A DNA stretch of 61,868 bases, taken from the NCBI GenBank assembly GCA_017613735.1, contig JAGADF010000014.1, positions 1-61,868 on the forward strand, in the 5' to 3' direction. This DNA comes from Clostridia bacterium. GTDB lineage: Bacteria; Bacillota; Clostridia; Oscillospirales; Acutalibacteraceae. A model generated the notes under the pieces. It was given only the letters and a program-made list of their open reading frames with translations, searched no databases and was not told where the DNA came from. Each line of letters opens with the position of its first letter. Position 1 is the first letter of the stretch. Positions 1 to 61,868 of the stretch are shown in pieces. The position numbers were made by a program, and so were the translations under genes.

Positions 1-93
1 CCCCGTTTTATTCATTGTTCTGACGAAAAATTATCTTATTTTAGGGTGCAAAGCAGTTTTGGCAAAGTAATTTTAGTTCATAAAGTGATTATA

Positions 94-132
94 AAATCTC
101 CTGCATACTTTCGTATTCAGGAGATTTTTAAT
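94..132. terminator. Intrinsic terminator of an upstream gene outside the window
   Basis: A 10-bp stem, AAATCTCCTG paired with CAGGAGATTT, is extended by an inner ATAC/GTAT pairing and followed by TTTAATT. It probably ends a gene lying left of the window. Bases 1-93 and 133-280 show nothing else I can support; a short open frame at 46-309 has no ribosome binding site and runs through this hairpin and the next promoter. Confidence 0.7.
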
Positions 133-280
133 TGCTTTAGGGACAAAAGGACAAAGCCAAAACCTAAACATCCTTATCGGTATCGCCCTTTCGCGGCGGT
201 GAATTTTTTTGAGCTTTTTTTACTTGACAGAATGTATATTTTTAACGCTCTTTTTTGTACGTCCTGTCAAGTCATTTTCA

Positions 281-310
281 TTGACAATAAGTATATTTAT
301 ACTATATAAT
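281..310 (+). promoter_or_regulatory. Sigma-A type promoter of the secreted hydrolase gene
   Basis: TTGACA (281-286) and TATAAT (305-310) are separated by 18 bp. A GGGGAGGA ribosome binding site follows at 357-364, just before the ATG at 371. Confidence 0.75.
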
Positions 311-370
311 TAAACTGTTATAAAACTTTAACCGAAGCTTTGATTTTTAATCTCTCGGGGAGGAAGAAAT

Positions 371-2449
371 ATGAAAAAGATTTTAGCGGTATTACTGTCT
401 GTTATGCTTGTAATGTCGTCTCTTGCCGTTCTCGCTTTCGCGGCGCAGTATAACGATATTCCGTGCGTAATAGTGCCGGGCATCGGTCAGTCGAGAGCCT
501 GGCTTGTAGACGATAACGGCGAATATGTGCTTAACGACAGCGGCGAGAAGATTCACTGCTTCCCCGGTAACTTTGACGTTAAGAAAATCCTTTCCGACGT
601 CGCCGTTCCGCTCGCCTCGTCAGTCGCGACTCAGTCCGACGCGGGGCTTTCCGACGCGCTTGCGGACAGTATTGAAAACGCGTTCTATATGAATAAAACG
701 AAGGACAACGGCGAGCCTTGCGGTTACGTTAAGGTTGAGACCTACCCACACTCGCTTGCCGAATGCACCGAGGAACAGCGTCAGTATATCTTTGACTGTA
801 TTCCGATGCAGCGCATGGGCGAAACCATAGGCTTCGAGAATATGTATTACTACGCGTACAATTCCTTCGGCAACGCTATTGATATGGCTGACGGGCTTTA
901 TGATTTTATTCAGCTTGTCAAGCAGCAGACGGGTAAGGACAAGGTCAATATTATACCTATTTCAATGGGCGGAGCTATCTTCAACGGTCTTATGGAGCTT
1001 CATCCCGAGGTTGCCGACGACCTTCACAGAGTCGTATTCGTTGTTCCCGCGCTCAACGGCTCGCTTATCGTGTCCGATATCTATGAAAAGGAGCTCGCGT
1101 TCCTTGACGCGGACTATCTTTACAGCGATTTCTTCGACGGAATTCTGGGCGAGGCAAACGCAAGCTTAATCGAGGTTGCGATAAGAGTTCTTCCAAAGGA
1201 CGTTCTTATGACCTGCCTTGACAAAACGGTCGACAGACTTCTCGAAAACGTCTTTGCGAACTGTACGGGAATATGGATGCTCGTTCCGAATGACCAGTAC
1301 GGCAAATGCGTCAAAAAGAACCTGTCGGATAAAAGCAAGGCCGAAATCCGCCGCCAGACCGATATATATCACAGGGCGCAGTCAAATTCGAACAAGAATA
1401 TTCTTTCTCTTATGAGCAAGGGCGTTGAGGTGTTTGACGTTCTCGGCTACGACGTTCCGCTCTACAATGTTGGCAATTCCTGGAACAGCCAGAATGCCGA
1501 CGGCGTTATTCATACCTATTCGACCTCGATAGGCGCAAAAATGGCTAACGTCGGCGAAACGCTTCCCGACGGCTACGTTCAGGCGAACACATACTGCAAG
1601 ACGGGAAAAGCCGTAAGCTTTTTCGATAAAATATTCGCTCCCGCGGCTTCAAATGTCGTTCAGTGCTCGAATCCGAAGCACAATCACATTTCGCCCGACA
1701 ACGTTGTCGACGCGTCAACGGGACTTCTTCCCGATTACACGTTCTATTTCGACAATCAGGCTCACGCTACGGCAAATCAGAACGATATTATTATGAGGCT
1801 TTGCTGCGAGCTGGTTGAAACCGACAGAATAAAGGACGTTTATACGGATGAAAATTTCCCGCAGTTCAATGTCGGCAGAGCCACGAAGGAGCTGCGCGAG
1901 GTTCTTCTTCCCGCGGCGGAAAATGTTGACAAATCCTCTTTGAGCGACGCCGACAGACAGGAGCTCGAGCAGGCGGTTGCGGACGCCGAGGCTATGCTAT
2001 CGCGTACAATCGCCGAGGAGGGCGAAGCCCCCGCAGTCGAACAGAGACTGCGTTCGATTCTTGAAAAGGTCGGTGCTGTCGAGCCGAACGAAAGTGCGCT
2101 CGACTCCGTTTCGCCCGTAGTCAAGACGATAAGCGATACTTTGCTTTCCGTCGGCGGCGCAAAGGGCTATTCGGATATGCCGAAGGATTTGATTTCAAAT
2201 CTTACTAACAGCAATTCCGACGACAACCCGACCGATAATAACGGCGGCTCCGATACAAATTCGCCCGCGAACAATACCCCTGCGGTAACTCCGACGGGAA
2301 CCTCGGCAAATACAATCCCGTCAGGCACGGCGGCAAATAACCCGAAGACAACGGGCGGCGTCACTCACGGACTCTATGCAACGGTCGCCGCGTTCGCCGC
2401 ATTCTCGGTCCTCGCAACTGTTAAGGTTAAGAGGAAAAAGGAAGAATAA
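371..2449 (+). CDS. Secreted alpha/beta-hydrolase (lipase-like) protein with C-terminal anchor
   Basis: This encodes a 692-residue exported protein. Residues 1-25 form a signal peptide ending AFAA. Residues ~190-205 contain NIIPISMGGAIF, which resembles a lipase nucleophile elbow (xSxGG) with Pro in place of the usual first Gly, so Ser in SMGG is the likely nucleophile. Hydrolase function is inferred from this motif and the fold pattern; I cannot name a substrate. From about residue 635 there is a Ser/Thr/Asn/Pro-rich spacer. The tail reads NPKTTGG, then a hydrophobic segment, then KVKRKKEE: the layout of a sortase sorting signal, although the motif is not canonical LPXTG. A sortase lies at 25595-26290. 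The gene is monocistronic between its own promoter and the terminator at 2456-2485. The start is fixed by the ribosome binding site and the signal peptide. Confidence 0.7.
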   Translation: MKKILAVLLSVMLVMSSLAVLAFAAQYNDIPCVIVPGIGQSRAWLVDDNGEYVLNDSGEKIHCFPGNFDVKKILSDVAVPLASSVATQSDAGLSDALADSIENAFYMNKTKDNGEPCGYVKVETYPHSLAECTEEQRQYIFDCIPMQRMGETIGFENMYYYAYNSFGNAIDMADGLYDFIQLVKQQTGKDKVNIIPISMGGAIFNGLMELHPEVADDLHRVVFVVPALNGSLIVSDIYEKELAFLDADYLYSDFFDGILGEANASLIEVAIRVLPKDVLMTCLDKTVDRLLENVFANCTGIWMLVPNDQYGKCVKKNLSDKSKAEIRRQTDIYHRAQSNSNKNILSLMSKGVEVFDVLGYDVPLYNVGNSWNSQNADGVIHTYSTSIGAKMANVGETLPDGYVQANTYCKTGKAVSFFDKIFAPAASNVVQCSNPKHNHISPDNVVDASTGLLPDYTFYFDNQAHATANQNDIIMRLCCELVETDRIKDVYTDENFPQFNVGRATKELREVLLPAAENVDKSSLSDADRQELEQAVADAEAMLSRTIAEEGEAPAVEQRLRSILEKVGAVEPNESALDSVSPVVKTISDTLLSVGGAKGYSDMPKDLISNLTNSNSDDNPTDNNGGSDTNSPANNTPAVTPTGTSANTIPSGTAANNPKTTGGVTHGLYATVAAFAAFSVLATVKVKRKKEE

Positions 2450-2455
2450 TAATAT

Positions 2456-2485
2456 AAATGACCGGGCAAAAGCTCGGTCATTTTT
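2456..2485 (+). terminator. Intrinsic terminator
   Basis: AAATGACCGGGC pairs with GCTCGGTCATTT around an AAAA loop, followed by a T run. It ends the secreted hydrolase transcript. Confidence 0.8.
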
Positions 2486-2561
2486 ATAACGGGATTTTGA
2501 ATTTACAAATAATGTAATAGGAATGTCAATAGACAGTGAAAAATGAAAGAGCGGCGGTTAT

Positions 2562-2747
2562 ATGGCAACCATAATACAAAAGAATAACGAACCATCAGTA
2601 CCCGAGCCCGATAACAGCACAAGCAGAATACCTGCCGTATTGTTTTTGCTTTCTGCAATCGCCTGCGGAGTAATCTTTGCTGCTACAAAGTCTTTATTTT
2701 CAATCATACTCGGCGGAATACTGCTTTTGAGGAAAGTTTTGATTTGA
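2562..2747 (+). CDS. Small membrane protein, function unknown
   Basis: A 61-residue product has a polar, Pro/Ser/Asn-rich first 23 residues, then two hydrophobic segments (about 24-42 and 44-58) ending at RKVLI. The ribosome binding site is weak (GCGGCGG). I recognise no family. It sits between a terminator and the gene at 2838, so it may be the first gene of a small two-gene unit or the remnant of a longer membrane protein. Confidence 0.4.
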   Translation: MATIIQKNNEPSVPEPDNSTSRIPAVLFLLSAIACGVIFAATKSLFSIILGGILLLRKVLI

Positions 2748-2837
2748 TTTGTTTTGGTTCTCTTAAAATTTGAAAAAAAGCAAACGATGTGTTAATATTT
2801 TATTGATATTTTTATTTGTTTCAGGGAGACAGTGAAA

Positions 2838-3461
2838 ATGAAAAAGATTCTTGTCGGAGTTATCGTGCTGAGTGTGGCAATACTCATATTTGTAAAACTC
2901 AATGCCGGCAGTTCAAACAGAAGTGTGCCCGGAATTCCCGCACCGGTACAGACTGCGGCAACAGGCGGCACTTCGTTTGAAAAGGACGGCTATAAGATTA
3001 CGATTGATTATAAAGCGGCATATACGGTAGAGGCGCTTGTGCTCAGCAGCCGAAAATACAGCTCGATAGATATAGACGGCAAGCTTATGCCAAAGGATGT
3101 GGCATTAGGGTGGGGTACCGTTGCCGAATATAACGACAGAATAAATTTTCATTGGCGGCAAAGCGGCAGATGGTATTTCTGGCAGGTAAAAAGTTATTCC
3201 GAGCTTTCGCCTGTCGGCAACGAATCGGATGTCAGCAGGCAGTCTGCAAACAATCATCTTGCTCCGTCAAATGACGAAATCAGAAAACAGATTGCAAAAA
3301 TAAAAACCGGCGACCATGTCATAATAACCGGCTATCTTGTCGATATTAGGGCGGAAAAAGATAACGGTGACTATAAAATCTGGAGAACAAGTACCTCGCG
3401 CGAGGATGTGGGAGGCGGCTCGTGTGAAATAATATACGTTACGGAAATTCAAATTCTTTAA
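2838..3461 (+). CDS. Membrane-anchored extracytoplasmic protein, function unknown
   Basis: This encodes about 207 residues. One N-terminal hydrophobic segment (residues 3-22) acts as an anchor or uncleaved signal, followed by a short Pro/Gly/Ala linker and a soluble domain outside the cell. The domain carries MPKDVALGWG and an aromatic-rich QSGRWYFW stretch, which I recall from uncharacterised single-span proteins in other bacteria. Two starts are possible. GTG at 2832 leaves only 3 bases after AGGGAG (2823-2828), whereas ATG at 2838 gives a 9-base spacing, so I chose ATG. No enzymatic motif is visible. Confidence 0.6.
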   Translation: MKKILVGVIVLSVAILIFVKLNAGSSNRSVPGIPAPVQTAATGGTSFEKDGYKITIDYKAAYTVEALVLSSRKYSSIDIDGKLMPKDVALGWGTVAEYNDRINFHWRQSGRWYFWQVKSYSELSPVGNESDVSRQSANNHLAPSNDEIRKQIAKIKTGDHVIITGYLVDIRAEKDNGDYKIWRTSTSREDVGGGSCEIIYVTEIQIL

Positions 3462-3486
3462 CTAACGATTTTGAGGGGATTTGAAA

Positions 3487-3554
3487 AAGCGTGATGCTAT
3501 TATGATGCTGTACGGCACGAATTCGTCAGATTATTGACCGCAAAACGGGCAATT
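3487..3554 (+). repeat. 68-bp dispersed repeat, copy A (partner at 17998-18065)
   Basis: About 63 of 68 bases match 17998-18065 in the same orientation. Both copies can be read as the same C-terminal tail (KRDA..MMLYG.NSSDY, stop) followed by a shared 16-base 3' extension. In copy A the reading frame is closed by a stop only a few codons upstream, so this is a gene-end remnant rather than a gene. Confidence 0.8.
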
Positions 3555-3767
3555 GTAGGGGACGGCGTCCTCGACGTCCCGCCAGATTCATATCTGACTT
3601 TTGGTACGGACTTGACAAAGAATTGCTTCACAATTCTTTGCGTGCTCACCGACCGAAATCCTTGCGGATTTTGGTACCCGCCTCGCACATTTTTTCTAAA
3701 AATGCTTCACTGAAGCATTTTCTTAACGAAAAAATCCTTCGGTTCAAGTCCTTTGTAAAGCCGCGCC
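3555..3767. repeat. Cluster of short palindromes in non-coding DNA
   Basis: Three hairpins follow one another: GGGACG/CGTCCC within a G+C-rich block at 3555-3582; CAAAGAATTG/CAATTCTTTG at 3616-3640; and AAAATGCTTCA/TGAAGCATTTT at 3699-3721. The small open frames here have no ribosome binding sites. The arrangement looks like repeat-derived intergenic debris. Confidence 0.55.
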
Positions 3768-3800
3768 AAAGAAAAGACCGCCATTGGCGGTCTTTTCTTT
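3768..3800 (-). terminator. Intrinsic terminator downstream of the tRNA-like remnant
   Basis: A perfect 15-bp stem, AAAGAAAAGACCGCC / GGCGGTCTTTTCTTT, has an ATT loop. On the minus strand it lies directly after the tRNA-like 3' end, the same arrangement as the terminator at 18117-18152 after tRNA-Trp. Confidence 0.7.
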
Positions 3801-3876
3801 GGCAGGGGCATAAGGACTCGAACTAAGTGTCGGCTTTTATCAGCCATAGGGGGGTGCATTTTATTACACTACCCCA
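3800..3876 (-). pseudogene. Degenerate tRNA-like sequence (tRNA-Trp-type 3' end)
   Basis: The 24 bases at 3800-3823 match the 3' end of the tRNA-Trp gene at 18158 with two mismatches, including the encoded CCA. At the other end of the 77-nt element, GGGGTA can pair with TGCCCC to make most of an acceptor stem. The T stem and anticodon stem do not fold properly and I see no promoter, so I treat it as decayed. It could be a scar of integration at a tRNA 3' end or a decayed duplicate of the tRNA locus. Confidence 0.45.
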
Positions 3877-3892
3877 CCCGGAAAATCCCGGC

Positions 3893-4057
3893 TCAAACTA
3901 TTAGAAGGGCGAACACGGAGAAGCTTTTAATAAGAAAAACTGTGGCAAGTTCCTGAATGTTTTTTGAATTGTCTATTCCGACCTTGATAAGCTCCTTTTC
4001 TTCTTGCGTGAATTTGTAGCTTGTGTTAGAAGTGTTTATTTTTCTGATAATGTTAAC
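3893..4057 (-). pseudogene. Possible C-terminal remnant of a small membrane protein
   Basis: On the minus strand an open stretch without a start codon reads as KFTQEEKELIKVGIDNS, then a hydrophobic IKSFSVFALLIV and a stop at 3893-3895. The alternation of polar and hydrophobic residues looks protein-like, but no initiation codon or ribosome binding site exists and it overlaps the promoter side of the TetR gene. I report it as a possible relic. Confidence 0.25.
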
Positions 4058-4084
4058 GATTTGTTAATTATTATATTATAATAT

Positions 4085-4143
4085 TGACTATTGGTCATTT
4101 TGTGGTAAAATGTCACACGGAATTTAAAAATGACTGATAGTCA
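4085..4143 (+). promoter_or_regulatory. Promoter with two palindromic operators, probable TetR autoregulation
   Basis: Two related palindromes flank the promoter: TGACTATTGGTCA (4085-4097) and TGACTGATAGTCA (4131-4143), both TGAC-N5-GTCA. A -35-like TTGACT (4084-4089) overlaps the first. A -10-like TAAAAT (4106-4111) lies between them with a 16-bp spacer. The placement suggests repression by the adjacent TetR protein; that is inference. Confidence 0.65.
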
Positions 4144-4166
4144 TTTTTTGTCGGAGGTGTTATTTT

Positions 4167-4784
4167 TTGGGTAAAATTGAGGAAAAAAAGCTCGATAAAT
4201 TTCGCAGAATCCTTGACTCTGCTTATGTGCTGTCTGAGCATAAGGACGTCCATTTTGTATCCATTGATGAAATAGTGAAAAACGCAGGCGTTTCAAAGGG
4301 TACATTTTATTTATATTTCAAGGATAAGTACGATTTGATTTCAAAAATCATTGTTGATAAAATAAGCGCTTTTATGTCGGAAAACGACGCCGAAGGTCTT
4401 TGGCTCGACAGCTCGTCCGATTGCGGAGAAAGTATTGAAAGTCTTGTAAAAGGGATTTCCGAATTCTTAAAAAAGAATATGACGCTGACAAAGCTGATTG
4501 ATAAAAATGTTCATATCTGCGTCAATGCGGTTATCGAAAATCTTTCCGGTTCTCCGAAAAAACTTTATGACGCAACTCTTGCGGCTCTTGTGACAAGCGG
4601 TCTGAGTAAAGCCGAGGCGGAGAATAAACTGTATATTTTCTTTGATATGACGGTTTCGTGCTGCTGTAACGCGCTTATAAGAGGCAAACCGTTGGGCACT
4701 GATGAGGTTTGCAGAAATCTTACCGATATATTTACCTGTTATGTAGCGGGCGTTTCTTTATCTGACAGGGGGGCGAAAGCATGA
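4167..4784 (+). CDS. TetR/AcrR-family transcriptional regulator
   Basis: This 205-residue protein has an N-terminal helix-turn-helix at about residues 28-60 (SIDEIVKNAGVSKGTFYLYF), the classic TetR signature. The helical ligand-binding part that follows has no recognisable relatives. The start is TTG at 4167, six bases after GGAGGTGT. Its stop overlaps the ATG of the MMPL transporter (ATGA), so the two are translationally coupled. Two TGAC-N5-GTCA palindromes at its promoter suggest it represses its own operon until an effector, probably a substrate or stress of the exporter, is bound. Confidence 0.85.
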   Translation: MGKIEEKKLDKFRRILDSAYVLSEHKDVHFVSIDEIVKNAGVSKGTFYLYFKDKYDLISKIIVDKISAFMSENDAEGLWLDSSSDCGESIESLVKGISEFLKKNMTLTKLIDKNVHICVNAVIENLSGSPKKLYDATLAALVTSGLSKAEAENKLYIFFDMTVSCCCNALIRGKPLGTDEVCRNLTDIFTCYVAGVSLSDRGAKA

Positions 4785-6907
4785 AAAGAATGGCTCTATG
4801 GGAGGCCAAGCACCCGAAAATTGTTATAGCAATAGCCCTTGCGCTTGTAATTCCCGCAATTATCGGCTTTATTATGACGAGAGTTAATTATGATATTATG
4901 TCATATTTGCCCGACAGTGTTGAATCGGTGCAAGGCGAAGAAATACTTGACAAAACCTTCAATAATGCGAGTATGTCAATTATTGTCGTTGAAAAATCGG
5001 ATGCAAGATATGTTGCCGCATTAAAGGAAGAAATAGAAAAAATGGACGCAGTAAGCTCAGTTATCTGGGTGAACTCGCTTGCGGATATTTCTATTCCTCA
5101 GGATGTTTTGCCCGACGCACTCAAGGATATTTTTTACAGCAAATCCTCTGACAGTACAATGATGCTTGTTCAGTACAAGTACGCAGGTTCGTCCGCCGAA
5201 ACCATGCAAACCATAAAGAATATCAAAACGCTTTTGAGCAAGAATGCGTTTATTTCGGGCGTTTCGGCTATAGTTGAGGATACAAAGGAGCTATCCGATA
5301 AAGAAGCGCCGATTTATATAGTCCTTGCGATTGTAGTTGCGCTTGTTGCGATGTCTTTTATGATGGAATCCTGGCTGCAGCCGTTTATCGTGCTTGCCGC
5401 TTTGGGCATTGCAATAATATACAATATGGGTACAAATGTGTTTAAGGGTGAAATATCGTTTATAACTCAGAGCATAGCGGCGATTCTTCAGCTCGGCGTT
5501 ACAATGGACTACTCGGTATTTCTTATTGACCGATATAACGAAGAAAAGCTGAAAACTCCCATGCGCGAGGAAGCTATGGCGAACGCCGTTACAAAATCGT
5601 TTACGGCTCTTATAGGCAGCTCGTTGACGACCATTTTCGGCTTTCTTGCCCTGTGCTTTATGACCTTTACGCTCGGACTGGATATAGGTCTGGTTATGGC
5701 TAAAGGCGTTGTTTTCGGTATTCTTACGGTTGTTCTTATCCTTCCCGAGCTTGTGCTGATATTTGAGGATACAATGAATAAATATAAGCATAAGTCATTT
5801 CTGCCCCATTTTGAGAAACTTAATAATTTTGTTTTCAAATACAAAGCTGTATTTGCGGTGCTTTTCGTCTTACTGTTAATTCCCGCATATTTGCTTCAGA
5901 GCAAGGTAGACCTTTATTACAGTATGGATAAGGCGCTTCCCCAAGACTTAATTTCAATTCAGGGACTTTACAAAATGAAGAACGAATTTCAGATGGCGTC
6001 AACTCAATTCGTTATCATTGACGACAGTATTGATTCGGGTAAGCTTACAAAGCTCGAAAACGAAATTGAGAATCTTGACGGAGTATCATCAGTTCTTTCA
6101 TATAACAAGGTAATCGGCCCCGCCATTCCCGACGATATCGTGCCGGATAAGATACTTGATATCTGCAAAAAAGACGGCAAGCAGTTGATTATGGTGAACT
6201 CTGTTTATGAATCTGCATCGGACGAACTCAACAGTCAGATTGATAAAATGACTGCAATAATCAAATCCTATGACCCTAATGCGATTGTAACGGGCGAAGG
6301 GGCAATCACCAAGGATATGATAGTTACCACAAACAGAGATTTCAATGTAACTGCAATGCTTTCGTTAATAGCGATTTTTATATTGCTTGCGGTAACTTTC
6401 AAGTCAATTTCGCTTCCCGTGCTTCTTATTCTGTCAATTGAGCTTGCAATCTGGATTAATCTTTCGATTTCAAAAATACTCGGCGCTGAGGTTTCGTTTG
6501 TCGGCCCGACGGTTATTAACTGTATTCAGCTCGGCGCGACGGTTGACTATGCGGTGCTTCTGACCACAAGATTCCGCGAGGAACTTCATTCGGGACTTGA
6601 CAAAAAAGAAGCCATACTCAAGGCGGCAAACGCAGCGGAGCGTTCGGTATTTCAAAGCGCGGTTGTATTCTTCGTTGCAACATTCGCTGTCTATCTGGTA
6701 TGCAATATTTCAATTGTCAAGGGCATCTGCTCACTTCTTGCAAGAGGCTCGGTTATAAGCGCGGCGTCAATAGTATTTTTCTTAATGCCCTTGCTCTATA
6801 TATTTGAAGGCGTTATTTCAAAGACGACATTCGGATGGGCGAAAGGTAAAAAAGCCGCTTCAGTCAATACGGAAAATATAGCTAAGGAGGAAAACCAAAA
6901 TGCGTAA
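4781..6907 (+). CDS. MMPL/RND-superfamily membrane exporter
   Basis: This 708-residue protein has the two-fold RND layout. One transmembrane helix (about residues 13-33) precedes a large external domain (34-175) and a block of five to six helices (178-345). A second copy follows: helix near 355-372, external domain to about 520, and helices to about 690. Conserved TMDYSVFLIDRY and TVDYAVLLTTRF stretches mark the central helices of the halves. MMPL proteins export lipids, fatty acids or other hydrophobic compounds using ion gradients; the cargo here is unknown. The next gene, a lipoprotein, overlaps its 3' end by 8 bp. Confidence 0.85.
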   Translation: MKRMALWEAKHPKIVIAIALALVIPAIIGFIMTRVNYDIMSYLPDSVESVQGEEILDKTFNNASMSIIVVEKSDARYVAALKEEIEKMDAVSSVIWVNSLADISIPQDVLPDALKDIFYSKSSDSTMMLVQYKYAGSSAETMQTIKNIKTLLSKNAFISGVSAIVEDTKELSDKEAPIYIVLAIVVALVAMSFMMESWLQPFIVLAALGIAIIYNMGTNVFKGEISFITQSIAAILQLGVTMDYSVFLIDRYNEEKLKTPMREEAMANAVTKSFTALIGSSLTTIFGFLALCFMTFTLGLDIGLVMAKGVVFGILTVVLILPELVLIFEDTMNKYKHKSFLPHFEKLNNFVFKYKAVFAVLFVLLLIPAYLLQSKVDLYYSMDKALPQDLISIQGLYKMKNEFQMASTQFVIIDDSIDSGKLTKLENEIENLDGVSSVLSYNKVIGPAIPDDIVPDKILDICKKDGKQLIMVNSVYESASDELNSQIDKMTAIIKSYDPNAIVTGEGAITKDMIVTTNRDFNVTAMLSLIAIFILLAVTFKSISLPVLLILSIELAIWINLSISKILGAEVSFVGPTVINCIQLGATVDYAVLLTTRFREELHSGLDKKEAILKAANAAERSVFQSAVVFFVATFAVYLVCNISIVKGICSLLARGSVISAASIVFFLMPLLYIFEGVISKTTFGWAKGKKAASVNTENIAKEENQNA

Positions 6908-8516
6908 ACAAACCTCACTTAAAATCATATCTGCAATTATTGTATTAACTCTCGGGGTGTTAACCTTTTCGGGATGCGGTAAAAAAGCAGCCACAAACAA
7001 CAAGATAATTCTCAACGAAATCGGCGAGGAAGAATATGTTCAGCAGGTTTATACAACAATAGCGACTAATGTAAACAAGCAGGAGTCAGTTTATGTTAAT
7101 CTCTCACCTGAAGGAAAGGTCAAAAAGGTCAGCGTAACGGACTGGCTTCATACGGATTCTCCGCAGGTCAGAATTGTTGATACAAGTCCGCTGACGGAAA
7201 TACATAACGTTAAATCGATGACCAATCCTGTGCTTGAAAACGGAATGCTGTGCTGGGATATGGACACAACCGACCTTTATTATAACGGTATCAGTGAAGA
7301 TAAGCCGCCTATGGAGATAGGTATCAAGTACTTTATTGACGATAAAGAGGTCAGCCCTTCAAAAATAGCCGGAATGAACGGTCATGTGAGAATTGAAATC
7401 ACACCGAAAAACAACCTGAAAAAACAGGTTACTGTTAACGGAACGGAATACACTGTTTCCTGTCCGATGTTGCTTGTAGGCGGAATGATACTTCCCGAAG
7501 GGCAGTACACAAATATTTCAATCGATAACGGCACCTCAATCAGCGACGGCTCTAAGCAGATAGTTTTCTTTGCAGGAGTTCCCGGGATTGAGGAAAGTCT
7601 GGGTATATCGCAGCTTAATATTTCCGTTTTGAATCAGAGTCTTGTCAATGATAAATATACAATTCAGGCAGACGTCAAGGACTTTACAATCGGTAATATA
7701 ATGTTTGCCGTTCTTCCTTTCTCATCAATCGGCTCTATAGGTAACGGAGAGCTGCCCGAAACAGTTGATGATGTCAAGGATATTCTTTCCGACGTTCAGC
7801 TTGTTTCGTCTGCTTTTAAGGGGCTTGATATGAACAGGATTATCAGTCTTCTTTACGGTGACGCGGATAAGGCGGCTGATATGCTTTCGGCAATCAAAGA
7901 GGCAATTGAGCTTTATTCAAGCAATGAAAAACTTATAAAAACTCTCGGTGCGTATATGACAGACGACAATATTGCAAAGCTTGATAAGCTTATTACCGAC
8001 CTTAACAGCACCGATGTAAACGCCCTTTCAAAGACGCTTTCAGACCCTGCAGTCAGAACGCTGCTCAGTCTTCTCCCTCAGCTTTCTTCATCGGTATCAG
8101 AGGTTTCAAAGCTGTCAGCCGACATCAACGATGTAATGCCTATCTTTAAGGCAATGAGCAAGGATATGGAAGATCCGGAAATACAGCAGTCACTCGAAAA
8201 CCTTCCCGCAACTCTGGAGGAGCTCAAAGCAATACTTGCAGTTGTTGAAGAGAATCAGGATCTTATCGAGGCGATAGGCAATTTTACAAGCGAAGATAAT
8301 TCAAAAAGAATAGACCAAATTCTGAAAACATCCGAAAAGTATATAAGCATGGATAACCTTTCCGAGGCTCAGGCCCAGGCTCTTGCCGGAAGAACTAAGG
8401 AATGGCTCAGCTTCGGTATGAGTTATGATATTTTCACCGCAAAGACAGACGGTATGAGATCAAGTGTGGTTTTTGCCTACAAGACCGAAGCAATTACCGA
8501 ATCCAAAAAGAAATAG
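6900..8516 (+). CDS. Lipoprotein partner of the MMPL exporter, function unknown
   Basis: This 538-residue protein carries a lipoprotein signal with lipobox TFSGC (Cys about residue 26), so the mature protein is predicted to sit on the outer face of the membrane. The first 250 residues are beta-rich. The second half (about 290-500) is rich in Leu/Ser/Asp helices with regular spacing, suggesting a coiled helical rod. The overlap with the exporter gene (8 bp) implies co-translation, and the likely role is an extracytoplasmic accessory. I know of no experimentally defined function. Confidence 0.65.
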   Translation: MRKQTSLKIISAIIVLTLGVLTFSGCGKKAATNNKIILNEIGEEEYVQQVYTTIATNVNKQESVYVNLSPEGKVKKVSVTDWLHTDSPQVRIVDTSPLTEIHNVKSMTNPVLENGMLCWDMDTTDLYYNGISEDKPPMEIGIKYFIDDKEVSPSKIAGMNGHVRIEITPKNNLKKQVTVNGTEYTVSCPMLLVGGMILPEGQYTNISIDNGTSISDGSKQIVFFAGVPGIEESLGISQLNISVLNQSLVNDKYTIQADVKDFTIGNIMFAVLPFSSIGSIGNGELPETVDDVKDILSDVQLVSSAFKGLDMNRIISLLYGDADKAADMLSAIKEAIELYSSNEKLIKTLGAYMTDDNIAKLDKLITDLNSTDVNALSKTLSDPAVRTLLSLLPQLSSSVSEVSKLSADINDVMPIFKAMSKDMEDPEIQQSLENLPATLEELKAILAVVEENQDLIEAIGNFTSEDNSKRIDQILKTSEKYISMDNLSEAQAQALAGRTKEWLSFGMSYDIFTAKTDGMRSSVVFAYKTEAITESKKK

Positions 8517-8521
8517 TTTGT

Positions 8522-8548
8522 TAGTCAAATCTGAATTTGACTAATTTT
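8522..8548 (+). terminator. Palindrome, probable terminator after the TetR-MMPL-lipoprotein operon
   Basis: TAGTCAAAT and ATTTGACTA form a perfect 9-bp stem with a CTGA loop, followed by ATTTT. The short T run makes it a modest terminator. It contains TGAC/GTCA half-sites in inverted order, so a binding-site role cannot be excluded. Confidence 0.5.
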
Positions 8549-8580
8549 GAGGTTGCTTATATATTGTGGGGAAAAGAAAA

Positions 8581-9237
8581 ATGCAAAGTGTAAAATCGAT
8601 ATTTAAATATAACTTTTTCCAGTATGTATGGATTTTTATTGCAGGCTGTTATCTTGGATATGCCGTTGAAACTATTTGGTGTCTTATTAGAAACGGCTAT
8701 ATAGAGAGCAGAAAATCATTGGTGCTCGGTCATTTAAGTGTTGCCTATGGAATGGGAGCAGTGCTTTTGACCCTGTTACTTGTGAATTTTGAAAAGGCGC
8801 CCTTATGGAAAACGTTTCTGGTTTCCTTTGTCAGCGGAACGCTTGTGGAATATATCTGCTCATGGGGTCAGGAAACCTTTTTCCATTCTGTAGCGTGGGA
8901 CTACAGCCATTTACCATTGAATATAAACGGCAGAGTATGCCTGCTTTATTCGATTTTCTGGGGATTCCTCGGTGTTGTCTGGGTTAAGGCAGTTATTCCT
9001 GCTCTTTCAAAGATATTTGATAAGGTGCATATTCCGTATGAAAAATACTTGATATATTCGTTTCTGGCCTTCTTTTTATTCGATGCACTTCTGTCTGCGT
9101 CAGCGGCGGTAAGAATGAACCAAAGACAGAACGGCATTAAAGCAAATAATGTTTATGAGGAATATCTTGACGGACATTTCGATGATGAAAAAATGAGAAG
9201 CATTTATGCCAATTCAGTCAGAACGGATAATGAATAA
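8581..9237 (+). CDS. Putative ABC-transporter type IV / CmpB-family membrane protein
   Basis: This is an integral membrane protein of about 218 residues with five to six hydrophobic helices. It matches the CmpB family (Pfam putative ABC-transporter type IV), whose hallmarks include a GYAVETIW-like first helix, GHLSVAYGMGA, and an LVEYICSWG..E stretch in the middle. Molecular function is unknown in the family. GTG at 8566 is an alternative start, but the GGGGA at 8568-8572 is better placed for ATG at 8581. It follows the lipoprotein gene by about 65 bases, across a hairpin. Confidence 0.7.
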   Translation: MQSVKSIFKYNFFQYVWIFIAGCYLGYAVETIWCLIRNGYIESRKSLVLGHLSVAYGMGAVLLTLLLVNFEKAPLWKTFLVSFVSGTLVEYICSWGQETFFHSVAWDYSHLPLNINGRVCLLYSIFWGFLGVVWVKAVIPALSKIFDKVHIPYEKYLIYSFLAFFLFDALLSASAAVRMNQRQNGIKANNVYEEYLDGHFDDEKMRSIYANSVRTDNE

Positions 9238-9242
9238 GTATT

Positions 9243-9415
9243 CTGTTTACATCACAGAAAAAACCGACAATTATCTGAATCAGGTTGGCTTGGCGGTGTA
9301 AGAAACCGCCCAAGTTCAACCGTCAACCAAACGAAAGCCAAATAACCGCTGTAAACAGTAAGCGAGAGTGGGAAAGGATAAATATTGATTGTGTACCTAT
9401 AATCTTTTCCTTTAT
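9243..9415 (+). ncRNA. Candidate structured non-coding RNA
   Basis: CTGTTTACA (9243-9251) pairs with TGTAAACAG (9350-9358) and encloses a long hairpin at 9283-9321 (GGTTG...CAACC outside, CTTGG-CGGT/ACCG-CCCAAG inside). A second hairpin follows, GGAAAGGAT/ATCTTTTCC (about 9371-9410), and then a strong terminator at 9452-9483. TTGGCTT in the first stem can alternatively pair with AAAGCCAA at about 9334-9341, suggesting a switch or pseudoknot. No protein is encoded. I have a faint impression of a conserved Firmicutes RNA of the raiA-motif kind, but cannot confirm it, so the identity is left open. Confidence 0.45.
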
Positions 9416-9451
9416 GTAAATGAAAAGAATACAGTATGGATATAAAGAGTA

Positions 9452-9483
9452 ACGGCCCCGATGCTTAGCATCGGGGCCGTTTA
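9452..9483. terminator. Strong bidirectional terminator
   Basis: ACGGCCCCGATGC pairs with GCATCGGGGCCGT around a 3-nt loop, with T-rich DNA on the + side and A-rich DNA before it. It separates the plus-strand genes from the convergent hsp20 gene. Confidence 0.85.
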
Positions 9484-9490
9484 TTTGTGA

Positions 9491-9946
9491 TTAATCGAGT
9501 TCAATATATTTTGTTGTGTTCGGTATTTCCTTAGGCTGCGTTTTCGGTATAGTCAGCTTAAGAATACCGTGCTTGAATTCACCCTTTATGTCCTTATCGG
9601 TGATATCCTCACCAACATAAAAGCTTCTTGAGCAGGAACCGTAAACTCTCTCCCTGCGGATGTATTTGCCGTTTTTCTTTTCTTCCTCATCCTGATCATG
9701 GTTCTTTTCAGCTGAAATTGTCAGGTAACCGTCCTTAAGAGCAACCTTAACATCCTCTTTCTTAAAGCCCGGTAAATCCATAACCAGATTATAGCTTGTG
9801 TCGTTTTCCTGAACATCGGTTTTCATAATTCCTTTTTCGTGATGTCCGTAAAGCCTTTTTTCTGCTTTCCTCATTTCCGAATCATCAAAGAACGGAAAAT
9901 CAAACCAATCATCAAATAAATCTCTTCCGAATACGCTAGGCAACAT
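9491..9946 (-). CDS. hsp20: Hsp20/alpha-crystallin small heat-shock protein
   Basis: This 151-residue chaperone holds unfolding proteins in a soluble state. The N-terminal arm (MLPSVFGRDLFDDW) is followed by an alpha-crystallin domain from about residue 40 to 140. The domain includes VMDLPGFKKEDVKV and the hallmark G-x-L (GILKLTIPK) near the C-terminus. The start was placed at 9946 because AAAGGAG lies just upstream; nine upstream codons are open but lack a ribosome binding site. It is transcribed alone, from a promoter overlapped by a CIRCE operator, so it should be induced by heat through HrcA. Confidence 0.92.
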   Translation of the reverse strand: MLPSVFGRDLFDDWFDFPFFDDSEMRKAEKRLYGHHEKGIMKTDVQENDTSYNLVMDLPGFKKEDVKVALKDGYLTISAEKNHDQDEEEKKNGKYIRRERVYGSCSRSFYVGEDITDKDIKGEFKHGILKLTIPKTQPKEIPNTTKYIELD

Positions 9947-10092
9947 AAGTATCGCTCCTTTCCAAAGCACCATTAATAGTTATTGCCATTATGATTTGCT
10001 TTATTCGAATTATTTGAACTCATAAGGAAGCATTTGCAGTAGTGCTGAAACTCTGGCTTGCTGTTTCGTGTTTCTTTCTTTGTTCTGTAATC

Positions 10093-10121
10093 ACTATAGC
10101 ACAACGAATTAGCACTGTCAA
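10093..10121 (-). promoter_or_regulatory. hsp20 promoter
   Basis: On the minus strand TTGACA (10116-10121) and TATAGT (10093-10098) are separated by 17 bp. The -35 lies inside the CIRCE operator. Confidence 0.8.
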
Positions 10122-10135
10122 CAGTAGAGTGCTAA
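10109..10135. promoter_or_regulatory. CIRCE operator (HrcA binding site)
   Basis: TTAGCACTG-N9-GAGTGCTAA differs from the CIRCE consensus TTAGCACTC-N9-GAGTGCTAA at one base. It overlaps the -35 of the hsp20 promoter, the usual arrangement for HrcA repression. Confidence 0.92.
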
Positions 10136-10138
10136 TTT

Positions 10139-10193
10139 AACAATTTATGCAATGATTGTTAACAACTTATGCAATGATTGTTAACAATTTATA
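10139..10193 (+). repeat. 22-bp tandem direct repeat upstream of hsp20
   Basis: AACAATTTATGCAATGATTG-TT is followed immediately by a second copy with one change and a partial third copy. The rest of 10194-10420 holds only a second imperfect repeat (GGTTTCCGTTGACCGC, near 10265 and 10323) and no gene I can support. Confidence 0.75.
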
Positions 10194-10419
10194 CGATAAA
10201 TTACCTTGGCGTACAAAGATTTACGGAATTGGAATATACGGCGTGTTGTGTTCGACGAGCGTGGTGGTTTCCGTTGACCGCTCTGTTGTAGCGGTTGTTG
10301 TTTGCTTTTCCGTTGCAGAAGCGGTTTCCGTTGACCGCCTTTTATATATTCTTTATGCGCAATCCACTGCACCGGGGCAGGGCAACCGGTTGCACAATGT
10401 ATGACATATTGAAAATGAA

Positions 10420-10443
10420 AAAGCACCCTGCATTTGCAAGGTG
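10420..10443 (-). terminator. Terminator of the mntP-EamA operon
   Basis: On the minus strand GCACCTTGC pairs with GCAGGGTGC around AAAT, followed by TTTTTC. Confidence 0.75.
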
Positions 10444-10501
10444 CCGCAAGTTCGTTGAATAGGATTTTTATTTATCGCAAAAACATTTTGGTCGGCTTAG
10501 T

Positions 10502-10921
10502 TCAGAGCACCATAAACAAGGTCCCCGCGCCTATAAGGATGCAACCTATTACAGATTTCGGCGTAAATTCCTCATGCAAAAAGACAAACGCAAGAATAAG
10601 CGTTATAACAACGCTCAGCTTGTCAATCGGCACGACCTTTGAAACATCGCCAAGCTGAATTGCCTTGTAGTAGCAGAGCCATGAAACGCCTGTAGCAATG
10701 CCTGACAGTATCAAAAATATCCAGCTTTTTCTGCTGATTTGTAACAAGCCGGATTGAGCGTTTGTGATAAACACCATAGCCCATGCCATTATTACCACTA
10801 CTATGGTGCGCACTGCCGTTGCCAGATTGGAATCTACGCCTTCTATTCCAATCTTTGCAAGAATTGAGGTCAACGCCGCAAATACAGCAGAAAGAATTGC
10901 AAATATCCACCACATATTCAT
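10502..10921 (-). CDS. EamA-family (DMT superfamily) half-size transporter
   Basis: This is a protein of about 139 residues with four to five hydrophobic helices. It consists of a single EamA repeat, whereas full-length family members have two. It contains the conserved FAALTSILAKIGI start and KLSVVITLILAFVFLHE near the end, a signature of single-domain EamA proteins that probably dimerise. The substrate is unknown. The start was moved to 10921 because GGGGA lies upstream of that ATG. It is 47 bases downstream of mntP in the same direction and shares its terminator, so the two are probably co-transcribed. Confidence 0.8.
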   Translation of the reverse strand: MNMWWIFAILSAVFAALTSILAKIGIEGVDSNLATAVRTIVVVIMAWAMVFITNAQSGLLQISRKSWIFLILSGIATGVSWLCYYKAIQLGDVSKVVPIDKLSVVITLILAFVFLHEEFTPKSVIGCILIGAGTLFMVL

Positions 10922-10968
10922 TCGACCATCCCCAAAGAGTTTTAACAAATTCAGTAATCTAAAGCGGA

Positions 10969-11559
10969 TTATTTCCCGATGATGCCGGTAATGAAGATTT
11001 CAACGCCTATACCGATAAGTATCAATCCGCCAAGTATGGAAGCCTTACCGGCAAGTCGGTTACCGAAACGCCTGCCTATGTGCAGTCCGCAAAGGCAAAT
11101 GATAAATGTTACCACGCCTATGATGAGACCGGCTGCAAGGGCTTTGGCAATATGATATTCCGCAATCGTGAAACCTACGGACAGTGCATCAATTGATGTC
11201 GCAATACCCTGTATAAGCAATGAACCCGGTTTCAGATCTGCTTCTGTTTGTTCCGTATCACCGCCGCGAAGCCCTTCAATCAGCATTTTTCCGCCGATGA
11301 ACAGAAGCAGTATCAGCGCAATCCACGGAATCGCCCTGCGGAATGAGCTAAAAGCTTCTGCAATGCTTCTGACACAAAGCCAACCGATCATTGGCATAAG
11401 AAACTGAAATCCCGCAAATGTCAACGGTATTATATTCTTTGAACTACGGGACATCTTGGGCGCATTCAGACCGTTAGCTAACGATACAGAGAAAGCGTCC
11501 ATTGCCAATCCTATGCCTAATAGAATGCTGTTAATAACAAAAGAAATAATTGTACCCAT
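10969..11559 (-). CDS. mntP: Manganese efflux pump MntP
   Basis: This 196-residue membrane protein exports Mn2+ to prevent manganese toxicity. It shows the two-fold repeat of the family, with the conserved acidic helix motifs GLAMDAFSVSLANGL near the N-terminus and ATSIDALSVGFT in the second half; their Asp residues are the expected metal ligands. The start is ATG at 11559, preceded by GGGGAAG; the longer upstream open frame lacks a ribosome binding site. A -10-like TATAAT lies only about 35 bases upstream of the start. There is thus no room for a yybP-ykoY manganese riboswitch, and control must act elsewhere. Confidence 0.9.
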   Translation of the reverse strand: MGTIISFVINSILLGIGLAMDAFSVSLANGLNAPKMSRSSKNIIPLTFAGFQFLMPMIGWLCVRSIAEAFSSFRRAIPWIALILLLFIGGKMLIEGLRGGDTEQTEADLKPGSLLIQGIATSIDALSVGFTIAEYHIAKALAAGLIIGVVTFIICLCGLHIGRRFGNRLAGKASILGGLILIGIGVEIFITGIIGK

Positions 11560-11705
11560 TAAACTTCCCCATGTTTCATACCAATAATTTTTCTTTTTAA
11601 TTATACCACACAATCCTCCCTGTGAAAATATATTTCCCGAAATGATTTGACAAAGACTGCAAACAGAGTTAACATCCAACCGAGCCGAAGAAAGGAGGAT
11701 TCAAT

Positions 11706-12824
11706 ATGGTTAAACGAAAGCCGAAAAATCATTACGGCGAAGGGAGTATTTTCTACTCCAACATTAAGCAGAAATGGATGGCTCAGATAAATGTCGGCAA
11801 GGACGAGAACGGCAAGGTGATACGCAAGTCGGTTATAGCCGATACCCAGGAAGAAGTCAAAACCAAGCTCGATGAATTCGTTTGGTTATTGTGATGCAAT
11901 AAAAACTACCGATTTGGTAACATCGGAAGGAATCAAACCATAAAACCAAGATCTTGTATTAAGTACCCGTGCAAAATCTTTACACAGAACAATAAAAAAC
12001 GCAGAGTCAAAAGAACTGATAAAAAGATCCGCCAGAGAGAGAAGGAAAAGAAAATCGCCCTCGGTCAGCATCCTAATGACAACGAGGATGAAGGCGAAGA
12101 CGAAGGCATGTCAATGTCAATGTAAACGACTGAAAAATATTGATTTTGGGTATGGATATTCGCGAACTTGTGTGGTATTGTGTCTGCTTGAAAGAGGTGA
12201 TTAAATGCAAAGAAAGCTTTTAACAAACGGGAATATTCACAAGCGCACTCTCTTGCAACGGCGTTTATACTTATGTTAAATACAGGACTGCGAACCGGAG
12301 AAGTGCTCGGACTTCGCAACTGTGATATCGACCTTGAAAACAAAGTGCTTCATGTGAATCAGGCTATTAAGGAAGTTAACAGGCGTGATGGATCGAAAAA
12401 GCTTTCAGGTAAAGAAGTGGTGGTCGGTCCTCCGAAATCCGGCACAAGCAAGCGAACTGTCCCGCTGAATGAGGCGGCAATCAATGCTATAAATACCATC
12501 AGAGAAGAAAGATTCTTCGGTGAAGACGCTCCGCTCATATGCGATGTGAACGGTTACTATATCAGTCCGAATCAATTGAGAAAAAGATTCTACAGAATTC
12601 TTGAAGGAGCAGGGCTTGAACAAAGAGGCCTTCACGCCCTCCGCCATACATTCGCAACCACGCTCATAAACGGAATAAGGCAAGAAGACGGAACGCTCAA
12701 GAGCTTATCGGTCAAGCAGGTTGCAGATATACTCGGACACACGACTTCCGAGGTTACGGAAATGTATTATGTAAAGAAAGACACATCTCGACTTGTCGGT
12801 ATGACAGACGGATTTGAGATATAA
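11706..12824 (+). pseudogene. Decayed tyrosine recombinase (integrase)
   Basis: The first 62 codons (11706-11894, good ribosome binding site AAAGGAGG) encode the N-terminal arm-binding domain (YGEGSIFYSNIKQKWMAQI). Bases 12196-12824 encode the catalytic domain with all active residues visible: Arg in LNTGLRTGE, His-x-x-Arg in LHALRHTFAT, His in LGHTTSE and the Tyr of MYYVKK. Between them the core-binding domain is gone and the frame is broken. In its place lies a foreign-looking stretch (about 11990-12124) encoding a charged tail with RQREKEKKIALGQ and ending SMSM. The integrase is therefore inactive unless the catalytic half acts alone. It marks an old element between mntP and the redox operon. 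Confidence 0.8.
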
Positions 12825-12879
12825 AAAAGAGGGGGACGAAATAATTTATACTGCCCTTCCCAAAAATACGACAAAAGCT

Positions 12880-12907
12880 AAGAGCATATCCGAACGGATA
12901 TGCTCTT
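12880..12907. terminator. Hairpin after the integrase remnant
   Basis: AAGAGCATATCC and GGATATGCTCTT form a 12-bp stem with a GAAC-type loop. The rest of 12908-13020 holds no supportable gene. Confidence 0.65.
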
Positions 12908-13021
12908 ACTTGGTGCGAGAGTGGGGGTATAATGCCCTGCTCTTGTTTACTGTTTCAACGCTTTTCACTTCCGTCGGTTGCAAAGCGGTTGCGTTTGAGC
13001 AATTTCCCGTGTGCAGACTAA

Positions 13022-13055
13022 AAATAAAGGAGCTATCCTCACGGATAGCTCCTTT
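13022..13055 (-). terminator. Terminator of the transhydrogenase-like operon
   Basis: AAAGGAGCTATCC and GGATAGCTCCTTT (13026-13055) form a 13-bp stem, followed on the minus strand by ATTTTT. Confidence 0.85.
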
Positions 13056-13067
13056 GCGTTTTGAGAA

Positions 13068-15272
13068 TTATTTTATAAACAACTCGTTCAGCTTGTTTCT
13101 GTCAATCTTTCTTGCGTTTTCGTTGTCGGGTATGACACGCAGAACCTTACCTGCATACGAAGCGACAATCACACGGCATTCAAGGCCGTCAACGGTTACG
13201 CTTTGAAGTGAATACTCCTCTTTGAGAGGAACCTGCTTTCTGAGCGCGGATTTTTCGGCCAGCGCGCCTGTGGGACAAAGCTTTACGCAAAGTCCGCAAT
13301 TTGTGCATTTCGTTTCATCAAGCGGAAGTGAAAATGAGGTTGCAACTTCGGTCTTGAAGCCTCTGCCGAGAAGTCCCCATACACTAAGCTTTTCGGTTTC
13401 ACGGCAGGAGCGTACGCACAGCCCGCAGAGAATGCACTTTGCGGGATTTCTTTCAATAAATGCGTTTTCGTCGTGGGTGTATTCCTGCGGCATTTCGCCT
13501 GCAAAGCGCTCGGGATTGATGTCATACCTTTGCGCAACATTGAGCAGACGGCATTTGAAATATTCACGGCAGCCGCATTCAAGACAGCGCTGAGCTTCTT
13601 TCTGAGCTTCTTCTGCCGTCAATCCGAGGGAAACCTCGTCAAAGCAATTTCTTCTGTAATTTGCTTCAAGCACCTTTGCTACAGTTCTCGGCTGAAATTC
13701 TCTGTCGGAAACATCAACCCTGTCTTCATCTCTTTTGCTGAGATACGGCTGCGTAAAGCTTAATTTCTCACCGTTAAGATAAGCATTGACAACCTTTGCG
13801 CATCTGTCTGCTTCGCCTATAGCCTCAATGGCTATCGAAGCGCCCTTGTTGGTGGCGTCGCCTATAGCGAACACGCCGTCAATATTTGTTTTGAAACTGT
13901 TTTCGCCGACAAGAATATTTCCTCTGTCATTGAGTGTAATTTCACCAAAATCACTTGTGTCAAGCTTCTGACCGATTGCCATTATTACGCTGTCAAGCTC
14001 AATGTATTCGGTTTTGCCCTCAATCGGAATAGGACGCCTTCTGCCGCTTGCATCGGACTCGCCTAGCTCCATGAGCTGCAGTGTCATACCGCAAACTTTA
14101 CCGCCTTCTCCGTGAATTTCAACGGGATTGGTCAGGAATTTATAAATAACGCCTTCTTCCTTTGACTCCTTTATTTCAATTTCCTCTGCAGGCATTTCCG
14201 CTTCGGTTCTGCGGTATATTACATATACTTCTTCTGCACCGAGCCGCACAGCCGTTCTGCAGGCGTCCATGGCAGTGTTTCCGCCGCCGCAGACGGCAAC
14301 TCTTTTGCCTATGTCAACGGAATTTTCTTTAATAACGCTTCTTAAGAAATCAATGCCGCCGTAAACACCTTCGAGTTCCTCGCCCTTAACTCTCATCGGG
14401 CTTGATTTCCATGCGCCCGGCGCAAGAATTACGGCATCGTTTTGTGTTTTAAGAGCATCAAGGGTAATGTCCTTGCCGAGCTTAACATTGTTGCAAAGTT
14501 TAACTCCCGTCTTTTCAATCAAGGCTATTTCGCTGTCAAGTACCTTTTTGGGAAGTCTGTATTCGGGAATGCCGTAACGTAGCATACCGCCCATTTTGTC
14601 CATCATATCATAGACGGTAACCTCGTGACCTTCGGTTCGAAGATAATATGCGGCAGTAAGTCCTCCGGGACCTCCGCCGACAACGGCGACTTTTTTGCCG
14701 GTATTTTCCTTAACTTCGGTAAGATAGCTTTCGCCTTTGAGGTCAAGATCCGCCGCAAAGGATTTGAGCTGAGCTATGTTGATCGGTTCCTCCGCCTTTT
14801 TTCTGCGGCACGCCTTTTCGCAGGGGTGCGGACACACTCTGCCTATCGAAGCGGGAAGCGGTATTTTGGTTTTAATCAGCTTTAATGCTTCTTTGAATTC
14901 GCCGTTTGCAATTAGTCCCACATAACCCTGACAGTCGGTGTTTGCAGGGCAGGCAAGCTGACACGGTGCAATGCAGTCGCCGTCATGCGCTGACATAATA
15001 AGCTCTATGGCAATTTTCCTTGCCTTTATTACTCTTTCGCTTTCGGTATGAATAACCATTCCGTCCGAAATCTTTGCCGAGCACGAGCGAAGAAGCTTAG
15101 GTATGCCTTCAGCCTCGACAACGCAAACTCCGCAACCGCCGTAAGCTTCAAGTGAACCGTCAAAGCAGAGCGTGGGAATATCAATGCCTGCGCTGCGTGC
15201 AGCTTCAAGTACGGTGCTGCCCTCGGGAGCCGTTATTTCTTTTCCGTTGATTGTAAGTTTAATATAATTCAT
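13068..15272 (-). CDS. GltD/NfnB-like iron-sulfur flavoprotein subunit (StnC-type)
   Basis: This 734-residue protein is built from three parts. Residues 1-90 are a plant-ferredoxin-like [2Fe-2S] domain (Cys cluster around GGCGVC). Residues ~95-540 are a GltD/NfnB-type module with N-terminal [4Fe-4S] cysteines, FAD-binding VGGGPGGLTAAYYL and NAD(P)-binding CGGGNTAMDACR. The C-terminus (~575-700) carries further cysteines and two ferredoxin-type [4Fe-4S] motifs (CILCGLCVRSC, CTNCGLCVKLCP). No H-cluster is present, so it is not a hydrogenase. With the NuoF- and NuoE-like genes upstream it matches the Sporomusa-type Nfn (StnABC), which links NADH, NADPH and ferredoxin pools by electron bifurcation. 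The role here is inferred from architecture and synteny. Confidence 0.8.
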   Translation of the reverse strand: MNYIKLTINGKEITAPEGSTVLEAARSAGIDIPTLCFDGSLEAYGGCGVCVVEAEGIPKLLRSCSAKISDGMVIHTESERVIKARKIAIELIMSAHDGDCIAPCQLACPANTDCQGYVGLIANGEFKEALKLIKTKIPLPASIGRVCPHPCEKACRRKKAEEPINIAQLKSFAADLDLKGESYLTEVKENTGKKVAVVGGGPGGLTAAYYLRTEGHEVTVYDMMDKMGGMLRYGIPEYRLPKKVLDSEIALIEKTGVKLCNNVKLGKDITLDALKTQNDAVILAPGAWKSSPMRVKGEELEGVYGGIDFLRSVIKENSVDIGKRVAVCGGGNTAMDACRTAVRLGAEEVYVIYRRTEAEMPAEEIEIKESKEEGVIYKFLTNPVEIHGEGGKVCGMTLQLMELGESDASGRRRPIPIEGKTEYIELDSVIMAIGQKLDTSDFGEITLNDRGNILVGENSFKTNIDGVFAIGDATNKGASIAIEAIGEADRCAKVVNAYLNGEKLSFTQPYLSKRDEDRVDVSDREFQPRTVAKVLEANYRRNCFDEVSLGLTAEEAQKEAQRCLECGCREYFKCRLLNVAQRYDINPERFAGEMPQEYTHDENAFIERNPAKCILCGLCVRSCRETEKLSVWGLLGRGFKTEVATSFSLPLDETKCTNCGLCVKLCPTGALAEKSALRKQVPLKEEYSLQSVTVDGLECRVIVASYAGKVLRVIPDNENARKIDRNKLNELFIK

Positions 15273-15284
15273 AACCGCTCCTCC

Positions 15285-17030
15285 TTATCTTTTAATGATT
15301 GCGTCAAATTTGCATGACTGATAGCATTTTTTGCATTTTATGCATTTTTCGGTATCTATTTTGTGCACGGTCTTAACGCTTCCGCTTATTGCGTCAACGG
15401 GACAGTTTCTTGCGCAAAGCGTACAGCCTTTGCATTTTTCGGGAACAATGTAATATTCAATCAGCTCGGAGCATTCGCCTGCAGGGCAGTTTTTACTGTT
15501 TATATGCGCCTCGTATTCGTCACGGAAATATCTGATTGTTGTCAGTACGGGATTCGGAGCAGTCTGACCCAGACCGCACAGCGAGCCATCCTTAATTCCG
15601 TAGCAAAGTTCCTCAAGCAGCTCAATGTCGCCCTCTTTTCCGTTGCCGTCCGTAATCCTTTTGAGAATTTCCAGCATCCGTGTTGTACCGATACGGCAGG
15701 GCACGCATTTTCCGCAGCTTTCCTTGGCGGTGAAATCGAGGAAGAACTTTGCCATGTTTACCATACAGGTTCCCTCGTCCATGACGACCATACCGCCCGA
15801 GCCCATAATTGCGCCGGTTGCGCCGAGCGCCTTGTAGTCAATAACTGTGTCAATAAGCTCTGCAGGGATACAGCCGCCCGAGGGACCGCCCATCTGCACT
15901 GCCTTGAATTCTTTGCCGTCCTTTATACCGCCGCCTATGTCAAAAATAACATCGCGCAGAGTCTTGCCCATCGGAATTTCAACAAGTCCCGAACGCTTGA
16001 TTTTGCCCGTTACGGCAAAAACCTTTGTACCCTTTGAGCCTTCGGTTCCCATTGCGGCAAACGCTTCTCCTCCGTTATTGATAATCCAGCCGACATTTGC
16101 AAAGGTTTCAACATTGTTGATATTTGACGGCTTTCTCCAGAAGCCGCTCTGAGCAGGGAAGGGAGGTTTAAGTCTCGGCATACCTCTGTGTCCTTCAAGG
16201 CTTTCAATCAGCGCTGTTTCCTCACCGCAGACAAATGCGCCTGCGCCTGCTTTTATGGTCATATTGCAGGAAAAATCCGAGCCGAAAATGTTGCTTCCGA
16301 GATAGCCTGCTTCGGTTGCCTGTTTGATAGCCCTTTTAAGTCTTTTGATTGCAAGCGGGTATTCCGCTCTGACATATACAACTGCATTCTGAGCGCCGAT
16401 AGCATATGCTCCGATAAGCATACCTTCAATCAGATTATGCGGATCGGATTCTATTACCGCTCTGTCCATAAATGCACCGGGATCGCCTTCGTCGGCATTG
16501 CAGATAAGATATTTTTCGTCACCCTCGGCCTGACGGGCGGCATTCCATTTAAACCATGTCGGGAAGCCTGCGCCGCCTCTGCCCGCAAGACCCGAGGTCT
16601 TGATAACCTCAATGACCTCTTCGGGAGTCATTTCCGTAACCGCCTTTTTTAAAGCGGAATAGCCGTCGGCTTTTTCGTAATCCGCAAGCTCCTCGGGATT
16701 GATTATGCCGCAGCGGCGAAGCGCAATTCGTGTCTGCTTTTTAAGAAATTGAGCATCCTCCTCGCTGACAAGCAAATCGGAAATCAATCCGATATTTCCC
16801 GTTCTGATATATTCTGCAATTTTCGGAGCGTCCATTTCGCTGACCTTAACCAGTCGTTTAACATCGCCGTTATCATCATAGATGTCAACAATAGGCTCAA
16901 GATAGCACATACCTATACAGCCGGCTATGGTAAGCTCGGGAGCGGTAAATCCTTCTTTGATAAGAGCCTGTCTGACCTTTTCGGCGCCGGCAGCTATGCC
17001 GCAGGAGCCCTGACCGACTACTATTCTCAT
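15285..17030 (-). CDS. NuoF/HydB-like NADH-binding FMN iron-sulfur subunit (StnB-type)
   Basis: This 581-residue protein has an N-terminal thioredoxin-like [2Fe-2S] domain (residues 1-90) and a NuoF core with the NADH/FMN glycine loop GRGGAGFPTWFKW (about 155-170). A [4Fe-4S] motif SCGKCVPCRIGTTR follows near 460. The C-terminus has two ferredoxin motifs (CKGCTLCARNCP, CIKCKKCYQSC). The order matches HydB of bifurcating hydrogenases and StnB. It should accept electrons from or donate electrons to NAD(H) and house the flavin. It is separated from the NuoE-like gene by one base and from the downstream GltD-like gene by 12 bases, so the three are one operon. Confidence 0.88.
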   Translation of the reverse strand: MRIVVGQGSCGIAAGAEKVRQALIKEGFTAPELTIAGCIGMCYLEPIVDIYDDNGDVKRLVKVSEMDAPKIAEYIRTGNIGLISDLLVSEEDAQFLKKQTRIALRRCGIINPEELADYEKADGYSALKKAVTEMTPEEVIEVIKTSGLAGRGGAGFPTWFKWNAARQAEGDEKYLICNADEGDPGAFMDRAVIESDPHNLIEGMLIGAYAIGAQNAVVYVRAEYPLAIKRLKRAIKQATEAGYLGSNIFGSDFSCNMTIKAGAGAFVCGEETALIESLEGHRGMPRLKPPFPAQSGFWRKPSNINNVETFANVGWIINNGGEAFAAMGTEGSKGTKVFAVTGKIKRSGLVEIPMGKTLRDVIFDIGGGIKDGKEFKAVQMGGPSGGCIPAELIDTVIDYKALGATGAIMGSGGMVVMDEGTCMVNMAKFFLDFTAKESCGKCVPCRIGTTRMLEILKRITDGNGKEGDIELLEELCYGIKDGSLCGLGQTAPNPVLTTIRYFRDEYEAHINSKNCPAGECSELIEYYIVPEKCKGCTLCARNCPVDAISGSVKTVHKIDTEKCIKCKKCYQSCKFDAIIKR

Positions 17031-17031
17031 A

Positions 17032-17505
17032 TCACTGCGCCTCCCTTAACTGTCTGAGTATTGTCTTTGTTTTGTCGGGAGTCAGCGAGCCGTATGCGTT
17101 CTCGTTTATCATCATAACCGGTGAAAGAGAGCAGCAGCCGAGGCACGCAACGCATTTCAGCGAAAACAGACCGTCCTCGGTTGTTTCACCGTCGTCTATG
17201 CCGAGCTCGTCTTTAATTGTCTGAAGAATAAGCTCGCTTGAATTAACATGACACGCAGTACCCTGACAGAGCATAATAAGGTATTTGCCTACGGGAGTAA
17301 GACGGAACTGGGTGTAAAATGTCGCAACGCCCATTATTTCGCTGATTTCAATTCCCGTCCTTTGGGCGATATATTCAATCGCCTCCTTCGGCAGATAACC
17401 GTAAATCTCCTGAGTCTGCTGAAGAATTGTAATGAGTGAGCCTTTGACCTCGCCGTATTCGTCAAGAACAGGCTTGATAAGCTCCATATCAATTTTGTTG
17501 TCCAT
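17032..17505 (-). CDS. NuoE/HydC-like thioredoxin-fold [2Fe-2S] subunit (StnA-type)
   Basis: This 157-residue protein has the NuoE fold. A helical N-terminus (YGYLPKEAIEYIAQRTGI) precedes a thioredoxin-like domain. The four cluster ligands are two cysteines in LCQGTACHVN and two in KCVACLGCCSLSP. It transfers electrons to or from the NuoF-like subunit. It is the first gene of the three-gene operon, with ribosome binding site AGGAGAAG before the ATG and a clear promoter at 17547-17575. Without the context it could equally be a HydC or NuoE. Confidence 0.9.
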   Translation of the reverse strand: MDNKIDMELIKPVLDEYGEVKGSLITILQQTQEIYGYLPKEAIEYIAQRTGIEISEIMGVATFYTQFRLTPVGKYLIMLCQGTACHVNSSELILQTIKDELGIDDGETTEDGLFSLKCVACLGCCSLSPVMMINENAYGSLTPDKTKTILRQLREAQ

Positions 17506-17546
17506 ATGTTCTTCTCCTATGTATGTTCCTGAAAATCTTTTCTCTA

Positions 17547-17575
17547 ATAATACTAAAAAACATATATATTTTCAA
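17547..17575 (-). promoter_or_regulatory. Promoter of the three-gene redox operon
   Basis: On the minus strand TTGAAA (17570-17575) and TATTAT (17547-17552) are spaced by 17 bp, about 40 bases before the NuoE-like start codon. Confidence 0.65.
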
Positions 17576-17646
17576 CTGTTTTTAATTGAAATAAACATAT
17601 TATTTAATGTGTGCCATAGTGACTGACAGCTTAAATATAGCTAACG

Positions 17647-18048
17647 ATGCTTGAAGCGTGGACATTTAAAGTGTGCATAAGCCTTGAAACAATATATATC
17701 GGCACGGGGCTGAATGAAGTAAGAGTAGACGCGTTCTATAACTGTAATTCACTTATGGATGTCTATTATTCAAAAAGTGCTTCGGATTTCAGCTATATTA
17801 ATATTTATTCCGACAACGGAAATCTGTTGAATGCAACTCTTCATCCGTACACATATACCCATGTACATACATGGGATTCAGGTGTGGTAACAACAACGCC
17901 GACCTGTATATCTGACGGCGAAATGTTATACACCTGTACTTTGTGCGGGGCAACAAGAACAGAAACGATTTCTGACGGTGACCACAACTGGGACAGCAAG
18001 CGTGATGCTTTTATGATGCTGTACGGTCCGAATTCGTCGGATTATTGA
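17647..18048 (+). pseudogene. Fragment of a BspA-like leucine-rich-repeat surface protein
   Basis: The 133-codon frame encodes one and a half repeats of the BspA type (CISLETIYIGTGLNEV, then DAFYNCNSLMDVYYS). After these comes a TCISDGEMLYTCTLCGATR segment, common as a repeated module in Ruminococcus-type secreted proteins. It has no signal peptide or ribosome binding site, and a stop lies just upstream in frame, so it is a 5'-truncated remnant. Its last 17 codons coincide with the 68-bp repeat shared with 3487-3554, suggesting that the tail was joined by recombination or belongs to the original gene family. Confidence 0.65.
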
Positions 18049-18065
18049 CCACAAAACGGGCAATT
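17998..18065 (+). repeat. 68-bp dispersed repeat, copy B (partner at 3487-3554)
   Basis: This matches 3487-3554 in the same orientation with about five mismatches. It covers the end of the surface-protein fragment and 16 bases beyond its stop. It lies about 90 bp from the tRNA-Trp 3' end, while copy A lies about 245 bp from the tRNA-like 3' end. Confidence 0.8.
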
Positions 18066-18116
18066 TTCAATAAATCCAGTCGGAAAAGACGCTTGAAAAA
18101 TTGATGCTCAGAACAA

Positions 18117-18152
18117 CGAAAAAAGCCTTGAAACCAAGTGTTTCAAGGCTTT
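18117..18152 (-). terminator. Terminator of the tRNA operon
   Basis: AAAGCCTTGAAAC and GTTTCAAGGCTTT form a 13-bp stem, followed on the minus strand by TTTTTTCG. Confidence 0.88.
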
Positions 18153-18157
18153 ATCCA

Positions 18158-18233
18158 TGGCAGGGGCAGAAGGACTTGAACCCTCGGCACGCGGTTTTGG
18201 AGACCGCTGCTCTACCAACTGAGCTATACCCCT
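18158..18233 (-). tRNA. trnW: tRNA-Trp (anticodon CCA)
   Basis: This is a 76-nt cloverleaf. Acceptor AGGGGTA pairs with TGCCCCT, the D arm has the usual GCTCAG..GAGC, and the anticodon loop is CTCCAAA (anticodon CCA). The T arm contains GGTTCAAGT, and the 3' CCA is encoded. It is the second gene of a two-tRNA operon. Confidence 0.96.
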
Positions 18234-18238
18234 AAAAA

Positions 18239-18315
18239 TGGTGGACCATCAGGGACTCGAACCCCGGACCAACCGGTTATGAGCCGGTTGCTCTAACCAA
18301 CTGAGCTAATGGTCC
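18239..18315 (-). tRNA. tRNA with CAU anticodon (elongator Met or Ile2)
   Basis: This is a 77-nt cloverleaf. Acceptor GGACCAT pairs with ATGGTCC, the anticodon loop is CTCATAA within an ACCGG/CCGGT stem, the T arm is standard, and CCA is encoded. The anticodon stem lacks the three G-C pairs of an initiator. A CAU tRNA that is not an initiator may be elongator tRNA-Met or tRNA-Ile2 modified by TilS; the sequence alone does not decide, although its general look is closer to Ile2 of Firmicutes. Confidence 0.93.
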
Positions 18316-18334
18316 TCAAGTTTTGTGCTCGATT

Positions 18335-18363
18335 ATTATATAGGTTTATCGGTCTTATGTCAA
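18335..18363 (-). promoter_or_regulatory. Promoter of the tRNA operon
   Basis: On the minus strand TTGACA (18358-18363) and TATAAT (18335-18340) are separated by exactly 17 bp, about 20 bases before the first tRNA. Confidence 0.9.
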
Positions 18364-18406
18364 GAGTTTTGATTAATAAAAAATCAGTGTTTAATTCATT
18401 TTTTTC

Positions 18407-18436
18407 TTGACAACAGAGCGATACTGTGATAATATT
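18407..18436 (+). promoter_or_regulatory. Promoter of the lysine-riboswitch leader
   Basis: TTGACA (18407-18412) is followed by TGATAATATT. The -10 is either GATAAT (18428, 15-bp spacer) or AATATT (18431, 18-bp spacer). It lies directly upstream of the aptamer and is divergent from the tRNA promoter. Confidence 0.65.
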
Positions 18437-18444
18437 TCTGCAAT

Positions 18445-18605
18445 AAATAGAGGCGCGGTTGACAAAAGTAACACGGCTCACGGTACGGAAATACCGCCGT
18501 GCGAAAGGGGATACCGCCGAAGTTTGAACAGAATTTCCGTTCTGTTTTTGCTGGGCCGATGTGAAATACATATCGGACTGTCACGTAATGTGGAGCGCTA
18601 TTTAC
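18445..18605 (+). promoter_or_regulatory. Lysine riboswitch (L box) aptamer
   Basis: The element contains the L-box landmarks in order: AGAGGCGCG, AAAAGTAAC, CGAAAGGGGATACCGCCGAAG (read as GAAAGGGG then CCGAAG), CTGGGCC, GGACTGTCA and TGGAGCGCT. Helix P1 closes with AAATAG against CTATTT. Lysine riboswitches in Firmicutes repress lysine synthesis or uptake genes when lysine is abundant. Confidence 0.93.
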
Positions 18606-18623
18606 AGTATTGAGTTATTGTGT

Positions 18624-18656
18624 CAGGTTGCGCTTTGCTGCGCGACCTGTTTTTTA
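18624..18656 (+). terminator. Regulatory terminator of the lysine riboswitch
   Basis: CAGGTTGCGC and GCGCGACCTG form a stem followed by TTTTTTATT, between the aptamer and the transporter start. Lysine binding should favour this hairpin and stop transcription. Confidence 0.88.
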
Positions 18657-18679
18657 TTACCCGAAAAGGAGATATGAAA

Positions 18680-20542
18680 ATGTTAAGAAGAAATCTTGCA
18701 AAAACACGCATTCGCAGACTTATAGTTATGGCTGCGCTTGTGTTTGCGCTGTGCTTTATCGGCACATTTACTGCACTGGGTGAAACCGCCGATGAGCCCG
18801 AGGTTATTGCTCCCGCTCCCGGCCTTGTAACCGTTACAAACGCCGACGGCGATGAAACGGTCTATGACCTGAGCACAGATTCGCTTGCCGACGACAGCGA
18901 GGCAGACGGCTCGGCAAAGGACTATGTTGATTCGTATGCCGACAACGTTCAGTATGACGGCAATTTCAGCGAAAACATTGAAACGGCTATAGGCGCAGTC
19001 CGTCAGTCGATTCCGAAATACGCTTCGTTCTGGGCTCTTGTTCCCGCTCTTGTGGCGATTGTTCTTGCGCTTATTACGAAAGAGGTTTACTCGTCGCTGT
19101 TTATCGGTATTCTCTGCGGCGGAGTTATATACGCCAATTTCAATTTTGAAACGACTATGGTTCACACGCTTCAGGACGGTTTTATAGCGAGCGTTGCCGA
19201 TTCCTACAATGTCGGTATTCTTATCTTCCTTGTAATGCTTGGCGCCCTTGTTTCGATGATGAATAAGGCAGGCGGCTCGCGCGCATTCGGTCAGTGGACT
19301 ACAAAGCACATTAAATCAAGAGTCGGCGCACAGCTCGCGACGATTCTTTTGGGCGTTCTTATTTTCATTGACGACTATTTCAACTGCCTGACGGTAGGCT
19401 CGGTTATGCGTCCGGTTACCGACAAGCACAATATCTCAAGGGCAAAGCTGTCATACCTTATTGATGCTACGGCTGCTCCCGTCTGCATTATCGCTCCCAT
19501 TTCTTCATGGGCAGCGGCGGTTGCAGGCTTTGCAAAGGGCTCGGGCGCGGCGAGCGGTATGTCGCTGTTCATTAACGCCATTCCCTATAACTTCTATGCT
19601 ATTCTCACTATAGTTATGATGCTCTTCCTCGCGGTCACTAACTTTGACTACGGCCCGATGAAAAAGCACGAAGTGAACGCTCTTAACGGCGATATTTTCA
19701 CAACGGGCGACGAGTCAAAAGACAGCGGCGAAATTGCCGATAATCCGAAGGGAAAGGTAATCGACCTTGTTATTCCCGTAATCGCTCTTATAATCTTCTG
19801 CGTACTCGGTATGATTTATTCCGGCGGTTTCTTCTCGGGCGAGGGCGTAGGCTTTATTACCGCGTTCTCTGACTCCGACGCGTCGGTAGGTCTTGTAATA
19901 GGCTCTTTTGCGGCGATTATATTTACCGTAATATTCTTCCTTATAAGAAGAGTTCTTTCGTTTAAACAGCTTATGGAATCAATCCCCGACGGCTTTAAGG
20001 CGATGGTTCCCGCGATTCTCATTCTCTGCTGCGCGTGGACTCTTAAGGCTATGACCGATTCGCTCGGCGCAAAGATATTTATTTCCCAGCTTGTCGGCTC
20101 GTCGGCTTCCTCGCTTCAGTATTTCCTGCCCGCAATTATCTTCCTTATTGCAGTCGGACTTTCGTTCTCGACGGGTACGTCGTGGGGCACATTCGGCATT
20201 CTTATTCCCATTGTTCTTTCCGTATTCGGCTCGAACAGCGGCTCAATTACAATCGTTGCGATTTCCGCCTGTATGGCAGGCGCGGTTTGCGGCGACCATT
20301 GCTCGCCGATTTCGGACACAACGATTATGGCTTCCGCGGGCGCGCAGTGCAATCATATTAACCACGTTTCGACTCAGCTGCCGTACGCTCTTACGGTCGC
20401 GGGCGTATCGTTCGTCGGTTATATTATCGCGGGCGTTCTTCCCGAGGGACTTAAGCTCATAGGACTTCCCGTTTCGATAGTTCTTATGGTCGCAACCCTT
20501 ATTGTTATAAAGGCCGTTTCAAAGAATAAGGCAAAGGCTTAA
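18680..20542 (+). CDS. NhaC-superfamily transporter under lysine riboswitch, probable lysine importer (LysW-like)
   Basis: This 620-residue integral membrane protein of the Na+/H+ antiporter NhaC superfamily has about 11-12 helices with conserved FIDDYFNCLTVG and CGDHCSPISDTTIM. The L-box riboswitch upstream makes lysine the likely substrate, as predicted for LysW-type transporters in other Firmicutes; by sequence alone it would be called NhaC. The first 35 residues look like a signal peptide, followed by an acidic, probably external segment of about 85 residues before the first core helix, which is unusual for the family. The start is ATG 18680, eight bases after AAGGAG; ATG 18674 is too close to it. 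Confidence 0.85.
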   Translation: MLRRNLAKTRIRRLIVMAALVFALCFIGTFTALGETADEPEVIAPAPGLVTVTNADGDETVYDLSTDSLADDSEADGSAKDYVDSYADNVQYDGNFSENIETAIGAVRQSIPKYASFWALVPALVAIVLALITKEVYSSLFIGILCGGVIYANFNFETTMVHTLQDGFIASVADSYNVGILIFLVMLGALVSMMNKAGGSRAFGQWTTKHIKSRVGAQLATILLGVLIFIDDYFNCLTVGSVMRPVTDKHNISRAKLSYLIDATAAPVCIIAPISSWAAAVAGFAKGSGAASGMSLFINAIPYNFYAILTIVMMLFLAVTNFDYGPMKKHEVNALNGDIFTTGDESKDSGEIADNPKGKVIDLVIPVIALIIFCVLGMIYSGGFFSGEGVGFITAFSDSDASVGLVIGSFAAIIFTVIFFLIRRVLSFKQLMESIPDGFKAMVPAILILCCAWTLKAMTDSLGAKIFISQLVGSSASSLQYFLPAIIFLIAVGLSFSTGTSWGTFGILIPIVLSVFGSNSGSITIVAISACMAGAVCGDHCSPISDTTIMASAGAQCNHINHVSTQLPYALTVAGVSFVGYIIAGVLPEGLKLIGLPVSIVLMVATLIVIKAVSKNKAKA

Positions 20543-20567
20543 CTGCATTCCTTCAAAAGAATAATAG

Positions 20568-20600
20568 GAAAACCGCTGTTCATAAGAACGGCGGTTTTTT
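20568..20600. terminator. Bidirectional terminator
   Basis: AAAACCGCTGTTC and GAACGGCGGTTTT form a 13-bp stem (one G-T pair) with an ATAA loop and a T run. It lies between convergent genes. Confidence 0.85.
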
Positions 20601-21258
20601 ATATCAAATCCATAATATATCGGTTGTCCTTAAGCCATTTTCTTCGCCTTTTGTAATCGGGAACCGTCTTTTCAACCTCGTTCCAGAAAAGGCGGGAGTG
20701 GTCGGGATGCTTTATGTGACAAAGCTCGTGAACAATAACGTAATCTATAATATCAAGGGGACACATTACAAGAAAAAGCGAATAGTTAATATTTCTTTTT
20801 GAAGTGCACGAGCCCCAGCGGGTTTTCGCGCTCGTTACCTTAACCGAGGACGGTACAAAGCCCGTAAGGGACGAAAAATACTCCGTCCTTTCCGTAAAAT
20901 AGTTTAACGCGATTTTTCTGTAAAGCTTTTTAAGCTGCTCTTCGGGATTTTTTTCGGAAAGGAAAATCGTTCTGCCCTCAACCTTTGCCGAGCTGACAGG
21001 CGAAAAGACTGTTTCGAAATCCTCGCCTAAAAGCGGGATTTTACCGCCGTTTCTTATGCCGTATATTTCGCGGATTAAACGGCTTTCTTCATACTTTTTC
21101 AATTGCTTTTCAAGCCACTTTTCAGAATCGAGAAGAGCCTCCCGAATTCTTTTTTCGGAGCAGTCAAGCGGCGCACGGACAATAACCCTGCCTTCGTTAT
21201 CGACCGACAGGGCGACAGTCTTTCTTTTTGTTCTGATATTTTTATCTGCGTTAATCAT
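20599..21258 (-). CDS. YgjP/M48-like zinc metallopeptidase-fold protein
   Basis: This protein of about 219 residues belongs to the DUF45/YgjP (SprT-like) family. It has the zinc motif HELCHIKHPDHS, with two His and an active Glu plus a downstream His, and the family-typical TRWGSCTSKRNINYS before it. The C-terminal lysine-rich WLKDN is also typical. These proteins are often neighbours of restriction genes or housekeeping genes, and their substrate is generally unknown. The start is uncertain: ATG at 21258 is preferred over the longer frame beginning at 21294, but neither has a strong ribosome binding site. Confidence 0.82.
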   Translation of the reverse strand: MINADKNIRTKRKTVALSVDNEGRVIVRAPLDCSEKRIREALLDSEKWLEKQLKKYEESRLIREIYGIRNGGKIPLLGEDFETVFSPVSSAKVEGRTIFLSEKNPEEQLKKLYRKIALNYFTERTEYFSSLTGFVPSSVKVTSAKTRWGSCTSKRNINYSLFLVMCPLDIIDYVIVHELCHIKHPDHSRLFWNEVEKTVPDYKRRRKWLKDNRYIMDLI

Positions 21259-21368
21259 ACGGTAATTGTACAACCTGAATATAAAATAAGTCAAGTTTTT
21301 CGCTTGCTATATTAAACAAAATATCTTTTGTCATTTTGTCGAATACTCCAAACTTGCCCCCGTAATAG

Positions 21369-21396
21369 TTACAAATCGGTTGAAATGTGGTAAAAT
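21369..21396 (+). promoter_or_regulatory. Promoter of the alpha/beta hydrolase gene
   Basis: TTACAA (21369-21374) and TAAAAT (21391-21396) are separated by 16 bp and followed by AAGGAGG before the ATG at 21442. Confidence 0.55.
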
Positions 21397-21441
21397 ACCT
21401 CTAATTGAAAAAACCAATTCCCGTTAAGGAGGAAATATATA

Positions 21442-22659
21442 ATGGAAATATTGACTAAGGAATATTCGTTCCCGTCAAAATCAGGACTCTGTGATATTTA
21501 CGCTCAGTCCGTCGCTCCCATGGATTACGGCAAATTAAAGGGCGTCGTTCAGATTGCTCACGGCATGGCTGAACACGGCGGCCGCTACGGCGAACTTGCG
21601 GCAAGGCTTTGCAAGGCGGGTTACGCCGTATTTATAAACGACCACGTAGGTCACGGCAGGTCGGTCGCGAATGAAGATATGCTCGGTTACTTCGGCAAGA
21701 AGAACGGCTATATGAATTTTATCGACGACTGCAAACAGCTTACCGATATAGCCAAGAGCGAGTACAAGGGACTTCCCTTCATCTTCTTCGGTCATTCAAT
21801 GGGCTCGTTTATCGCCCGCGAATACACCGCCCATTTCGGTAACGAAATCGACGGCGCGGTTTACTGCGGCACAAGCGGACCGAACCCCGGCGCGTCGGTA
21901 GGCGGAACGCTCGCGAATATGATAGCCAAAAGAAAGGGCGAAATGTATCGCTCGGAATTTATTAATAATATCGCTTTCGGCACTTACAATAAAAAGACCG
22001 AAAAGAAAACGCCCTTTGACTGGCTGACAAAGGACGCGAAAATTGTCGAAAAATACATTGAAGACCCGCACTGCGGTTTTCTTTTCACGGCTACGGGCTA
22101 CCGCGATTTGTTTAACCTTCTTCAGTCGGTTTCGGCTAAAAAATGGTACACGTCCGTTCCCGCCGATTTGCCGATACTTCTTATGGCGGGCGAGGATGAC
22201 CCCGTAGGCGCTTACGGCAAAGGCGTTAAACAGGTTTTCCGCACTCTTAAGGAAACGAAGCACAAGAACGTAACCCTTAATCTCTATCCCGGCGACCGCC
22301 ACGAGATTCACAACGAGCTCGATAAGGAAAAGGTTATCGACGACCTTATCGCGTGGCTTGACAGTATCGCGGGCGACGGCGAGGTTGAGGTTGAAAAGGC
22401 GGTCAACGACGCGGTTGAGGAATTCAACACGAAGATTGACGAAGCCATTCAGAAATCAAAGGATTCAATAAACGAGGCTATTGAAAGCACGAACGAGGTC
22501 GTTGAACAGATTGTTCAGGACGCCGCCGAGCAGGCAAAGGTCGACGCAGAAAACATTTCGGTTGAGGACAAGCTTATTGAAGAAACTGCCGAGCCGCAGA
22601 CGGTTGAGGAAATCGTAGCCGAGGCGGCGGAAGCCGTTGAAGAATCCGCGGAGGAATAA
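21442..22659 (+). CDS. Alpha/beta hydrolase (monoacylglycerol lipase/lysophospholipase-like) with acidic C-terminal tail
   Basis: This 405-residue cytoplasmic protein starts with a serine hydrolase domain (1-315) of the Hydrolase_4 type. Visible parts are the oxyanion segment AHGMAEHGGRYG, nucleophile elbow GHSMGS, Asp in AGEDDPVG and His in GDRHEIHNE. It probably cleaves monoacylglycerols or lysophospholipids. Residues ~316-405 form a highly acidic extension of repeated V/A-E-E-A and I-x-x-A patterns, predicted as amphipathic helix or coiled coil, which is not part of the usual family. The TSCPD-protein gene follows at once, so the two are probably co-transcribed. Confidence 0.85.
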   Translation: MEILTKEYSFPSKSGLCDIYAQSVAPMDYGKLKGVVQIAHGMAEHGGRYGELAARLCKAGYAVFINDHVGHGRSVANEDMLGYFGKKNGYMNFIDDCKQLTDIAKSEYKGLPFIFFGHSMGSFIAREYTAHFGNEIDGAVYCGTSGPNPGASVGGTLANMIAKRKGEMYRSEFINNIAFGTYNKKTEKKTPFDWLTKDAKIVEKYIEDPHCGFLFTATGYRDLFNLLQSVSAKKWYTSVPADLPILLMAGEDDPVGAYGKGVKQVFRTLKETKHKNVTLNLYPGDRHEIHNELDKEKVIDDLIAWLDSIAGDGEVEVEKAVNDAVEEFNTKIDEAIQKSKDSINEAIESTNEVVEQIVQDAAEQAKVDAENISVEDKLIEETAEPQTVEEIVAEAAEAVEESAEE

Positions 22660-22660
22660 T

Positions 22661-22915
22661 ATGGCGAGTTATAATTACGTTCCGTCGGGCGTTTGCTCAA
22701 GAAAAATCTTTTTTGATATTGAGGACGGAAAGCTTCATAACATTTCCTTTATAGGCGGCTGTGACGGCAACCTCAAGGCGATTTCAAAGCTGCTTGAAGG
22801 TCAGGACGCTCAGTGGGCAATCGATACGCTTAAGGGCAACGACTGCGGCGGCAGGGGAACCTCCTGCGCGGACCAGCTCGCAAGAGCGGTTGAACAGGCA
22901 CTTGAACAGGAATAA
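22661..22915 (+). CDS. TSCPD-domain protein (TIGR03905 family)
   Basis: This 84-residue protein matches the small TSCPD family found in Clostridia. The cysteines are at VCSRKI, GGCDGN and NDCGGRGTSCADQL, suggesting a metal or nucleotide site similar to the C-terminal domain of ribonucleotide reductases. Function is unknown. The start is ATG 22661, right after the upstream stop and preceded by GGAGG inside the end of the hydrolase gene; a longer in-frame extension lacks a ribosome binding site. Confidence 0.85.
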   Translation: MASYNYVPSGVCSRKIFFDIEDGKLHNISFIGGCDGNLKAISKLLEGQDAQWAIDTLKGNDCGGRGTSCADQLARAVEQALEQE

Positions 22916-22927
22916 CTGTTAAAAAAC

Positions 22928-22963
22928 AAAACGGACCCGATAGCTTTATCAGGTCCGTTTTTT
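22928..22963. terminator. Bidirectional terminator
   Basis: AAACGGACC and GGTCCGTTT enclose a second GATA/TATC pairing, with T runs on both strands. It separates convergent genes. Confidence 0.85.
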
Positions 22964-23606
22964 ATATATCGCAAAACCAGATATTAAGAGGGGAGAAGGC
23001 GTCGCTTAAAAGCAGTGAAAAATCTTCCGACGTAATTTTTTCGGGGATTTGTTTTTCCCTTTTCATATTCAGCGCAAGCGAAAGGGTATTGTATTCATAA
23101 ACCGAAAATACGTTTTTCGGCGGCTTTTCAGAAAGACTGCCGTCGACGTTTTTTGCCGAGATTACTATAGAACAGTAGCGGGAAACACAACGGAGTTCAA
23201 CTGTCGCTTCGTCGTTTTTAATCATAAGGCGTGAGACGATATCGAAAAAACGGTTTTCAAACGAGCGCTTATTGATTTTTACGAAGATTTCGCTTTCGGC
23301 TTCAAGAAGGCGTATGAGCTTTTCCTTTTCAAGAAGATAAAACGAAGCCGCAAGGCAAAGCTCGCGAAGCAGTGAGTTGATTTCGCAAAAGTCGCAGCCC
23401 TCGCCGCGGGCAGGTTCAGGCAGGCTGCGAAGCGTTTTCCGCAGCCTGTTGAGTTTTTCGTCTTTTTCGGCTTTGCCAAGCGAAGCGTCGGTAATAATAC
23501 AAAGATAAACAACCTGCGCCCCGTCTCTTATATAACGCTCGTTTTTTCTTTCGACGATACCGTTCTCAAGCTCTTTTATTTTTATATCAATTATACTTTC
23601 TTTCAT
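22962..23606 (-). CDS. Hypothetical cytoplasmic protein
   Basis: A 214-residue soluble, charged protein that I do not recognise. It is largely helical to about residue 115 with cysteines in GEGCDFCEIN, followed by a region (about 120-160) that reads like beta strands (ATVELRCVSRYCSIVISA). That region faintly resembles the ATP-binding fold of histidine kinases but lacks its N and G boxes. It has its own convergent position between two terminator/promoter regions and no obvious partner. Confidence 0.55.
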   Translation of the reverse strand: MKESIIDIKIKELENGIVERKNERYIRDGAQVVYLCIITDASLGKAEKDEKLNRLRKTLRSLPEPARGEGCDFCEINSLLRELCLAASFYLLEKEKLIRLLEAESEIFVKINKRSFENRFFDIVSRLMIKNDEATVELRCVSRYCSIVISAKNVDGSLSEKPPKNVFSVYEYNTLSLALNMKREKQIPEKITSEDFSLLLSDAFSPLNIWFCDI

Positions 23607-23703
23607 ATACTAATTATTATGCCCATAATTTAAATCAAATCCCATTCCTTTTTAAGCACATTGACAAAAAGTTGTCATTCTTCAAAAATAACACAAAAAA
23701 CAC

Positions 23704-23732
23704 TTGCATTAATGACGTAAAGAATATAAAAT
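23704..23732 (+). promoter_or_regulatory. gap promoter
   Basis: TTGCAT (23704-23709) and TAAAAT (23727-23732) are separated by 17 bp. A CGGAGGTAAC ribosome binding site precedes the ATG. Confidence 0.65.
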
Positions 23733-23775
23733 AATAGCGCAATTAAAATAAAAACTTTTTCGGAGGTAACAAATT

Positions 23776-24813
23776 ATGGCAGTTAAAGTTGCAATTAACG
23801 GTTTCGGCCGTATCGGACGTCTCGCTTTCAGACAGATGTTCGGCGCAGAAGGTTATGAAGTTGTTGCTATCAACGACCTTACAAAGCCCTCAATGCTTGC
23901 TCATCTTCTCAAGTACGATACCGCTCAGGGCGGCTACGCAGGCAGAATAGGCGAAGGTCTTCACACTGTTTCGGCTGACGACGAGGCAGGCACAATCACG
24001 GTTGACGGCAAGACTCTTAAGATTTACGCTGAGAAGGACGCTAAGGACCTTCCCTGGGGCGAAATCGGTGTTGACGTTGTTCTTGAGTGCACAGGCTTCT
24101 ATTGCTCAAAGGAAAAGAGCCAGGCTCACATTGACGCAGGCGCAAAGAAGGTAGTTATTTCCGCTCCCGCAGGCAACGACCTTCCCACAATCGTTTACAA
24201 TGTTAACCACAAGACTCTTACGGCTGACGACAATATTATTTCAGCTGCTTCCTGCACAACAAACTGCCTTGCTCCCATGGCTAAGGCTCTTAACGATTAC
24301 GCTCCCATTCAGAGCGGTATTATGTGCACGATTCACGCTTACACAGGCGACCAGATGATTCTTGACGGTCCTCACAGAAAGGGCGACTTAAGAAGAGCAA
24401 GAGCCGGCGCTGCTAACATCGTTCCCAATTCAACGGGCGCTGCAAAGGCAATCGGTCTTGTAATTCCCGAACTCAACGGCAAGCTTATCGGCGCCGCTCA
24501 GAGAGTTCCCACACCCACAGGTTCGACAACGCTTCTTTTCGCAGTTGTTAAGGGCGCTGACATCACCGTTGACGGCATCAACGCTGCTATGAAGGCTGCT
24601 GCTTCCGAATCTTTCGGTTATAACACAGACCCCATCGTTTCATCCGACATTATCGGTATGAGATACGGCTCACTCTTTGATGCAACTCAGACAATGGTTT
24701 CAAAAATCGGCGACGACCTTTATGAGGTTCAGGTAGTTTCATGGTATGACAATGAGAACTCCTACACTTCACAGATGGTTCGCACAATCAAGTATTTTGC
24801 TGAACTTGCATAA
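23776..24813 (+). CDS. gap: Glyceraldehyde-3-phosphate dehydrogenase
   Basis: This 345-residue glycolytic enzyme oxidises glyceraldehyde-3-phosphate to 1,3-bisphosphoglycerate with NAD+. It shows the Rossmann start [13 protein letters not shown], the catalytic cysteine in [12 protein letters not shown] (about residue 160), the HAYTGDQ segment and the C-terminal [12 protein letters not shown]. Length is normal. It stands alone between its own promoter and terminator and uses a highly biased codon set (gct, ctt, aag), as expected for a strongly expressed gene. Confidence 0.97.
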
Positions 24814-24835
24814 GAAAAAGTAATAATTTAACAAT

Positions 24836-24871
24836 GAAAACAGTCGGTGGAAATCGGCTGTTTTCTGTTTT
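24836..24871 (+). terminator. gap terminator
   Basis: GAAAACAGTCG and CGGCTGTTTTC form the stem and TGTTTTTC follows. Confidence 0.8.
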
Positions 24872-24936
24872 TCGATAAACCTTAAATGACTAACGATAAC
24901 GGCAAAAAAATATCTTAAAATAATTCGTTTTTTTGC

Positions 24937-24965
24937 TTTACAAAAGGGTTTTCGTGTGCTATTAT
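24937..24965 (+). promoter_or_regulatory. Promoter of the sortase-substrate operon
   Basis: TTTACA (24937-24942) and TATTAT (24960-24965) are spaced by 17 bp. AAGGAGAG precedes the ATG at 25024. Confidence 0.65.
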
Positions 24966-25023
24966 TAGGTTACCGTATTTTGCGGATACTAGTATCTAAA
25001 AAAGAAACAAGGAGAGATTTCTA

Positions 25024-25605
25024 ATGAAAAAGATTATTAGTATAGCACTTGTTGCTGTTCTTCTCGTTGCTTTTGCAGTTCCCGCTTTCGCAGCAGGCAT
25101 CAACGCAAACGAGCAGAAACTTCTTGACTATGCTGCAACAGCTTATGTTGTCGACGGTCAGGCAATCACAGTTACTGACGACATCATAGCTCAGGCTAAG
25201 AACGCTTTCAACAGCGATTCTATCGATGTAACTGACGCTCAGTACAAAGAGATCAAAGCTATCCTTGACGAAGGCCTTGCTTATGCAAAGAAGAACAATC
25301 TTACAAAGATTGCTGACCTTCAGAAGAACAGAGAAGCTACTGAGACTCTTCTTGAGTACGGCCGCAAGGCAGCTGCAGTTCTCGGTTGCACAGTAGCAAC
25401 TAAGGGCTACATCACAGACGCTGACCACGGTCTCGTTATCATCTATGATGCAAACGGCAATAAGATTGCTGAGTTCCATCCCAACCTTATCGCTAAGACA
25501 GGCGCTTCAACAACATCAATCGCTATCTGCACACTCGCTGCAGCAAGCGTACTTGCAGTTGCAGGCGTTAGCGTTAAGAAGTTCCGCAAGGTAGATGAGG
25601 ACTAA
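25024..25605 (+). CDS. Secreted sortase-substrate protein, function unknown
   Basis: This 193-residue protein has a cleavable signal peptide (residues 1-24, ending PAFAA), a helical middle and a small beta-rich domain. The tail has the sorting-signal layout: IAKTG, hydrophobic segment SIAICTLAAASVLAVAGV, then KKFRK. Its stop overlaps the start of the sortase gene by 11 bases, strongly suggesting that this is the dedicated substrate. Codons are as biased as in gap, so it is probably abundant. The mature function cannot be read from the sequence. Confidence 0.78.
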   Translation: MKKIISIALVAVLLVAFAVPAFAAGINANEQKLLDYAATAYVVDGQAITVTDDIIAQAKNAFNSDSIDVTDAQYKEIKAILDEGLAYAKKNNLTKIADLQKNREATETLLEYGRKAAAVLGCTVATKGYITDADHGLVIIYDANGNKIAEFHPNLIAKTGASTTSIAICTLAAASVLAVAGVSVKKFRKVDED

Positions 25606-26290
25606 TTCCGAATCAAATCGGAGCAGAAAAAACTATCGGGTGAGCTTTTGGGTTCTCCCGATAGCTTTTTTCATAATAGGATATTTACTGTTCTATTTTG
25701 CGCTGGCTCCGGTTATCGAACCTGCAAAATCAATTTACGGTCTGGCGTTCTCAAACGTCAATGCCGTCACCACTGACGATTTGCAGGGAAAAGATTTGTT
25801 CAGCGGGAAAACCGGCGTATATGACGGAATACTGAAAGCGAGCGAGCTTCATTTCCCCTATGTAGGCGATAAGTGGGGAACGCTCACTATTGAGGATATA
25901 GGCATTAACGATATGCCGCTCATATACGGCGATAATATGGAGCTTCTGCTTCAGGGCGCCTGTATGTCCGAGAGAAGCCGACTGCCCGGTTACGGCAGCG
26001 GAACTCTTGTCGCAGCGCATAACTACAACTATTTCCACGAGCTTCAGAATATCAAGGAGGGAGCCGAGGTAAGCGTTGAAACCTACTACGGCTCTTATAA
26101 ATACAGGGTGTACCGCACCGAGATAATCGACGTCTACGAATCAAAATCCTACTGGGACGAGGTTTACGGCGATAAAGAGATGTTTGTGCTTTACACCTGC
26201 TATCCGAATAACGCTCTTCGGTCGACTCATTACCGTTTCTTCGCGTTCTGCGAATTTCTTTCGGGACCGAAGATTGACGAATATTCATAA
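25595..26290 (+). CDS. Sortase-family transpeptidase
   Basis: This 231-residue protein is a type II membrane protein with a short cytosolic N-terminus and one helix (about residues 18-40), then an external sortase barrel. Active-site residues are visible: His in LVAAHNYNYF, Cys in FVLYTCYP and Arg in RSTHYRF. It should cleave LPXTG-like motifs and attach proteins to the cell wall. The preceding gene ends in a sorting signal and overlaps it, so that is the likely main substrate. The class cannot be fixed by eye. The start is ATG 25595, inside the substrate gene; an ATG-coupled start is expected. Confidence 0.85.
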   Translation: MRTNSESNRSRKNYRVSFWVLPIAFFIIGYLLFYFALAPVIEPAKSIYGLAFSNVNAVTTDDLQGKDLFSGKTGVYDGILKASELHFPYVGDKWGTLTIEDIGINDMPLIYGDNMELLLQGACMSERSRLPGYGSGTLVAAHNYNYFHELQNIKEGAEVSVETYYGSYKYRVYRTEIIDVYESKSYWDEVYGDKEMFVLYTCYPNNALRSTHYRFFAFCEFLSGPKIDEYS

Positions 26291-26302
26291 GGAGGCGGCG
26301 AA

Positions 26303-27151
26303 ATGAATAAAACTAAAAGAATCCGTTCCGTCGTCGCCGTTATGCTTTCCTTTTTACTGAGCGTATGTATTGTCGCTATGGCGGGCTCGCTCGTTTTAAG
26401 AAATACGGTTTTAAGCGGCTCGTATGCGAAGAAAACCGTTTCTTCCTGTGACCTTGGCGAAAAGAAATCGGAAGAGCTTAAAACCCAGCTTGTATCATAC
26501 GGCAACGCCTGTAATATAGGCGAGGATTTCTTTGACGAATTCTTTAAGAACACTCTGACGACCACGTTTATAGAAAACGACCTAAAGGCTTATTACAACG
26601 GAATTTTTTACGGCGGTAACGCAAAAGTGGACACCGCCCAGCTTGAAAGACTTTTAAAGGAAGCCCTTATAAAATACGCTGAGGAAAACGGTTATTCAGA
26701 CGAAGAAACTCTTGAAGAGGACGTTGAACTAATAGCGGGCGAAATGGGCGAAATCTACTCGGGAGTGCTCTCCCTTCCGGGCGCGTCAAAAATAAGCTCT
26801 GTTATTTTAAAAACAAGAGATTATATTGATATAGTGATGTATGTCTCGTCCTGCGCGGTAATGGTTGCGACTTTTATGCTAACCTTTATGTTTAAGCCTA
26901 AAACCTATTCGACAAGATACCTTATTTACGGCTGGTCGGGCGCGTGCCTTATGCTTCTCGCGGCGCCGCTGTACCTTCGGGTTACAAACCTTATAGGCAA
27001 GGTAAACATTGTCAGCAAGGCTTTGTATTCGTTTGTGGTTGCATTTGGCACCGGCGTACTCAACGCTTTTATTATAAGCGCGTGCGCGTGCGCGGCGGTA
27101 ACGGCGGTGTTATCGCTGATATATATCAGGCTTTCAAAAAAGGCCGAATAA
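26303..27151 (+). CDS. Four-helix membrane protein of the sortase locus, unknown
   Basis: This 282-residue protein has one N-terminal helix (about 9-32), an external helical domain of about 140 residues rich in Glu/Lys, and three more helices near 178-196, 210-225 and 243-275. It has an AAGGAGG site and sits 12 bases after the sortase, so it belongs to the same operon. I recognise no family. A role in presenting or folding the wall protein is possible but only inferred from position. Confidence 0.65.
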   Translation: MNKTKRIRSVVAVMLSFLLSVCIVAMAGSLVLRNTVLSGSYAKKTVSSCDLGEKKSEELKTQLVSYGNACNIGEDFFDEFFKNTLTTTFIENDLKAYYNGIFYGGNAKVDTAQLERLLKEALIKYAEENGYSDEETLEEDVELIAGEMGEIYSGVLSLPGASKISSVILKTRDYIDIVMYVSSCAVMVATFMLTFMFKPKTYSTRYLIYGWSGACLMLLAAPLYLRVTNLIGKVNIVSKALYSFVVAFGTGVLNAFIISACACAAVTAVLSLIYIRLSKKAE

Positions 27152-27163
27152 CAGAATAAAATA

Positions 27164-27197
27164 AAAGGTTGGTATCGTCGGATACCAACCTTTTTTT
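27164..27197. terminator. Bidirectional terminator
   Basis: AAAGGTTGGTATC and GATACCAACCTTT form a perfect 13-bp stem with a GTCG loop and T runs. It lies between the sortase operon and glgA. Confidence 0.9.
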
Positions 27198-27207
27198 GTT
27201 TAACCGC

Positions 27208-28632
27208 TTAATCCTTAAGCGTTTCGTTATAAAGACGGATGTATTCGTTAGCCGATTTACCCCAGCTGTTGTCGCATTCCATAGCGCGCTTAACAAGTAT
27301 CTTCCAGCCCTTTTTGTCCTCATAGCCTTTGAGGGCACGGCGGATGGTGTAGAGCATCTCATGAGCGTTGTAGTTGGCGAACGTAAAGCCGTTGCCTTCG
27401 CCGTTTTCGCTGTCCTGAATACTGTCGCGAAGACCGCCTGTTTCGCGGACAATCGGGACTGAGCCGTAACGAAGGGCAATCATCTGGGAAAGACCGCACG
27501 GCTCGCTCTTGGAGGGCATAAGGAACATATCGCTGCCCGCATAAATCTTTCTTGCAAGCGCGGGGTCAAAGCCGAGACGAAGCCCTACCTTGCCGGGATA
27601 CCTCGCGGCAAGTCCCTTGAAGTATTCCTCATACTCCCAGTCGCCCGAGCCGAGAATAACGAGCTGAACATTGTCATTTGCAAGAAGCTCATCCATAACG
27701 GCTTTGCAAAGGTCAAGTCCCTTATGGGAAACAAGACGGGTTACCATACCGATTACGGGAATGTCCTTGTTGACCTCAAGTCCTAAATCCTCCTGAAGTC
27801 CTTTCTTGTTTTTCGCCTTGTTGGTCGGCTTCGCGGCGGAGAATTTCGCATAAATCTTTTCGTCTGTTTCGGGGTTGTAGTTGTCAACGTCAATGCCGTT
27901 GAGAATGCCCGAAAGCTTCCATTCGCGCTGCTTGAGAATTGTATCAAGACCGTGGGAGTACCACGGGTCAAGAATCTCCTTCGCATAAGACGGGCTTACC
28001 GTGCAAACTCTGTTCGCCGTTTCAATGGCGCCCTTCATAAAGTTTACGGTGCCGTCATATTCAATAAGCGAAGTGTACTGCGGCTCAAGACCTACAACCT
28101 CGTTGATAAGGTCCATTCCGTAAATGCCCTGATACTGAATGTTGTGAATTGAGAAAACGGTTTTAATGTTTTCGTATCCCTCGCGGGTAGCGTACATCGT
28201 GCTGTAATAAAGGGGAGTCAGAGCCGACTGCCAGTCGTTACAGTGAATAATGTCGGGTTTGAAATCGATATAGGGTATCATTTCAAGCACCGCGCGCGAG
28301 AAGAAGGCGAACCTTTCCGCGTCGTCGTAATAGCCGTAAAGACCGTCACGCTTGAAATAGTACTGGTTATCGATAAAGTAGTAAATAACGCCGTTGTGCT
28401 TGGCTTCGAATACGCCGCAGTACTGTCTGCGCCATGCGACGGGAACCGTGAAGGAGGCTATAAAGGTCATGGAGTCCTTTAATTCCTGACTGATTCCGTC
28501 ATACATAGGCATTACTACGCGGCAACCGATAAGTCTTTTGCGAAGAGCCGCGGGAAGAGAACCCGCAACGTCGCCCAAACCGCCCGAAGCCATATAGGGA
28601 AGAGCCTCGCTGGAAACGTATAATACTTTCAT
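27208..28632 (-). CDS. glgA: Glycogen synthase
   Basis: This 474-residue GT5 enzyme transfers glucose from ADP-glucose to glycogen. The N-terminal KVLYVSSEALPYMASGGLGD carries the ADP-glucose binding loop (K-x-G-G-L variant, here SGGLGDV). The C-terminal GT-B half has the usual SKSEPCGLSQMIALRYGSVP acceptor/donor motif and ETGGLRDS. It is the last gene of glgB-glgC-glgD-glgA. Its ribosome binding site AAAGGAG overlaps the stop that glgD would have in its uncorrected full-length frame. Confidence 0.95.
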   Translation of the reverse strand: MKVLYVSSEALPYMASGGLGDVAGSLPAALRKRLIGCRVVMPMYDGISQELKDSMTFIASFTVPVAWRRQYCGVFEAKHNGVIYYFIDNQYYFKRDGLYGYYDDAERFAFFSRAVLEMIPYIDFKPDIIHCNDWQSALTPLYYSTMYATREGYENIKTVFSIHNIQYQGIYGMDLINEVVGLEPQYTSLIEYDGTVNFMKGAIETANRVCTVSPSYAKEILDPWYSHGLDTILKQREWKLSGILNGIDVDNYNPETDEKIYAKFSAAKPTNKAKNKKGLQEDLGLEVNKDIPVIGMVTRLVSHKGLDLCKAVMDELLANDNVQLVILGSGDWEYEEYFKGLAARYPGKVGLRLGFDPALARKIYAGSDMFLMPSKSEPCGLSQMIALRYGSVPIVRETGGLRDSIQDSENGEGNGFTFANYNAHEMLYTIRRALKGYEDKKGWKILVKRAMECDNSWGKSANEYIRLYNETLKD

Positions 28633-28644
28633 AATAATACTCCT

Positions 28645-29756
28645 TTAGATTATAATTCCCTTGCCTACATAAACGGGATAGCTCGCGTCGCCGGAAATGT
28701 GCTTGTGAGGAGTAATGGCGACCTTTTTATCAAGTACTACGCAGTTAAGGAACTGCCCGTGCCGACAAAAGAATCCTGCATAATAATAGAATTCTTTACT
28801 ACCGCGCCCTTTTCAACCCTGACGCCTCTGAAGAGGATTGAGTTTTCGACCTCGCCGTCGATTATGCATCCGCTTGAAACAAGCGAGCCTTTGACGGATG
28901 AGCCGAGACCGTAAATGGCGGGCATATCGTCACGTACCTTTGTGTAAATCGGTCTTTCCTTATCGAAAAGCTCGTTGCGGTTTTTGATGCTGAGAAGCTC
29001 CATACTGACAGAATAGTAACTGAGCATAGAGTCAATCATTCTTACAAAGCCCTTTGCCTCGAAGCCGCAGATTTTAAGACGCGATACGTTGCCCTTAATC
29101 AAATCTCTTTCAAGAGAATCGTAGTTCTGGCTTATTGCGTCGTTGATGAGCCTTTCAAGAAGCTGCTTTGACATAAAGATTATGTTTGCCGAATAATTTA
29201 CCTTCTCGTCCTTCGGGGGATTGAAGGTGATGTCCTTTACCGTATTGCCGTCCATACTGAAAACCATAAGATTTTCGAGAGAGGGCGCAATACCGTTCTG
29301 GTAAACAATAGTGATATCGGCGTTGTTAGCCTTGTGGAATTCGGTGATTTCATCAATGTCCATATTCCACACGACGTTACAGTCCGAAAGAAGAACGTAA
29401 TCCTCGTTGGACTGTGAAATGAAAGAGCTTATGCCCTTTATTGACTGAAGCTTGTTGCCTGACGTCGTTCTTCCGAAAAGCGAGAACGGCGGAAGGATAT
29501 ACATACCCTCGGTCTTTCTCGAAAGGTCCCAGGGTTTGCCCGTTCCGAGATGGTCCATAAGCGACTGATAATTGCTCTTGGTTATAACGCCGACCTTTGT
29601 TATGCCGGAGTTTACCATTGTAGAAAGGGCGAAGTCGATAAGACGGTATCTTCCTGCAAAGGGAACGGAGCCCATTGTGCGAAGTCCCGTCATTTCGCTG
29701 AGAACTTCGTCATACGCGTTGGAATAGATTATTCCGAGAGTGTTTTTGCCTGACAT
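28645..29756 (-). pseudogene. glgD: GlgD (glucose-1-phosphate adenylyltransferase-like subunit) with 3' frameshift
   Basis: The open frame (28737-29756, 339 codons) gives a GlgD-type subunit: pyrophosphorylase fold with RYRLIDFALSTMVNSGI but without the catalytic GGxGxRL loop, as normal for GlgD, plus left-handed beta-helix repeats. It stops at TAG (28737) after GTGSSLTA. One base out of phase, the DNA continues as NCVVLDKKVAITPHKHI and on to YPVYVGKGIII with a stop at 28645, exactly the expected GlgD C-terminus. A single-base deletion or read error lies near 28746-28760. Loss of the last ~35 residues might still leave partial function, because GlgD is a modulator of GlgC. The start abuts the glgC stop (TAAATG). 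Confidence 0.85.
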
Positions 29757-30971
29757 TTACTCCGCCTCCTTTACGTCTTCGCTTATCATCGCTTTCGGTT
29801 CAACCGAAGCGCCTTTGCCTATTGTTCTGCTTTCGCCGACAACCGCGACGCCCCAGTTTTCGAGGTCGTCCATTTCCTCGGGACGTTTGCCGACTACCGC
29901 ATTTTCTTCGATAACGGCGTTTTCGCCTATAATTGCGTACTGAACTGTCGCGCCCGCCTTGATTACGGTTCCGGGCATAACAATCGAGTCGCGTACAACC
30001 GCGCCTTCTTCAACAGTAACGTTTGCGAAAATGACCGAGAAATCAATCTCGCCGTCGATTGTCGAGCCGTCGGCTATCATTGAATTCTGAACCTTCGCCT
30101 TTGACGAAACAAAGTGCGGGGGAGCGACGGGATTGCGTGAATAAATCTTCCAGCTCGAGTCGCTCAGGTCAAGGTCAACCTTCGGGTTGAGAAGGTCAAG
30201 GTTTGCTTCCCAGAGGCTGTCGATTGTTCCTACGTCCTTCCAGTAGCCGTCGAACTTATACGCGAAAAGTCTTTCGCCCGCTTCGTGCATCGCGGGAATT
30301 ACGTCGTGACCAAAGTCGTTCGACGAATCCGGATTGGCCTCGTCGTCAAGAAGATACTGACGAAGCTTCTTCCACGTGAAGATATAAACGCCCATTGAAG
30401 CCTTATTTGACTTCGGATTTTTCGGCTTTTCCTCAAACGCGGTGATTTTGCCGTCGTCATCAACAAACATAAGACCGAATCTCGACGCCTCTTCCCACGG
30501 GACTTCGAGCATCGCTATTGTGCATGCCGCGTCCTTTTCCTTATGGTAGTCAAGCATTTTCGAGTAATCCATCTTGTAAATATGGTCACCCGAAAGAACC
30601 GCAACATACTCGGGATTATATCTGTCGATAAAATTGATGTTCTGATAAATTGCGTTTGCCGTGCCCTTGTACCATTCGCTGCCCTGAATCTGCTGATAGG
30701 GCGAGAGAACGTGAACGCCGCCGTTCTGACGGTCAAGGTCCCAGGGTTGGCCGTTGCCGATATAATCGTTTAATTCAAGCGGCTGATACTGGGTGAGAAC
30801 GCCTACCGTGTAAATACCCGAATTCACACAGTTTGACAGCGGGAAGTCGATAATTCTGTACTTGCCGCCGTAGGGTACCGCAGGCTTGGCGATTTTCTTA
30901 GTCAGTATGCCTAAACGGCTGCCCTGACCGCCTGCAAGAAGCATGGCAATACATTCTGTTTTACGTGCCAT
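29757..30971 (-). CDS. glgC: Glucose-1-phosphate adenylyltransferase, catalytic subunit
   Basis: This 404-residue enzyme makes ADP-glucose, the committed step of glycogen synthesis. Visible are the nucleotide loop [10 protein letters not shown], the [15 protein letters not shown] motif, the sugar-phosphate site [12 protein letters not shown] and a C-terminal beta-helix with hexapeptide repeats. It probably forms mixed oligomers with GlgD. It is the second gene of the glycogen operon, about 40 bases after glgB. Confidence 0.96.
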
Positions 30972-31010
30972 AGAATTCCTCCTGTATATTTAGTATAATG
31001 ATTTATTATT

Positions 31011-32900
31011 TTATCTCGTTTTCTTGAGATATATGGTTGACATCGGGGGTAAATCCAGCGAAATGCTGTTCTCAAGCCCGTGCATGGGAACCGACGAGGT
31101 TTTAATTTTATCGGTATTTCCCTTGCCTTCGCCGCCGAACTGTTTGTCGTCGGAATTGAAAACGACCTTGTAATTGCCCTTTGAGGGAACGCCTATGCAG
31201 TAGCCGTTTCTCTCGATATTGGTGAAGTTGCAGACCGCGATAACTTCCTTGCCCTTTTCGTCGATTCGTCTGAACGCGATAACGGAATTGTCCGTGTCGT
31301 CGCTCGAAATCCAGGAAAAGCCTTCCCACGAATAATCTATTTCCCAGAATGAAGGATTATGTTTGTAGAATTCGTTCAGCTGCTTAACATATTCCTTTAA
31401 CTGACGGTGCTTTTCATAGTCGAGCAGAAGCCAGTCGAGTCCCTTTTCGTAATTCCACTCAATAAACTGACCGAATTCGCTTCCCATAAACAAAAGCTTC
31501 TTGCCGGGATGAGCGTACATATAACCGAGAAACGCCCGTACTCCCGCAAATTTTTCTTCGTAAGTTCCGGGCATTTTTTCTATAAGCGATTTCTTGCCGT
31601 GAACGACCTCGTCATGAGAAATCGGAAGAACAAAATTCTCGGAAAAAGCGTAGAAGAAAGAGAAGGTAATGCAGTCGTGATTGTATTTTCTGAAATACCC
31701 GTCAAGCGAAAAATAGCGAAGGATGTCGTTCATCCAGCCCATATTCCACTTGAAATTGAAACCGAGTCCGCCCATAAACACGGGTTTCGAAACCATCGGC
31801 CACGCCGTGCTTTCCTCGGCTACCATCATAACGTCGGGGTAATCGCGGAAAATATTTTCATTGAGCTTTCTTAAAAATGCAACCGCCTCAAGGTTTTCGT
31901 TGGAGCCGTTCTGGTTCGGAATCCATTCGCCGTCCTTGCGGTCGTAGTCGAGATAGAGCATTGAAGCTACCGCGTCGACGCGAAGCCCGTCGATATGGAA
32001 TTTATCGAGCCAGTAAACCGCGCTCGACATAAGGAAGGACTGAACCTCGTTTCTTCCGAAATCGAAAACTCTTGTGCCCCACTGTTTATGCTCGCCCTTT
32101 CTGACGTCCGCGTATTCGTAGCAGGCTCTGCCGTCAAATTCGTAAAGACCGTTAGCGTCCTTGGGGAAATGAGCAGGCACCCAGTCAAGAATAACGCCTA
32201 TGCCGTTCTGGTGGAACTTGTCGATAAGATACATTAAATCCTTCGGCTCGCCGTAGCGCGAGGTCGGGGCGAAATAGCCCGTTACCTGATAACCCCAGCT
32301 GCCGTCAAACGGATATTCGGACAGCGGCATAAACTCGACGTGAGTGTAGCCCATATCCTTGACATAGGGGACAAGCTCGTCCGCAAGAGCCCTGTATGAC
32401 AGGAAATTGCCGTCGTCATACTGCTTCCAGCTGCCCGCGTGTAATTCGTAAATGCTTACGGGCGAGGAATAAATCCTCTTTGAGGCTCTGTCCTTAAGCC
32501 ATTTATCGTCGTGCCAGACGTAACCTTCAAGCTCGTAAAACTTGCTTGCGGTGCCCGGCCTTGTTTCGGTATGAAAGCCGTACGGGTCGCTTTTCATATT
32601 AAGCTTTTCGTCGGGAGTGCGAATGGCGTATTTATAGGTGTCAAAATTCTTTATGCCCTTGACCTCGGCTTCCCAGATGCCCGCCTCGGTCGCTTTGAAC
32701 ATTGTGTTGGCGGACGAGTCCCAGGAATTGAAGTCGCCGACAACGCTTACGCACTCGGCATTAGGCGCCCAGACTCTGAAAACAACTCTTTCGCTGTCGA
32801 TTCTGTGCGCGCCGAGAAATTCGTATGATTTGATGTTGTTACCCTGGTGGAAAAGATATGCAGGGACCTCAAGAACATTTTTTTGCTCTTTTGCCGCCAT
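31011..32900 (-). CDS. glgB: 1,4-alpha-glucan branching enzyme
   Basis: This 629-residue GH13 enzyme introduces alpha-1,6 branches. It has an N-terminal CBM48 domain (about residues 25-110, [19 protein letters not shown]). The catalytic barrel has the nucleophile Asp in [11 protein letters not shown], the acid Glu in [11 protein letters not shown] and the transition-state His-Asp in [13 protein letters not shown]-terminal beta domain ends the protein. It is first in the operon, with ribosome binding site GAGGTG and a 17-bp-spaced promoter upstream. Confidence 0.96.
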
Positions 32901-32940
32901 AAAAACACCTCACAAATCTGAAGATACTTATATACCATAT

Positions 32941-32969
32941 TATTTTAACAAAACGAACCTGCGTTTTCA
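32941..32969 (-). promoter_or_regulatory. Promoter of the glycogen operon
   Basis: On the minus strand TTGAAA (32964-32969) and TAAAAT (32941-32946) are separated by 17 bp. Confidence 0.7.
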
Positions 32970-33055
32970 AGTGTTTTTTGGTTATTTAGTTAAAAAACAT
33001 TCACAAATTTATTACAGCCGTTTGTGCACTTTGTTACAAAAAATCGTCAAAATGC

Positions 33056-33088
33056 AAAAGAAAAAGCTCTTCGTCTTATACGAAGAGC
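33056..33088 (-). terminator. Terminator of the DUF2975-Xre operon
   Basis: GCTCTTCGT and ACGAAGAGC (33066-33088) form a 9-bp stem, followed on the minus strand by TTTTTCTTTT. Confidence 0.75.
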
Positions 33089-33161
33089 CATTTCTTTGCC
33101 CTTAAGGGCGCCGGAGAGATTTTTATGAGAGATTTCAGAATGAAATTAAAATTCAGTTCAA

Positions 33162-33270
33162 CTTGTGCTGACTGCATAGGGCGGCTTCAACCCGGCTTCT
33201 ATGCAATTCTGCTGCTTTGGGGAAACTGCAAAATAAACTGCCTTGTCAAAAACCGTGCAGTCAGCACAAG
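33162..33270. repeat. Long inverted repeat enclosing a folded 79-bp stretch
   Basis: CTTGTGCTGACTGCA (33162-33176) is the exact reverse complement of 33256-33270. Inside, TGCATAG (33173-33179) can instead pair with CTATGCA (33199-33205), sharing TGCA with the outer stem, so two exclusive folds exist. It lies in the 3' region of the xre gene on the minus strand, before that operon's terminator. It could be a structured RNA tail, an attenuator or a decayed mobile repeat. Confidence 0.55.
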
Positions 33271-33283
33271 AGCATTTGGGGAC

Positions 33284-33505
33284 TTATTCGTTTTCTTCAT
33301 CCTCATCCTTAACATATTCAAGGATGTCGGATACCTCACAGTCAAGTGCTTCGCAGATGGCTTCAAGAGTCGAGAAGCGGATTGCCTTAGCCTTGCCTGT
33401 TTTTAATATTGAAAGATTCGGCAGTGTTATGCCGACTTTTTCGCTCAGCTGTGTGGAAGTCATTTTCCTTTTGGCGAGCATTACGTCTATATTAACTCTA
33501 ATCAT
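33284..33505 (-). CDS. Small Cro/CI (Xre) family regulator
   Basis: This 73-residue protein is almost entirely a helix-turn-helix domain (TSTQLSEKVGITLPNLSIL) with an acidic tail (DEDEENE). It is the YozG-like type that regularly accompanies DUF2975 membrane proteins, here 11 bases upstream in the same direction. The pair is thought to act as a membrane-linked regulatory unit, but the target and signal are unknown. Confidence 0.88.
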   Translation of the reverse strand: MIRVNIDVMLAKRKMTSTQLSEKVGITLPNLSILKTGKAKAIRFSTLEAICEALDCEVSDILEYVKDEDEENE

Positions 33506-33516
33506 ATCTTACCCAC

Positions 33517-34017
33517 TCAAATTGTCATTGAATTTTCTTCCTGCAACTCGTTAGCGCGTTTAAGCATTTCAATAAGCACCGAGCAGGCGAGACAGAGGAT
33601 CAACGCCGTAAACGAGATAAGCGCCGTCGCGACGACAGCCGTCAGCGCGGGAACGCCTTTATTGGCTGTAAATAAATAAATGAAAACCGACGCAACGAGA
33701 TAAAGCGCAAATTCAATTCCGGCGCAGTTGCGCGCAACCTTGAAATTATAAATGTTAGATTTTGAAAAAGGCTTGTTTTCAATAACCTTTTTGCAAATCC
33801 TTACGCCCTGGAAAACCGCTATGTAGAAGAGCACCGACGTAACGTAAACGAAAATGAGAAACGCGGTTCGTATGTTGGAAAAGCTCTGTACCCTGTAAGC
33901 GTATTTAATTGAAAGAGGGTAAAGCATAAAAGCTTCGAAAAGGAAAACCGCAGCGGATACTATTATTAAAAGCACCCTGAGAGTTTTAACGCTTTTGTTG
34001 TTCATAATTTCAATCAT
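33517..34017 (-). CDS. DUF2975-family membrane protein
   Basis: This is a protein of about 166 residues with four transmembrane helices (approximately 12-35, 48-70, 98-115 and 122-150) and the family-typical GVRICKKVIENKPFS between helices two and three. Two in-frame ATGs compete (34017 and 34005) and neither spacing is ideal. It is the first gene of a two-gene operon with the Xre regulator. Its function is unknown. Confidence 0.78.
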   Translation of the reverse strand: MIEIMNNKSVKTLRVLLIIVSAAVFLFEAFMLYPLSIKYAYRVQSFSNIRTAFLIFVYVTSVLFYIAVFQGVRICKKVIENKPFSKSNIYNFKVARNCAGIEFALYLVASVFIYLFTANKGVPALTAVVATALISFTALILCLACSVLIEMLKRANELQEENSMTI

Positions 34018-34224
34018 GCCCTTTTATCTGATTTTCTTTTTCCGCCTAAAATATAACACAGTTTTTATCGTTTGTCAATAAACGTTTAACGAAAATAGTT
34101 ATATTTACAGCGGTTTTCGGGACTTTCTGCGAAAAGAAGAAATAATGTATATTTGCAAAAAAACGGGGATTTTTATACATTTTTTTGCAAAAATCACTTT
34201 AGTATGCGAAAAAACCAGAAAATG

Positions 34225-34355
34225 GCAGGTAAAGTAAAATGCCTTTACAGTGGGCAAAACCCTGTTCAAAAAGTAAAAAACTTTGACCGAAATCCCGGTT
34301 TTTGACATTTTTCGGTGTTCAAAACCAAAAAGTTAGAAACATTTTGAACAGAGTT
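34225..34355. repeat. Nested inverted repeats in a 530-bp non-coding region
   Basis: CTGTTCAAAA (34262-34271) pairs with TTTTGAACAG (34342-34351). Inside, CCGAAA (34288) pairs with TTTCGG (34310). Just upstream, GTAAAG and CTTTAC make a small hairpin (34229-34248). The rest of 34018-34499 is A+T-rich with no gene I can support. The region separates divergent genes and may hold their promoters or a small RNA. Confidence 0.45.
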
Positions 34356-34499
34356 TTAAACATAGGGGTATGTATATACATTTTTACACGTTTTATACAA
34401 TTTTTATAAAGAATACTGAGAAAATAAAATATTTTTTCGGTCGAATAAAAGCCTTTTAATATTTCTACTTTAATTCGACAGGGTAAAGGCAAAATCTCG

Positions 34500-34528
34500 T
34501 TGACCTTGTTTTTCGCCGTTGGTATAAT
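34500..34528 (+). promoter_or_regulatory. Promoter of the membrane-tethered Xre gene
   Basis: TTGACC (34500-34505) and TATAAT (34523-34528) are spaced by 17 bp, only six bases before the ribosome binding site CGGAGGCG, so the leader is very short. Confidence 0.85.
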
Positions 34529-34546
34529 ATAATCGGAGGCGATACT

Positions 34547-36244
34547 GTGGACAAATATAAGTTCGGCAATAAGTTAACTGAATACAGAACAGAAAAAGGT
34601 CTTACCCAAAGCGAACTGGGTGAGATTCTCGGTGTGTCCAACAAAGCTGTTTCCAAATGGGAAAACGGCTCGGCAATGCCCCGCCTCGATATGATGAGTA
34701 AAATTACGGATTTCTTCGGCGTGAGTATGGACGAGTTTCTTGATATACCGTCGGGAAAAGCAGGTACAAACGAAGAACTCGAGCAGAAATACCTTAAGTT
34801 ATATAATGAAAAAATGAAAAGACGTCATATAATCCGCGTCCTTTTGTTCTTTGTTCTTCCCGTGTTTCTCTTAACCGCAGTTTTTATTTATGTTTTCGGA
34901 CCGGTTCTGCTTGTGAGAATTACGTATGACAATATGTCGGAATACGCGAAAATGAAACCCGAAAAGTATGAAGATTATGATTTGACCTTTGATTACACCA
35001 ATTCTTTCGGAAAGGTCGGGAATGTTGCTTTTTCACTGCCTGACGGGACGGAATTATTCAGTGAGCTTTCAAATGTGGAAAAAAGCTATAAGAAAATATC
35101 GGAGAACGGTGAAATGCTTGCCGAGGACGGACCGTTCGACATTTATCATATGCTTTACAGCGGGAATGACGGCGGACTTGAGCATATTGATTATCTTCTT
35201 AATTTTGAGGAAGAATGGTTTACCGATAATTTTGACGGAAAGCATTACAGAATGTATGATTTAAAATGGCTCGAATATAACTATGACTGGAAACATAATA
35301 TAAAGCTCTGTGACTGGAAAAAGGCAAAAATGTCTTACAGAATTCTTTCTTTATGGAGCGTTGCGGCTCCGGTCAGCGACAGGGTTATAGAATACAACGG
35401 CGAAAATGCAAAGGGATTTATAATGGTATTGAGTGATAACGGCGTTACAACCTATATTGCCGACCTTTATAATGAAAACGGCGAAAGCATAGGAATTGTA
35501 TATAACGACGCTAACAAAAACGATTCGTCCGATTATAAAACCTTTTGTATGGTGCTTAATTCCGTCACATTTACGGGCGAGGAGGTCCTTGACGAAGAAA
35601 CCGAGAGAATGCAAAGTGAATATGAGACGGCGGAACGCGAACGTGAAGAAATGAATCGCCGCAAAGAAGAGCTGCCGTATGTAACGCCCAATCCCGACCT
35701 TGAAATTCTTACTGCAGACGAAATGAAAGTGTATTCGCTTAATGAGGATATGACCGAAGAAAACATTGTAAGTTTACTCGGCCAGCCGAAAGAGATTAAA
35801 GAGGAAGTACTTGAGAATATATGGGGTAAAAAAGTTTATGTTTATGACGGAGTAAATATTACGTTTCTGACAACTCTTTACGGTGAACCGCTTTATGACA
35901 AAATATATTCAGCCGTGTTTACCGAGAATATAACGGAGTTCCCAAGAGGTATAAAAATCGGTGACTCCATGGAAAGCGTTATTTCCAAATTTCCTCAGGA
36001 AAGGGATAAGGATTATCGTATTACGGGTGAGATTTACGGTGACGGAAACTATAAATTTACAAAAGGCTTTGCAAATGTAAAAGACTATTATGTAAACGGC
36101 GAATGTCAGGTCGGCGAATACGAGATGTATATCAGCTGCGGTTATTGGCCGACACTGTATTTGAGATTCGATAAGGATTTGAATGTAAGCTTAATAGCGA
36201 TTGTTTACCGAAGCAACGGTATTTCCACGGGCTTCATCGAATAA
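34547..36244 (+). CDS. Membrane-tethered Xre-type regulator with large C-terminal region
   Basis: This 565-residue protein starts at GTG 34547. Residues 8-62 are a Cro/CI helix-turn-helix (GLTQSELGEILGVSNKAVSKW). A charged linker leads to a single transmembrane helix (about 98-120), and residues ~125-565 are predicted outside the cell. This external part contains a long Glu/Arg helix near 355-390 (EYETAEREREEMNRRKEE) followed by a segment (about 400-500) that resembles SmpA/BamE-like small lipid-binding folds only faintly (VSLLGQPKEIKEE, RGIKIGDSMESVISKFP). The design suggests one-component sensing across the membrane. The ligand and targets are unknown. Confidence 0.75.
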   Translation: MDKYKFGNKLTEYRTEKGLTQSELGEILGVSNKAVSKWENGSAMPRLDMMSKITDFFGVSMDEFLDIPSGKAGTNEELEQKYLKLYNEKMKRRHIIRVLLFFVLPVFLLTAVFIYVFGPVLLVRITYDNMSEYAKMKPEKYEDYDLTFDYTNSFGKVGNVAFSLPDGTELFSELSNVEKSYKKISENGEMLAEDGPFDIYHMLYSGNDGGLEHIDYLLNFEEEWFTDNFDGKHYRMYDLKWLEYNYDWKHNIKLCDWKKAKMSYRILSLWSVAAPVSDRVIEYNGENAKGFIMVLSDNGVTTYIADLYNENGESIGIVYNDANKNDSSDYKTFCMVLNSVTFTGEEVLDEETERMQSEYETAEREREEMNRRKEELPYVTPNPDLEILTADEMKVYSLNEDMTEENIVSLLGQPKEIKEEVLENIWGKKVYVYDGVNITFLTTLYGEPLYDKIYSAVFTENITEFPRGIKIGDSMESVISKFPQERDKDYRITGEIYGDGNYKFTKGFANVKDYYVNGECQVGEYEMYISCGYWPTLYLRFDKDLNVSLIAIVYRSNGISTGFIE

Positions 36245-36266
36245 ATAATAAAATTTAATAATTTTT

Positions 36267-36308
36267 CGGGCTTTGTTGCGGCTTTTTTGCAACAAAGCCC
36301 GTTTTTTT
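36267..36308 (+). terminator. Strong terminator before the head-gene cassette
   Basis: CGGGCTTTGTTGC and GCAACAAAGCCCG form a perfect 13-bp stem followed by seven T residues. Confidence 0.92.
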
Positions 36309-36357
36309 ATCTATGGGTGAAAGCGGTGAAAACCACGAAAAGAAATCAGGAGGAAAA

Positions 36358-36873
36358 ATGAATAAGACATATATGAATTCAAACGGCGGTTCTTCGCAGG
36401 GTGAAAAGCTCACCTCAAAGGAAAAGGAGTTCTGCCGTATTTTTGCGGAAACGCGCGACAAAAGGCGCGCCGCGTTTGAGGCGGGCTTTAAGCTCATGCC
36501 GACAAAAAATGCGTTAAAGCTTCTCGAAAAGCAGAAGGTCAGGGATTACCTTGATTCTTTATTTGAAAGTCAGTCTGCTTTTTCGGGCGAAGCGGAGGCG
36601 GGCTTTCGCAGGCTCGCTTTCGGCTCGTCCGCCGACGCGGTAAAGCTGATTTTTTCGGAGAATATGACCGACGAGCAGATTGAGTCGCTTGACCTTTTTA
36701 ATGTTTCGGACATTAAAAGACCGAAGGGCGGCGGCATTGAAATAAAATTCTTTGACCGTCTTAAGGCGCTTGAAATGCTTGAAACTCTGTCCGAAAGCAA
36801 ACCCGACGGCGCTCTGCCTTTCTACAAGGCGCTTGAAAGAAGCGTGACCGACCTGGAAGAGGATGAAATTTAA
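36358..36873 (+). CDS. Phage terminase small subunit
   Basis: This 171-residue protein resembles Terminase_2-type small subunits. An N-terminal helix-turn-helix region (SKEKEFCRIFAETRDKRRAA, then KNALKLLEKQKVRDYL) recognises packaging sites, followed by an acidic helical C-terminus. The start was moved to ATG 36358 because CAGGAGG lies just upstream; an upstream extension of 15 codons is open. Its stop overlaps the large-subunit start (TAATG). It is the first gene of a seven- to eight-gene head cassette. Confidence 0.82.
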   Translation: MNKTYMNSNGGSSQGEKLTSKEKEFCRIFAETRDKRRAAFEAGFKLMPTKNALKLLEKQKVRDYLDSLFESQSAFSGEAEAGFRRLAFGSSADAVKLIFSENMTDEQIESLDLFNVSDIKRPKGGGIEIKFFDRLKALEMLETLSESKPDGALPFYKALERSVTDLEEDEI

Positions 36874-38129
36874 TGCCGAAAACAAGATTTGAATCCTTTT
36901 CAAAAAAGCAGCTCACGGCTCTTTCGTTCTGGTGCGACGGCAGTAAATTCAGCGACCGCGACGCGATTATCTGCGACGGCGCGGTAAGAAGCGGAAAAAC
37001 CGTCTGCCTTACGCTTTCATTTTTTTCGTGGGCATTTTACCGCTTCAACGATACTTCGTTTGCGCTCTGCGGCAAGACGGTCACTTCTCTTAAAAGAAAC
37101 GTGATTGTTCCGCTTCTGCCCGTGCTTGAGGAGCTTGGCTTTCGGTGCAGGGAGTACAAATCGAAGAATTATCTTGAAATAAAAAGGGGAAAGGTTAAAA
37201 ATCGGTTTTATCTCTTCGGTGGCAAGGATGAGGGTTCGGCCGCGCTGATTCAGGGTATGACTCTGGGCGGCGTGCTTTTCGACGAGGTGGCTCTTATGCC
37301 GCGCTCATTCGTTGAGCAGGCGCTTGCCCGTTGCTCGCTGGAGGGCGCAAAGTTCTTTTTTAACTGTAACCCCGAAAATCCGCAGCACTGGTTTTACAGA
37401 GAATGGATTAAGAAAACGAAGGAGAAAAACGCGCTTTATCTCCATTTTAAGATGGAGGACAATCCCTCGCTGTCGGGCGAAATAATTGCGCGTTACAAGT
37501 CGCTTTACAGCGGCACCTTTTACGAGCGTTTCGTCGAGGGTAAGTGGGTGGCGGCTCAGGGGCTCGTCTACCCGTTCTTTAATGAAAAGACGAATATCGG
37601 AACGCCCGACGGCGAATGCTCGCGCTATTTTGTTTCCTGCGACTACGGTACTGTGAATCCCGCTTCATTCGGTCTGTGGGGACAATACGGCGGAAAGTGG
37701 TACAGACTGAGCGAATACTATCACGATTCGCGCAGAGAGGGTTTTCAGAAAACCGATGAGGAATACTATTCGGATTTGGTTTCCCTTATTGACGGAAGAA
37801 AAGTCGAGGCGGTTATTGTCGACCCGTCGGCGGCGTCGTTTATCGAATGTATCAGACGCCATAAAAAATACACGGTGTTGCCGGCTAAAAACGACGTTGA
37901 CGACGGAATCCGCAAGGTTTCATCTCTTCTCAAGGAGGGCAGGCTGGTGTTTTCACCCGTATGTAAGGACTCCTTAAGAGAGTTTTCGCTTTACAGATGG
38001 GACAGCACGTATATCAAAGACAAGCCCGTCAAGGAGAATGACCACGCGATGGACGATATCCGCTATTTTGTGTCCACCGCATTGAATGAAAGCGAGGAAA
38101 GATTCTTTGCTTTATCGGTGGAAAGGTGA
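36873..38129 (+). CDS. Phage terminase large subunit
   Basis: This 418-residue DNA-packaging motor is of the PBSX/Terminase_3 type. The N-terminal ATPase shows Walker A GAVRSGKT and Walker B GVLFDEVAL. The C-terminal RNase H-like nuclease shows acidic residues in SCDYGTVNP, VIVDPSAASF and HAMDDIRYF. All catalytic positions look intact. Composition and codon use match the neighbouring host genes. Confidence 0.93.
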   Translation: MPKTRFESFSKKQLTALSFWCDGSKFSDRDAIICDGAVRSGKTVCLTLSFFSWAFYRFNDTSFALCGKTVTSLKRNVIVPLLPVLEELGFRCREYKSKNYLEIKRGKVKNRFYLFGGKDEGSAALIQGMTLGGVLFDEVALMPRSFVEQALARCSLEGAKFFFNCNPENPQHWFYREWIKKTKEKNALYLHFKMEDNPSLSGEIIARYKSLYSGTFYERFVEGKWVAAQGLVYPFFNEKTNIGTPDGECSRYFVSCDYGTVNPASFGLWGQYGGKWYRLSEYYHDSRREGFQKTDEEYYSDLVSLIDGRKVEAVIVDPSAASFIECIRRHKKYTVLPAKNDVDDGIRKVSSLLKEGRLVFSPVCKDSLREFSLYRWDSTYIKDKPVKENDHAMDDIRYFVSTALNESEERFFALSVER

Positions 38130-38166
38130 AAAAATTGCCCGACTGCCGAAAATGAAAGGAGTGTTT

Positions 38167-39321
38167 ATGAAAAATAACCTTTTTTCACGCCTTAAAAAGA
38201 ATAAGAGCTTTGTTGCGGCGCAGACGGGACCGTATATCAATAACCCGTTTTCGTTGATGGAAAATTTCTTTCCCTCGGCTGCCGAAGAGGTTGAGCTTTA
38301 TTCGGCTCTTAAAAACAGCGTTCCGATAATTTCGGCGGCTATAACGAAGCTTGTTCATCTTACGGGCGGCTTTAAAATGAAATGTTCAAAGGAGATTTAT
38401 CAGCCGGTTCTCGACGAATTTGTTTCCCGTATCGATGTTGGCTCTACGGGGTACGGACTCGACAGATTCATGGCGGTATTCTTCGAGTGCCTTTTGACCT
38501 ACGGAACGGCGGTAGGCGAAATGGTGCTGGACGAAAACGGTAAAGTAGTTCAACTTTACAATACGCCGATTAAGAATATAAAATTGCGCAGAAATCCCGC
38601 AAAACCAATAGAAGTTCAACTTTGCAGGTTTAACGGCATTGACACCGAACCTGTAAAGTACCCTGACTTTACAGTAATGTCAACTCTCAATCCCGAATCG
38701 GGTGAGATTTACGGCAAATCTCTTCTTAAAGGATTGCCGTTTGTGACATCCGTACTTATGAAAATTTATAATTCAATAGGTCAGAATTGGGTGCGCGCGG
38801 GCGCGCTGCGTTACGCGGTTACTTATAAGCCGCAGAACGATACTCTTGAAAGAGGCTTTGCCAAGGACAGGGCGTTACAGATAGCAAGCGAGTGGAGTAA
38901 CGCTATGAATTCATCGGGCACGAAGGACTTTATCGCAGTAGGCGACGTCGATATCAAGGTCATAGGCGCGGACAGCCAGATACTTGACAGCGAGGTGCCC
39001 GTAAGACAGATGCTCGAACAGATTGTTTCGAAGACGGGATTACCGCCTTTTATGCTCGGGCTTTCCTGGTCGTCGACCGAAAGAATGTCGGCTCAGCAGG
39101 CGGACGCGCTTACAAGCGAGCTTTGGGCGTACAGACGGATTTTAACCCCCGTTGCGGAGAAAATCTGCAATATGTATCTTGCTCTTCTCGGACTTGACGC
39201 GACCGCTTCAATCGAATGGGACGAAATCACCCTTCAGGATGAAACCGAGCAGGCGAGAGCGAAGCTTATGAACGCTCAGGCAAAGCAGATTGAAAATGAG
39301 TCGGGAGGTGAGGGCGATTAA
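38167..39321 (+). CDS. Phage portal protein
   Basis: This 384-residue protein of the HK97/SPP1 portal class forms the dodecameric ring through which DNA is packaged. Recognisable parts are YSALKNSVPIISAAITKLV in the wing, a central YGKSLLKGLPFVTSVLMKIYNSI stem-like region (longer than shown motifs need) and a C-terminal clip/crown. The start was placed at ATG 38167, preceded by AAAGGAG; the longer open frame overlaps the terminase without a ribosome binding site. Confidence 0.88.
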   Translation: MKNNLFSRLKKNKSFVAAQTGPYINNPFSLMENFFPSAAEEVELYSALKNSVPIISAAITKLVHLTGGFKMKCSKEIYQPVLDEFVSRIDVGSTGYGLDRFMAVFFECLLTYGTAVGEMVLDENGKVVQLYNTPIKNIKLRRNPAKPIEVQLCRFNGIDTEPVKYPDFTVMSTLNPESGEIYGKSLLKGLPFVTSVLMKIYNSIGQNWVRAGALRYAVTYKPQNDTLERGFAKDRALQIASEWSNAMNSSGTKDFIAVGDVDIKVIGADSQILDSEVPVRQMLEQIVSKTGLPPFMLGLSWSSTERMSAQQADALTSELWAYRRILTPVAEKICNMYLALLGLDATASIEWDEITLQDETEQARAKLMNAQAKQIENESGGEGD

Positions 39322-40288
39322 TAAATCGATAATTGCCAAAACAAAAAGCGTTAAAAAGGTAACTGACGCGGATATGGAGAAAATCAATACCTACGCCATT
39401 TCCGAACTGAAAAGCGCGGACGTTTTCGTTTTTTCGGTCGTGCTTTGCGATAACGAAATAGACCGCGACGGAGAAAGGTTTACGGTTGAATCGCTTAAAA
39501 CGCTTGAAAAGCTGTATGTGGGCAAAACCGCAATAATGAATCACAGTATGAAAACCGAGGACCAGAGCGCGCGCACCTTCAAGACCGAGCTTATAACCGA
39601 CGGCAGAAAGAATTCGCTCGGCGAGGATTATTACTATCTTAAGGCGTGGGCGTATATGGTCAGGACCGAAAAGAACGCCGACCTGATTAAGGAAATCGAG
39701 GCCGGAATTAAAAAGGAGACGAGCGTCGGGTGTTCGGTTGAGGAAATAAGGTGCTCGGTCTGCGGAGCGAACAGACGTAAAAAGCGCTGCGCTCATATAA
39801 AGGGCGAAAAATATGACGGCAGGCTTTGCTTTGACGAGCTTGTCAATCCTACCGACGCATATGAATGGTCATTTGTCGCTGTCCCCGCACAGAAAAATGC
39901 GGGCGTTACAAAGACTTTTTCGGAAAAGGAGGAAAAAGCTACGCAGAATATTTTTAAATCAATGGAAAGCAAAGAGGAAATCACGCTTACAAAGGGAGAA
40001 ATCGAAAAGATTCTTTCAGCCGTAAAGGAGCTTGAAGAAAAAGCGAAGGACGGCGAGGAATACAGAAAGGCGCTTGTTAAAAACGTCATTTCCCTTTCGG
40101 CAATATGCTTTCCCGAAATCGGCGCAGAGGGTATGGGCGATATTTGTAAGAGCCTTTCAACAGAGGGGCTCAGAACGCTTCGGAATGCGCTTGAAAAAAG
40201 AAAAACGTCGTCTCTTCCCATTGGCTGTCAGACGGGAGAAACGACCGATAATAAAGCGGATGAAAACAATTCATCCTTTGTTTTTTAA
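39296..40288 (+). CDS. Prohead protease-like protein with C-terminal scaffold-like region
   Basis: This is a protein of about 330 residues. Residues ~45-200 resemble HK97-type prohead proteases: DRDGERFTVESLKTL, a His in AIMNHSM and a Ser in ETSVGCSVEE as probable active-site pair. A cysteine-rich insertion (CSVCGANRRKKRCAHIKG) may bind zinc. Residues ~215-280 are a Glu/Lys-rich helix typical of a fused scaffold. The start is unclear: SD-like GGGAGGTGA (39302-39310) points to a codon near 39317, where only ATT is in frame, while ATG 39296 and GTG 39308 lie before or inside it. It overlaps the portal gene's end. Confidence 0.75.
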   Translation: MSREVRAINKSIIAKTKSVKKVTDADMEKINTYAISELKSADVFVFSVVLCDNEIDRDGERFTVESLKTLEKLYVGKTAIMNHSMKTEDQSARTFKTELITDGRKNSLGEDYYYLKAWAYMVRTEKNADLIKEIEAGIKKETSVGCSVEEIRCSVCGANRRKKRCAHIKGEKYDGRLCFDELVNPTDAYEWSFVAVPAQKNAGVTKTFSEKEEKATQNIFKSMESKEEITLTKGEIEKILSAVKELEEKAKDGEEYRKALVKNVISLSAICFPEIGAEGMGDICKSLSTEGLRTLRNALEKRKTSSLPIGCQTGETTDNKADENNSSFVF

Positions 40289-40300
40289 CAGGAGGTAAAT

Positions 40301-41305
40301 ATGGCAGATTACAAAAACATTACGCTCGATAAGGGCTTATATGTCGGCAAGGGCTTTTCTTATAACCTTGAACAGCTTGACCCGAGCGAAAACTACAAGG
40401 GCACATCCCTTGAAGGACTTGACGCCTTTGGACGTCAGCTTAAGAGATTCGACATTAAAATCAGCGGTAAGAACAGCGACGTTATTGATAAGTTCTTCTC
40501 TTCTTCTCAGACTGCCGCGCTCTTCCCCGAATTTGTTGTAAGAGCGGTTTCAAACGGCCTTGAAGGTTCCGAGGCTCTTTCGGCTATTTCCGCAGTTAAA
40601 ACAAAAATTGACGGTCTTGATTACAGGGGACTTACTTCCTCTATCTCCGATACGTCTACTCCTGATACAATCGTAGGCGAAGGCAGTCAGATTCCCGAGA
40701 TTAATATTTCACTGTCGAATAGTATTATAAGCCTCAGAAAGTACGGCAGAATGCTTGTAGCTTCGTATGAGGCGCTTCGTTTCCAGAAAATCGGAGTTTT
40801 TTCAATCGCTCTTAAGCAGATTGGCGAGTATATTGCCTATATGCAGCTCGGCGCTGCTCTTGGCGTTCTTGTGAACGGTAACGACGGTTACGGTACCTGC
40901 GAAAACATCGGCGTTAATAACGACCTTTCGTACACAGACCTTATAAACCTGTGGAACAGCATGGGTCAGCACAAAATGACGACTCTTATTATCAATCCGT
41001 CAACTTTGCCCAAGCTTCTTAATATGACGGAGTTCAGAGATGCGGCTGCGGGTCTTAATTTCCACGCTACGGGCAAGCTTATAACTCCCTTCGGCGCGCA
41101 GATTATCAGGTCGGACTATGTGCCCGCAAACTCTGTTGTAGCGCTTGACAGGAACTCCGCTCTTGAAATGGTTCAGTCGGGCGACGTTACGGTTGAAAGC
41201 GATAAGCTTATTGACCGTCAGCTTGAAAAGGTTGCGATTACAAGCACCTGCGGCTTTAACAGAATTGACGAAAGTGCGGTCAAGACCTTAACGTTCGTTT
41301 CATAA
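40301..41305 (+). CDS. Phage major capsid protein (HK97-fold)
   Basis: A 334-residue protein following the protease, as in HK97-type heads. It has a helical N-terminal delta-like part (residues 1-100), then VGEGSQIPEINISLS and RKYGRMLVASYEALRF, characteristic of the E-loop and spine helix region of capsid proteins. Near the end is IIRSDYVPANSVVALDRNSALEM. The perfect AGGAGGT site and strongly biased codons suggest good translation capacity. The frame is intact. Confidence 0.85.
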   Translation: MADYKNITLDKGLYVGKGFSYNLEQLDPSENYKGTSLEGLDAFGRQLKRFDIKISGKNSDVIDKFFSSSQTAALFPEFVVRAVSNGLEGSEALSAISAVKTKIDGLDYRGLTSSISDTSTPDTIVGEGSQIPEINISLSNSIISLRKYGRMLVASYEALRFQKIGVFSIALKQIGEYIAYMQLGAALGVLVNGNDGYGTCENIGVNNDLSYTDLINLWNSMGQHKMTTLIINPSTLPKLLNMTEFRDAAAGLNFHATGKLITPFGAQIIRSDYVPANSVVALDRNSALEMVQSGDVTVESDKLIDRQLEKVAITSTCGFNRIDESAVKTLTFVS

Positions 41306-41316
41306 GAGGTGAAAAA

Positions 41317-41706
41317 ATGATTGACACTTCTTTGGTTGAAGAGCGTTTCCTTCTGCTTTCCTCTTTAAGCGAGGCCGACGAAACGGTTGAAGCCCTGTGT
41401 CAGTCCGGCGTAAGCAAGGTTGAGCATATGCTTAAAAGCGACGCGGACCTTACCGACGTCAGGGTTATTGACGCCGCCGCGGGCGACGCGTTTTATCAGT
41501 GGATTCTTATTAAAAAATCGGCGGATACGGATAGTTTCAGGAGCTTTCGCGCAGGAGACATCACCGTTCAGAATGACGTGTCAGTCAGCCTTGAAGCCGC
41601 CGGAAAAATAAGGGATGAGGCGTTTAAGGCGATTTCGGATTTGCTTATTGACAGGGACTTTTATTTCGGCGAGGTGTTGATAAATGACGTTGGACCGACT
41701 CTTTGA
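41317..41706 (+). CDS. Probable head-tail connector protein
   Basis: A 129-residue, mostly helical acidic protein located directly after the capsid gene, where head-completion (gp6-type) connectors are encoded. It has no diagnostic motif visible by eye; the call rests on position, size and helical make-up. It has an AGAGGTG ribosome binding site and overlaps the next gene by 23 bases. Confidence 0.6.
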   Translation: MIDTSLVEERFLLLSSLSEADETVEALCQSGVSKVEHMLKSDADLTDVRVIDAAAGDAFYQWILIKKSADTDSFRSFRAGDITVQNDVSVSLEAAGKIRDEAFKAISDLLIDRDFYFGEVLINDVGPTL

Positions 41707-42031
41707 TAAATTCGGCAGAAGCGTCAGAGTCACCTCGGTCGACGAGAGCTGGCAGGGCGACCTGTACCGCGCTTTCATTCAGCCTCTGAGATATAAAAAT
41801 AAAATGTATCTTGAGGACAAAAGAGTGCCTCTGGGAATCGGCGATATGAGCTATTACCTTTATTTAGGGCCTGCTTCCTTTGACCTGACGACTGTTGACG
41901 AGGACGAGTATATGCTCAAATCAGGCAACGAAAAGTTCTTTATCACAAGGGCGGAAAAGCTTTATTTTTCCGACAGCGTCTGCTATATCTGGGCGGTTAT
42001 CAAACGCTTTAAGGAGGAAGAATTATGTTAG
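41684..42031 (+). CDS. Probable head-closure/minor structural protein
   Basis: A 115-residue beta-rich protein (KNKMYLEDKRVPLGIGD, then YYLYLGPASFDL) with the size and position of head-closure proteins of siphophages. It overlaps genes on both sides, showing a tightly coupled cassette. Identity is by context only. Confidence 0.55.
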   Translation: MTLDRLFDKFGRSVRVTSVDESWQGDLYRAFIQPLRYKNKMYLEDKRVPLGIGDMSYYLYLGPASFDLTTVDEDEYMLKSGNEKFFITRAEKLYFSDSVCYIWAVIKRFKEEELC

Positions 42032-42468
42032 TAACGGGTAATACGGTTTCCGCGATTGTAAACGCCGCCAATCAGCATATTAACGACATCGGCGGCAGAA
42101 CCGTTCTCGCTTTTCCGGACAAATACTTTTCGACTCCGTTAAAGCAGACGATGTATTCCTTAGGCATAAAGAAAACACTTGTCGGGCCGAGAATTGCGAC
42201 AACAAACTCAAACGGCACAATGTCGCTGACAAGAAACAGAAATGTTACGGTCACTATTGCGCTTAATGTCTACGCGCCTCATTCAATGGGCGGCGAGGCC
42301 TGTTCGGTCGGGTTTGACAAATTCATTGACTTTGTCGTAAGGACGCTGCAGATAAACATAATCGACGCGGGATGCTCGGAGGTCGAATATGACCAGTCGA
42401 TAGGAACGAATGTGCTTAAATGCTATTTCACTATTGAAAGAACGGTTTCGGAAACGACTCCCGCATAA
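42025..42468 (+). CDS. Probable tail-terminator/minor capsid-like protein, last gene of the cassette
   Basis: A 147-residue protein with a helical N-terminus and beta strands (RNRNVTVTIALNVYAP, CYFTIERTV). Its size and fold pattern fit tail-completion or tail-terminator proteins that join head and tail. It is followed at once by a terminator rather than by tail genes. It has an AAGGAGG site and a 7-bp overlap with the preceding gene. Confidence 0.55.
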   Translation: MLVTGNTVSAIVNAANQHINDIGGRTVLAFPDKYFSTPLKQTMYSLGIKKTLVGPRIATTNSNGTMSLTRNRNVTVTIALNVYAPHSMGGEACSVGFDKFIDFVVRTLQINIIDAGCSEVEYDQSIGTNVLKCYFTIERTVSETTPA

Positions 42469-42476
42469 ATAAAAAG

Positions 42477-42510
42477 GGCGGCGCGGTTTAACCGCGTCGC
42501 CTGATTTTTT
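42477..42510. terminator. Terminator ending the head cassette
   Basis: GGCGGCGCGGTT and ACCGCGTCGCC form a G+C-rich stem followed by TGATTTTTTTG. It also lies just beyond the convergent GGDEF/EAL gene. Confidence 0.8.
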
Positions 42511-42516
42511 TGTTTT

Positions 42517-45500
42517 TTATTCAAGGTAATTCTTTTCAAAGTCATCCGCGTTTACCGCCTTGCTGAACAAAAAGCCCTGCGCCGTCTGCGCGCCGCATTC
42601 GAGAAGAATCTGCGCCTGCTCTTCGGTTTCAACGCCCTCGAATATCAGCTCTTTTTCGCTTGTGTGAATAAGCTTTATTAGGGTTTTAAGGTAAGTCAGA
42701 TACTTTTCCGAAAAATCAACGTCCGTAATGAAACTGCGGTCGATTTTAACAACGTCGAAAGGTGCGTCAAGAAGCATATGAAGCGACGAATAGCCCGTGC
42801 CGAAATCGTCAATGTCGATTTTAAAGCCCATGGAGTGGAACTGCTCCATTATCCTTAAGAAATGCTCATTATCGCTTATCGATTCGCTTTCGGTAATTTC
42901 AAGCTCAATATATTCGGGCGGAACATTATATTTTTCAGTAAGAATAAATACTTCCTTAACAAAGTCAGGCGCCTGAAGATGACGGCGCGAGAAGTTGACA
43001 GAAATCGGGAAAACTCTCTTGTCTTCATCAAGCCACTGCCTTATGTATTTAAGAGTCTGTTCATAGATAAAAAAGTCAAGCTCGACTACATAGCCCATGC
43101 GTTCAAGAATGGGGATGAACGTATCGGGATAGCGGACGGTGCCGTCGGGTAAAATCCAGCGTACAAGAGCCTCCGCGCCGACGGTTACGCGGTTTTTAAG
43201 TGAGAATTTAGGCTGAAGGAAGAGCTGTAATTCGCCCGTCTTCATAGCCTGATGCAAATCGTTCGCAGCCGTCTGCTCGCGCGCTCTCTGGATTGAAAGC
43301 TCGTCGTTATATACGTAATAAGTCGAATCTGTGGTTTTAGATTCCTTTCTCGCGAGGTTGGCGTTTTCAATCAGCGCGCTGACCGAGTGCTCGGGTATCT
43401 CGTTTACAAAGTAAATGCCCGTTGAAAGGGTTAAATTGCTTGCGGGGTATATTGCGCGCTGCTGACCTATGAAATAAGTATTGATGTCCTCGACCGAATC
43501 AATCGCTTCCTGCCTTGAGTCGCAGGCGGAAATAGTAAGGAAAAAATCAGAATAAATTCTTCCGTTTATTTTCGGGTGATTGGTGTCGGTTGAAATCGCG
43601 TCCGCGAAATCGCAGAGCATTTTATCGCCCGCTTCGTAACCGAAGTTCTCGTTGACATAGGAAAAACCGTTGATATCGGTGTAAATGAGCGCGATAACCT
43701 TTGAGTCAATATATTTCTTTATAAATTCCTTTGAAAGGTCTATGAACGTGTCCTGATTATAAAGACCTGTCAGCGAGTCCTTCGTGGAGAGCAATTCAAT
43801 CTGTTCCATTGAACGGATACGCTCGCGTCGTAACGCTATGAAAACCGAAATAATTCTCGTAAGCTCCGAAAAGGTTCCTATTTCAAATTCGTTCCATTCC
43901 CTGGCTTTTGTGCAGTCCGTAAAGAACAGACAGCCGTCGACCTGATTCCCGTCGGGGAAACGGCCGCTGACAAAGGCGTGACAGTTATAGTTTGTATAAA
44001 TCAGCTCGCCGACTTCCTTGTCGCTTTTCATTTTTCTTGTGTCTTCAATTATATAAATGCTCGACGTGGGAGCCTTTGCGGCTATATATCTCGTATTCTG
44101 GGCGTGAAGGGGAGGGATGGCGTTGAGATGCTGGATGCCGTCCTGAAAATGCCACGAATTCGTAAAATGCATATAACCGTCGTTCTGAATATCCTCAAGC
44201 ACGGCGACATAGGACAGGTCAAACTGCTTGCCTATTCTTTCAAGAAGAATATTAAGAGACGAGTCAATATCTCTTGAATGCGAAAGCAGGGAGAACGTAT
44301 AGGTTATGAAATCCGTATCGTATACAAGCGTTCTGCCGGAAGTGATGCTTTCCTGCTCGTCCTTTTTCATACTCATAATATCGGCTTTCGAGGAGAGCAT
44401 TTTCTTGTCGTATTCGCTGAAGCAGTTTTTGCCCTTTGACTTTGAATAGTACATAGCCAGGTCGGCTTTGTCGAATACGGTCTGAAAAGCCGTTCCGTTT
44501 TCGGGAACATAGGCTATGCCTATGCTGCAGCCGACGTTGTCCGGCAGGTGAAGCTGGTCGCCGACGTACGCTTCCTTGATAAGAGTGCACAGATGGGAAG
44601 CGGTTTCCACGGCGGTCTCTTTCGTCGCGTCGGGAATGAATACAAGAAATTCGTCGCCGCCGATACGTCCGACGATAACGCCGTCCCATACGACGGATTT
44701 TATGCCCTGGGCGAAGTTTTCAATAACCGTGTCGCCGAAGGTGTGACCGAAGGTGTCGTTTATGAGCTTGAAATTGTCAATGTCAAGAACGAGCATAGCG
44801 CCCGAAACATTTCCCTTTTCAAGCATTTCGCTGAGCACCTTTTCGCAGGCACTCTTGTTATAAAGCCCGGTCATTTCGTCGTTCATAAGACGGCGCTCAA
44901 TTTCGAGCTGGGCGTTCTTTTCGTTGTCGTATGCGTTGACACGTCCGACGATTCTTTCCGGTACGGAATTTTCGTCAAGGACGGTGGTGTAATGCATTAT
45001 GTACCAGTGGTATTGCCCGTCGTCGCGGAATTTGCCCTGAAATTCAAACGAACCGCTGAATTTGCCCTGTTTGGCTTTTTTAATATTGTTTTTGAATTCT
45101 TCCTTCTGGTCGGGATGAATAAAGTCGGTTTCGTCAATCTGCTTTAAGAAATCATATATTCTGCTGCCCAGACCCGGCCTTGTCCAGAGAATTTTTGAAA
45201 CAATAAGAGTGTCGGTCGCGATAACATAGTCGAAGGGCAGCTCGTCCATATTTTCTTCAATAGCCTTATATCGCTCGGACTGGCGGTAAAGCTCGTTTTC
45301 AACTTCCTTACGCTTTGTCGTGTCCCAGATAACCGAATAGAAAACGGGGTTGTCGCCGTGATATTTGAATACCTTAGCCTTTATTGAAACCCAGACGTTT
45401 ATGTCGTCGTTACGGTTTACGCGGTATTCGTATTCGAATGACGACGAGCCCAGAAGCGATTCCTCAAGCGCGCGTCTGAACTTCGGGTACTCATCCTTGC

Positions 45501-46140
45501 TGACGAAACGGGAGATGTCCATATCGCCGAGCATATAGAAATACTCGCTTGTAAAACCGTTGAGCACAAAATACTCTTCATTAGCGTACTGAATATTCAT
45601 TCTGCCGTTTTCATATTCGAAAACGCAGATGCCGCCGGGAATGTTTGTCATAAGAGTTTCAAGCTCGTATGACGCGTCCTTGAGCCTCTCGTTTGCCTCG
45701 ACCGTATCGGTAATGTCGGTAATAGTTGAGAAAAAACGTTCCTCGCCGTCAGCGCCGACAAGCTTCTGACCTATATCGCGAACCCATTTGATATTGCCGT
45801 ATTCGTCGACAATACGGTATGTGACGTCGCTTCTGTCGCCGAACTGAAGCTGAGCGACGGCTGTGTCCGACGCCCATTTTCTGTCGGGAGAATAAATCAT
45901 ATTTTCGGGGTTGTTTCCGGTCATCTCGATAAAGGAATCCATATCCTTGCCGAAAAGGCGCAGAAGACCGTCGGTGACGTAAAGAAACTCACAGTCTTCA
46001 CCGACCGTTGAGATGAATCCGCCGCCGTTTACGTTGTCGAAAAGAGCCTTGTAGGTAATCAGGTCGTTGGCAACCTGACGCTCGTTTTCGTCTGAATTTT
46101 CGTCGCGAAGTATTTCGTTTGCAAGTTCGAAATCGGACAT
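42517..46140 (-). CDS. Multi-domain cyclic-di-GMP protein (PAS-GGDEF-GAF-GGDEF-EAL)
   Basis: This 1207-residue cytoplasmic protein makes or breaks cyclic di-GMP. Three PAS-like sensor domains occupy about residues 30-420. A first GGDEF domain (~430-590) has an intact GRIGGDEFLVFI active site. A GAF-like domain (~620-780) follows. A second GGDEF-like domain (~790-950) has the site degraded to GRIYSDFF and is probably regulatory. The C-terminal EAL domain (~970-1207) keeps AEALVRW, LEITES, IDDFGTGYSS, VKIDRSF and EGVETEEQ, so phosphodiesterase activity is expected. It has no transmembrane segment. It is monocistronic, from a promoter at 46173-46201. Confidence 0.93.
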   Translation of the reverse strand: MSDFELANEILRDENSDENERQVANDLITYKALFDNVNGGGFISTVGEDCEFLYVTDGLLRLFGKDMDSFIEMTGNNPENMIYSPDRKWASDTAVAQLQFGDRSDVTYRIVDEYGNIKWVRDIGQKLVGADGEERFFSTITDITDTVEANERLKDASYELETLMTNIPGGICVFEYENGRMNIQYANEEYFVLNGFTSEYFYMLGDMDISRFVSKDEYPKFRRALEESLLGSSSFEYEYRVNRNDDINVWVSIKAKVFKYHGDNPVFYSVIWDTTKRKEVENELYRQSERYKAIEENMDELPFDYVIATDTLIVSKILWTRPGLGSRIYDFLKQIDETDFIHPDQKEEFKNNIKKAKQGKFSGSFEFQGKFRDDGQYHWYIMHYTTVLDENSVPERIVGRVNAYDNEKNAQLEIERRLMNDEMTGLYNKSACEKVLSEMLEKGNVSGAMLVLDIDNFKLINDTFGHTFGDTVIENFAQGIKSVVWDGVIVGRIGGDEFLVFIPDATKETAVETASHLCTLIKEAYVGDQLHLPDNVGCSIGIAYVPENGTAFQTVFDKADLAMYYSKSKGKNCFSEYDKKMLSSKADIMSMKKDEQESITSGRTLVYDTDFITYTFSLLSHSRDIDSSLNILLERIGKQFDLSYVAVLEDIQNDGYMHFTNSWHFQDGIQHLNAIPPLHAQNTRYIAAKAPTSSIYIIEDTRKMKSDKEVGELIYTNYNCHAFVSGRFPDGNQVDGCLFFTDCTKAREWNEFEIGTFSELTRIISVFIALRRERIRSMEQIELLSTKDSLTGLYNQDTFIDLSKEFIKKYIDSKVIALIYTDINGFSYVNENFGYEAGDKMLCDFADAISTDTNHPKINGRIYSDFFLTISACDSRQEAIDSVEDINTYFIGQQRAIYPASNLTLSTGIYFVNEIPEHSVSALIENANLARKESKTTDSTYYVYNDELSIQRAREQTAANDLHQAMKTGELQLFLQPKFSLKNRVTVGAEALVRWILPDGTVRYPDTFIPILERMGYVVELDFFIYEQTLKYIRQWLDEDKRVFPISVNFSRRHLQAPDFVKEVFILTEKYNVPPEYIELEITESESISDNEHFLRIMEQFHSMGFKIDIDDFGTGYSSLHMLLDAPFDVVKIDRSFITDVDFSEKYLTYLKTLIKLIHTSEKELIFEGVETEEQAQILLECGAQTAQGFLFSKAVNADDFEKNYLE

Positions 46141-46172
46141 AAAACCATAACTCCCAAAAAATAATTACTATA

Positions 46173-46201
46173 ATTCTATACTTTTTACCTATTAAAGTCA
46201 A
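46173..46201 (-). promoter_or_regulatory. Promoter of the GGDEF/EAL gene
   Basis: On the minus strand TTGACT (46196-46201) and TAGAAT (46173-46178) are separated by 17 bp; GGGAG precedes the ATG. Confidence 0.7.
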
Positions 46202-46230
46202 TATTTTTAAGCAGTAATATGTTATAACAC

Positions 46231-46259
46231 TTGACAAAATACGCTTATACCAATATAAT
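46231..46259 (+). promoter_or_regulatory. Promoter of the rubrerythrin operon
   Basis: TTGACA (46231-46236) and TATAAT (46254-46259) match consensus with exactly 17 bp between them. Confidence 0.92.
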
Positions 46260-46319
46260 GTAAAATGAGTATAATTTGTTTAATTTATACAAAATTTTTA
46301 TATTTGAAGGAGTGTTTTT

Positions 46320-46853
46320 ATGGACCTTAAGGGCACAAAAACAGAGGCTAACCTTTTGACTGCATTTGCCGGCGAATCGCAGGCGAGAAATAAGTACACA
46401 TATTTCGCATCAAAGGCTAAGAAGGAAGGCTATGAGCAGATAGCCGCGATTTTTGAAGAAACCGCCAATAACGAAAAAGAACACGCTAAAATGTGGTTCA
46501 AGCTTCTCGGCGGTATCGGCTCCACGACGGACAACCTCAAGGCGGCTGCCGACGGCGAAAACTTCGAGTGGACCGATATGTATGACAAGTTCGCTAAGGA
46601 AGCAAGGGAAGAGGGCTTTGATAAGATTGCCGCCATGTTTGAAGGCGTAGCAAAGATTGAAAAAGACCACGAGGAAAGATACCGCAAGCTTCTTGCAAAT
46701 ATCGAAGGCGGTCTCGTATTCTCAAGGGACGGCGATATGGTCTGGATTTGCCGTAACTGCGGCCACGTCCATATCGGCAAGCAGGCTCCCGAGGTTTGCC
46801 CCGTATGCGCTCATCCCCAGAAATATTTCGAGCTCAAGAGCGAGAATTATTAA
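46320..46853 (+). CDS. rbr: Rubrerythrin
   Basis: This 177-residue non-haem iron peroxidase protects anaerobes by reducing hydrogen peroxide to water. The N-terminal four-helix bundle carries the di-iron ligands ([37 protein letters not shown]). The C-terminus is a rubredoxin domain (CRNCGH...CPVCAH). Length is normal and a GGAG site precedes ATG 46320. It is the first gene of a three-gene oxidative-stress operon. Confidence 0.97.
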
Positions 46854-46873
46854 TAATTTCGGAGGAATGAAAA

Positions 46874-47041
46874 ATGGCTAAGTATTTATGTGATATCTGC
46901 GGTTACGAATATGATTCCGCAACAGGCGATCCCGATAACGGCATCGCTGCAGGTACTGCTTTCAAGGACCTTCCCGATGACTGGGAATGCCCGATTTGCG
47001 GAGCTTCAAAGGACAGCTTCAGTGAGGAATACATATTATGA
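46874..47041 (+). CDS. rd: Rubredoxin
   Basis: This 55-residue electron carrier has both iron-binding knuckles (CDICGYEYD and CPICGASKD) and the usual DLPDDWECP stretch. A GGAGG site lies just before ATG 46874. Its TGA overlaps the ATG of the desulfoferrodoxin gene. It likely passes electrons to rubrerythrin and superoxide reductase. Confidence 0.97.
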
Positions 47042-47412
47042 GATTTTTTAAATGCTCCCATTGCGGCAATATCATCGCCTTTGTCGAAAACAAGGGCGTT
47101 CCGGTAAAATGCTGCGGTGAAAAGATGGAAGAAATCGTCGCCAATACGGTTGACGCGGCTAAAGAAAAGCACGTCCCCGTAATTAAGGTCGACGGCAATC
47201 TCGTTACCGTTACCGTCGGCGACGTCGCTCATCCGATGTTAGCCGAACACAGCATCCTCTGGGTCGCTCTTGAAACAAAGCAGGGCGCGCAGAGAAAGGA
47301 ACTGGCGGTAGGAGGCGAGCCTTCGGTTCAGTTCGCCCTTGTCGACGGCGACGAGGTAAAGGCGGCTTACGCCTATTGCAATCTTCACGGACTGTGGAAG
47401 GCGGAAGCGTAA
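47038..47412 (+). CDS. dfx: Desulfoferrodoxin (superoxide reductase)
   Basis: This 124-residue enzyme reduces superoxide to peroxide without releasing oxygen. The N-terminal desulforedoxin-like centre I has FKCSHCGN and VKCCGEKM. Centre II ligands are in [16 protein letters not shown] and YCNLHGLW. All Cys/His ligands of a two-centre (2Fe) enzyme are present. The 4-bp ATGA overlap with rubredoxin couples their translation, so electron donor and acceptor are made together. Confidence 0.96.
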
Positions 47413-47423
47413 TTTAAGCCCAA

Positions 47424-47457
47424 AAAAGAGCAGGATTAATTCCTGCTCTTTTTTTAT
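47424..47457 (+). terminator. Terminator of the oxidative-stress operon
   Basis: AAAGAGCAGGA and TCCTGCTCTTT form the stem, followed by a T run. Confidence 0.88.
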
Positions 47458-47543
47458 GCCCGAAAGGTTGAAAAGTTGATTAATTTATAGTATTATAATA
47501 TTTTGTAGAAATATGTTCATTTTATTTTTAAGCAGGTGAAAAA

Positions 47544-48275
47544 ATGAAAACCGCAGTTGTTACCGGCGCGTCACGAGGAATAGGAAAAGCGCTTGCCGAA
47601 ATGCTTTGTAAAAACGGCTTTGCAGTCGCGCTTATTTATAAAAGCAGCGGAGAAAAGGCGGATGCGTTAAAAACCGAGCTGTTAAAAAGCGGTTTTGTCG
47701 CCGAATGTTACAAAGCCGACGTTTCAAAAAGCGACGAGGTAAACGCCGTTTTTGAAAAAATACAAAAAGAACTCGGAACAGTTTCGGTTCTTATTAACAA
47801 CGCGGGCATTTCTTCACAGTCCGTTTTCACCGATATCACCGACGAAATGTGGAGCGAAATGCTCGGCGTAAACCTTACGGGCGTATTCACCTGCTGCCGC
47901 GCCGCTCTTCCCGATATGATTAAAAATCACTCGGGCGTAATTATTAATATCGCTTCAATGTGGGGCGAGGTCGGCTCATCCTGCGAAGTCCATTATTCGG
48001 CGGCTAAAGCGGGCGTAATCGGTCTTACAAAGGCTCTTGCGAAAGAGGTCGGCGTTTCGGGAATTCGCGTAAATGCGGTTTCCCCCGGCGTAATAAAAAC
48101 GGATATGCTTTCGTCTTTTTCCGAAAATGACCTTGAAGAACTGAGAAACGAAACTCCGCTTATGAGACTCGGAACACCCGAAGATGTTGCGAATGCGGTT
48201 GAATTTCTTATAAGCGAAAAAGCTTCGTTTATAACCGGTCAGGTGCTTTCGGTCAACGGGGGATTCGTAATATGA
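47544..48275 (+). CDS. Short-chain dehydrogenase/reductase (FabG-like)
   Basis: This 243-residue NAD(P)-dependent reductase shows the dinucleotide loop VTGASRGIGKALAE, NNAG at about residue 88, the catalytic Ser in INIASMWG and YxxxK in YSAAKAGVIGL. It could be 3-oxoacyl-ACP reductase. The single location next to rlmD, outside any fatty-acid cluster, leaves open a YmfI-like EF-P modification reductase or another SDR. Its stop overlaps the rlmD start. Confidence 0.85.
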   Translation: MKTAVVTGASRGIGKALAEMLCKNGFAVALIYKSSGEKADALKTELLKSGFVAECYKADVSKSDEVNAVFEKIQKELGTVSVLINNAGISSQSVFTDITDEMWSEMLGVNLTGVFTCCRAALPDMIKNHSGVIINIASMWGEVGSSCEVHYSAAKAGVIGLTKALAKEVGVSGIRVNAVSPGVIKTDMLSSFSENDLEELRNETPLMRLGTPEDVANAVEFLISEKASFITGQVLSVNGGFVI

Positions 48276-49423
48276 ACTGCCCCGTAATGAAAAAATGCGG
48301 CGGCTGTCAGTTACTCAATTTAAGCTATGAAGAGCAATTAAGCTTCAAGCAGGCGTCGGTCATAAAGCTTTTGGGCAAGTTTCATCACGTCGACGAAATT
48401 ATCGGTATGGAAAACCCGTATCACTACCGCAATAAGGTTCAGGCGGCGTTTTCCGTTGACAGAAATAAGAATATCATTTCGGGCGTTTATCAGTCATCGA
48501 CTCACAGGGTAGTAAATGTCGACTCTTGTCTTCTCGAAGACGAAACGGCAGACGCAATAAACGTGACAATCCGTTCTCTTTTAAAGAGCTTTAAATTAAC
48601 TTCTTTTAATGAGGACACGCTCAGGGGATTTCTCCGTCACACCCTTATAAAACGCGGCTTTAAAAGCGGTCAGGTTATGGTGGTTCTCGTCTCGGGAACA
48701 AACATTTTCCCGAAGAAAAAGCAGTTTGTCAACGCCCTTATTAAGAAACATCCCGAAATAACGACGGTCGTATGGAATATAAACGATAAAAGAACCTCGC
48801 TTGTTCTCGGGAGCAGAAATGAAATCCTTTACGGCGAGGGCAAAATCGAAGAAGAATTATGCGGCTTTACGTTCAGGATTTCTCCGTCCGCGTTTTATCA
48901 GATAAATCCCGTTCAGACCGAGGTTTTATATAACAAGGCTCTTGAATTCGCTTCTCTTAAAAAGACCGATACCGTAATAGACGCCTACTGCGGCACGGGA
49001 ACGATAGGCATTATCGCGTCAGAAAATGCAGGTCAGGTTATCGGCGTTGAACTCAATGCCGACGCGGTAAAGGACGCAAAGGAAAACGCAAAGCTTAACG
49101 GCGTTAAGAATATAAAGTTCATAAAAGCGGACGCAGGGAAATTTATGCTTGACCTCGCAAAGGAAAAACAGAAAATCGACGTTGTGATTATGGACCCGCC
49201 GAGGGCAGGCAGCGACAAAGCCTTTCTTTCGTCGCTTGTTTCGCTTTCACCCGAAAAAGTGGTTTACATTTCCTGTAACCCCGAAACTCAGCAGAGAGAC
49301 CTGTTTTTTCTCGTGAAGAACGGCTATAAAGTCCGCAAAATTCAACCCGTCGATATGTTCCCGCATACGAGACATGTGGAGACAGTAGTATTGATGACAA
49401 GAACCGATGCCGGAAAGGGCTGA
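48272..49423 (+). CDS. rlmD: 23S rRNA (uracil-C5)-methyltransferase RlmD-like
   Basis: This 383-residue SAM-dependent RNA methyltransferase lacks the long TRAM domain at its N-terminus. It begins directly with the [4Fe-4S] cysteines (CPVMKKCGGC, with a fourth in VDSCLLED). The C-terminal Rossmann domain has DAYCGTGTIGI, MDPPRAG and the catalytic Cys in ISCNPETQQRD. The exact uridine (1939 or another site) cannot be settled by eye. The 3' end (RHVETVVLM) is a known kind of insertion site for integrative elements, and foreign DNA follows at once. Confidence 0.88.
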   Translation: MNCPVMKKCGGCQLLNLSYEEQLSFKQASVIKLLGKFHHVDEIIGMENPYHYRNKVQAAFSVDRNKNIISGVYQSSTHRVVNVDSCLLEDETADAINVTIRSLLKSFKLTSFNEDTLRGFLRHTLIKRGFKSGQVMVVLVSGTNIFPKKKQFVNALIKKHPEITTVVWNINDKRTSLVLGSRNEILYGEGKIEEELCGFTFRISPSAFYQINPVQTEVLYNKALEFASLKKTDTVIDAYCGTGTIGIIASENAGQVIGVELNADAVKDAKENAKLNGVKNIKFIKADAGKFMLDLAKEKQKIDVVIMDPPRAGSDKAFLSSLVSLSPEKVVYISCNPETQQRDLFFLVKNGYKVRKIQPVDMFPHTRHVETVVLMTRTDAGKG

Positions 49424-49436
49424 AATGTACTGAAAT

Positions 49437-49489
49437 AAAGGGATTCCGAGGTTTGCCCCCAAAAACCGGCGGCGGCCCGGAATCCCTTT
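49437..49489. terminator. Hairpin directly after rlmD
   Basis: AAAGGGATTCCG and CGGAATCCCTTT form a 12-bp stem around a 29-nt G+C-rich loop. It may be the rlmD terminator or part of the element junction. Confidence 0.5.
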
Positions 49490-49533
49490 CAAACTTTTTC
49501 ACTATCTATCCTGCACACCGAAAAAGCCAAAAT

Positions 49534-49581
49534 GCGAGGCTACGGGTTAGATAATTGCGTGGCGAGGCTATAGGTTAGATA
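49534..49581 (+). repeat. Pair of 20-bp direct repeats upstream of the restriction island
   Basis: GCGAGGCTACGGGTTAGATA (49534-49553) and GCGAGGCTATAGGTTAGATA (49562-49581) differ at two positions and lie 28 bp apart. They sit about 66 bases before the island's promoter. They could be binding sites for the small HTH protein or recombination-site repeats. Confidence 0.6.
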
Positions 49582-49646
49582 TGAAAGAGAATAACAACAA
49601 ATTATATGAAACCGCGCAAGATGATAAATGTTCACAAGAAACATAT

Positions 49647-49675
49647 TGAAAATTCAATCAAACCGTGCTATACTT
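49647..49675 (+). promoter_or_regulatory. Promoter of the restriction-modification operon
   Basis: TTGAAA (49647-49652) and TATACT (49670-49675) are separated by 17 bp. TAAGGAGG precedes the ATG at 49715. Confidence 0.75.
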
Positions 49676-49714
49676 ATATGGCTACGTGCAAGATTGTTTT
49701 AAGGAGGCACCCTC

Positions 49715-49924
49715 ATGACAGATATGGCCAATGAAAAGTGGGTAAATAATGATAAGTGGATAAATATAGATGAGGCTGCAGCTTACCTGGGGGTCAAGCC
49801 TGCAACAATTCGCGACTGGATTCGTAAGGGCAAAGACATTCCCGCTCAAAAGATTGGAAAGCAGTGGAAGTTTAAGTGCTCTGAACTTGATCGTTGGGTT
49901 AAGAGCGGGAAAAGCGCATTATAA
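49715..49924 (+). CDS. Small excisionase-type HTH DNA-binding protein
   Basis: This 69-residue protein has a MerR/excisionase-like winged helix (NIDEAAAYLGVKPATIRDWI, then KIGKQWKFKCSELDRWV). Such proteins act as excisionases or as regulators. Here it is the first gene of the restriction operon, 17 bases before the first methyltransferase, with no integrase beside it. A control-protein role for the methylase/nuclease genes is therefore at least as likely as excision. Confidence 0.8.
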   Translation: MTDMANEKWVNNDKWINIDEAAAYLGVKPATIRDWIRKGKDIPAQKIGKQWKFKCSELDRWVKSGKSAL

Positions 49925-49941
49925 ACTTTGGAGTGGGGAAA

Positions 49942-51066
49942 ATGAACGGATTATCGTTGTTTGCTAATGTCGGCATAGCCGAAACATATTTGTACAAAGA
50001 GGGTATAGACATTGTGGTGGCCAATGAGCTTCTTGAAGAGCGCGCCGCCTTTTATCAGCATCTTTATCCCGAATGCCACATGATTTGTGGTGATATCACA
50101 AAAGATGAAATCTTCAATGAGATAATTACCGAAGCAAAGCAGAAGAATGTTGAGTTCATTCTTGCTACTCCGCCATGCCAAGGGATGAGCATAGCTGGAT
50201 ATATGCTACCTGAGGATCCGAGAAACTATCTTATTACTTATGCCGTCGAGGCAATAAAAAAACTTGGACCAAAGTATGTTTTGCTTGAAAATGTTTTCAT
50301 GCAACTGCAGACGTATATCAAATATGAAGGCAAGAGCATCCTGATCCCTGATTTGATAGATGAGGCTCTCGGCACAGATTATTATATCGAAAAGAAAGTC
50401 GTTGATACAAAGTTCTACGGAGTTCCTCAACAACGCAAACGGGCTATTATGCTGCTTTCACGGAAAGATAATGGCATTCACTGGGAGTTCCCTGCTGAAG
50501 ATAAGCACATCATTACGTTAGAAGATGCCATTGGAGATCTGCCTTCTCTCGATCCTCTCATCAAGGAAAAGGAGTACCGATACATTTTCCCGGATTATGA
50601 GAAGAAACGGCTTAAAGGCCTTGAAGTTTCAAAATGGCACTTCCCCAGGGAACACGTTTGGAGAAATGTTGAAGTGATGATGCATACTCCAACGGGAAAA
50701 AGCGCAAGGCAAAACCCTGTTTATTTCCCAAAGAAAAAAGATGGAACTATGGTCGGTGGTGCGCCAAGAACATATATGCGTATGGAATGGGACAAAGCTG
50801 CTCCAACAATCACGAGTTACAACCACACTATTTCCTCATTCCAAAACGTTCATCCTGGGCGGTTAATTAAGGAAACAGGGCTGTATTCAGATCCAAGAGT
50901 GTTAACGATTTTTGAGATGATGAGGGTTATGAGTTTGCCGGATGATTGGGATATTCCCGAATGGGCTCCTCACCCCTTGATTCGCCAAGTTATTGGTGAG
51001 GGCGTTCCTCCCGAGGCTGTTCGGCGTTTCGTATCAGCATTAAATATTGGGAGGCAATCAAAATGA
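49942..51066 (+). CDS. C5-cytosine DNA methyltransferase, first of a tandem pair (M1.LlaJI-like)
   Basis: This 374-residue enzyme methylates the C5 position of cytosine using SAM. Motifs appear in the usual order: I (LSLFANVGIAETYL), IV with the catalytic Cys (ATPPCQGMSIAG), VI (LLENV), VIII (QQRKRAIML), and IX/X near GEGVPPEAV. The target domain lies between VIII and IX. ATG 49942 was chosen because the twin enzyme starts the same way (MNxLSLFANVG) and TGGAGTGGGG precedes it. Two different C5 methylases in a row are expected when the target site is asymmetric, one for each strand. Confidence 0.93.
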   Translation: MNGLSLFANVGIAETYLYKEGIDIVVANELLEERAAFYQHLYPECHMICGDITKDEIFNEIITEAKQKNVEFILATPPCQGMSIAGYMLPEDPRNYLITYAVEAIKKLGPKYVLLENVFMQLQTYIKYEGKSILIPDLIDEALGTDYYIEKKVVDTKFYGVPQQRKRAIMLLSRKDNGIHWEFPAEDKHIITLEDAIGDLPSLDPLIKEKEYRYIFPDYEKKRLKGLEVSKWHFPREHVWRNVEVMMHTPTGKSARQNPVYFPKKKDGTMVGGAPRTYMRMEWDKAAPTITSYNHTISSFQNVHPGRLIKETGLYSDPRVLTIFEMMRVMSLPDDWDIPEWAPHPLIRQVIGEGVPPEAVRRFVSALNIGRQSK

Positions 51067-52190
51067 ACGCACTATCATTATTTGCCAATGTCGGTGTCGC
51101 AGAGGCATATCTTTCGGATATTGGAATTAACGTTGTCGTTGCCAATGAACTCGAGGAAGATCGTGCTCGATTCTATCACCACCTGTACCCAACATGTAAT
51201 ATGATTTGCGGTGATATTACGGATAGTGTGGTTTATGACAGTATCATTACCGCATCTAAGGAGCAGCAAATCGAGATGATTCTGGCCACTCCTCCGTGCC
51301 AAGGCATGAGTATTGCGGGTCATAACAGTCCGTATGATGAACGCAACAGCCTGATTAAGTATGCTGTTGATGCGATTCTGGATTTATCTCCCAAATATGT
51401 CTTTATGGAGAATGTGCCTCAACAACTGGACACACCAATTTATTATCAAGACCAGGAAATGCTGATTCCTGCCTATCTTGAAAAGAGACTCGGAGATAAG
51501 TATAGATTTAATTCCGAGAAAATTACCAATGCGATGTATTATGGTGTGCCACAAATGCGTCGTCGTTCGGTTATCCTTCTCGTGCGAAAAGACATCGACT
51601 TTATATGGGAGTTTCCTGAACCTGAAGAAAAAGTAGTTACGTTATCCCAGGCTTTTGATGGAATTCCAGATTTGTGGCCGGAGATCCGCGAAAAAGGCTA
51701 CAGGGATAAGCTTCCCAAGAATTCCGAGGAAGCACTGTCATTTCATAAATGGCATCGACCCCCTTGTCATGTATGGAGAAACGTGGAGTGTATGCTTCAC
51801 ACGCCGGCCGGTAATACCGCCTTTGATAATCCGTTCTACTATCCTAAAAAGACAAACGGAGAAAAAGTTAAAGGTTATGACACAACATACCACAGGCTGT
51901 TTTGGGAAAAACCTGCGGCCACGATAACAAAATGGAATGGCATTATGGGATCTCAGAACAATGTTCATCCTGGAAAACTGTGGAAATACGATGAGAATGG
52001 AGATCCTTTATACACGAATCCAAGGGTGTTAACAATTTACGAATTACTGATCGTTTCTTCTCTCCCGACAGACTGGGATATCCCCGATTGGGCAAATGAT
52101 CAATTAATAAGGTTTGTTATTGGTGAGGGTGTCCCTCCGCTGATGGTTAAAAAAATAATAGAGCCGATTATGGCTCATGAGAGGAGTTAA
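51063..52190 (+). CDS. C5-cytosine DNA methyltransferase, second of a tandem pair (M2.LlaJI-like)
   Basis: This 375-residue paralogue of the preceding enzyme has the same motif order: LSLFANVGVAEAYL, ATPPCQGMSIAG with catalytic Cys, FMENV, QMRRRSVIL and GEGVPPLMV. Similarity is high in the catalytic motifs and lower in the target region, consistent with recognition of the complementary strand of one asymmetric site. Its ATG overlaps the stop of the first methylase (ATGA). Confidence 0.93.
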   Translation: MNALSLFANVGVAEAYLSDIGINVVVANELEEDRARFYHHLYPTCNMICGDITDSVVYDSIITASKEQQIEMILATPPCQGMSIAGHNSPYDERNSLIKYAVDAILDLSPKYVFMENVPQQLDTPIYYQDQEMLIPAYLEKRLGDKYRFNSEKITNAMYYGVPQMRRRSVILLVRKDIDFIWEFPEPEEKVVTLSQAFDGIPDLWPEIREKGYRDKLPKNSEEALSFHKWHRPPCHVWRNVECMLHTPAGNTAFDNPFYYPKKTNGEKVKGYDTTYHRLFWEKPAATITKWNGIMGSQNNVHPGKLWKYDENGDPLYTNPRVLTIYELLIVSSLPTDWDIPDWANDQLIRFVIGEGVPPLMVKKIIEPIMAHERS

Positions 52191-52192
52191 CT

Positions 52193-54883
52193 ATGGCAGG
52201 TAATATGGATAAAATTCAGTTGCCTACAAACTCAACTGACATTTCAACTTTAGTTCGTTATTTGAAAGGAATCAAAGCCTCCGAACCGCTAAACAATAAT
52301 ACGGCTCAGAGTGTATATCAAGCTGTAAAAGCCACGGGAAGGAAGCAAAAATCTTATACAGCAAAAGTTGCAGAGGCTGATGGAAAAATGCCGGCGCGTG
52401 ATACCCACACAACCGGCACGCTGGCAACATACGGCTTGATTCGCTATATTGACAACAATAAGCCTGCCAATTTTGTCGTTTCAGATTTAGGTTGCGAGTT
52501 AATATCCCTTTACGATGCTGAAGGCAAACCGTTGAAAAATGCTGACGGAGTTCAGCTCCATTCCAATGGTAAATATGTGGTAATGCTTCTGAGAGTTTTT
52601 TCTGCATGGCACGAAACAGGTAAAGGCAGAGATATACATCCGGGCAAAATTATGCTTCAGCTAATGAGTGATCCGGATCTTGACTATTATCTGACAGAAC
52701 ACGATGTAGCATATTTTACATCCAACCCGGACTTCAAGTCTGATAATCAGTACATCGAAATCAAGAACTCGATATTGGAATTTCGACAGAAATACGATGG
52801 GGTTTATGGTTTCACGAGTAAACCCTGCAAAGCAGAAATCTTCATGCCTACATTCGTTCGCAATTGGGGCCTATTTGAGAAAAAGGAAATCTATGAAATA
52901 GCTCCTGATGCTTCAAATCCAGGTCATTTCATTTTCACTCTGAAGAGCTCAAGTGCGACTTCTGATGATGAAATAGATGAAGCTGATGTGGAAGATTCGG
53001 ATTCTGACGGCGCTTCTGTGGGTGCCCAAGTAGGCGAAACACATCAAGTTGGCAGTGATCCGGAAGGACTCGGTAAATCCATTGATCTCGAAACGCTTTA
53101 TAAAAATGTGACTCATTATGTTCTGGCAAATGGAGCCGATGTTTATTGTGACATGGTCTTTAGACAGGATGGAGACTACGATTGGATCTATACCGCCAAC
53201 GATAAAACAACACCGGATTTCGCGGTTCTCTCACCAGAGTGGTTCCACGATAAGGCTCAAGAATTTGCAGCCGAAGATAGCGAAGCGGCCGCAATGTACA
53301 TCGATTTCAACAGCAGATTTGGTGTCGATGCTCTTTCCGCGTTGTCTGGGGAGGACCTTCTTAAAACACTGTTCCTGGGTGCAAGTTCCGATAACCTCTG
53401 CCACGAGCTTGAATATGTAGCCCGTAATACGGAGCTTTTCGGTAGCGTAAAAGGCGGAAATGCCTTCAAGTATCCGATGTTCTTCGACAAAGAAGCTTCG
53501 ATGTGGACCTCTGGTACGAGAGCGAATCCGAAGCAGCTGTCCCTTGATGAAGCAATAATCAAAGGTACCGCTGTTAGAGACGGATTAGTTAAGGGTGCAG
53601 AAATAATCAAGAACTCACTCCCAGTCGATTCAGTCGAGGACTATTTGACTCTCTACACAGAGCTATATGCTGCGATCCCGGATTTGGTCGACAGCCTTTG
53701 GGTTATCAAGTACTACCATATGCTATTCCCGGAACTCATCCCTGTTTTCTATAACAAGGACTGGCAGATTCGCGTTTTGACTGCGTTGAAGATTACACCG
53801 AACGATACTGCATATGGCCGCCTTGGTCAGATCGACGCATTTGTAAAAGAGTGCGATGTTACAAACGTGGCATTTGCCCGCGTGTTTCATAAGTATTGCC
53901 GCAACATTTCTGTAGATGAGCATGAAGACATCGGTCTGGACGAAGTGGTTGCACAGCGTGTTAAAGGCGGCACCAACATTATTCTATATGGTGTCCCTGG
54001 CGCCGGTAAATCGTGGACGATCAAGCATGAATACTGTGATGATGAGTCTCGTATGGAGCGCCTTGTTTTCCACCCGGATTATACCTACTCCGACTTTGTG
54101 GGTCAGATTCTTCCGAAGGTCGGGGATGATGGCAGTGTTAGCTACGAATTCTCTGCCGGCCCGTTTACAAAACTTGTTCGCAAGGCATACATTAACCCGG
54201 ATAAGATGTATTATCTCGTCATCGAAGAGGTCAACCGTGGCAATGCGCCGGCAATCTTCGGTGATGTGTTCCAACTGCTGGACAGAGACAAAGATGGTGC
54301 AAGTGAATACGAAATCACGAATGCCGATATCGCAAAAATCGTTTATTTGAACGATAGCCATAAGGTGTCCATTCCGTCCAACATGTGCATCCTATGCACA
54401 ATGAATACGAGTGACCAGAACGTATTTACTTTGGATACTGCATTCCAAAGAAGATGGAATATGCGACTGATTAAGAATAAGTTCCATGACGAAGAGGATG
54501 AGTTGCGCTTTGCAGGCACTATGATTCTCGACACGGACGTAACCTGGGAGAAGTTCTTTACTGAAATCAACAGTTTCATCCTCGGGAAAAACATCCGAAT
54601 GACATCTTCAGAAGACAAACGCCTTGGAACCCATTTTGTTTCGGAAGATGACCTTCGGTATGAAGAGGGCAATGAGCGGCAAAACAGCCGTTTTGCGGAA
54701 AAGGTGCTCAAGTATCTTTGGGATGATGCTTTCAAGTTTACTAAGGAAGACGTGTTCGACCTTGAAAAGGTAAAGAGCCTTGAGGACGTGATTGAACTGT
54801 TCGTGTCATCGACCGGCAATGCCAGATTCCTTGTGTTTAAGGAGAATATTTATAATTCGCTTGTTCCTAAGAGCAATGCATAA
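52193..54883 (+). CDS. McrB-like AAA+ GTPase subunit of a LlaJI-type restriction system (R1-like)
   Basis: This 896-residue motor protein drives DNA translocation for cleavage. The N-terminal 230 residues and an acidic low-complexity segment (about 255-295) have no motif I recognise and may contain DNA recognition. The AAA+ core (about 590-790) has Walker A YGVPGAGKSWTIKHE, Walker B with the McrB-typical VIEEVNRGNAPAIFGDVF and sensor CTMNTSDQN followed by an arginine pair QRRWNM. It starts two bases after the second methylase. In LlaJI the McrB-like R1 works with R2, the next gene here. Confidence 0.9.
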   Translation: MAGNMDKIQLPTNSTDISTLVRYLKGIKASEPLNNNTAQSVYQAVKATGRKQKSYTAKVAEADGKMPARDTHTTGTLATYGLIRYIDNNKPANFVVSDLGCELISLYDAEGKPLKNADGVQLHSNGKYVVMLLRVFSAWHETGKGRDIHPGKIMLQLMSDPDLDYYLTEHDVAYFTSNPDFKSDNQYIEIKNSILEFRQKYDGVYGFTSKPCKAEIFMPTFVRNWGLFEKKEIYEIAPDASNPGHFIFTLKSSSATSDDEIDEADVEDSDSDGASVGAQVGETHQVGSDPEGLGKSIDLETLYKNVTHYVLANGADVYCDMVFRQDGDYDWIYTANDKTTPDFAVLSPEWFHDKAQEFAAEDSEAAAMYIDFNSRFGVDALSALSGEDLLKTLFLGASSDNLCHELEYVARNTELFGSVKGGNAFKYPMFFDKEASMWTSGTRANPKQLSLDEAIIKGTAVRDGLVKGAEIIKNSLPVDSVEDYLTLYTELYAAIPDLVDSLWVIKYYHMLFPELIPVFYNKDWQIRVLTALKITPNDTAYGRLGQIDAFVKECDVTNVAFARVFHKYCRNISVDEHEDIGLDEVVAQRVKGGTNIILYGVPGAGKSWTIKHEYCDDESRMERLVFHPDYTYSDFVGQILPKVGDDGSVSYEFSAGPFTKLVRKAYINPDKMYYLVIEEVNRGNAPAIFGDVFQLLDRDKDGASEYEITNADIAKIVYLNDSHKVSIPSNMCILCTMNTSDQNVFTLDTAFQRRWNMRLIKNKFHDEEDELRFAGTMILDTDVTWEKFFTEINSFILGKNIRMTSSEDKRLGTHFVSEDDLRYEEGNERQNSRFAEKVLKYLWDDAFKFTKEDVFDLEKVKSLEDVIELFVSSTGNARFLVFKENIYNSLVPKSNA

Positions 54884-54901
54884 CGGATTGGTGGTGAGTT
54901 C

Positions 54902-56185
54902 ATGGCTATAGATCGTGAGCATTTTGTAATAAGAGAACACTGCCATATCAATCAAAACGGAGACGGTGATCGTTTTGTCGGTGTAAAGGCCGACAGCAAC
55001 AATGCGATGATCTATTTCCCTATGGGCTATGAATTGCCCGCGCAGGACGATGAACTTCGCCGTGACATTAAAAATCTGTTTCAAGTGCTGGCAACTTTTA
55101 CTGAGAAAACCGATCGCGTGCTTGAAATGGACAAGTTCACGGCACCGCAATCTGTGGACTTCCCGATCCAGGCCTACCTAAACGTTATCAACTATTATCT
55201 GGATCACAACGGCAGCTACTATACGGAAACAGAGACTGCGTATAAGGTCGATAAACGCGGGAAAACGCATTGGGGTCGAACAATAAAAACACAGACACCT
55301 ATGGTACAAGGAAAATCCTTGCTTTACTTGAACCAGGTGGTGCGTGTGAATACACCCGATCTGAATCGTCTCATTACTCGTATCCATCGTTATTGTGTTT
55401 ACGAGAGCTTTGAACGAATCGGCTGGTTATATACAACCAATTCACCGGAGCAGCCGGACATTACATTCGACAAGAATATGTTTTTGGCTACCCTCAATGC
55501 GAAGCTCGGCAGTACAAACAATGATAATGACAAGAAGCTCTTTCGTTCCATGATTGCTATGATCGAGTTCCGGGATAATCAGACCATAGACAAACAGTTT
55601 TATTTCGGCACCGACAAATTTGAGACAGTTTGGGAGAGACTCATCGATAAAGTCTTCGGTGTCCCGAATAAAGATGATTATTTCCCGCACGGCTTGTGGA
55701 CGGAACGATATGGCAAAAACAAAGGCAAACCCGCAAGTGCGCTTGAACCCGATACGATTATGATTTACGGCGGGAAATACTATGTTCTCGACGCAAAATA
55801 CTATCGATACGGAATTCTTCCGCAGTACGGTCCCGGATTGTTGCCGCAGTCATCCGATATCAATAAACAGATTACATATGGGCAATTCGTGAAGAATCAA
55901 CGGACCCCGGATGGCGCACAGGTTTTCAACGCATTTATCATGCCATATAACAGAGCCAATAATCAGTTTAAGATCAACGGCTTATTTGGAAATGTTGCGG
56001 AGGCTGTCGGTGATTGGGTAGACCACCCGGACAACCCGGAAATCTATGAACGAGTTCAAGGTATCGTGTTTGACACTCGGTATTTATTGAAGAACTATGA
56101 TGGCAATCACGATTCCGACAAGGAAGAGTTGATTCGAGAGATTGAAAAACCGTTTATAGCAGAAAACGCAGACGGAGAGGACTAA
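54902..56185 (+). CDS. LlaJI-family restriction endonuclease subunit (R2-like)
   Basis: This 427-residue protein resembles the LlaJI restriction endonuclease family, functionally the McrC-like partner of the preceding motor. The C-terminal half contains a PD-(D/E)XK pattern: Glu/Asp in ALEPDTIMIY and YYVLDAKYYRYG, with the D-x-K triplet in LDAKYY. A following region DINKQITYGQFV is family-typical. It is separated by 18 bases from the motor gene. Together with both methylases the four LlaJI components are all present and intact. Confidence 0.85.
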   Translation: MAIDREHFVIREHCHINQNGDGDRFVGVKADSNNAMIYFPMGYELPAQDDELRRDIKNLFQVLATFTEKTDRVLEMDKFTAPQSVDFPIQAYLNVINYYLDHNGSYYTETETAYKVDKRGKTHWGRTIKTQTPMVQGKSLLYLNQVVRVNTPDLNRLITRIHRYCVYESFERIGWLYTTNSPEQPDITFDKNMFLATLNAKLGSTNNDNDKKLFRSMIAMIEFRDNQTIDKQFYFGTDKFETVWERLIDKVFGVPNKDDYFPHGLWTERYGKNKGKPASALEPDTIMIYGGKYYVLDAKYYRYGILPQYGPGLLPQSSDINKQITYGQFVKNQRTPDGAQVFNAFIMPYNRANNQFKINGLFGNVAEAVGDWVDHPDNPEIYERVQGIVFDTRYLLKNYDGNHDSDKEELIREIEKPFIAENADGED

Positions 56186-56203
56186 CCATCCTCCCCGTCT
56201 TTT

Positions 56204-57427
56204 TTATTGCCCTTTAGTTGCATTCAGTTTGTCTCTTGCTCGTTTCCGGGCCGCCATGTCCCTGTTCATACAGGCAGTACAGCAGTATTTTTTCTTTCTT
56301 GACGAAACAGGAACGAGAAAGAATTCACCGCATTTCGGATTTGCGCAGCGCCGGTAGGTTTCCATGTTGGGGCGCATATAGAACAATCCAAAATACAACG
56401 CACTGAGGAGCGAATCAATCTTCCATGCCGGTTCAAGTTTGGAAATGCTGTATGTCGGACGAACACGCTGAAGGTTTTTCTCAATTTCCTCTTTTATGAT
56501 GTATTTGGCTGTTTCAACCGCAGCCGCTTTAAGCCTTCCCTCAAAACGTGTTTTGTCCAGCTCATCATTAACATAGTGAGTCTCATAGAGATCCACATAG
56601 TCGATTATGCCAACCTCATAGAGATAATGGAAAACAAAATCATTGATGAAAAGCATGGATTTCGGTTTTCCTGCTCGTGGGGCGCAGTATACGGTAAACA
56701 CTTCCTTAAAGAAGGGTAATTCGTATTTGCTGTCTGCAGGAGTTCCATTAAGCACAGAATCAACAAAATCCGCATTCATGCTGAATGAAGTAATAGTGTC
56801 CGTAAATGAGAAGTCGGTATTATTGAAGGTGTCATTCAACCTTGAGTCTCTTTTGGCATCCTTGTTTGACTCGAGAAAAGAACTGTACTGGTGCTTGTCG
56901 GAATAATATTTGTATTTTCCGCCATTTAACTCAACAGATACAATCGGTGCAAACAAATGGTAGAAAACCATACGGACTATTTTTTCATAGCTTGTTCGTG
57001 ACATATCTGTAATTGTAGACATCAGCTCCAATGTTGCGTGGAGCCGATCAACCAAAGTCTGTAATTCAAGTATTCCTATGACCTCAGAGCCGCCAGGAGC
57101 AATTGGAAACAGAAATCCATTTGTCTCAAAGAAGGAACAGTATCCTTGTACATCATTCGCTTTAATAGCTACAAGTTTTCCGAGAATGTTGTTTTCTGCG
57201 ATGGAACCATCCTCGTTCAGACGAACAAGACCGACCTTTGAGCCAAATGCAAAATGAATCCGTTTACTACTGACCGGTGTAAGTCTCACGGCCGGCATGG
57301 GCTGCAGACTGATATTTGTTGAGACAAGAGTCTCTTCGCAATTGCAACTATACGATTCAAATGTAAAAACATTGCTGGTTAAAAAATTTTCTTCGATTTT
57401 CTTCGCCTTTTTTGTCATTTTCATCAC
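56204..57427 (-). CDS. CGNR-like zinc-ribbon protein of unknown function next to the restriction genes
   Basis: This is a protein of about 405 residues, convergent with the nuclease gene (18 bases between stops). The first 330 residues show no recognised domain. The C-terminus (about 358-395) has a zinc-ribbon-like motif: RRCANPKCGEFF, then KKKYCCTACMNRDMAARKR, resembling CGNR zinc fingers of putative transcription factors. Three in-frame starts (GTG 57427, ATG 57424, ATG 57418) are possible. It may regulate the island or add to its defence function; both are inference. Confidence 0.65.
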   Translation of the reverse strand: MMKMTKKAKKIEENFLTSNVFTFESYSCNCEETLVSTNISLQPMPAVRLTPVSSKRIHFAFGSKVGLVRLNEDGSIAENNILGKLVAIKANDVQGYCSFFETNGFLFPIAPGGSEVIGILELQTLVDRLHATLELMSTITDMSRTSYEKIVRMVFYHLFAPIVSVELNGGKYKYYSDKHQYSSFLESNKDAKRDSRLNDTFNNTDFSFTDTITSFSMNADFVDSVLNGTPADSKYELPFFKEVFTVYCAPRAGKPKSMLFINDFVFHYLYEVGIIDYVDLYETHYVNDELDKTRFEGRLKAAAVETAKYIIKEEIEKNLQRVRPTYSISKLEPAWKIDSLLSALYFGLFYMRPNMETYRRCANPKCGEFFLVPVSSRKKKYCCTACMNRDMAARKRARDKLNATKGQ

Positions 57428-57446
57428 CCGTAACTATCTGTCAACG

Positions 57447-57476
57447 AGCCCTCCCGAGGGGCTCTTATTTTTTTGC
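57447..57476 (+). terminator. Hairpin with T run
   Basis: GAGCCC and GGGGCTC form a short stem followed by TTATTTTTTT. It is oriented to stop rightward transcription, and it sits at the left edge of the G+C-rich element. Confidence 0.55.
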
Positions 57477-57567
57477 CCATATAGAAGTAATGCAAAAAAT
57501 AATGGACTGCCATAATTATAGCAGAAACAATGTCCATTTTCAAGAGCGGGCAAGGCATATTTACAGA

Positions 57568-57603
57568 AAAGTAATGTTATTTAAGCGGAATATACATTAC
57601 TTT
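57568..57603. repeat. Inverted repeat upstream of the mobile-element genes
   Basis: AAAGTAATGT (57568-57577) and ACATTACTTT (57594-57603) are exact inverted copies separated by 16 bp. A second pair, AATGGAC near 57502 and GTCCATT near 57531, lies just upstream. They may be operators or an element end. Confidence 0.5.
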
Positions 57604-57670
57604 CTTTTTGTGGTTTACTAATGGCACAGGGCAAGAATGCCTTGAAAAAAGCCGTTAGGAGGATTGAAAA

Positions 57671-57853
57671 ATGACCAGACAAGACTGGCGGATCAATATA
57701 GAAAACCTCGCTGCGTCCGTGTCGGCGGAGTACGGCAGCGAGGTTGCGGAGTCGGTATTCAGGAGGTATGGCGCTACCTGTTTTGAGAATCTCAGCCCGA
57801 TCTTCTACGATGAGGTTTTCGGTAATCTGCTGCTCATCGATTCGGATAATTAG
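57671..57853 (+). CDS. Small mobile-element protein, function unknown
   Basis: A 60-residue acidic helical protein with GGAGGATTG before the ATG. Similar short proteins (NLAASV.AEYGSEV..FVF..YGA) recur in Clostridia integrative elements and prophages as I recall, but their function is unknown. Its stop codon overlaps by four bases the stop of the convergent repressor gene. Confidence 0.65.
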   Translation: MTRQDWRINIENLAASVSAEYGSEVAESVFRRYGATCFENLSPIFYDEVFGNLLLIDSDN

Positions 57854-58494
57854 CGTTCACGGAGTTTTCCCAGGTAGCTGTCCACCACGGTGCGGTAAGC
57901 GTCATCATCGACGCCGTTTGCCTCATGGATCTCAAAAATCTGGATGAACTTACGCAGGAAATCATTAAGCGGCATCATCCTGGATTCGTTGCCAACCTGC
58001 TGCGCTTCACTGAGAAGGTCCATTGCCGCATCGTCAAAATTGTCTTTAGGTGCTGGCACTTTCCAATAGTCCGGGAAATAGATAGCTGGATAAGACACCT
58101 TTTTCGTGACCTGCTCCGTTTTGAGTTCCGGACCGTTGAAAACGTTATAGACCGTTTTCACATCGAACACCTCTTCCTCAATCTCGATCGTGGTGTAACG
58201 AGCGTCGTGGCTTTCGAGAACACCGGTGAGGAAGCGTGCGACGGCACGTGGGCCTGTTTCGAGAGATTTCGGAGCAGTATTGCCGACAAGCTGATCGATG
58301 GACACGCCGAAGTGTTCAGCTATCCCAACGACCTGATCAAGGGTGAAGCATTTCTTGTCTCTGAGGCTCAAAGCCTTGCTCACGTTAGGCTGCGACATGC
58401 CGAGAATATCCGCGAGTTTCTCCTGGGTTATGCCATTATCCTTCATCAGTTGGGTGATATTCCGAATAAGTATATCAGTATTGCAAAACGACAT
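57850..58494 (-). CDS. Cro/CI-type repressor of the mobile element
   Basis: This 214-residue regulator has an N-terminal helix-turn-helix (GITQEKLADILGMSQPNVSKA) at residues 18-65 and a C-terminal helical domain of unknown type. No LexA-like protease motif is seen. It is transcribed away from the rest of the element, with two palindromic TATTC/GAATA sites upstream, the layout of a phage- or ICE-type repressor. Confidence 0.82.
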   Translation of the reverse strand: MSFCNTDILIRNITQLMKDNGITQEKLADILGMSQPNVSKALSLRDKKCFTLDQVVGIAEHFGVSIDQLVGNTAPKSLETGPRAVARFLTGVLESHDARYTTIEIEEEVFDVKTVYNVFNGPELKTEQVTKKVSYPAIYFPDYWKVPAPKDNFDDAAMDLLSEAQQVGNESRMMPLNDFLRKFIQIFEIHEANGVDDDAYRTVVDSYLGKLRER

Positions 58495-58512
58495 ATAAGA
58501 AATTCCTTTCTT

Positions 58513-58555
58513 GAATAGTTATTCCGAAATAAGATGTTTATTCAATATTTGAATA
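58513..58555. promoter_or_regulatory. Two palindromic operators upstream of the repressor
   Basis: GAATAGTTATTC (58513-58524) and TATTCAATATTTGAATA (58539-58555) are palindromes sharing TATTC/GAATA half-sites. They flank the repressor's promoter region and are probable binding sites for it. Confidence 0.6.
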
Positions 58556-58636
58556 TATCATAGCACGGAATGTACAATTTTACAAGAGGAAAGGTCAAAT
58601 TCTGAGTTGAGGGCAGATGAAGATCCGCTTTCACCT

Positions 58637-58653
58637 GAGTGTTTGACACTCAA
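58637..58653. promoter_or_regulatory. Perfect palindrome in the leader of the sigma-like gene
   Basis: TGAGTGT-TTG-ACACTCA is a perfect 7-bp inverted repeat. The remaining leader (58654-58862) holds one more hairpin near 58787-58815 (GAGCCTG/CAGGCTC) and no gene. Confidence 0.5.
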
Positions 58654-58862
58654 AAATACATCTCATAGTCCGAGATGGCCATTAGGACGATGGGACGCAT
58701 AGCGAACTTAGAACACCGCGATAACGGCGGCGTTTGAAGTGAGGATGCACCCACCGTTAGTTTCCTGCGCCCATTTTCGGATTGCCGGAGCCTGTGGTCA
58801 TCTTCACCGCAGGCTCTCTTTGTGTCCCACCGTACCTTGCCCCCGGACGGAAAGGACACATT

Positions 58863-59399
58863 ATGAAACTGAGAATCCGTTACGACGAAGCCTACCAGGT
58901 GCTTGACCTGGACGAGAAGGCGACCGAACAGCTGTGGGTCTCCCTTGACCTTGACGGCGGCGAGGGACTTACCCAGGCGGAGCGCGAGAAGCGTATCCAG
59001 GAAGCCTTCGACGCCAAGTACAACCGCCCCGAGTACAACAACTGGCGCAAGCTGAACCGCCATAGAGGCGAAACGAAGGCGAAGCCTGGTAAGGACGAGA
59101 CCGAGGACGATGTCGACACCTCCGAACCGCTGATGAGCGAGGTGGCCGACGACCGCATTTTCCGCAGGGACGAGCTTGCCCGCGCGGAGCGTGAAGAATA
59201 CGAAGATGTCTGCGCGTGGGTACGCAAGGTTCTGAAGGACAAGCCGCAGTGGTCGGCGGCATTCATCGCGGTACATATGGACGGTGAACAGACAAAGGAT
59301 TATGCAGCCTCCATCGGCGTCGACCCCACCACGGTGACGCACTGGCTGCGCCGCGCAGAAAAAAAGTTGAGGGAAAATTATAAGAACCGTCAGTTTTGA
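58863..59399 (+). CDS. Sigma-70-like/HTH protein of a mobile element
   Basis: This 178-residue protein has a charged N-terminal region and a C-terminal sigma-70 region 4-like helix-turn-helix (TKDYAASIGVDPTTVTHWLR, then RAEKKLRENY). Such proteins occur in Clostridia integrative elements and late phage regulons. They are thought to act as sigma-like activators. ATG 58863 was chosen for its GGAAAGGA site. Base composition is clearly richer in G+C than genes left of 57.4 kb. Confidence 0.75.
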   Translation: MKLRIRYDEAYQVLDLDEKATEQLWVSLDLDGGEGLTQAEREKRIQEAFDAKYNRPEYNNWRKLNRHRGETKAKPGKDETEDDVDTSEPLMSEVADDRIFRRDELARAEREEYEDVCAWVRKVLKDKPQWSAAFIAVHMDGEQTKDYAASIGVDPTTVTHWLRRAEKKLRENYKNRQF

Positions 59400-59406
59400 C
59401 CTCCCG

Positions 59407-59438
59407 CCGAGGCTACCCGTTAGAGGCGTGGCCTCGGC
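59407..59438. repeat. Hairpin between the sigma-like and DUF4406 genes
   Basis: GCCGAGGC and GGCCTCGGC pair around a 15-nt loop. The loop side contains GAGGCTACCCGTTAGA, which resembles the direct repeats at 49534-49581. Confidence 0.5.
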
Positions 59439-59463
59439 AAATCTATAAAAGGAGGTCGTTTGA

Positions 59464-59823
59464 ATGAGAAACGATACAAATGAAAAGCCGTTCCGTCCGC
59501 TGATTTACGTCTGCAGCCCGTTTTCCGGGGACGTCGAGGGCAACACGGAACGCACCAGGCAGTTCTGCCGTTTCGCGCTGGAACACGGGCAGATCCCGCT
59601 TGCGCCGCACCTGATGTTTCCACAGTTCGTGAATGACGAAGACCCGGAGGAAAGGGATCTCGCTCTGTTCATGGACATCGTTCTGCAGGGCAAGTGCCAG
59701 GAGCTGTGGGTTCTCGGCGACGTGATCTCCGAAGGCATGAGCGTGGAGATCGAGACGGCCAAGCGCCGCAGACAGCCGGTACGGTATTTCAACGCTGATT
59801 TCGAGGAGGTGGATTCGCTGTGA
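59464..59823 (+). CDS. DUF4406-family (nucleoside 2-deoxyribosyltransferase-like) protein
   Basis: This 119-residue protein has the family-typical IYVCSPFSGDVEGN start and ALFMDIVLQGKCQELWVLGD, which correspond to the nucleotide-binding fold of 2-deoxyribosyltransferases. It is common in phages and integrative elements and its substrate is not known. AGGAGGT lies just before the ATG. Its stop overlaps the next start. Confidence 0.78.
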   Translation: MRNDTNEKPFRPLIYVCSPFSGDVEGNTERTRQFCRFALEHGQIPLAPHLMFPQFVNDEDPEERDLALFMDIVLQGKCQELWVLGDVISEGMSVEIETAKRRRQPVRYFNADFEEVDSL

Positions 59824-60443
59824 GCGGACTGAAAGCAATCGAGACCGAATACAAGGGCTACCGCTTCCGCTCCCGCCTTGAGGCGCGTTGGGCGGTATTC
59901 TTCGACGCCTGCGGGGTCAGATGGGAATATGAGCCGGAGGGATACGACCTCGGCGACGGCACGTATTATCTGCCGGACTTCCTGCTCCACGGCGTGACCG
60001 TGAACCACGCCACCTACGCTGAAAACTGTGATATCTACGTCGAGGTCAAGGGTCAGATGAACGACGCCGATGCGGACAAGATCAAGCGGTTCGCAGAAGC
60101 CGGTATGCCGGAGGACGGTATGTGCGGTCTTTCCAAAACTCCAGTGCTTGTGGTCGGCAACATCCCCTGGGGCGAGACCTTCTACGGTCTGCTCGACGAT
60201 ATCCAGAGCGAGGCTTACAACGATCATCACGGATGGCCGAACTACTACAATTTTGAAACCATCGACGGCGACTATTTCGCTGCGTATCCCGGCATCGACA
60301 GGAACGGCGGATTTCAGCTGTTCGGCGACGACTCCGGCTACCTCGGCGACATGAACCGCGGCGCTACGCTGAAGGCATACGCGGCGGCGAGACAGGCGCG
60401 CTTTGAACACGGCGAAACGCCGAGAGTCAGGAGGTTCAGATGA
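59820..60443 (+). CDS. Phage-type PD-(D/E)XK-like protein
   Basis: This 207-residue protein has the pattern of a small nuclease in residues 1-90: RFRSRLEARWAVFFDACG with Glu, YYLPDFLL with Asp and YVEVKGQM with E-x-K. This is close to the domain also found in phage single-strand DNA recombination or endonuclease proteins. The C-terminal 100 residues are unassigned. The GTG start (59820) overlaps the previous stop (GTGA). Confidence 0.65.
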   Translation: MSGLKAIETEYKGYRFRSRLEARWAVFFDACGVRWEYEPEGYDLGDGTYYLPDFLLHGVTVNHATYAENCDIYVEVKGQMNDADADKIKRFAEAGMPEDGMCGLSKTPVLVVGNIPWGETFYGLLDDIQSEAYNDHHGWPNYYNFETIDGDYFAAYPGIDRNGGFQLFGDDSGYLGDMNRGATLKAYAAARQARFEHGETPRVRRFR

Positions 60444-61868
60444 TGAGAGACCTTGCCATATCCTACGGCAACAGCCGGCAGGCAAAGAAATGGGTCAACA
60501 AGACGATATCGTTCGACGCTCTGAAGGAGCGGCTGAAGACTACCATCCGCACAACGGAGTCGGCGGAGGAATACGCGAAGATGTCCAAGGCGCAGAGGGA
60601 CGCTGCGAAGGATCACGGCGGTTTTGTGGGCGGTACGCTGAAAGGCGGCCGCCGCAAGATCGACACCGTGGAACTGCGTTCCATGATCGCCCTGGACGGC
60701 GACCGCATCGACAAAGCCTTCCTCGACAATTACGAAACCGTCGCGCCGTATACCTCCGTGCTGTACACCACCCACAGCAGCACGGAGGATTCTCCGCGTA
60801 TCCGCATTATTTTCCCCATGACCCGCGACGTCTCCTCCGAGGAGTTCGTGGCGGTTTCCCGTTATGTGGCGCAGGCGCTCGGCATCGACTTTTTTGACGA
60901 GTGCAGCTATCAGCCGAATCAGCTGATGTACTGGCCGTCCACGCCGCAGAACGGAGTGTTCGTATATAAGGAAACAGATAAGGAATGGCTCGACCCGGAC
61001 GCCATCCTGTCGGCGCACCCGGAATGGACGGACCCCACACGGCTTCCGACCTCCTCCCGCGAAAGCAAGGCGAACACGGTCACGCAGCAGAAGGTGCAGG
61101 ATCCGCTGTCGAAGGACGGCGTGGTCGGTCTGTTCAACAGGGTCTTCTTCCCTGTGACGAAGGCGCTGGAGGCGTTCCTCTCCGATATCTATGAGCCGAC
61201 TGACAATCCGAACCGCTGGCATCTGATAGAATCACGCAGCATCGCCGGCGTGGAGGTCAAGGAGGACCGATTCGTCTACAGCCATCACGCCAAAGACCCC
61301 GCGTACCTCAAGCTCTGCAACGCATTTGACATCGTCCGCATACACAAATTCGGCGACGATGATGACAAGGCTTCCTTCCGCGCCATGTGCGACTTCGCCA
61401 TGCAGCAGGAGGACGTGAAGCTGCTTGCCGCCAACGAGCGCCTTGCCGAAGCGGAGGCGGACTTCACCGCCGGGGACGATGACTGGAAGAAACGGCTCAA
61501 ATATCAGCCGCGGACGAGCCTGCTCGAAAACAGCGTGTACAACCTCAATCTGATCCTCGCCAACGACCCCGACTTCCGCGGTTTCGCGTTCAACGAGATG
61601 GCGAACCGCATCCAGGTCACGGGACCACTGCCGTGGGATCGTCCGAAGGGCAATCTGTTCTGGCGTGACGCGGACACGGCGCAACTGAAGTCCGTAATCG
61701 ACATCAGATATCTGCCTTTCTCAAGCCGGAACCACGACGTGGCCTTCACGAAGATCGCCGACGACCGGCACTTCCACCCCGTCAGGAATTACCTTGACGG
61801 TCTTCCAGCGTGGGACGGCGTGAAGCGTGTGGAGGACCTTTTCATTAAGTATCTGAAAGCCGACGATA
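60440..61868 (+). CDS. Primase/VirE-like DNA replication protein, truncated by the window edge
   Basis: The open frame begins at ATG 60440 (or 60443) with a GGAGG site and runs off the right end (476 codons seen). The N-terminal part (~10-180) resembles the catalytic primase-like domain found in mobile-element replication proteins (RSMIALDGDRI, IRIIFPMTRD, QPNQLMYWPS). Residues from ~310 read as the start of a VirE/primase-helicase unit (HFHPVRNYLDGLPAWDGVKR), where the P-loop would follow outside the window. It is the replication gene of the element. Confidence 0.8.
   Translation, partial: MMRDLAISYGNSRQAKKWVNKTISFDALKERLKTTIRTTESAEEYAKMSKAQRDAAKDHGGFVGGTLKGGRRKIDTVELRSMIALDGDRIDKAFLDNYETVAPYTSVLYTTHSSTEDSPRIRIIFPMTRDVSSEEFVAVSRYVAQALGIDFFDECSYQPNQLMYWPSTPQNGVFVYKETDKEWLDPDAILSAHPEWTDPTRLPTSSRESKANTVTQQKVQDPLSKDGVVGLFNRVFFPVTKALEAFLSDIYEPTDNPNRWHLIESRSIAGVEVKEDRFVYSHHAKDPAYLKLCNAFDIVRIHKFGDDDDKASFRAMCDFAMQQEDVKLLAANERLAEAEADFTAGDDDWKKRLKYQPRTSLLENSVYNLNLILANDPDFRGFAFNEMANRIQVTGPLPWDRPKGNLFWRDADTAQLKSVIDIRYLPFSSRNHDVAFTKIADDRHFHPVRNYLDGLPAWDGVKRVEDLFIKYLKADD

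Follow-up and report, generated by a model that had tools for sequence, protein, structure and literature searches.

What use could a bacterium have for a phage head without a tail? The question is raised by a 61,868-nucleotide stretch of a Clostridia bacterium genome (contig JAGADF010000014.1; here called the window), in which positions 36358–42468 encode a small terminase (TerS), a large terminase (TerL), a portal, a protease, a capsid and three neck-size proteins, all intact and with host genes on either side. An earlier note, made from the sequence alone, had seen here a maintained phage-head cassette and offered three explanations: a domesticated capsid, a head module like that of a gene transfer agent (GTA) with its tail genes elsewhere, or a recently truncated prophage. 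All eight open frames were confirmed, at the following coordinates together with the signals around them.

36267..36301, + strand: terminator-like hairpin, 15 pairs, overlapping the promoter-like motif
36289..36324, + strand: promoter-like motif 5' of TerS (GCAAC box, 17 bases including a T-run, CTATGGGTGAAAGC), from a 24-column motif search
36358..36873, + strand: TerS, small terminase, N-terminal HTH-like part kept; PF03592 (E 1.6e-9), phrog_51
36873..38129, + strand: TerL, large terminase; PF03237 (E 1.6e-12), phrog_2 (6e-47)
38086..39321, + strand: portal; phrog_30703 (E 1e-118), 18-row alignment A3
39290..40288, + strand: probable head maturation protease/scaffold with a Cys-rich insertion; phrog_16951 (E 2e-96), weak phrog_18299 (4e-4)
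40301..41305, + strand: major capsid protein, HK97 type; PF25209 (2.7e-13), PF05065, phrog_3922 (3e-78)
41317..41706, + strand: h6, neck-size protein in adaptor position (role by position); conserved order in relatives
41684..42031, + strand: h7, neck-size protein in stopper position (role by position); conserved order in relatives
42025..42468, + strand: h8, neck-size protein in tail-terminator position (role by position); conserved order in relatives
42476..42502, + strand: terminator-like hairpin directly 3' of h8

Are these phage genes in working order? Their caudoviricete origin is indicated by TerL and the HK97-type capsid (Pfam and PHROGs). For TerS, the start at 36358 is preferred over the longest-frame start at 36313 because GGAGG precedes the ATG at 36358. 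The HTH-like part of TerS, which is presumably DNA-binding, is absent from none of the head-only rows described below, and the PF03592 match begins at position 1. In TerL, the residues of GAVRSGKT, the DE pair, CDYGTVNP, DPSA and DHAMDD are each 94–100% conserved over 35 head-only rows. The predicted ATPase and nuclease motifs are thus intact, as had been claimed. The portal frame overlaps TerL, and homology with the nearest relative starts near codon 20. For the protease, there is no credible Pfam match; phrog_16951 is a family of unknown function, and the weakly matched phrog_18299 is a head maturation protease family. An alignment of 31 homologues (A5, window included) gave no match against solved-structure profiles, and in it His83 and Ser143, which we take to be the catalytic residues, are invariant. 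An alternative ATG start for this gene at 39296 is possible. Since h6, h7 and h8 have no confident match in Pfam or PHROGs, their roles are assigned from size, position and conserved order. No gene for integration or replication was detected by profile within the cluster, as the earlier note had it, and none of the eight cassette proteins matched an HNH endonuclease.

The surroundings are those of an ordinary chromosome, again as proposed. Upstream lie glgB/glgC/glgD and downstream a gene for a long GGDEF-type protein (four named by reading), followed by rubrerythrin; in many species, glycogen or ABC-transporter genes adjoin the cassette. No integrase or primase was found by profile or reading among the adjoining genes, and the nearest integrase gene seen is ~23 kb away. 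The G+C content of the cassette (~0.47) is similar to that of most of the window, which agrees with the host-like composition noted earlier. Terminators had been proposed at both ends, and both hairpins exist; the first, however, overlaps the conserved promoter-like motif and is therefore not simply insulation. The 24-column part of this motif (T-run to GGTGAAAGG), to which the GCAAC box was appended by eye, is estimated to occur in ~90% of 133 upstream regions and is shared by the majority of loci within each main architecture. Its log-likelihood, which is inflated by the relatedness of the loci, is 781 (40 starts), versus 82–88 in three sets of simple letter shuffles with 15 starts each. Allowing ≤3 mismatches, the only match in the window's genome is the cassette itself. 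At the same threshold, 25 genomes yield 58 matches (at least one in 20 of the 25) versus 34 when the pattern is reversed as a control. Judged by position, four of these matches (G000, G033, G031 and G044) fall at the cassette. A few other matches are near-identical to one another and look like one homologous coding stretch.

Where, then, is the tail? When 17 profiles, made from relatives' head and tail genes, were run over all six frames of the complete window, they matched the eight head genes alone, so the description of a tail-free locus holds. The element's baseplate J and the tape-measure families PF10145 and PF20155 have no match in the window's genome (~91% complete), and the fibre domain has none in any of 39 genomes of the genus, the window's included. 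Thus, these searches do not bear out the suggestion of tail genes elsewhere in the genome. Strong baseplate J matches come from seven genomes, all of other genera, with six at the cassette and the seventh (G057) on another short contig; weaker matches come from eleven genomes, only two of them (G013 and G035) in the genus. Among the genus genomes searched for tape-measure families, including the window's, PF10145 occurs in 4/25 and PF20155 in 1/25, so most of them show no sign of a resident tail donor. One criterion for a GTA is a capsid with an associated tail structure; here, tail profiles gave nothing in the window, and those for baseplate J and fibre gave nothing in its genome.

Relatives of the cassette suggest how a tail could have been lost. 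Related loci form a series: contractile tails with a sheath, short tails without one, a neck protein fused to a fibre-like domain, and heads only. Two full relatives, L277 and L286, have a contractile tail with the sheath present, and the tail of the Bacillus subtilis element PBSX is contractile like theirs. Unlike PBSX, the loci of the window's clade lack tail genes. Among cultured relatives, Anaeromassilibacillus sp. An172 and Pseudoruminococcus massiliensis represent the tailed type. The h8 homologue is the protein fused to the fibre-like domain in sister lineages, and h8 stands alone in the window; the alignment of the fusion (A4) gave one weak match to solved-structure profiles, 6r5w (E 0.007, over a 32-residue stretch). 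In a tree of 129 rows, from which 72 of 201 loci were excluded as partial, short or duplicate, the window falls in a head-only clade that counts 26 loci and a further 6 interrupted by contig ends, with portals as little as 47% identical to its own. One further locus, L070, was classed as head-only automatically and wrongly: it carries one tube-like gene and another that may be hub-like, and is absent from the tree. The earlier note had argued that a tail beside the head genes in close relatives, with this locus a unique deletion, would speak against a maintained element. Relatives do have such a tail, but the loss is clade-wide rather than a unique deletion.

How long has the cassette been in this lineage? 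The portal occurs in 34/38 other genomes of the genus, 14/21 of the same family and 3/38 from other families of the order. In a sample of the order, it is found in 101/395 genomes, including 51/60 of the family as listed, always in single copy save for a second, weak match in G366. In a sample of the class, nine of 393 genomes have matches, all within the same order. The cassette and rpoB trees of 27 genomes have 15/24 splits in common, versus a mean of 0.26 and a maximum of 3 in 1000 shuffles (G053 was excluded because its cassette row is absent from that set). The Mantel r is 0.91 for 18 same-genus genomes and only 0.51 over all 27, with a Spearman coefficient of 0.81. Each tree conflicts with the other in nine splits, some of them with good support (99 for the differing placement of G006), which leaves room for some transfer. 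The portal is also absent from most sampled genomes of the order's other families, which requires either losses or a patchy origin. Judged from these trees and distributions, the cassette has been inherited with the host chromosome over long times, largely vertically. The genes are also kept by purifying selection: omega is 0.09–0.30 for all eight in the comparison of the window with L032, no finite value in 16 hand-picked close pairs exceeds 0.43, and all eight genes are present in 34/35 unique head-only loci. The signs of a decaying prophage, broken genes and dN/dS near 1, were not seen. The earlier view that the cassette is maintained is therefore upheld, and vertical inheritance and selection speak for both a domesticated capsid and a GTA-like head module. 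Taken together, the cassette is probably the head part left over from a prophage of the order that became domesticated and vertically inherited, a GTA-like element that has lost its tail and probably still packages host DNA.

What known systems does it resemble? The nearest is FpGTA of Faecalibacterium prausnitzii, whose host we take to belong to the same order as the window's. FpGTA, published in 2026, is likewise a chromosomal operon of gut Clostridia with TerS, TerL, portal, scaffold and capsid, near-ubiquitous in its genus and described as having no replication genes found (PMC12946183). Its particles have been observed, with ~40 nm capsids, ~8.5–9 kb of DNA and no identifiable tails; the window's element is known from its genes and is compared with FpGTA by description. 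Some FpGTA strains add a second operon, FpGTA II, encoding a baseplate, fibre, receptor-binding protein, holin and endolysin (PMC12946183), whereas in the window's genus the element was not found to include baseplate J or fibre. GTA particles are described as capsids with tails (PMC11841831). RcGTA-type elements (Rhodogtaviriformidae) likewise have caudoviricete-derived head genes and mostly vertical inheritance, but RcGTA has a 49 nm tail and a small terminase seemingly without a DNA-binding domain (PMC9662315, PMC11841831); in the window, tail genes are lacking and the HTH-like part is retained. Indeed, a small terminase without a detectable DNA-binding domain is a GTA criterion from which the window's TerS departs. 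For Bartonella henselae, particles with a short tail or none were reported on one occasion (PMC9662315), so a tail missing from images alone is not new. PBSX, another phage-like element of a Gram-positive host, packages host DNA (PMC7667829). In Lactococcus lactis, proPhi1 releases tailless heads (PMC8752148), so neither production nor release requires a tail; proPhi1 is, however, a prophage of single strains, whereas the window's element is an inherited head-only operon of a genus.

Other readings of the locus have to be weighed against the evidence. The recently truncated, decaying prophage of the earlier note is almost certainly wrong. Relatives outside the clade do keep tails beside the same head genes, but portal divergence within the head-only clade, gene completeness, low omega, congruence with rpoB and the glycogen or ABC-transporter neighbours in many species all argue against it. 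Thus, only part of the earlier interpretation survives, namely a domesticated or GTA-like capsid, without recent truncation and without support, from the baseplate J, fibre and tape-measure searches, for tail genes elsewhere in the window's genome. It is also unlikely that tail, fibre and lysis functions are encoded by a separate operon, unlinked to the cassette as FpGTA II is to FpGTA I and so divergent that the profiles miss it, which would make the particle an ordinary tailed or short-tailed GTA. FpGTA II is described as lying ~125 kb from FpGTA I (PMC12946183), and GTA accessory genes as often lying elsewhere (PMC11841831). FpGTA I itself occupies positions 2536737–2546346 of CP030777. Against this stand the failure to find baseplate J in the window's genome or the fibre domain in the genus, the position of six of the seven strong baseplate J matches at the cassette in other genera, and the lack of a second motif copy in the window's genome at ≤3 mismatches.

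Could the heads instead borrow their tails from other phages, like those of capsid-forming PICIs, and in this way deliver host or satellite DNA? The gene content is nearly that described for the heads and packaging of these helper-phage-dependent satellites: TerS, TerL, portal, protease, capsid and connectors, without a tail (PMC10690885), although the protease and connector roles in the window are partly positional. In addition, h8 is retained in tail-terminator position though no tail follows. Membership among capsid-forming PICIs was nevertheless rejected, given the absence of a neighbouring integrase or an HNH match and the single, largely vertically inherited copy. Tail-stealing more broadly seems rather unlikely, since the neighbours are host genes, tape-measure families are rare in the genus (although infecting phages could still donate tails) and the fusion lineages place the fibre-like domain straight on the neck protein. 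It is quite improbable, finally, that the capsid acts inside the cell without any transfer, by interfering with infecting phages or as a compartment holding DNA or protein. The clade-wide loss of the receptor-binding parts known from relatives, with the packaging parts under selection, would fit such a role, but a mere compartment would not need the conserved motor and nuclease residues of TerL.

How might a GTA-like element that has lost its tail work? For particles, cargo and delivery, we infer the following course. The conserved promoter-like element would switch the operon on under some condition, the capsid would assemble and be matured by the protease, and TerL would fill it with host chromosome by headful packaging. 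The filled capsid would then be closed by h6–h8, and the particle would exit by lysis or membrane release. Finally, having no tail of its own, it would deliver or shelter DNA tail-free. Of these steps, delivery is the least secure: a recipient may take up free or capsid-shielded DNA, or a very divergent adhesion or lysis operon may exist unlinked to the cassette. More tentatively, the genus may maintain a tailless DNA-packaging capsid by selection as the final stage of a contractile-tailed GTA taken apart step by step, in which the sheath was lost, the tail shortened, the fibre fused to the neck and then the fibre lost. The head alone would then be the functional unit, with DNA sheltered or handed over in the absence of any tail.

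What are the implications? Few GTAs are known outside the Alphaproteobacteria, and FpGTA is described as the first from the human gut microbiome (PMC12946183). The present locus puts a GTA-like element in about a quarter (101/395) of sampled genomes from one order of gut-associated Clostridia. It also carries a warning, as such loci get filed as phages: 148 IMG/VR contigs encode portal relatives, and in the one long “Bacteriophage sp.” record examined, typical bacterial genes surround the cassette. The related loci look like natural intermediates in the stripping-down of a phage. A literature search that covered few subscription journals, with bioRxiv outside its scope, found no description of a head-only domesticated capsid among known GTAs, FpGTA being the nearest.

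The window is an entire contig of 61,868 bases, and its parent genome measures 1.65 Mb and is about 91% complete. The cassette of eight phage-head genes (36358-42468, + strand) lies in it as follows.

Upstream of the cassette: glgB, glgC and glgD, named by reading, without a profile
36267-36301: terminator-like hairpin, upstream of the cassette
Between both hairpins, + strand: TerS, TerL, portal, protease, capsid, h6, h7 and h8, overlapping or closely spaced
42476-42502: terminator-like hairpin, downstream of the cassette
Downstream of the cassette: large GGDEF-type protein, named by reading, without a profile
Beyond the GGDEF-type protein: rubrerythrin

The TerS start at 36358 is correct as the earlier note placed it, and the roles of h6, h7 and h8, the neck-size proteins that close the cassette, are assigned by position. 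Pfam was run on 30 window proteins. A six-frame search of the whole window with 17 head and tail profiles matched only the eight head genes, which bears out the earlier statement that no tail genes lie beside them. The neighbors of the cassette are host genes. The gene directly upstream of the cassette (34547-36244) encodes a 565-aa Cro/CI-type HTH protein whose C-terminal part is long; among 40 loci, it occurs at the same place in the nearest species only, at 55% identity.

Other parts of the window have features of their own. A short tyrosine-integrase gene (12273-12824; PF00589, 183 aa), ~23 kb upstream of the cassette, is possibly a remnant of another element. A lysine riboswitch (18440-18608) stands immediately 5' of a Na+/H+ antiporter family gene (18620-20542), and the two adjoin tRNA-Trp and tRNA-Met genes. 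What looks like a complete restriction-modification system occupies 49933-56182, with adjacent genes for two C5-cytosine methylases, an AAA-domain protein and an LlaJI-type restriction endonuclease. From 58000 to the contig end at 61868, G+C rises to 0.54-0.58, both strands carry long frames, and Rfam gives no match; the stretch may have been acquired recently or may be an artefact of binning or assembly.

How do related loci differ from the window? The 17 head and tail protein profiles were run over 201 loci, some genomes being counted twice under two names. Rule-based classes comprise 46 full loci, with tail genes following the heads; 39 with an in-frame fusion of h8 to a fibre-like domain, and L056, with such a domain at the same place; 44 head-only loci; 12 with capsid before protease; and 59 that are partial or truncated at contig ends. 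L070, counted among the 44, is misfiled as head-only. In the family's full loci, e.g., L063, the heads are followed by tube-like, LysM, hub, spike-like, gp25-like, baseplate J, gpI-like and fibre-like genes. Of these, three have matches above their Pfam cut-offs (baseplate J, E 5e-48; LysM; Mu gp48), the hub and gp25-like proteins have PHROG tail matches, and the remaining genes are named by position, including the tube-like part, which matches a PHROG without an assigned function. Neither a sheath nor a long tape measure would fit into such loci. L277 and L286, from other families of the order, carry a tail sheath gene before the tube-like gene (PF04984 and PF17482, whose cut-offs are passed in L277 but not in L286; both loci match phrog_279), and L284, L288 and L232 end after the tube-like gene and a possible hub-like gene, which has no family match in L232 and L288. 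Given this series of sheath loci and short tails, the original element probably had a contractile tail and was later reduced in different ways, a direction that we infer, the tree being unrooted.

Two head proteins vary among the relatives. A protein of ~112-115 aa lies between protease and capsid in many of them (L063, L038, L044, L040 and others) and is absent from the window; that of L063 matches the virion structural family phrog_4588. Of 123 TerS rows, ten have no N-terminal HTH-like region, a resemblance to published GTA terminases; eight of the ten are tailed versions (L067, L173, L174, L181, L188, L228, L234 and L238).

The earlier note had offered a recently truncated prophage as one explanation of the missing tail. 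An unrooted FastTree tree, built from 129 unique loci, places the window inside a clade of 32 rows (26 head-only and 6 cut short; support 96), so the head-only state is common to 26 loci and not unique to the window, which speaks against recent truncation. Portal identity to the window within the clade is 47-57%, and 85% for L032, the locus of the nearest species (genome G033). In the 26 head-only loci, the next frame of at least 80 codons starts 46-713 bases past the last head gene; it is glgB in L042, L043, L046, L047, L048 and L054 and an MFS transporter in L034, the others being judged by reading only, with doubtful frames in a few G+C-rich loci. Nine further head-only rows are placed elsewhere in the tree. 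Because the three architectures require at least 11 changes on it, tails were probably lost more than once.

A second proposal was a head module whose tail genes lie elsewhere in the genome. The element's baseplate J, the fibre-like domain and the tape-measure families PF10145 and PF20155 were sought, and none was found in the window genome. Among 38 genus genomes, G013 and G035 alone match baseplate J, weakly and perhaps through prophages; PF10145 occurs in 4 and PF20155 in 1 of 25 genus genomes. The fibre-like domain is found in 0 of 39 genus genomes; its matches are in ten genomes from the rest of the family and in G093, which belongs to another family and has no portal. A far divergent tail, beyond the reach of these searches, may lie elsewhere in the genome. 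In G093, five fibre-like matches sit within ~28 kb on both strands (C2:1176443-1204793), and may represent an array of fibres that is repeated or invertible.

The portal is present in 52 of 98 genomes searched: the window genome, 34 of 38 others in the genus, 14 of 21 from other genera of the family and 3 of 38 from other families of the order. Four genus genomes are without it (G016, G018, G030 and G036); three are only 68-85% complete, and G030 is 96% complete. In an order sample (392 of 395 genomes with completeness of 90% or more and contamination of 5% or less), 101 of 395 have the portal, including 51 of the 60 listed for the family; one, G366, has a weak second match. In a class sample it occurs in 9 of 393 genomes, all nine from the same order. 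At least 552 stretches of the genome_contigs collection encode a portal relative. The 80 best carry the labels Oscillospiraceae, Ruminococcaceae, Ruminococcus, Clostridia, Clostridiales or Eubacteriales, and include Pseudoruminococcus massiliensis, Anaeromassilibacillus sp. An172 and Candidatus Fimenecus excrementavium, whose cassette is nearly the same as that of G003, a genome of the window's genus. Judged by such labels, the genus is probably Fimenecus and the order probably Oscillospirales.

Phage records rarely contain the portal (6 of 50,697): five scaffolds from human faeces, all without annotation, and one Microcystis phage (28% identity). The longest scaffold, MT835508.1 (L272; 'Bacteriophage sp.' from human faeces in GenBank), has a head-only cassette and is most likely bacterial chromosome, because an RnfC-type protein, an ABC transporter pair, an MCRA protein and a fucosidase surround the cassette. 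TerL matches 1325 phage records, as expected of a common phage protein, with none above 65% identity among the matches listed. In IMG/VR, 148 of 198 candidate stretches encode a portal relative, and most of the 80 contigs listed are short.

Is the cassette under its own control? Across 133 unique regions upstream of TerS, with every main architecture represented, a motif of 24 columns, which spans from a T-run to CTATgGGTGAAAGG, is estimated in about 90% (log-likelihood 781 vs 82-88 for three shuffled sets); L036, L040 and L045 are among the loci scoring at background. By eye, many loci have a GCAAC- or GGACA-like box ~17 bases before CTAT, which is promoter spacing, and this box varies by lineage (GTATAA, TTGAAA). 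The motif overlaps the upstream hairpin in the window. Allowing up to 3 mismatches, the window genome has a single match to it and 25 genomes have 58, vs 34 for a control. The motif looks like a dedicated promoter or leader.

By its description, the closest reported system is the Faecalibacterium gene transfer agent (FpGTA). As reported in PMC12946183, FpGTA has a chromosomal operon of TerS, TerL, portal, scaffold and capsid; its capsids are about 40 nm and hold 8.5-9 kb of host DNA, its tails are not identifiable, and some strains have a second operon of baseplate, fibre and lysis genes. According to the same paper, Ruminococcus callidus, Onthomonas and others also show packaging of a GTA-like kind. 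Known GTAs, as described in PMC11841831, have a tail and a small terminase in which no DNA-binding domain is detectable, whereas the window element has no tail and its TerS retains an N-terminal HTH-like part. For these two reasons it is classed as GTA-like rather than as a proven GTA. Capsid-forming PICIs have much the same head genes but, as described in PMC10690885, are phage satellites, whereas the window locus has no sign of mobility.

Inheritance and selection bear on whether the cassette is maintained or decaying. A search of 30 chosen genomes for rpoB found it in 29, in 28 of them above the cut-off, and 27 of these 28 were compared with a joined TerL-portal-protease-capsid alignment. 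The two trees have 15 of 24 inner splits in common (label shuffles average 0.26, with a maximum of 3 in 1000), and nine splits in each are absent from the other, some of them well supported, e.g., the placement of G006. Mantel correlation is 0.91 for 18 genus genomes and 0.51 (Spearman 0.81) for all 27, with 0 of 2000 permutations as high in either case. The dN/dS check proposed in the earlier note gave omega well under 1 for all eight genes against L032, from 0.09 (TerL) to 0.30 (h6), at dS of 0.79-2.14, a range whose larger values are near saturation. Flanking genes give omega of 0.02-0.12 in seven cases, and 34547-36244 is saturated; fifteen more close pairs, hand-picked, give the same picture, with no finite omega above 0.43. 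Among 35 unique head-only loci, the TerL residues of GAVRSGKT, the DE pair, CDYGTVNP, DPSA and DHAMDD are each 94-100% conserved, and all eight genes are found in 34. As it had looked in the earlier note, the cassette is a maintained machine rather than a wreck.
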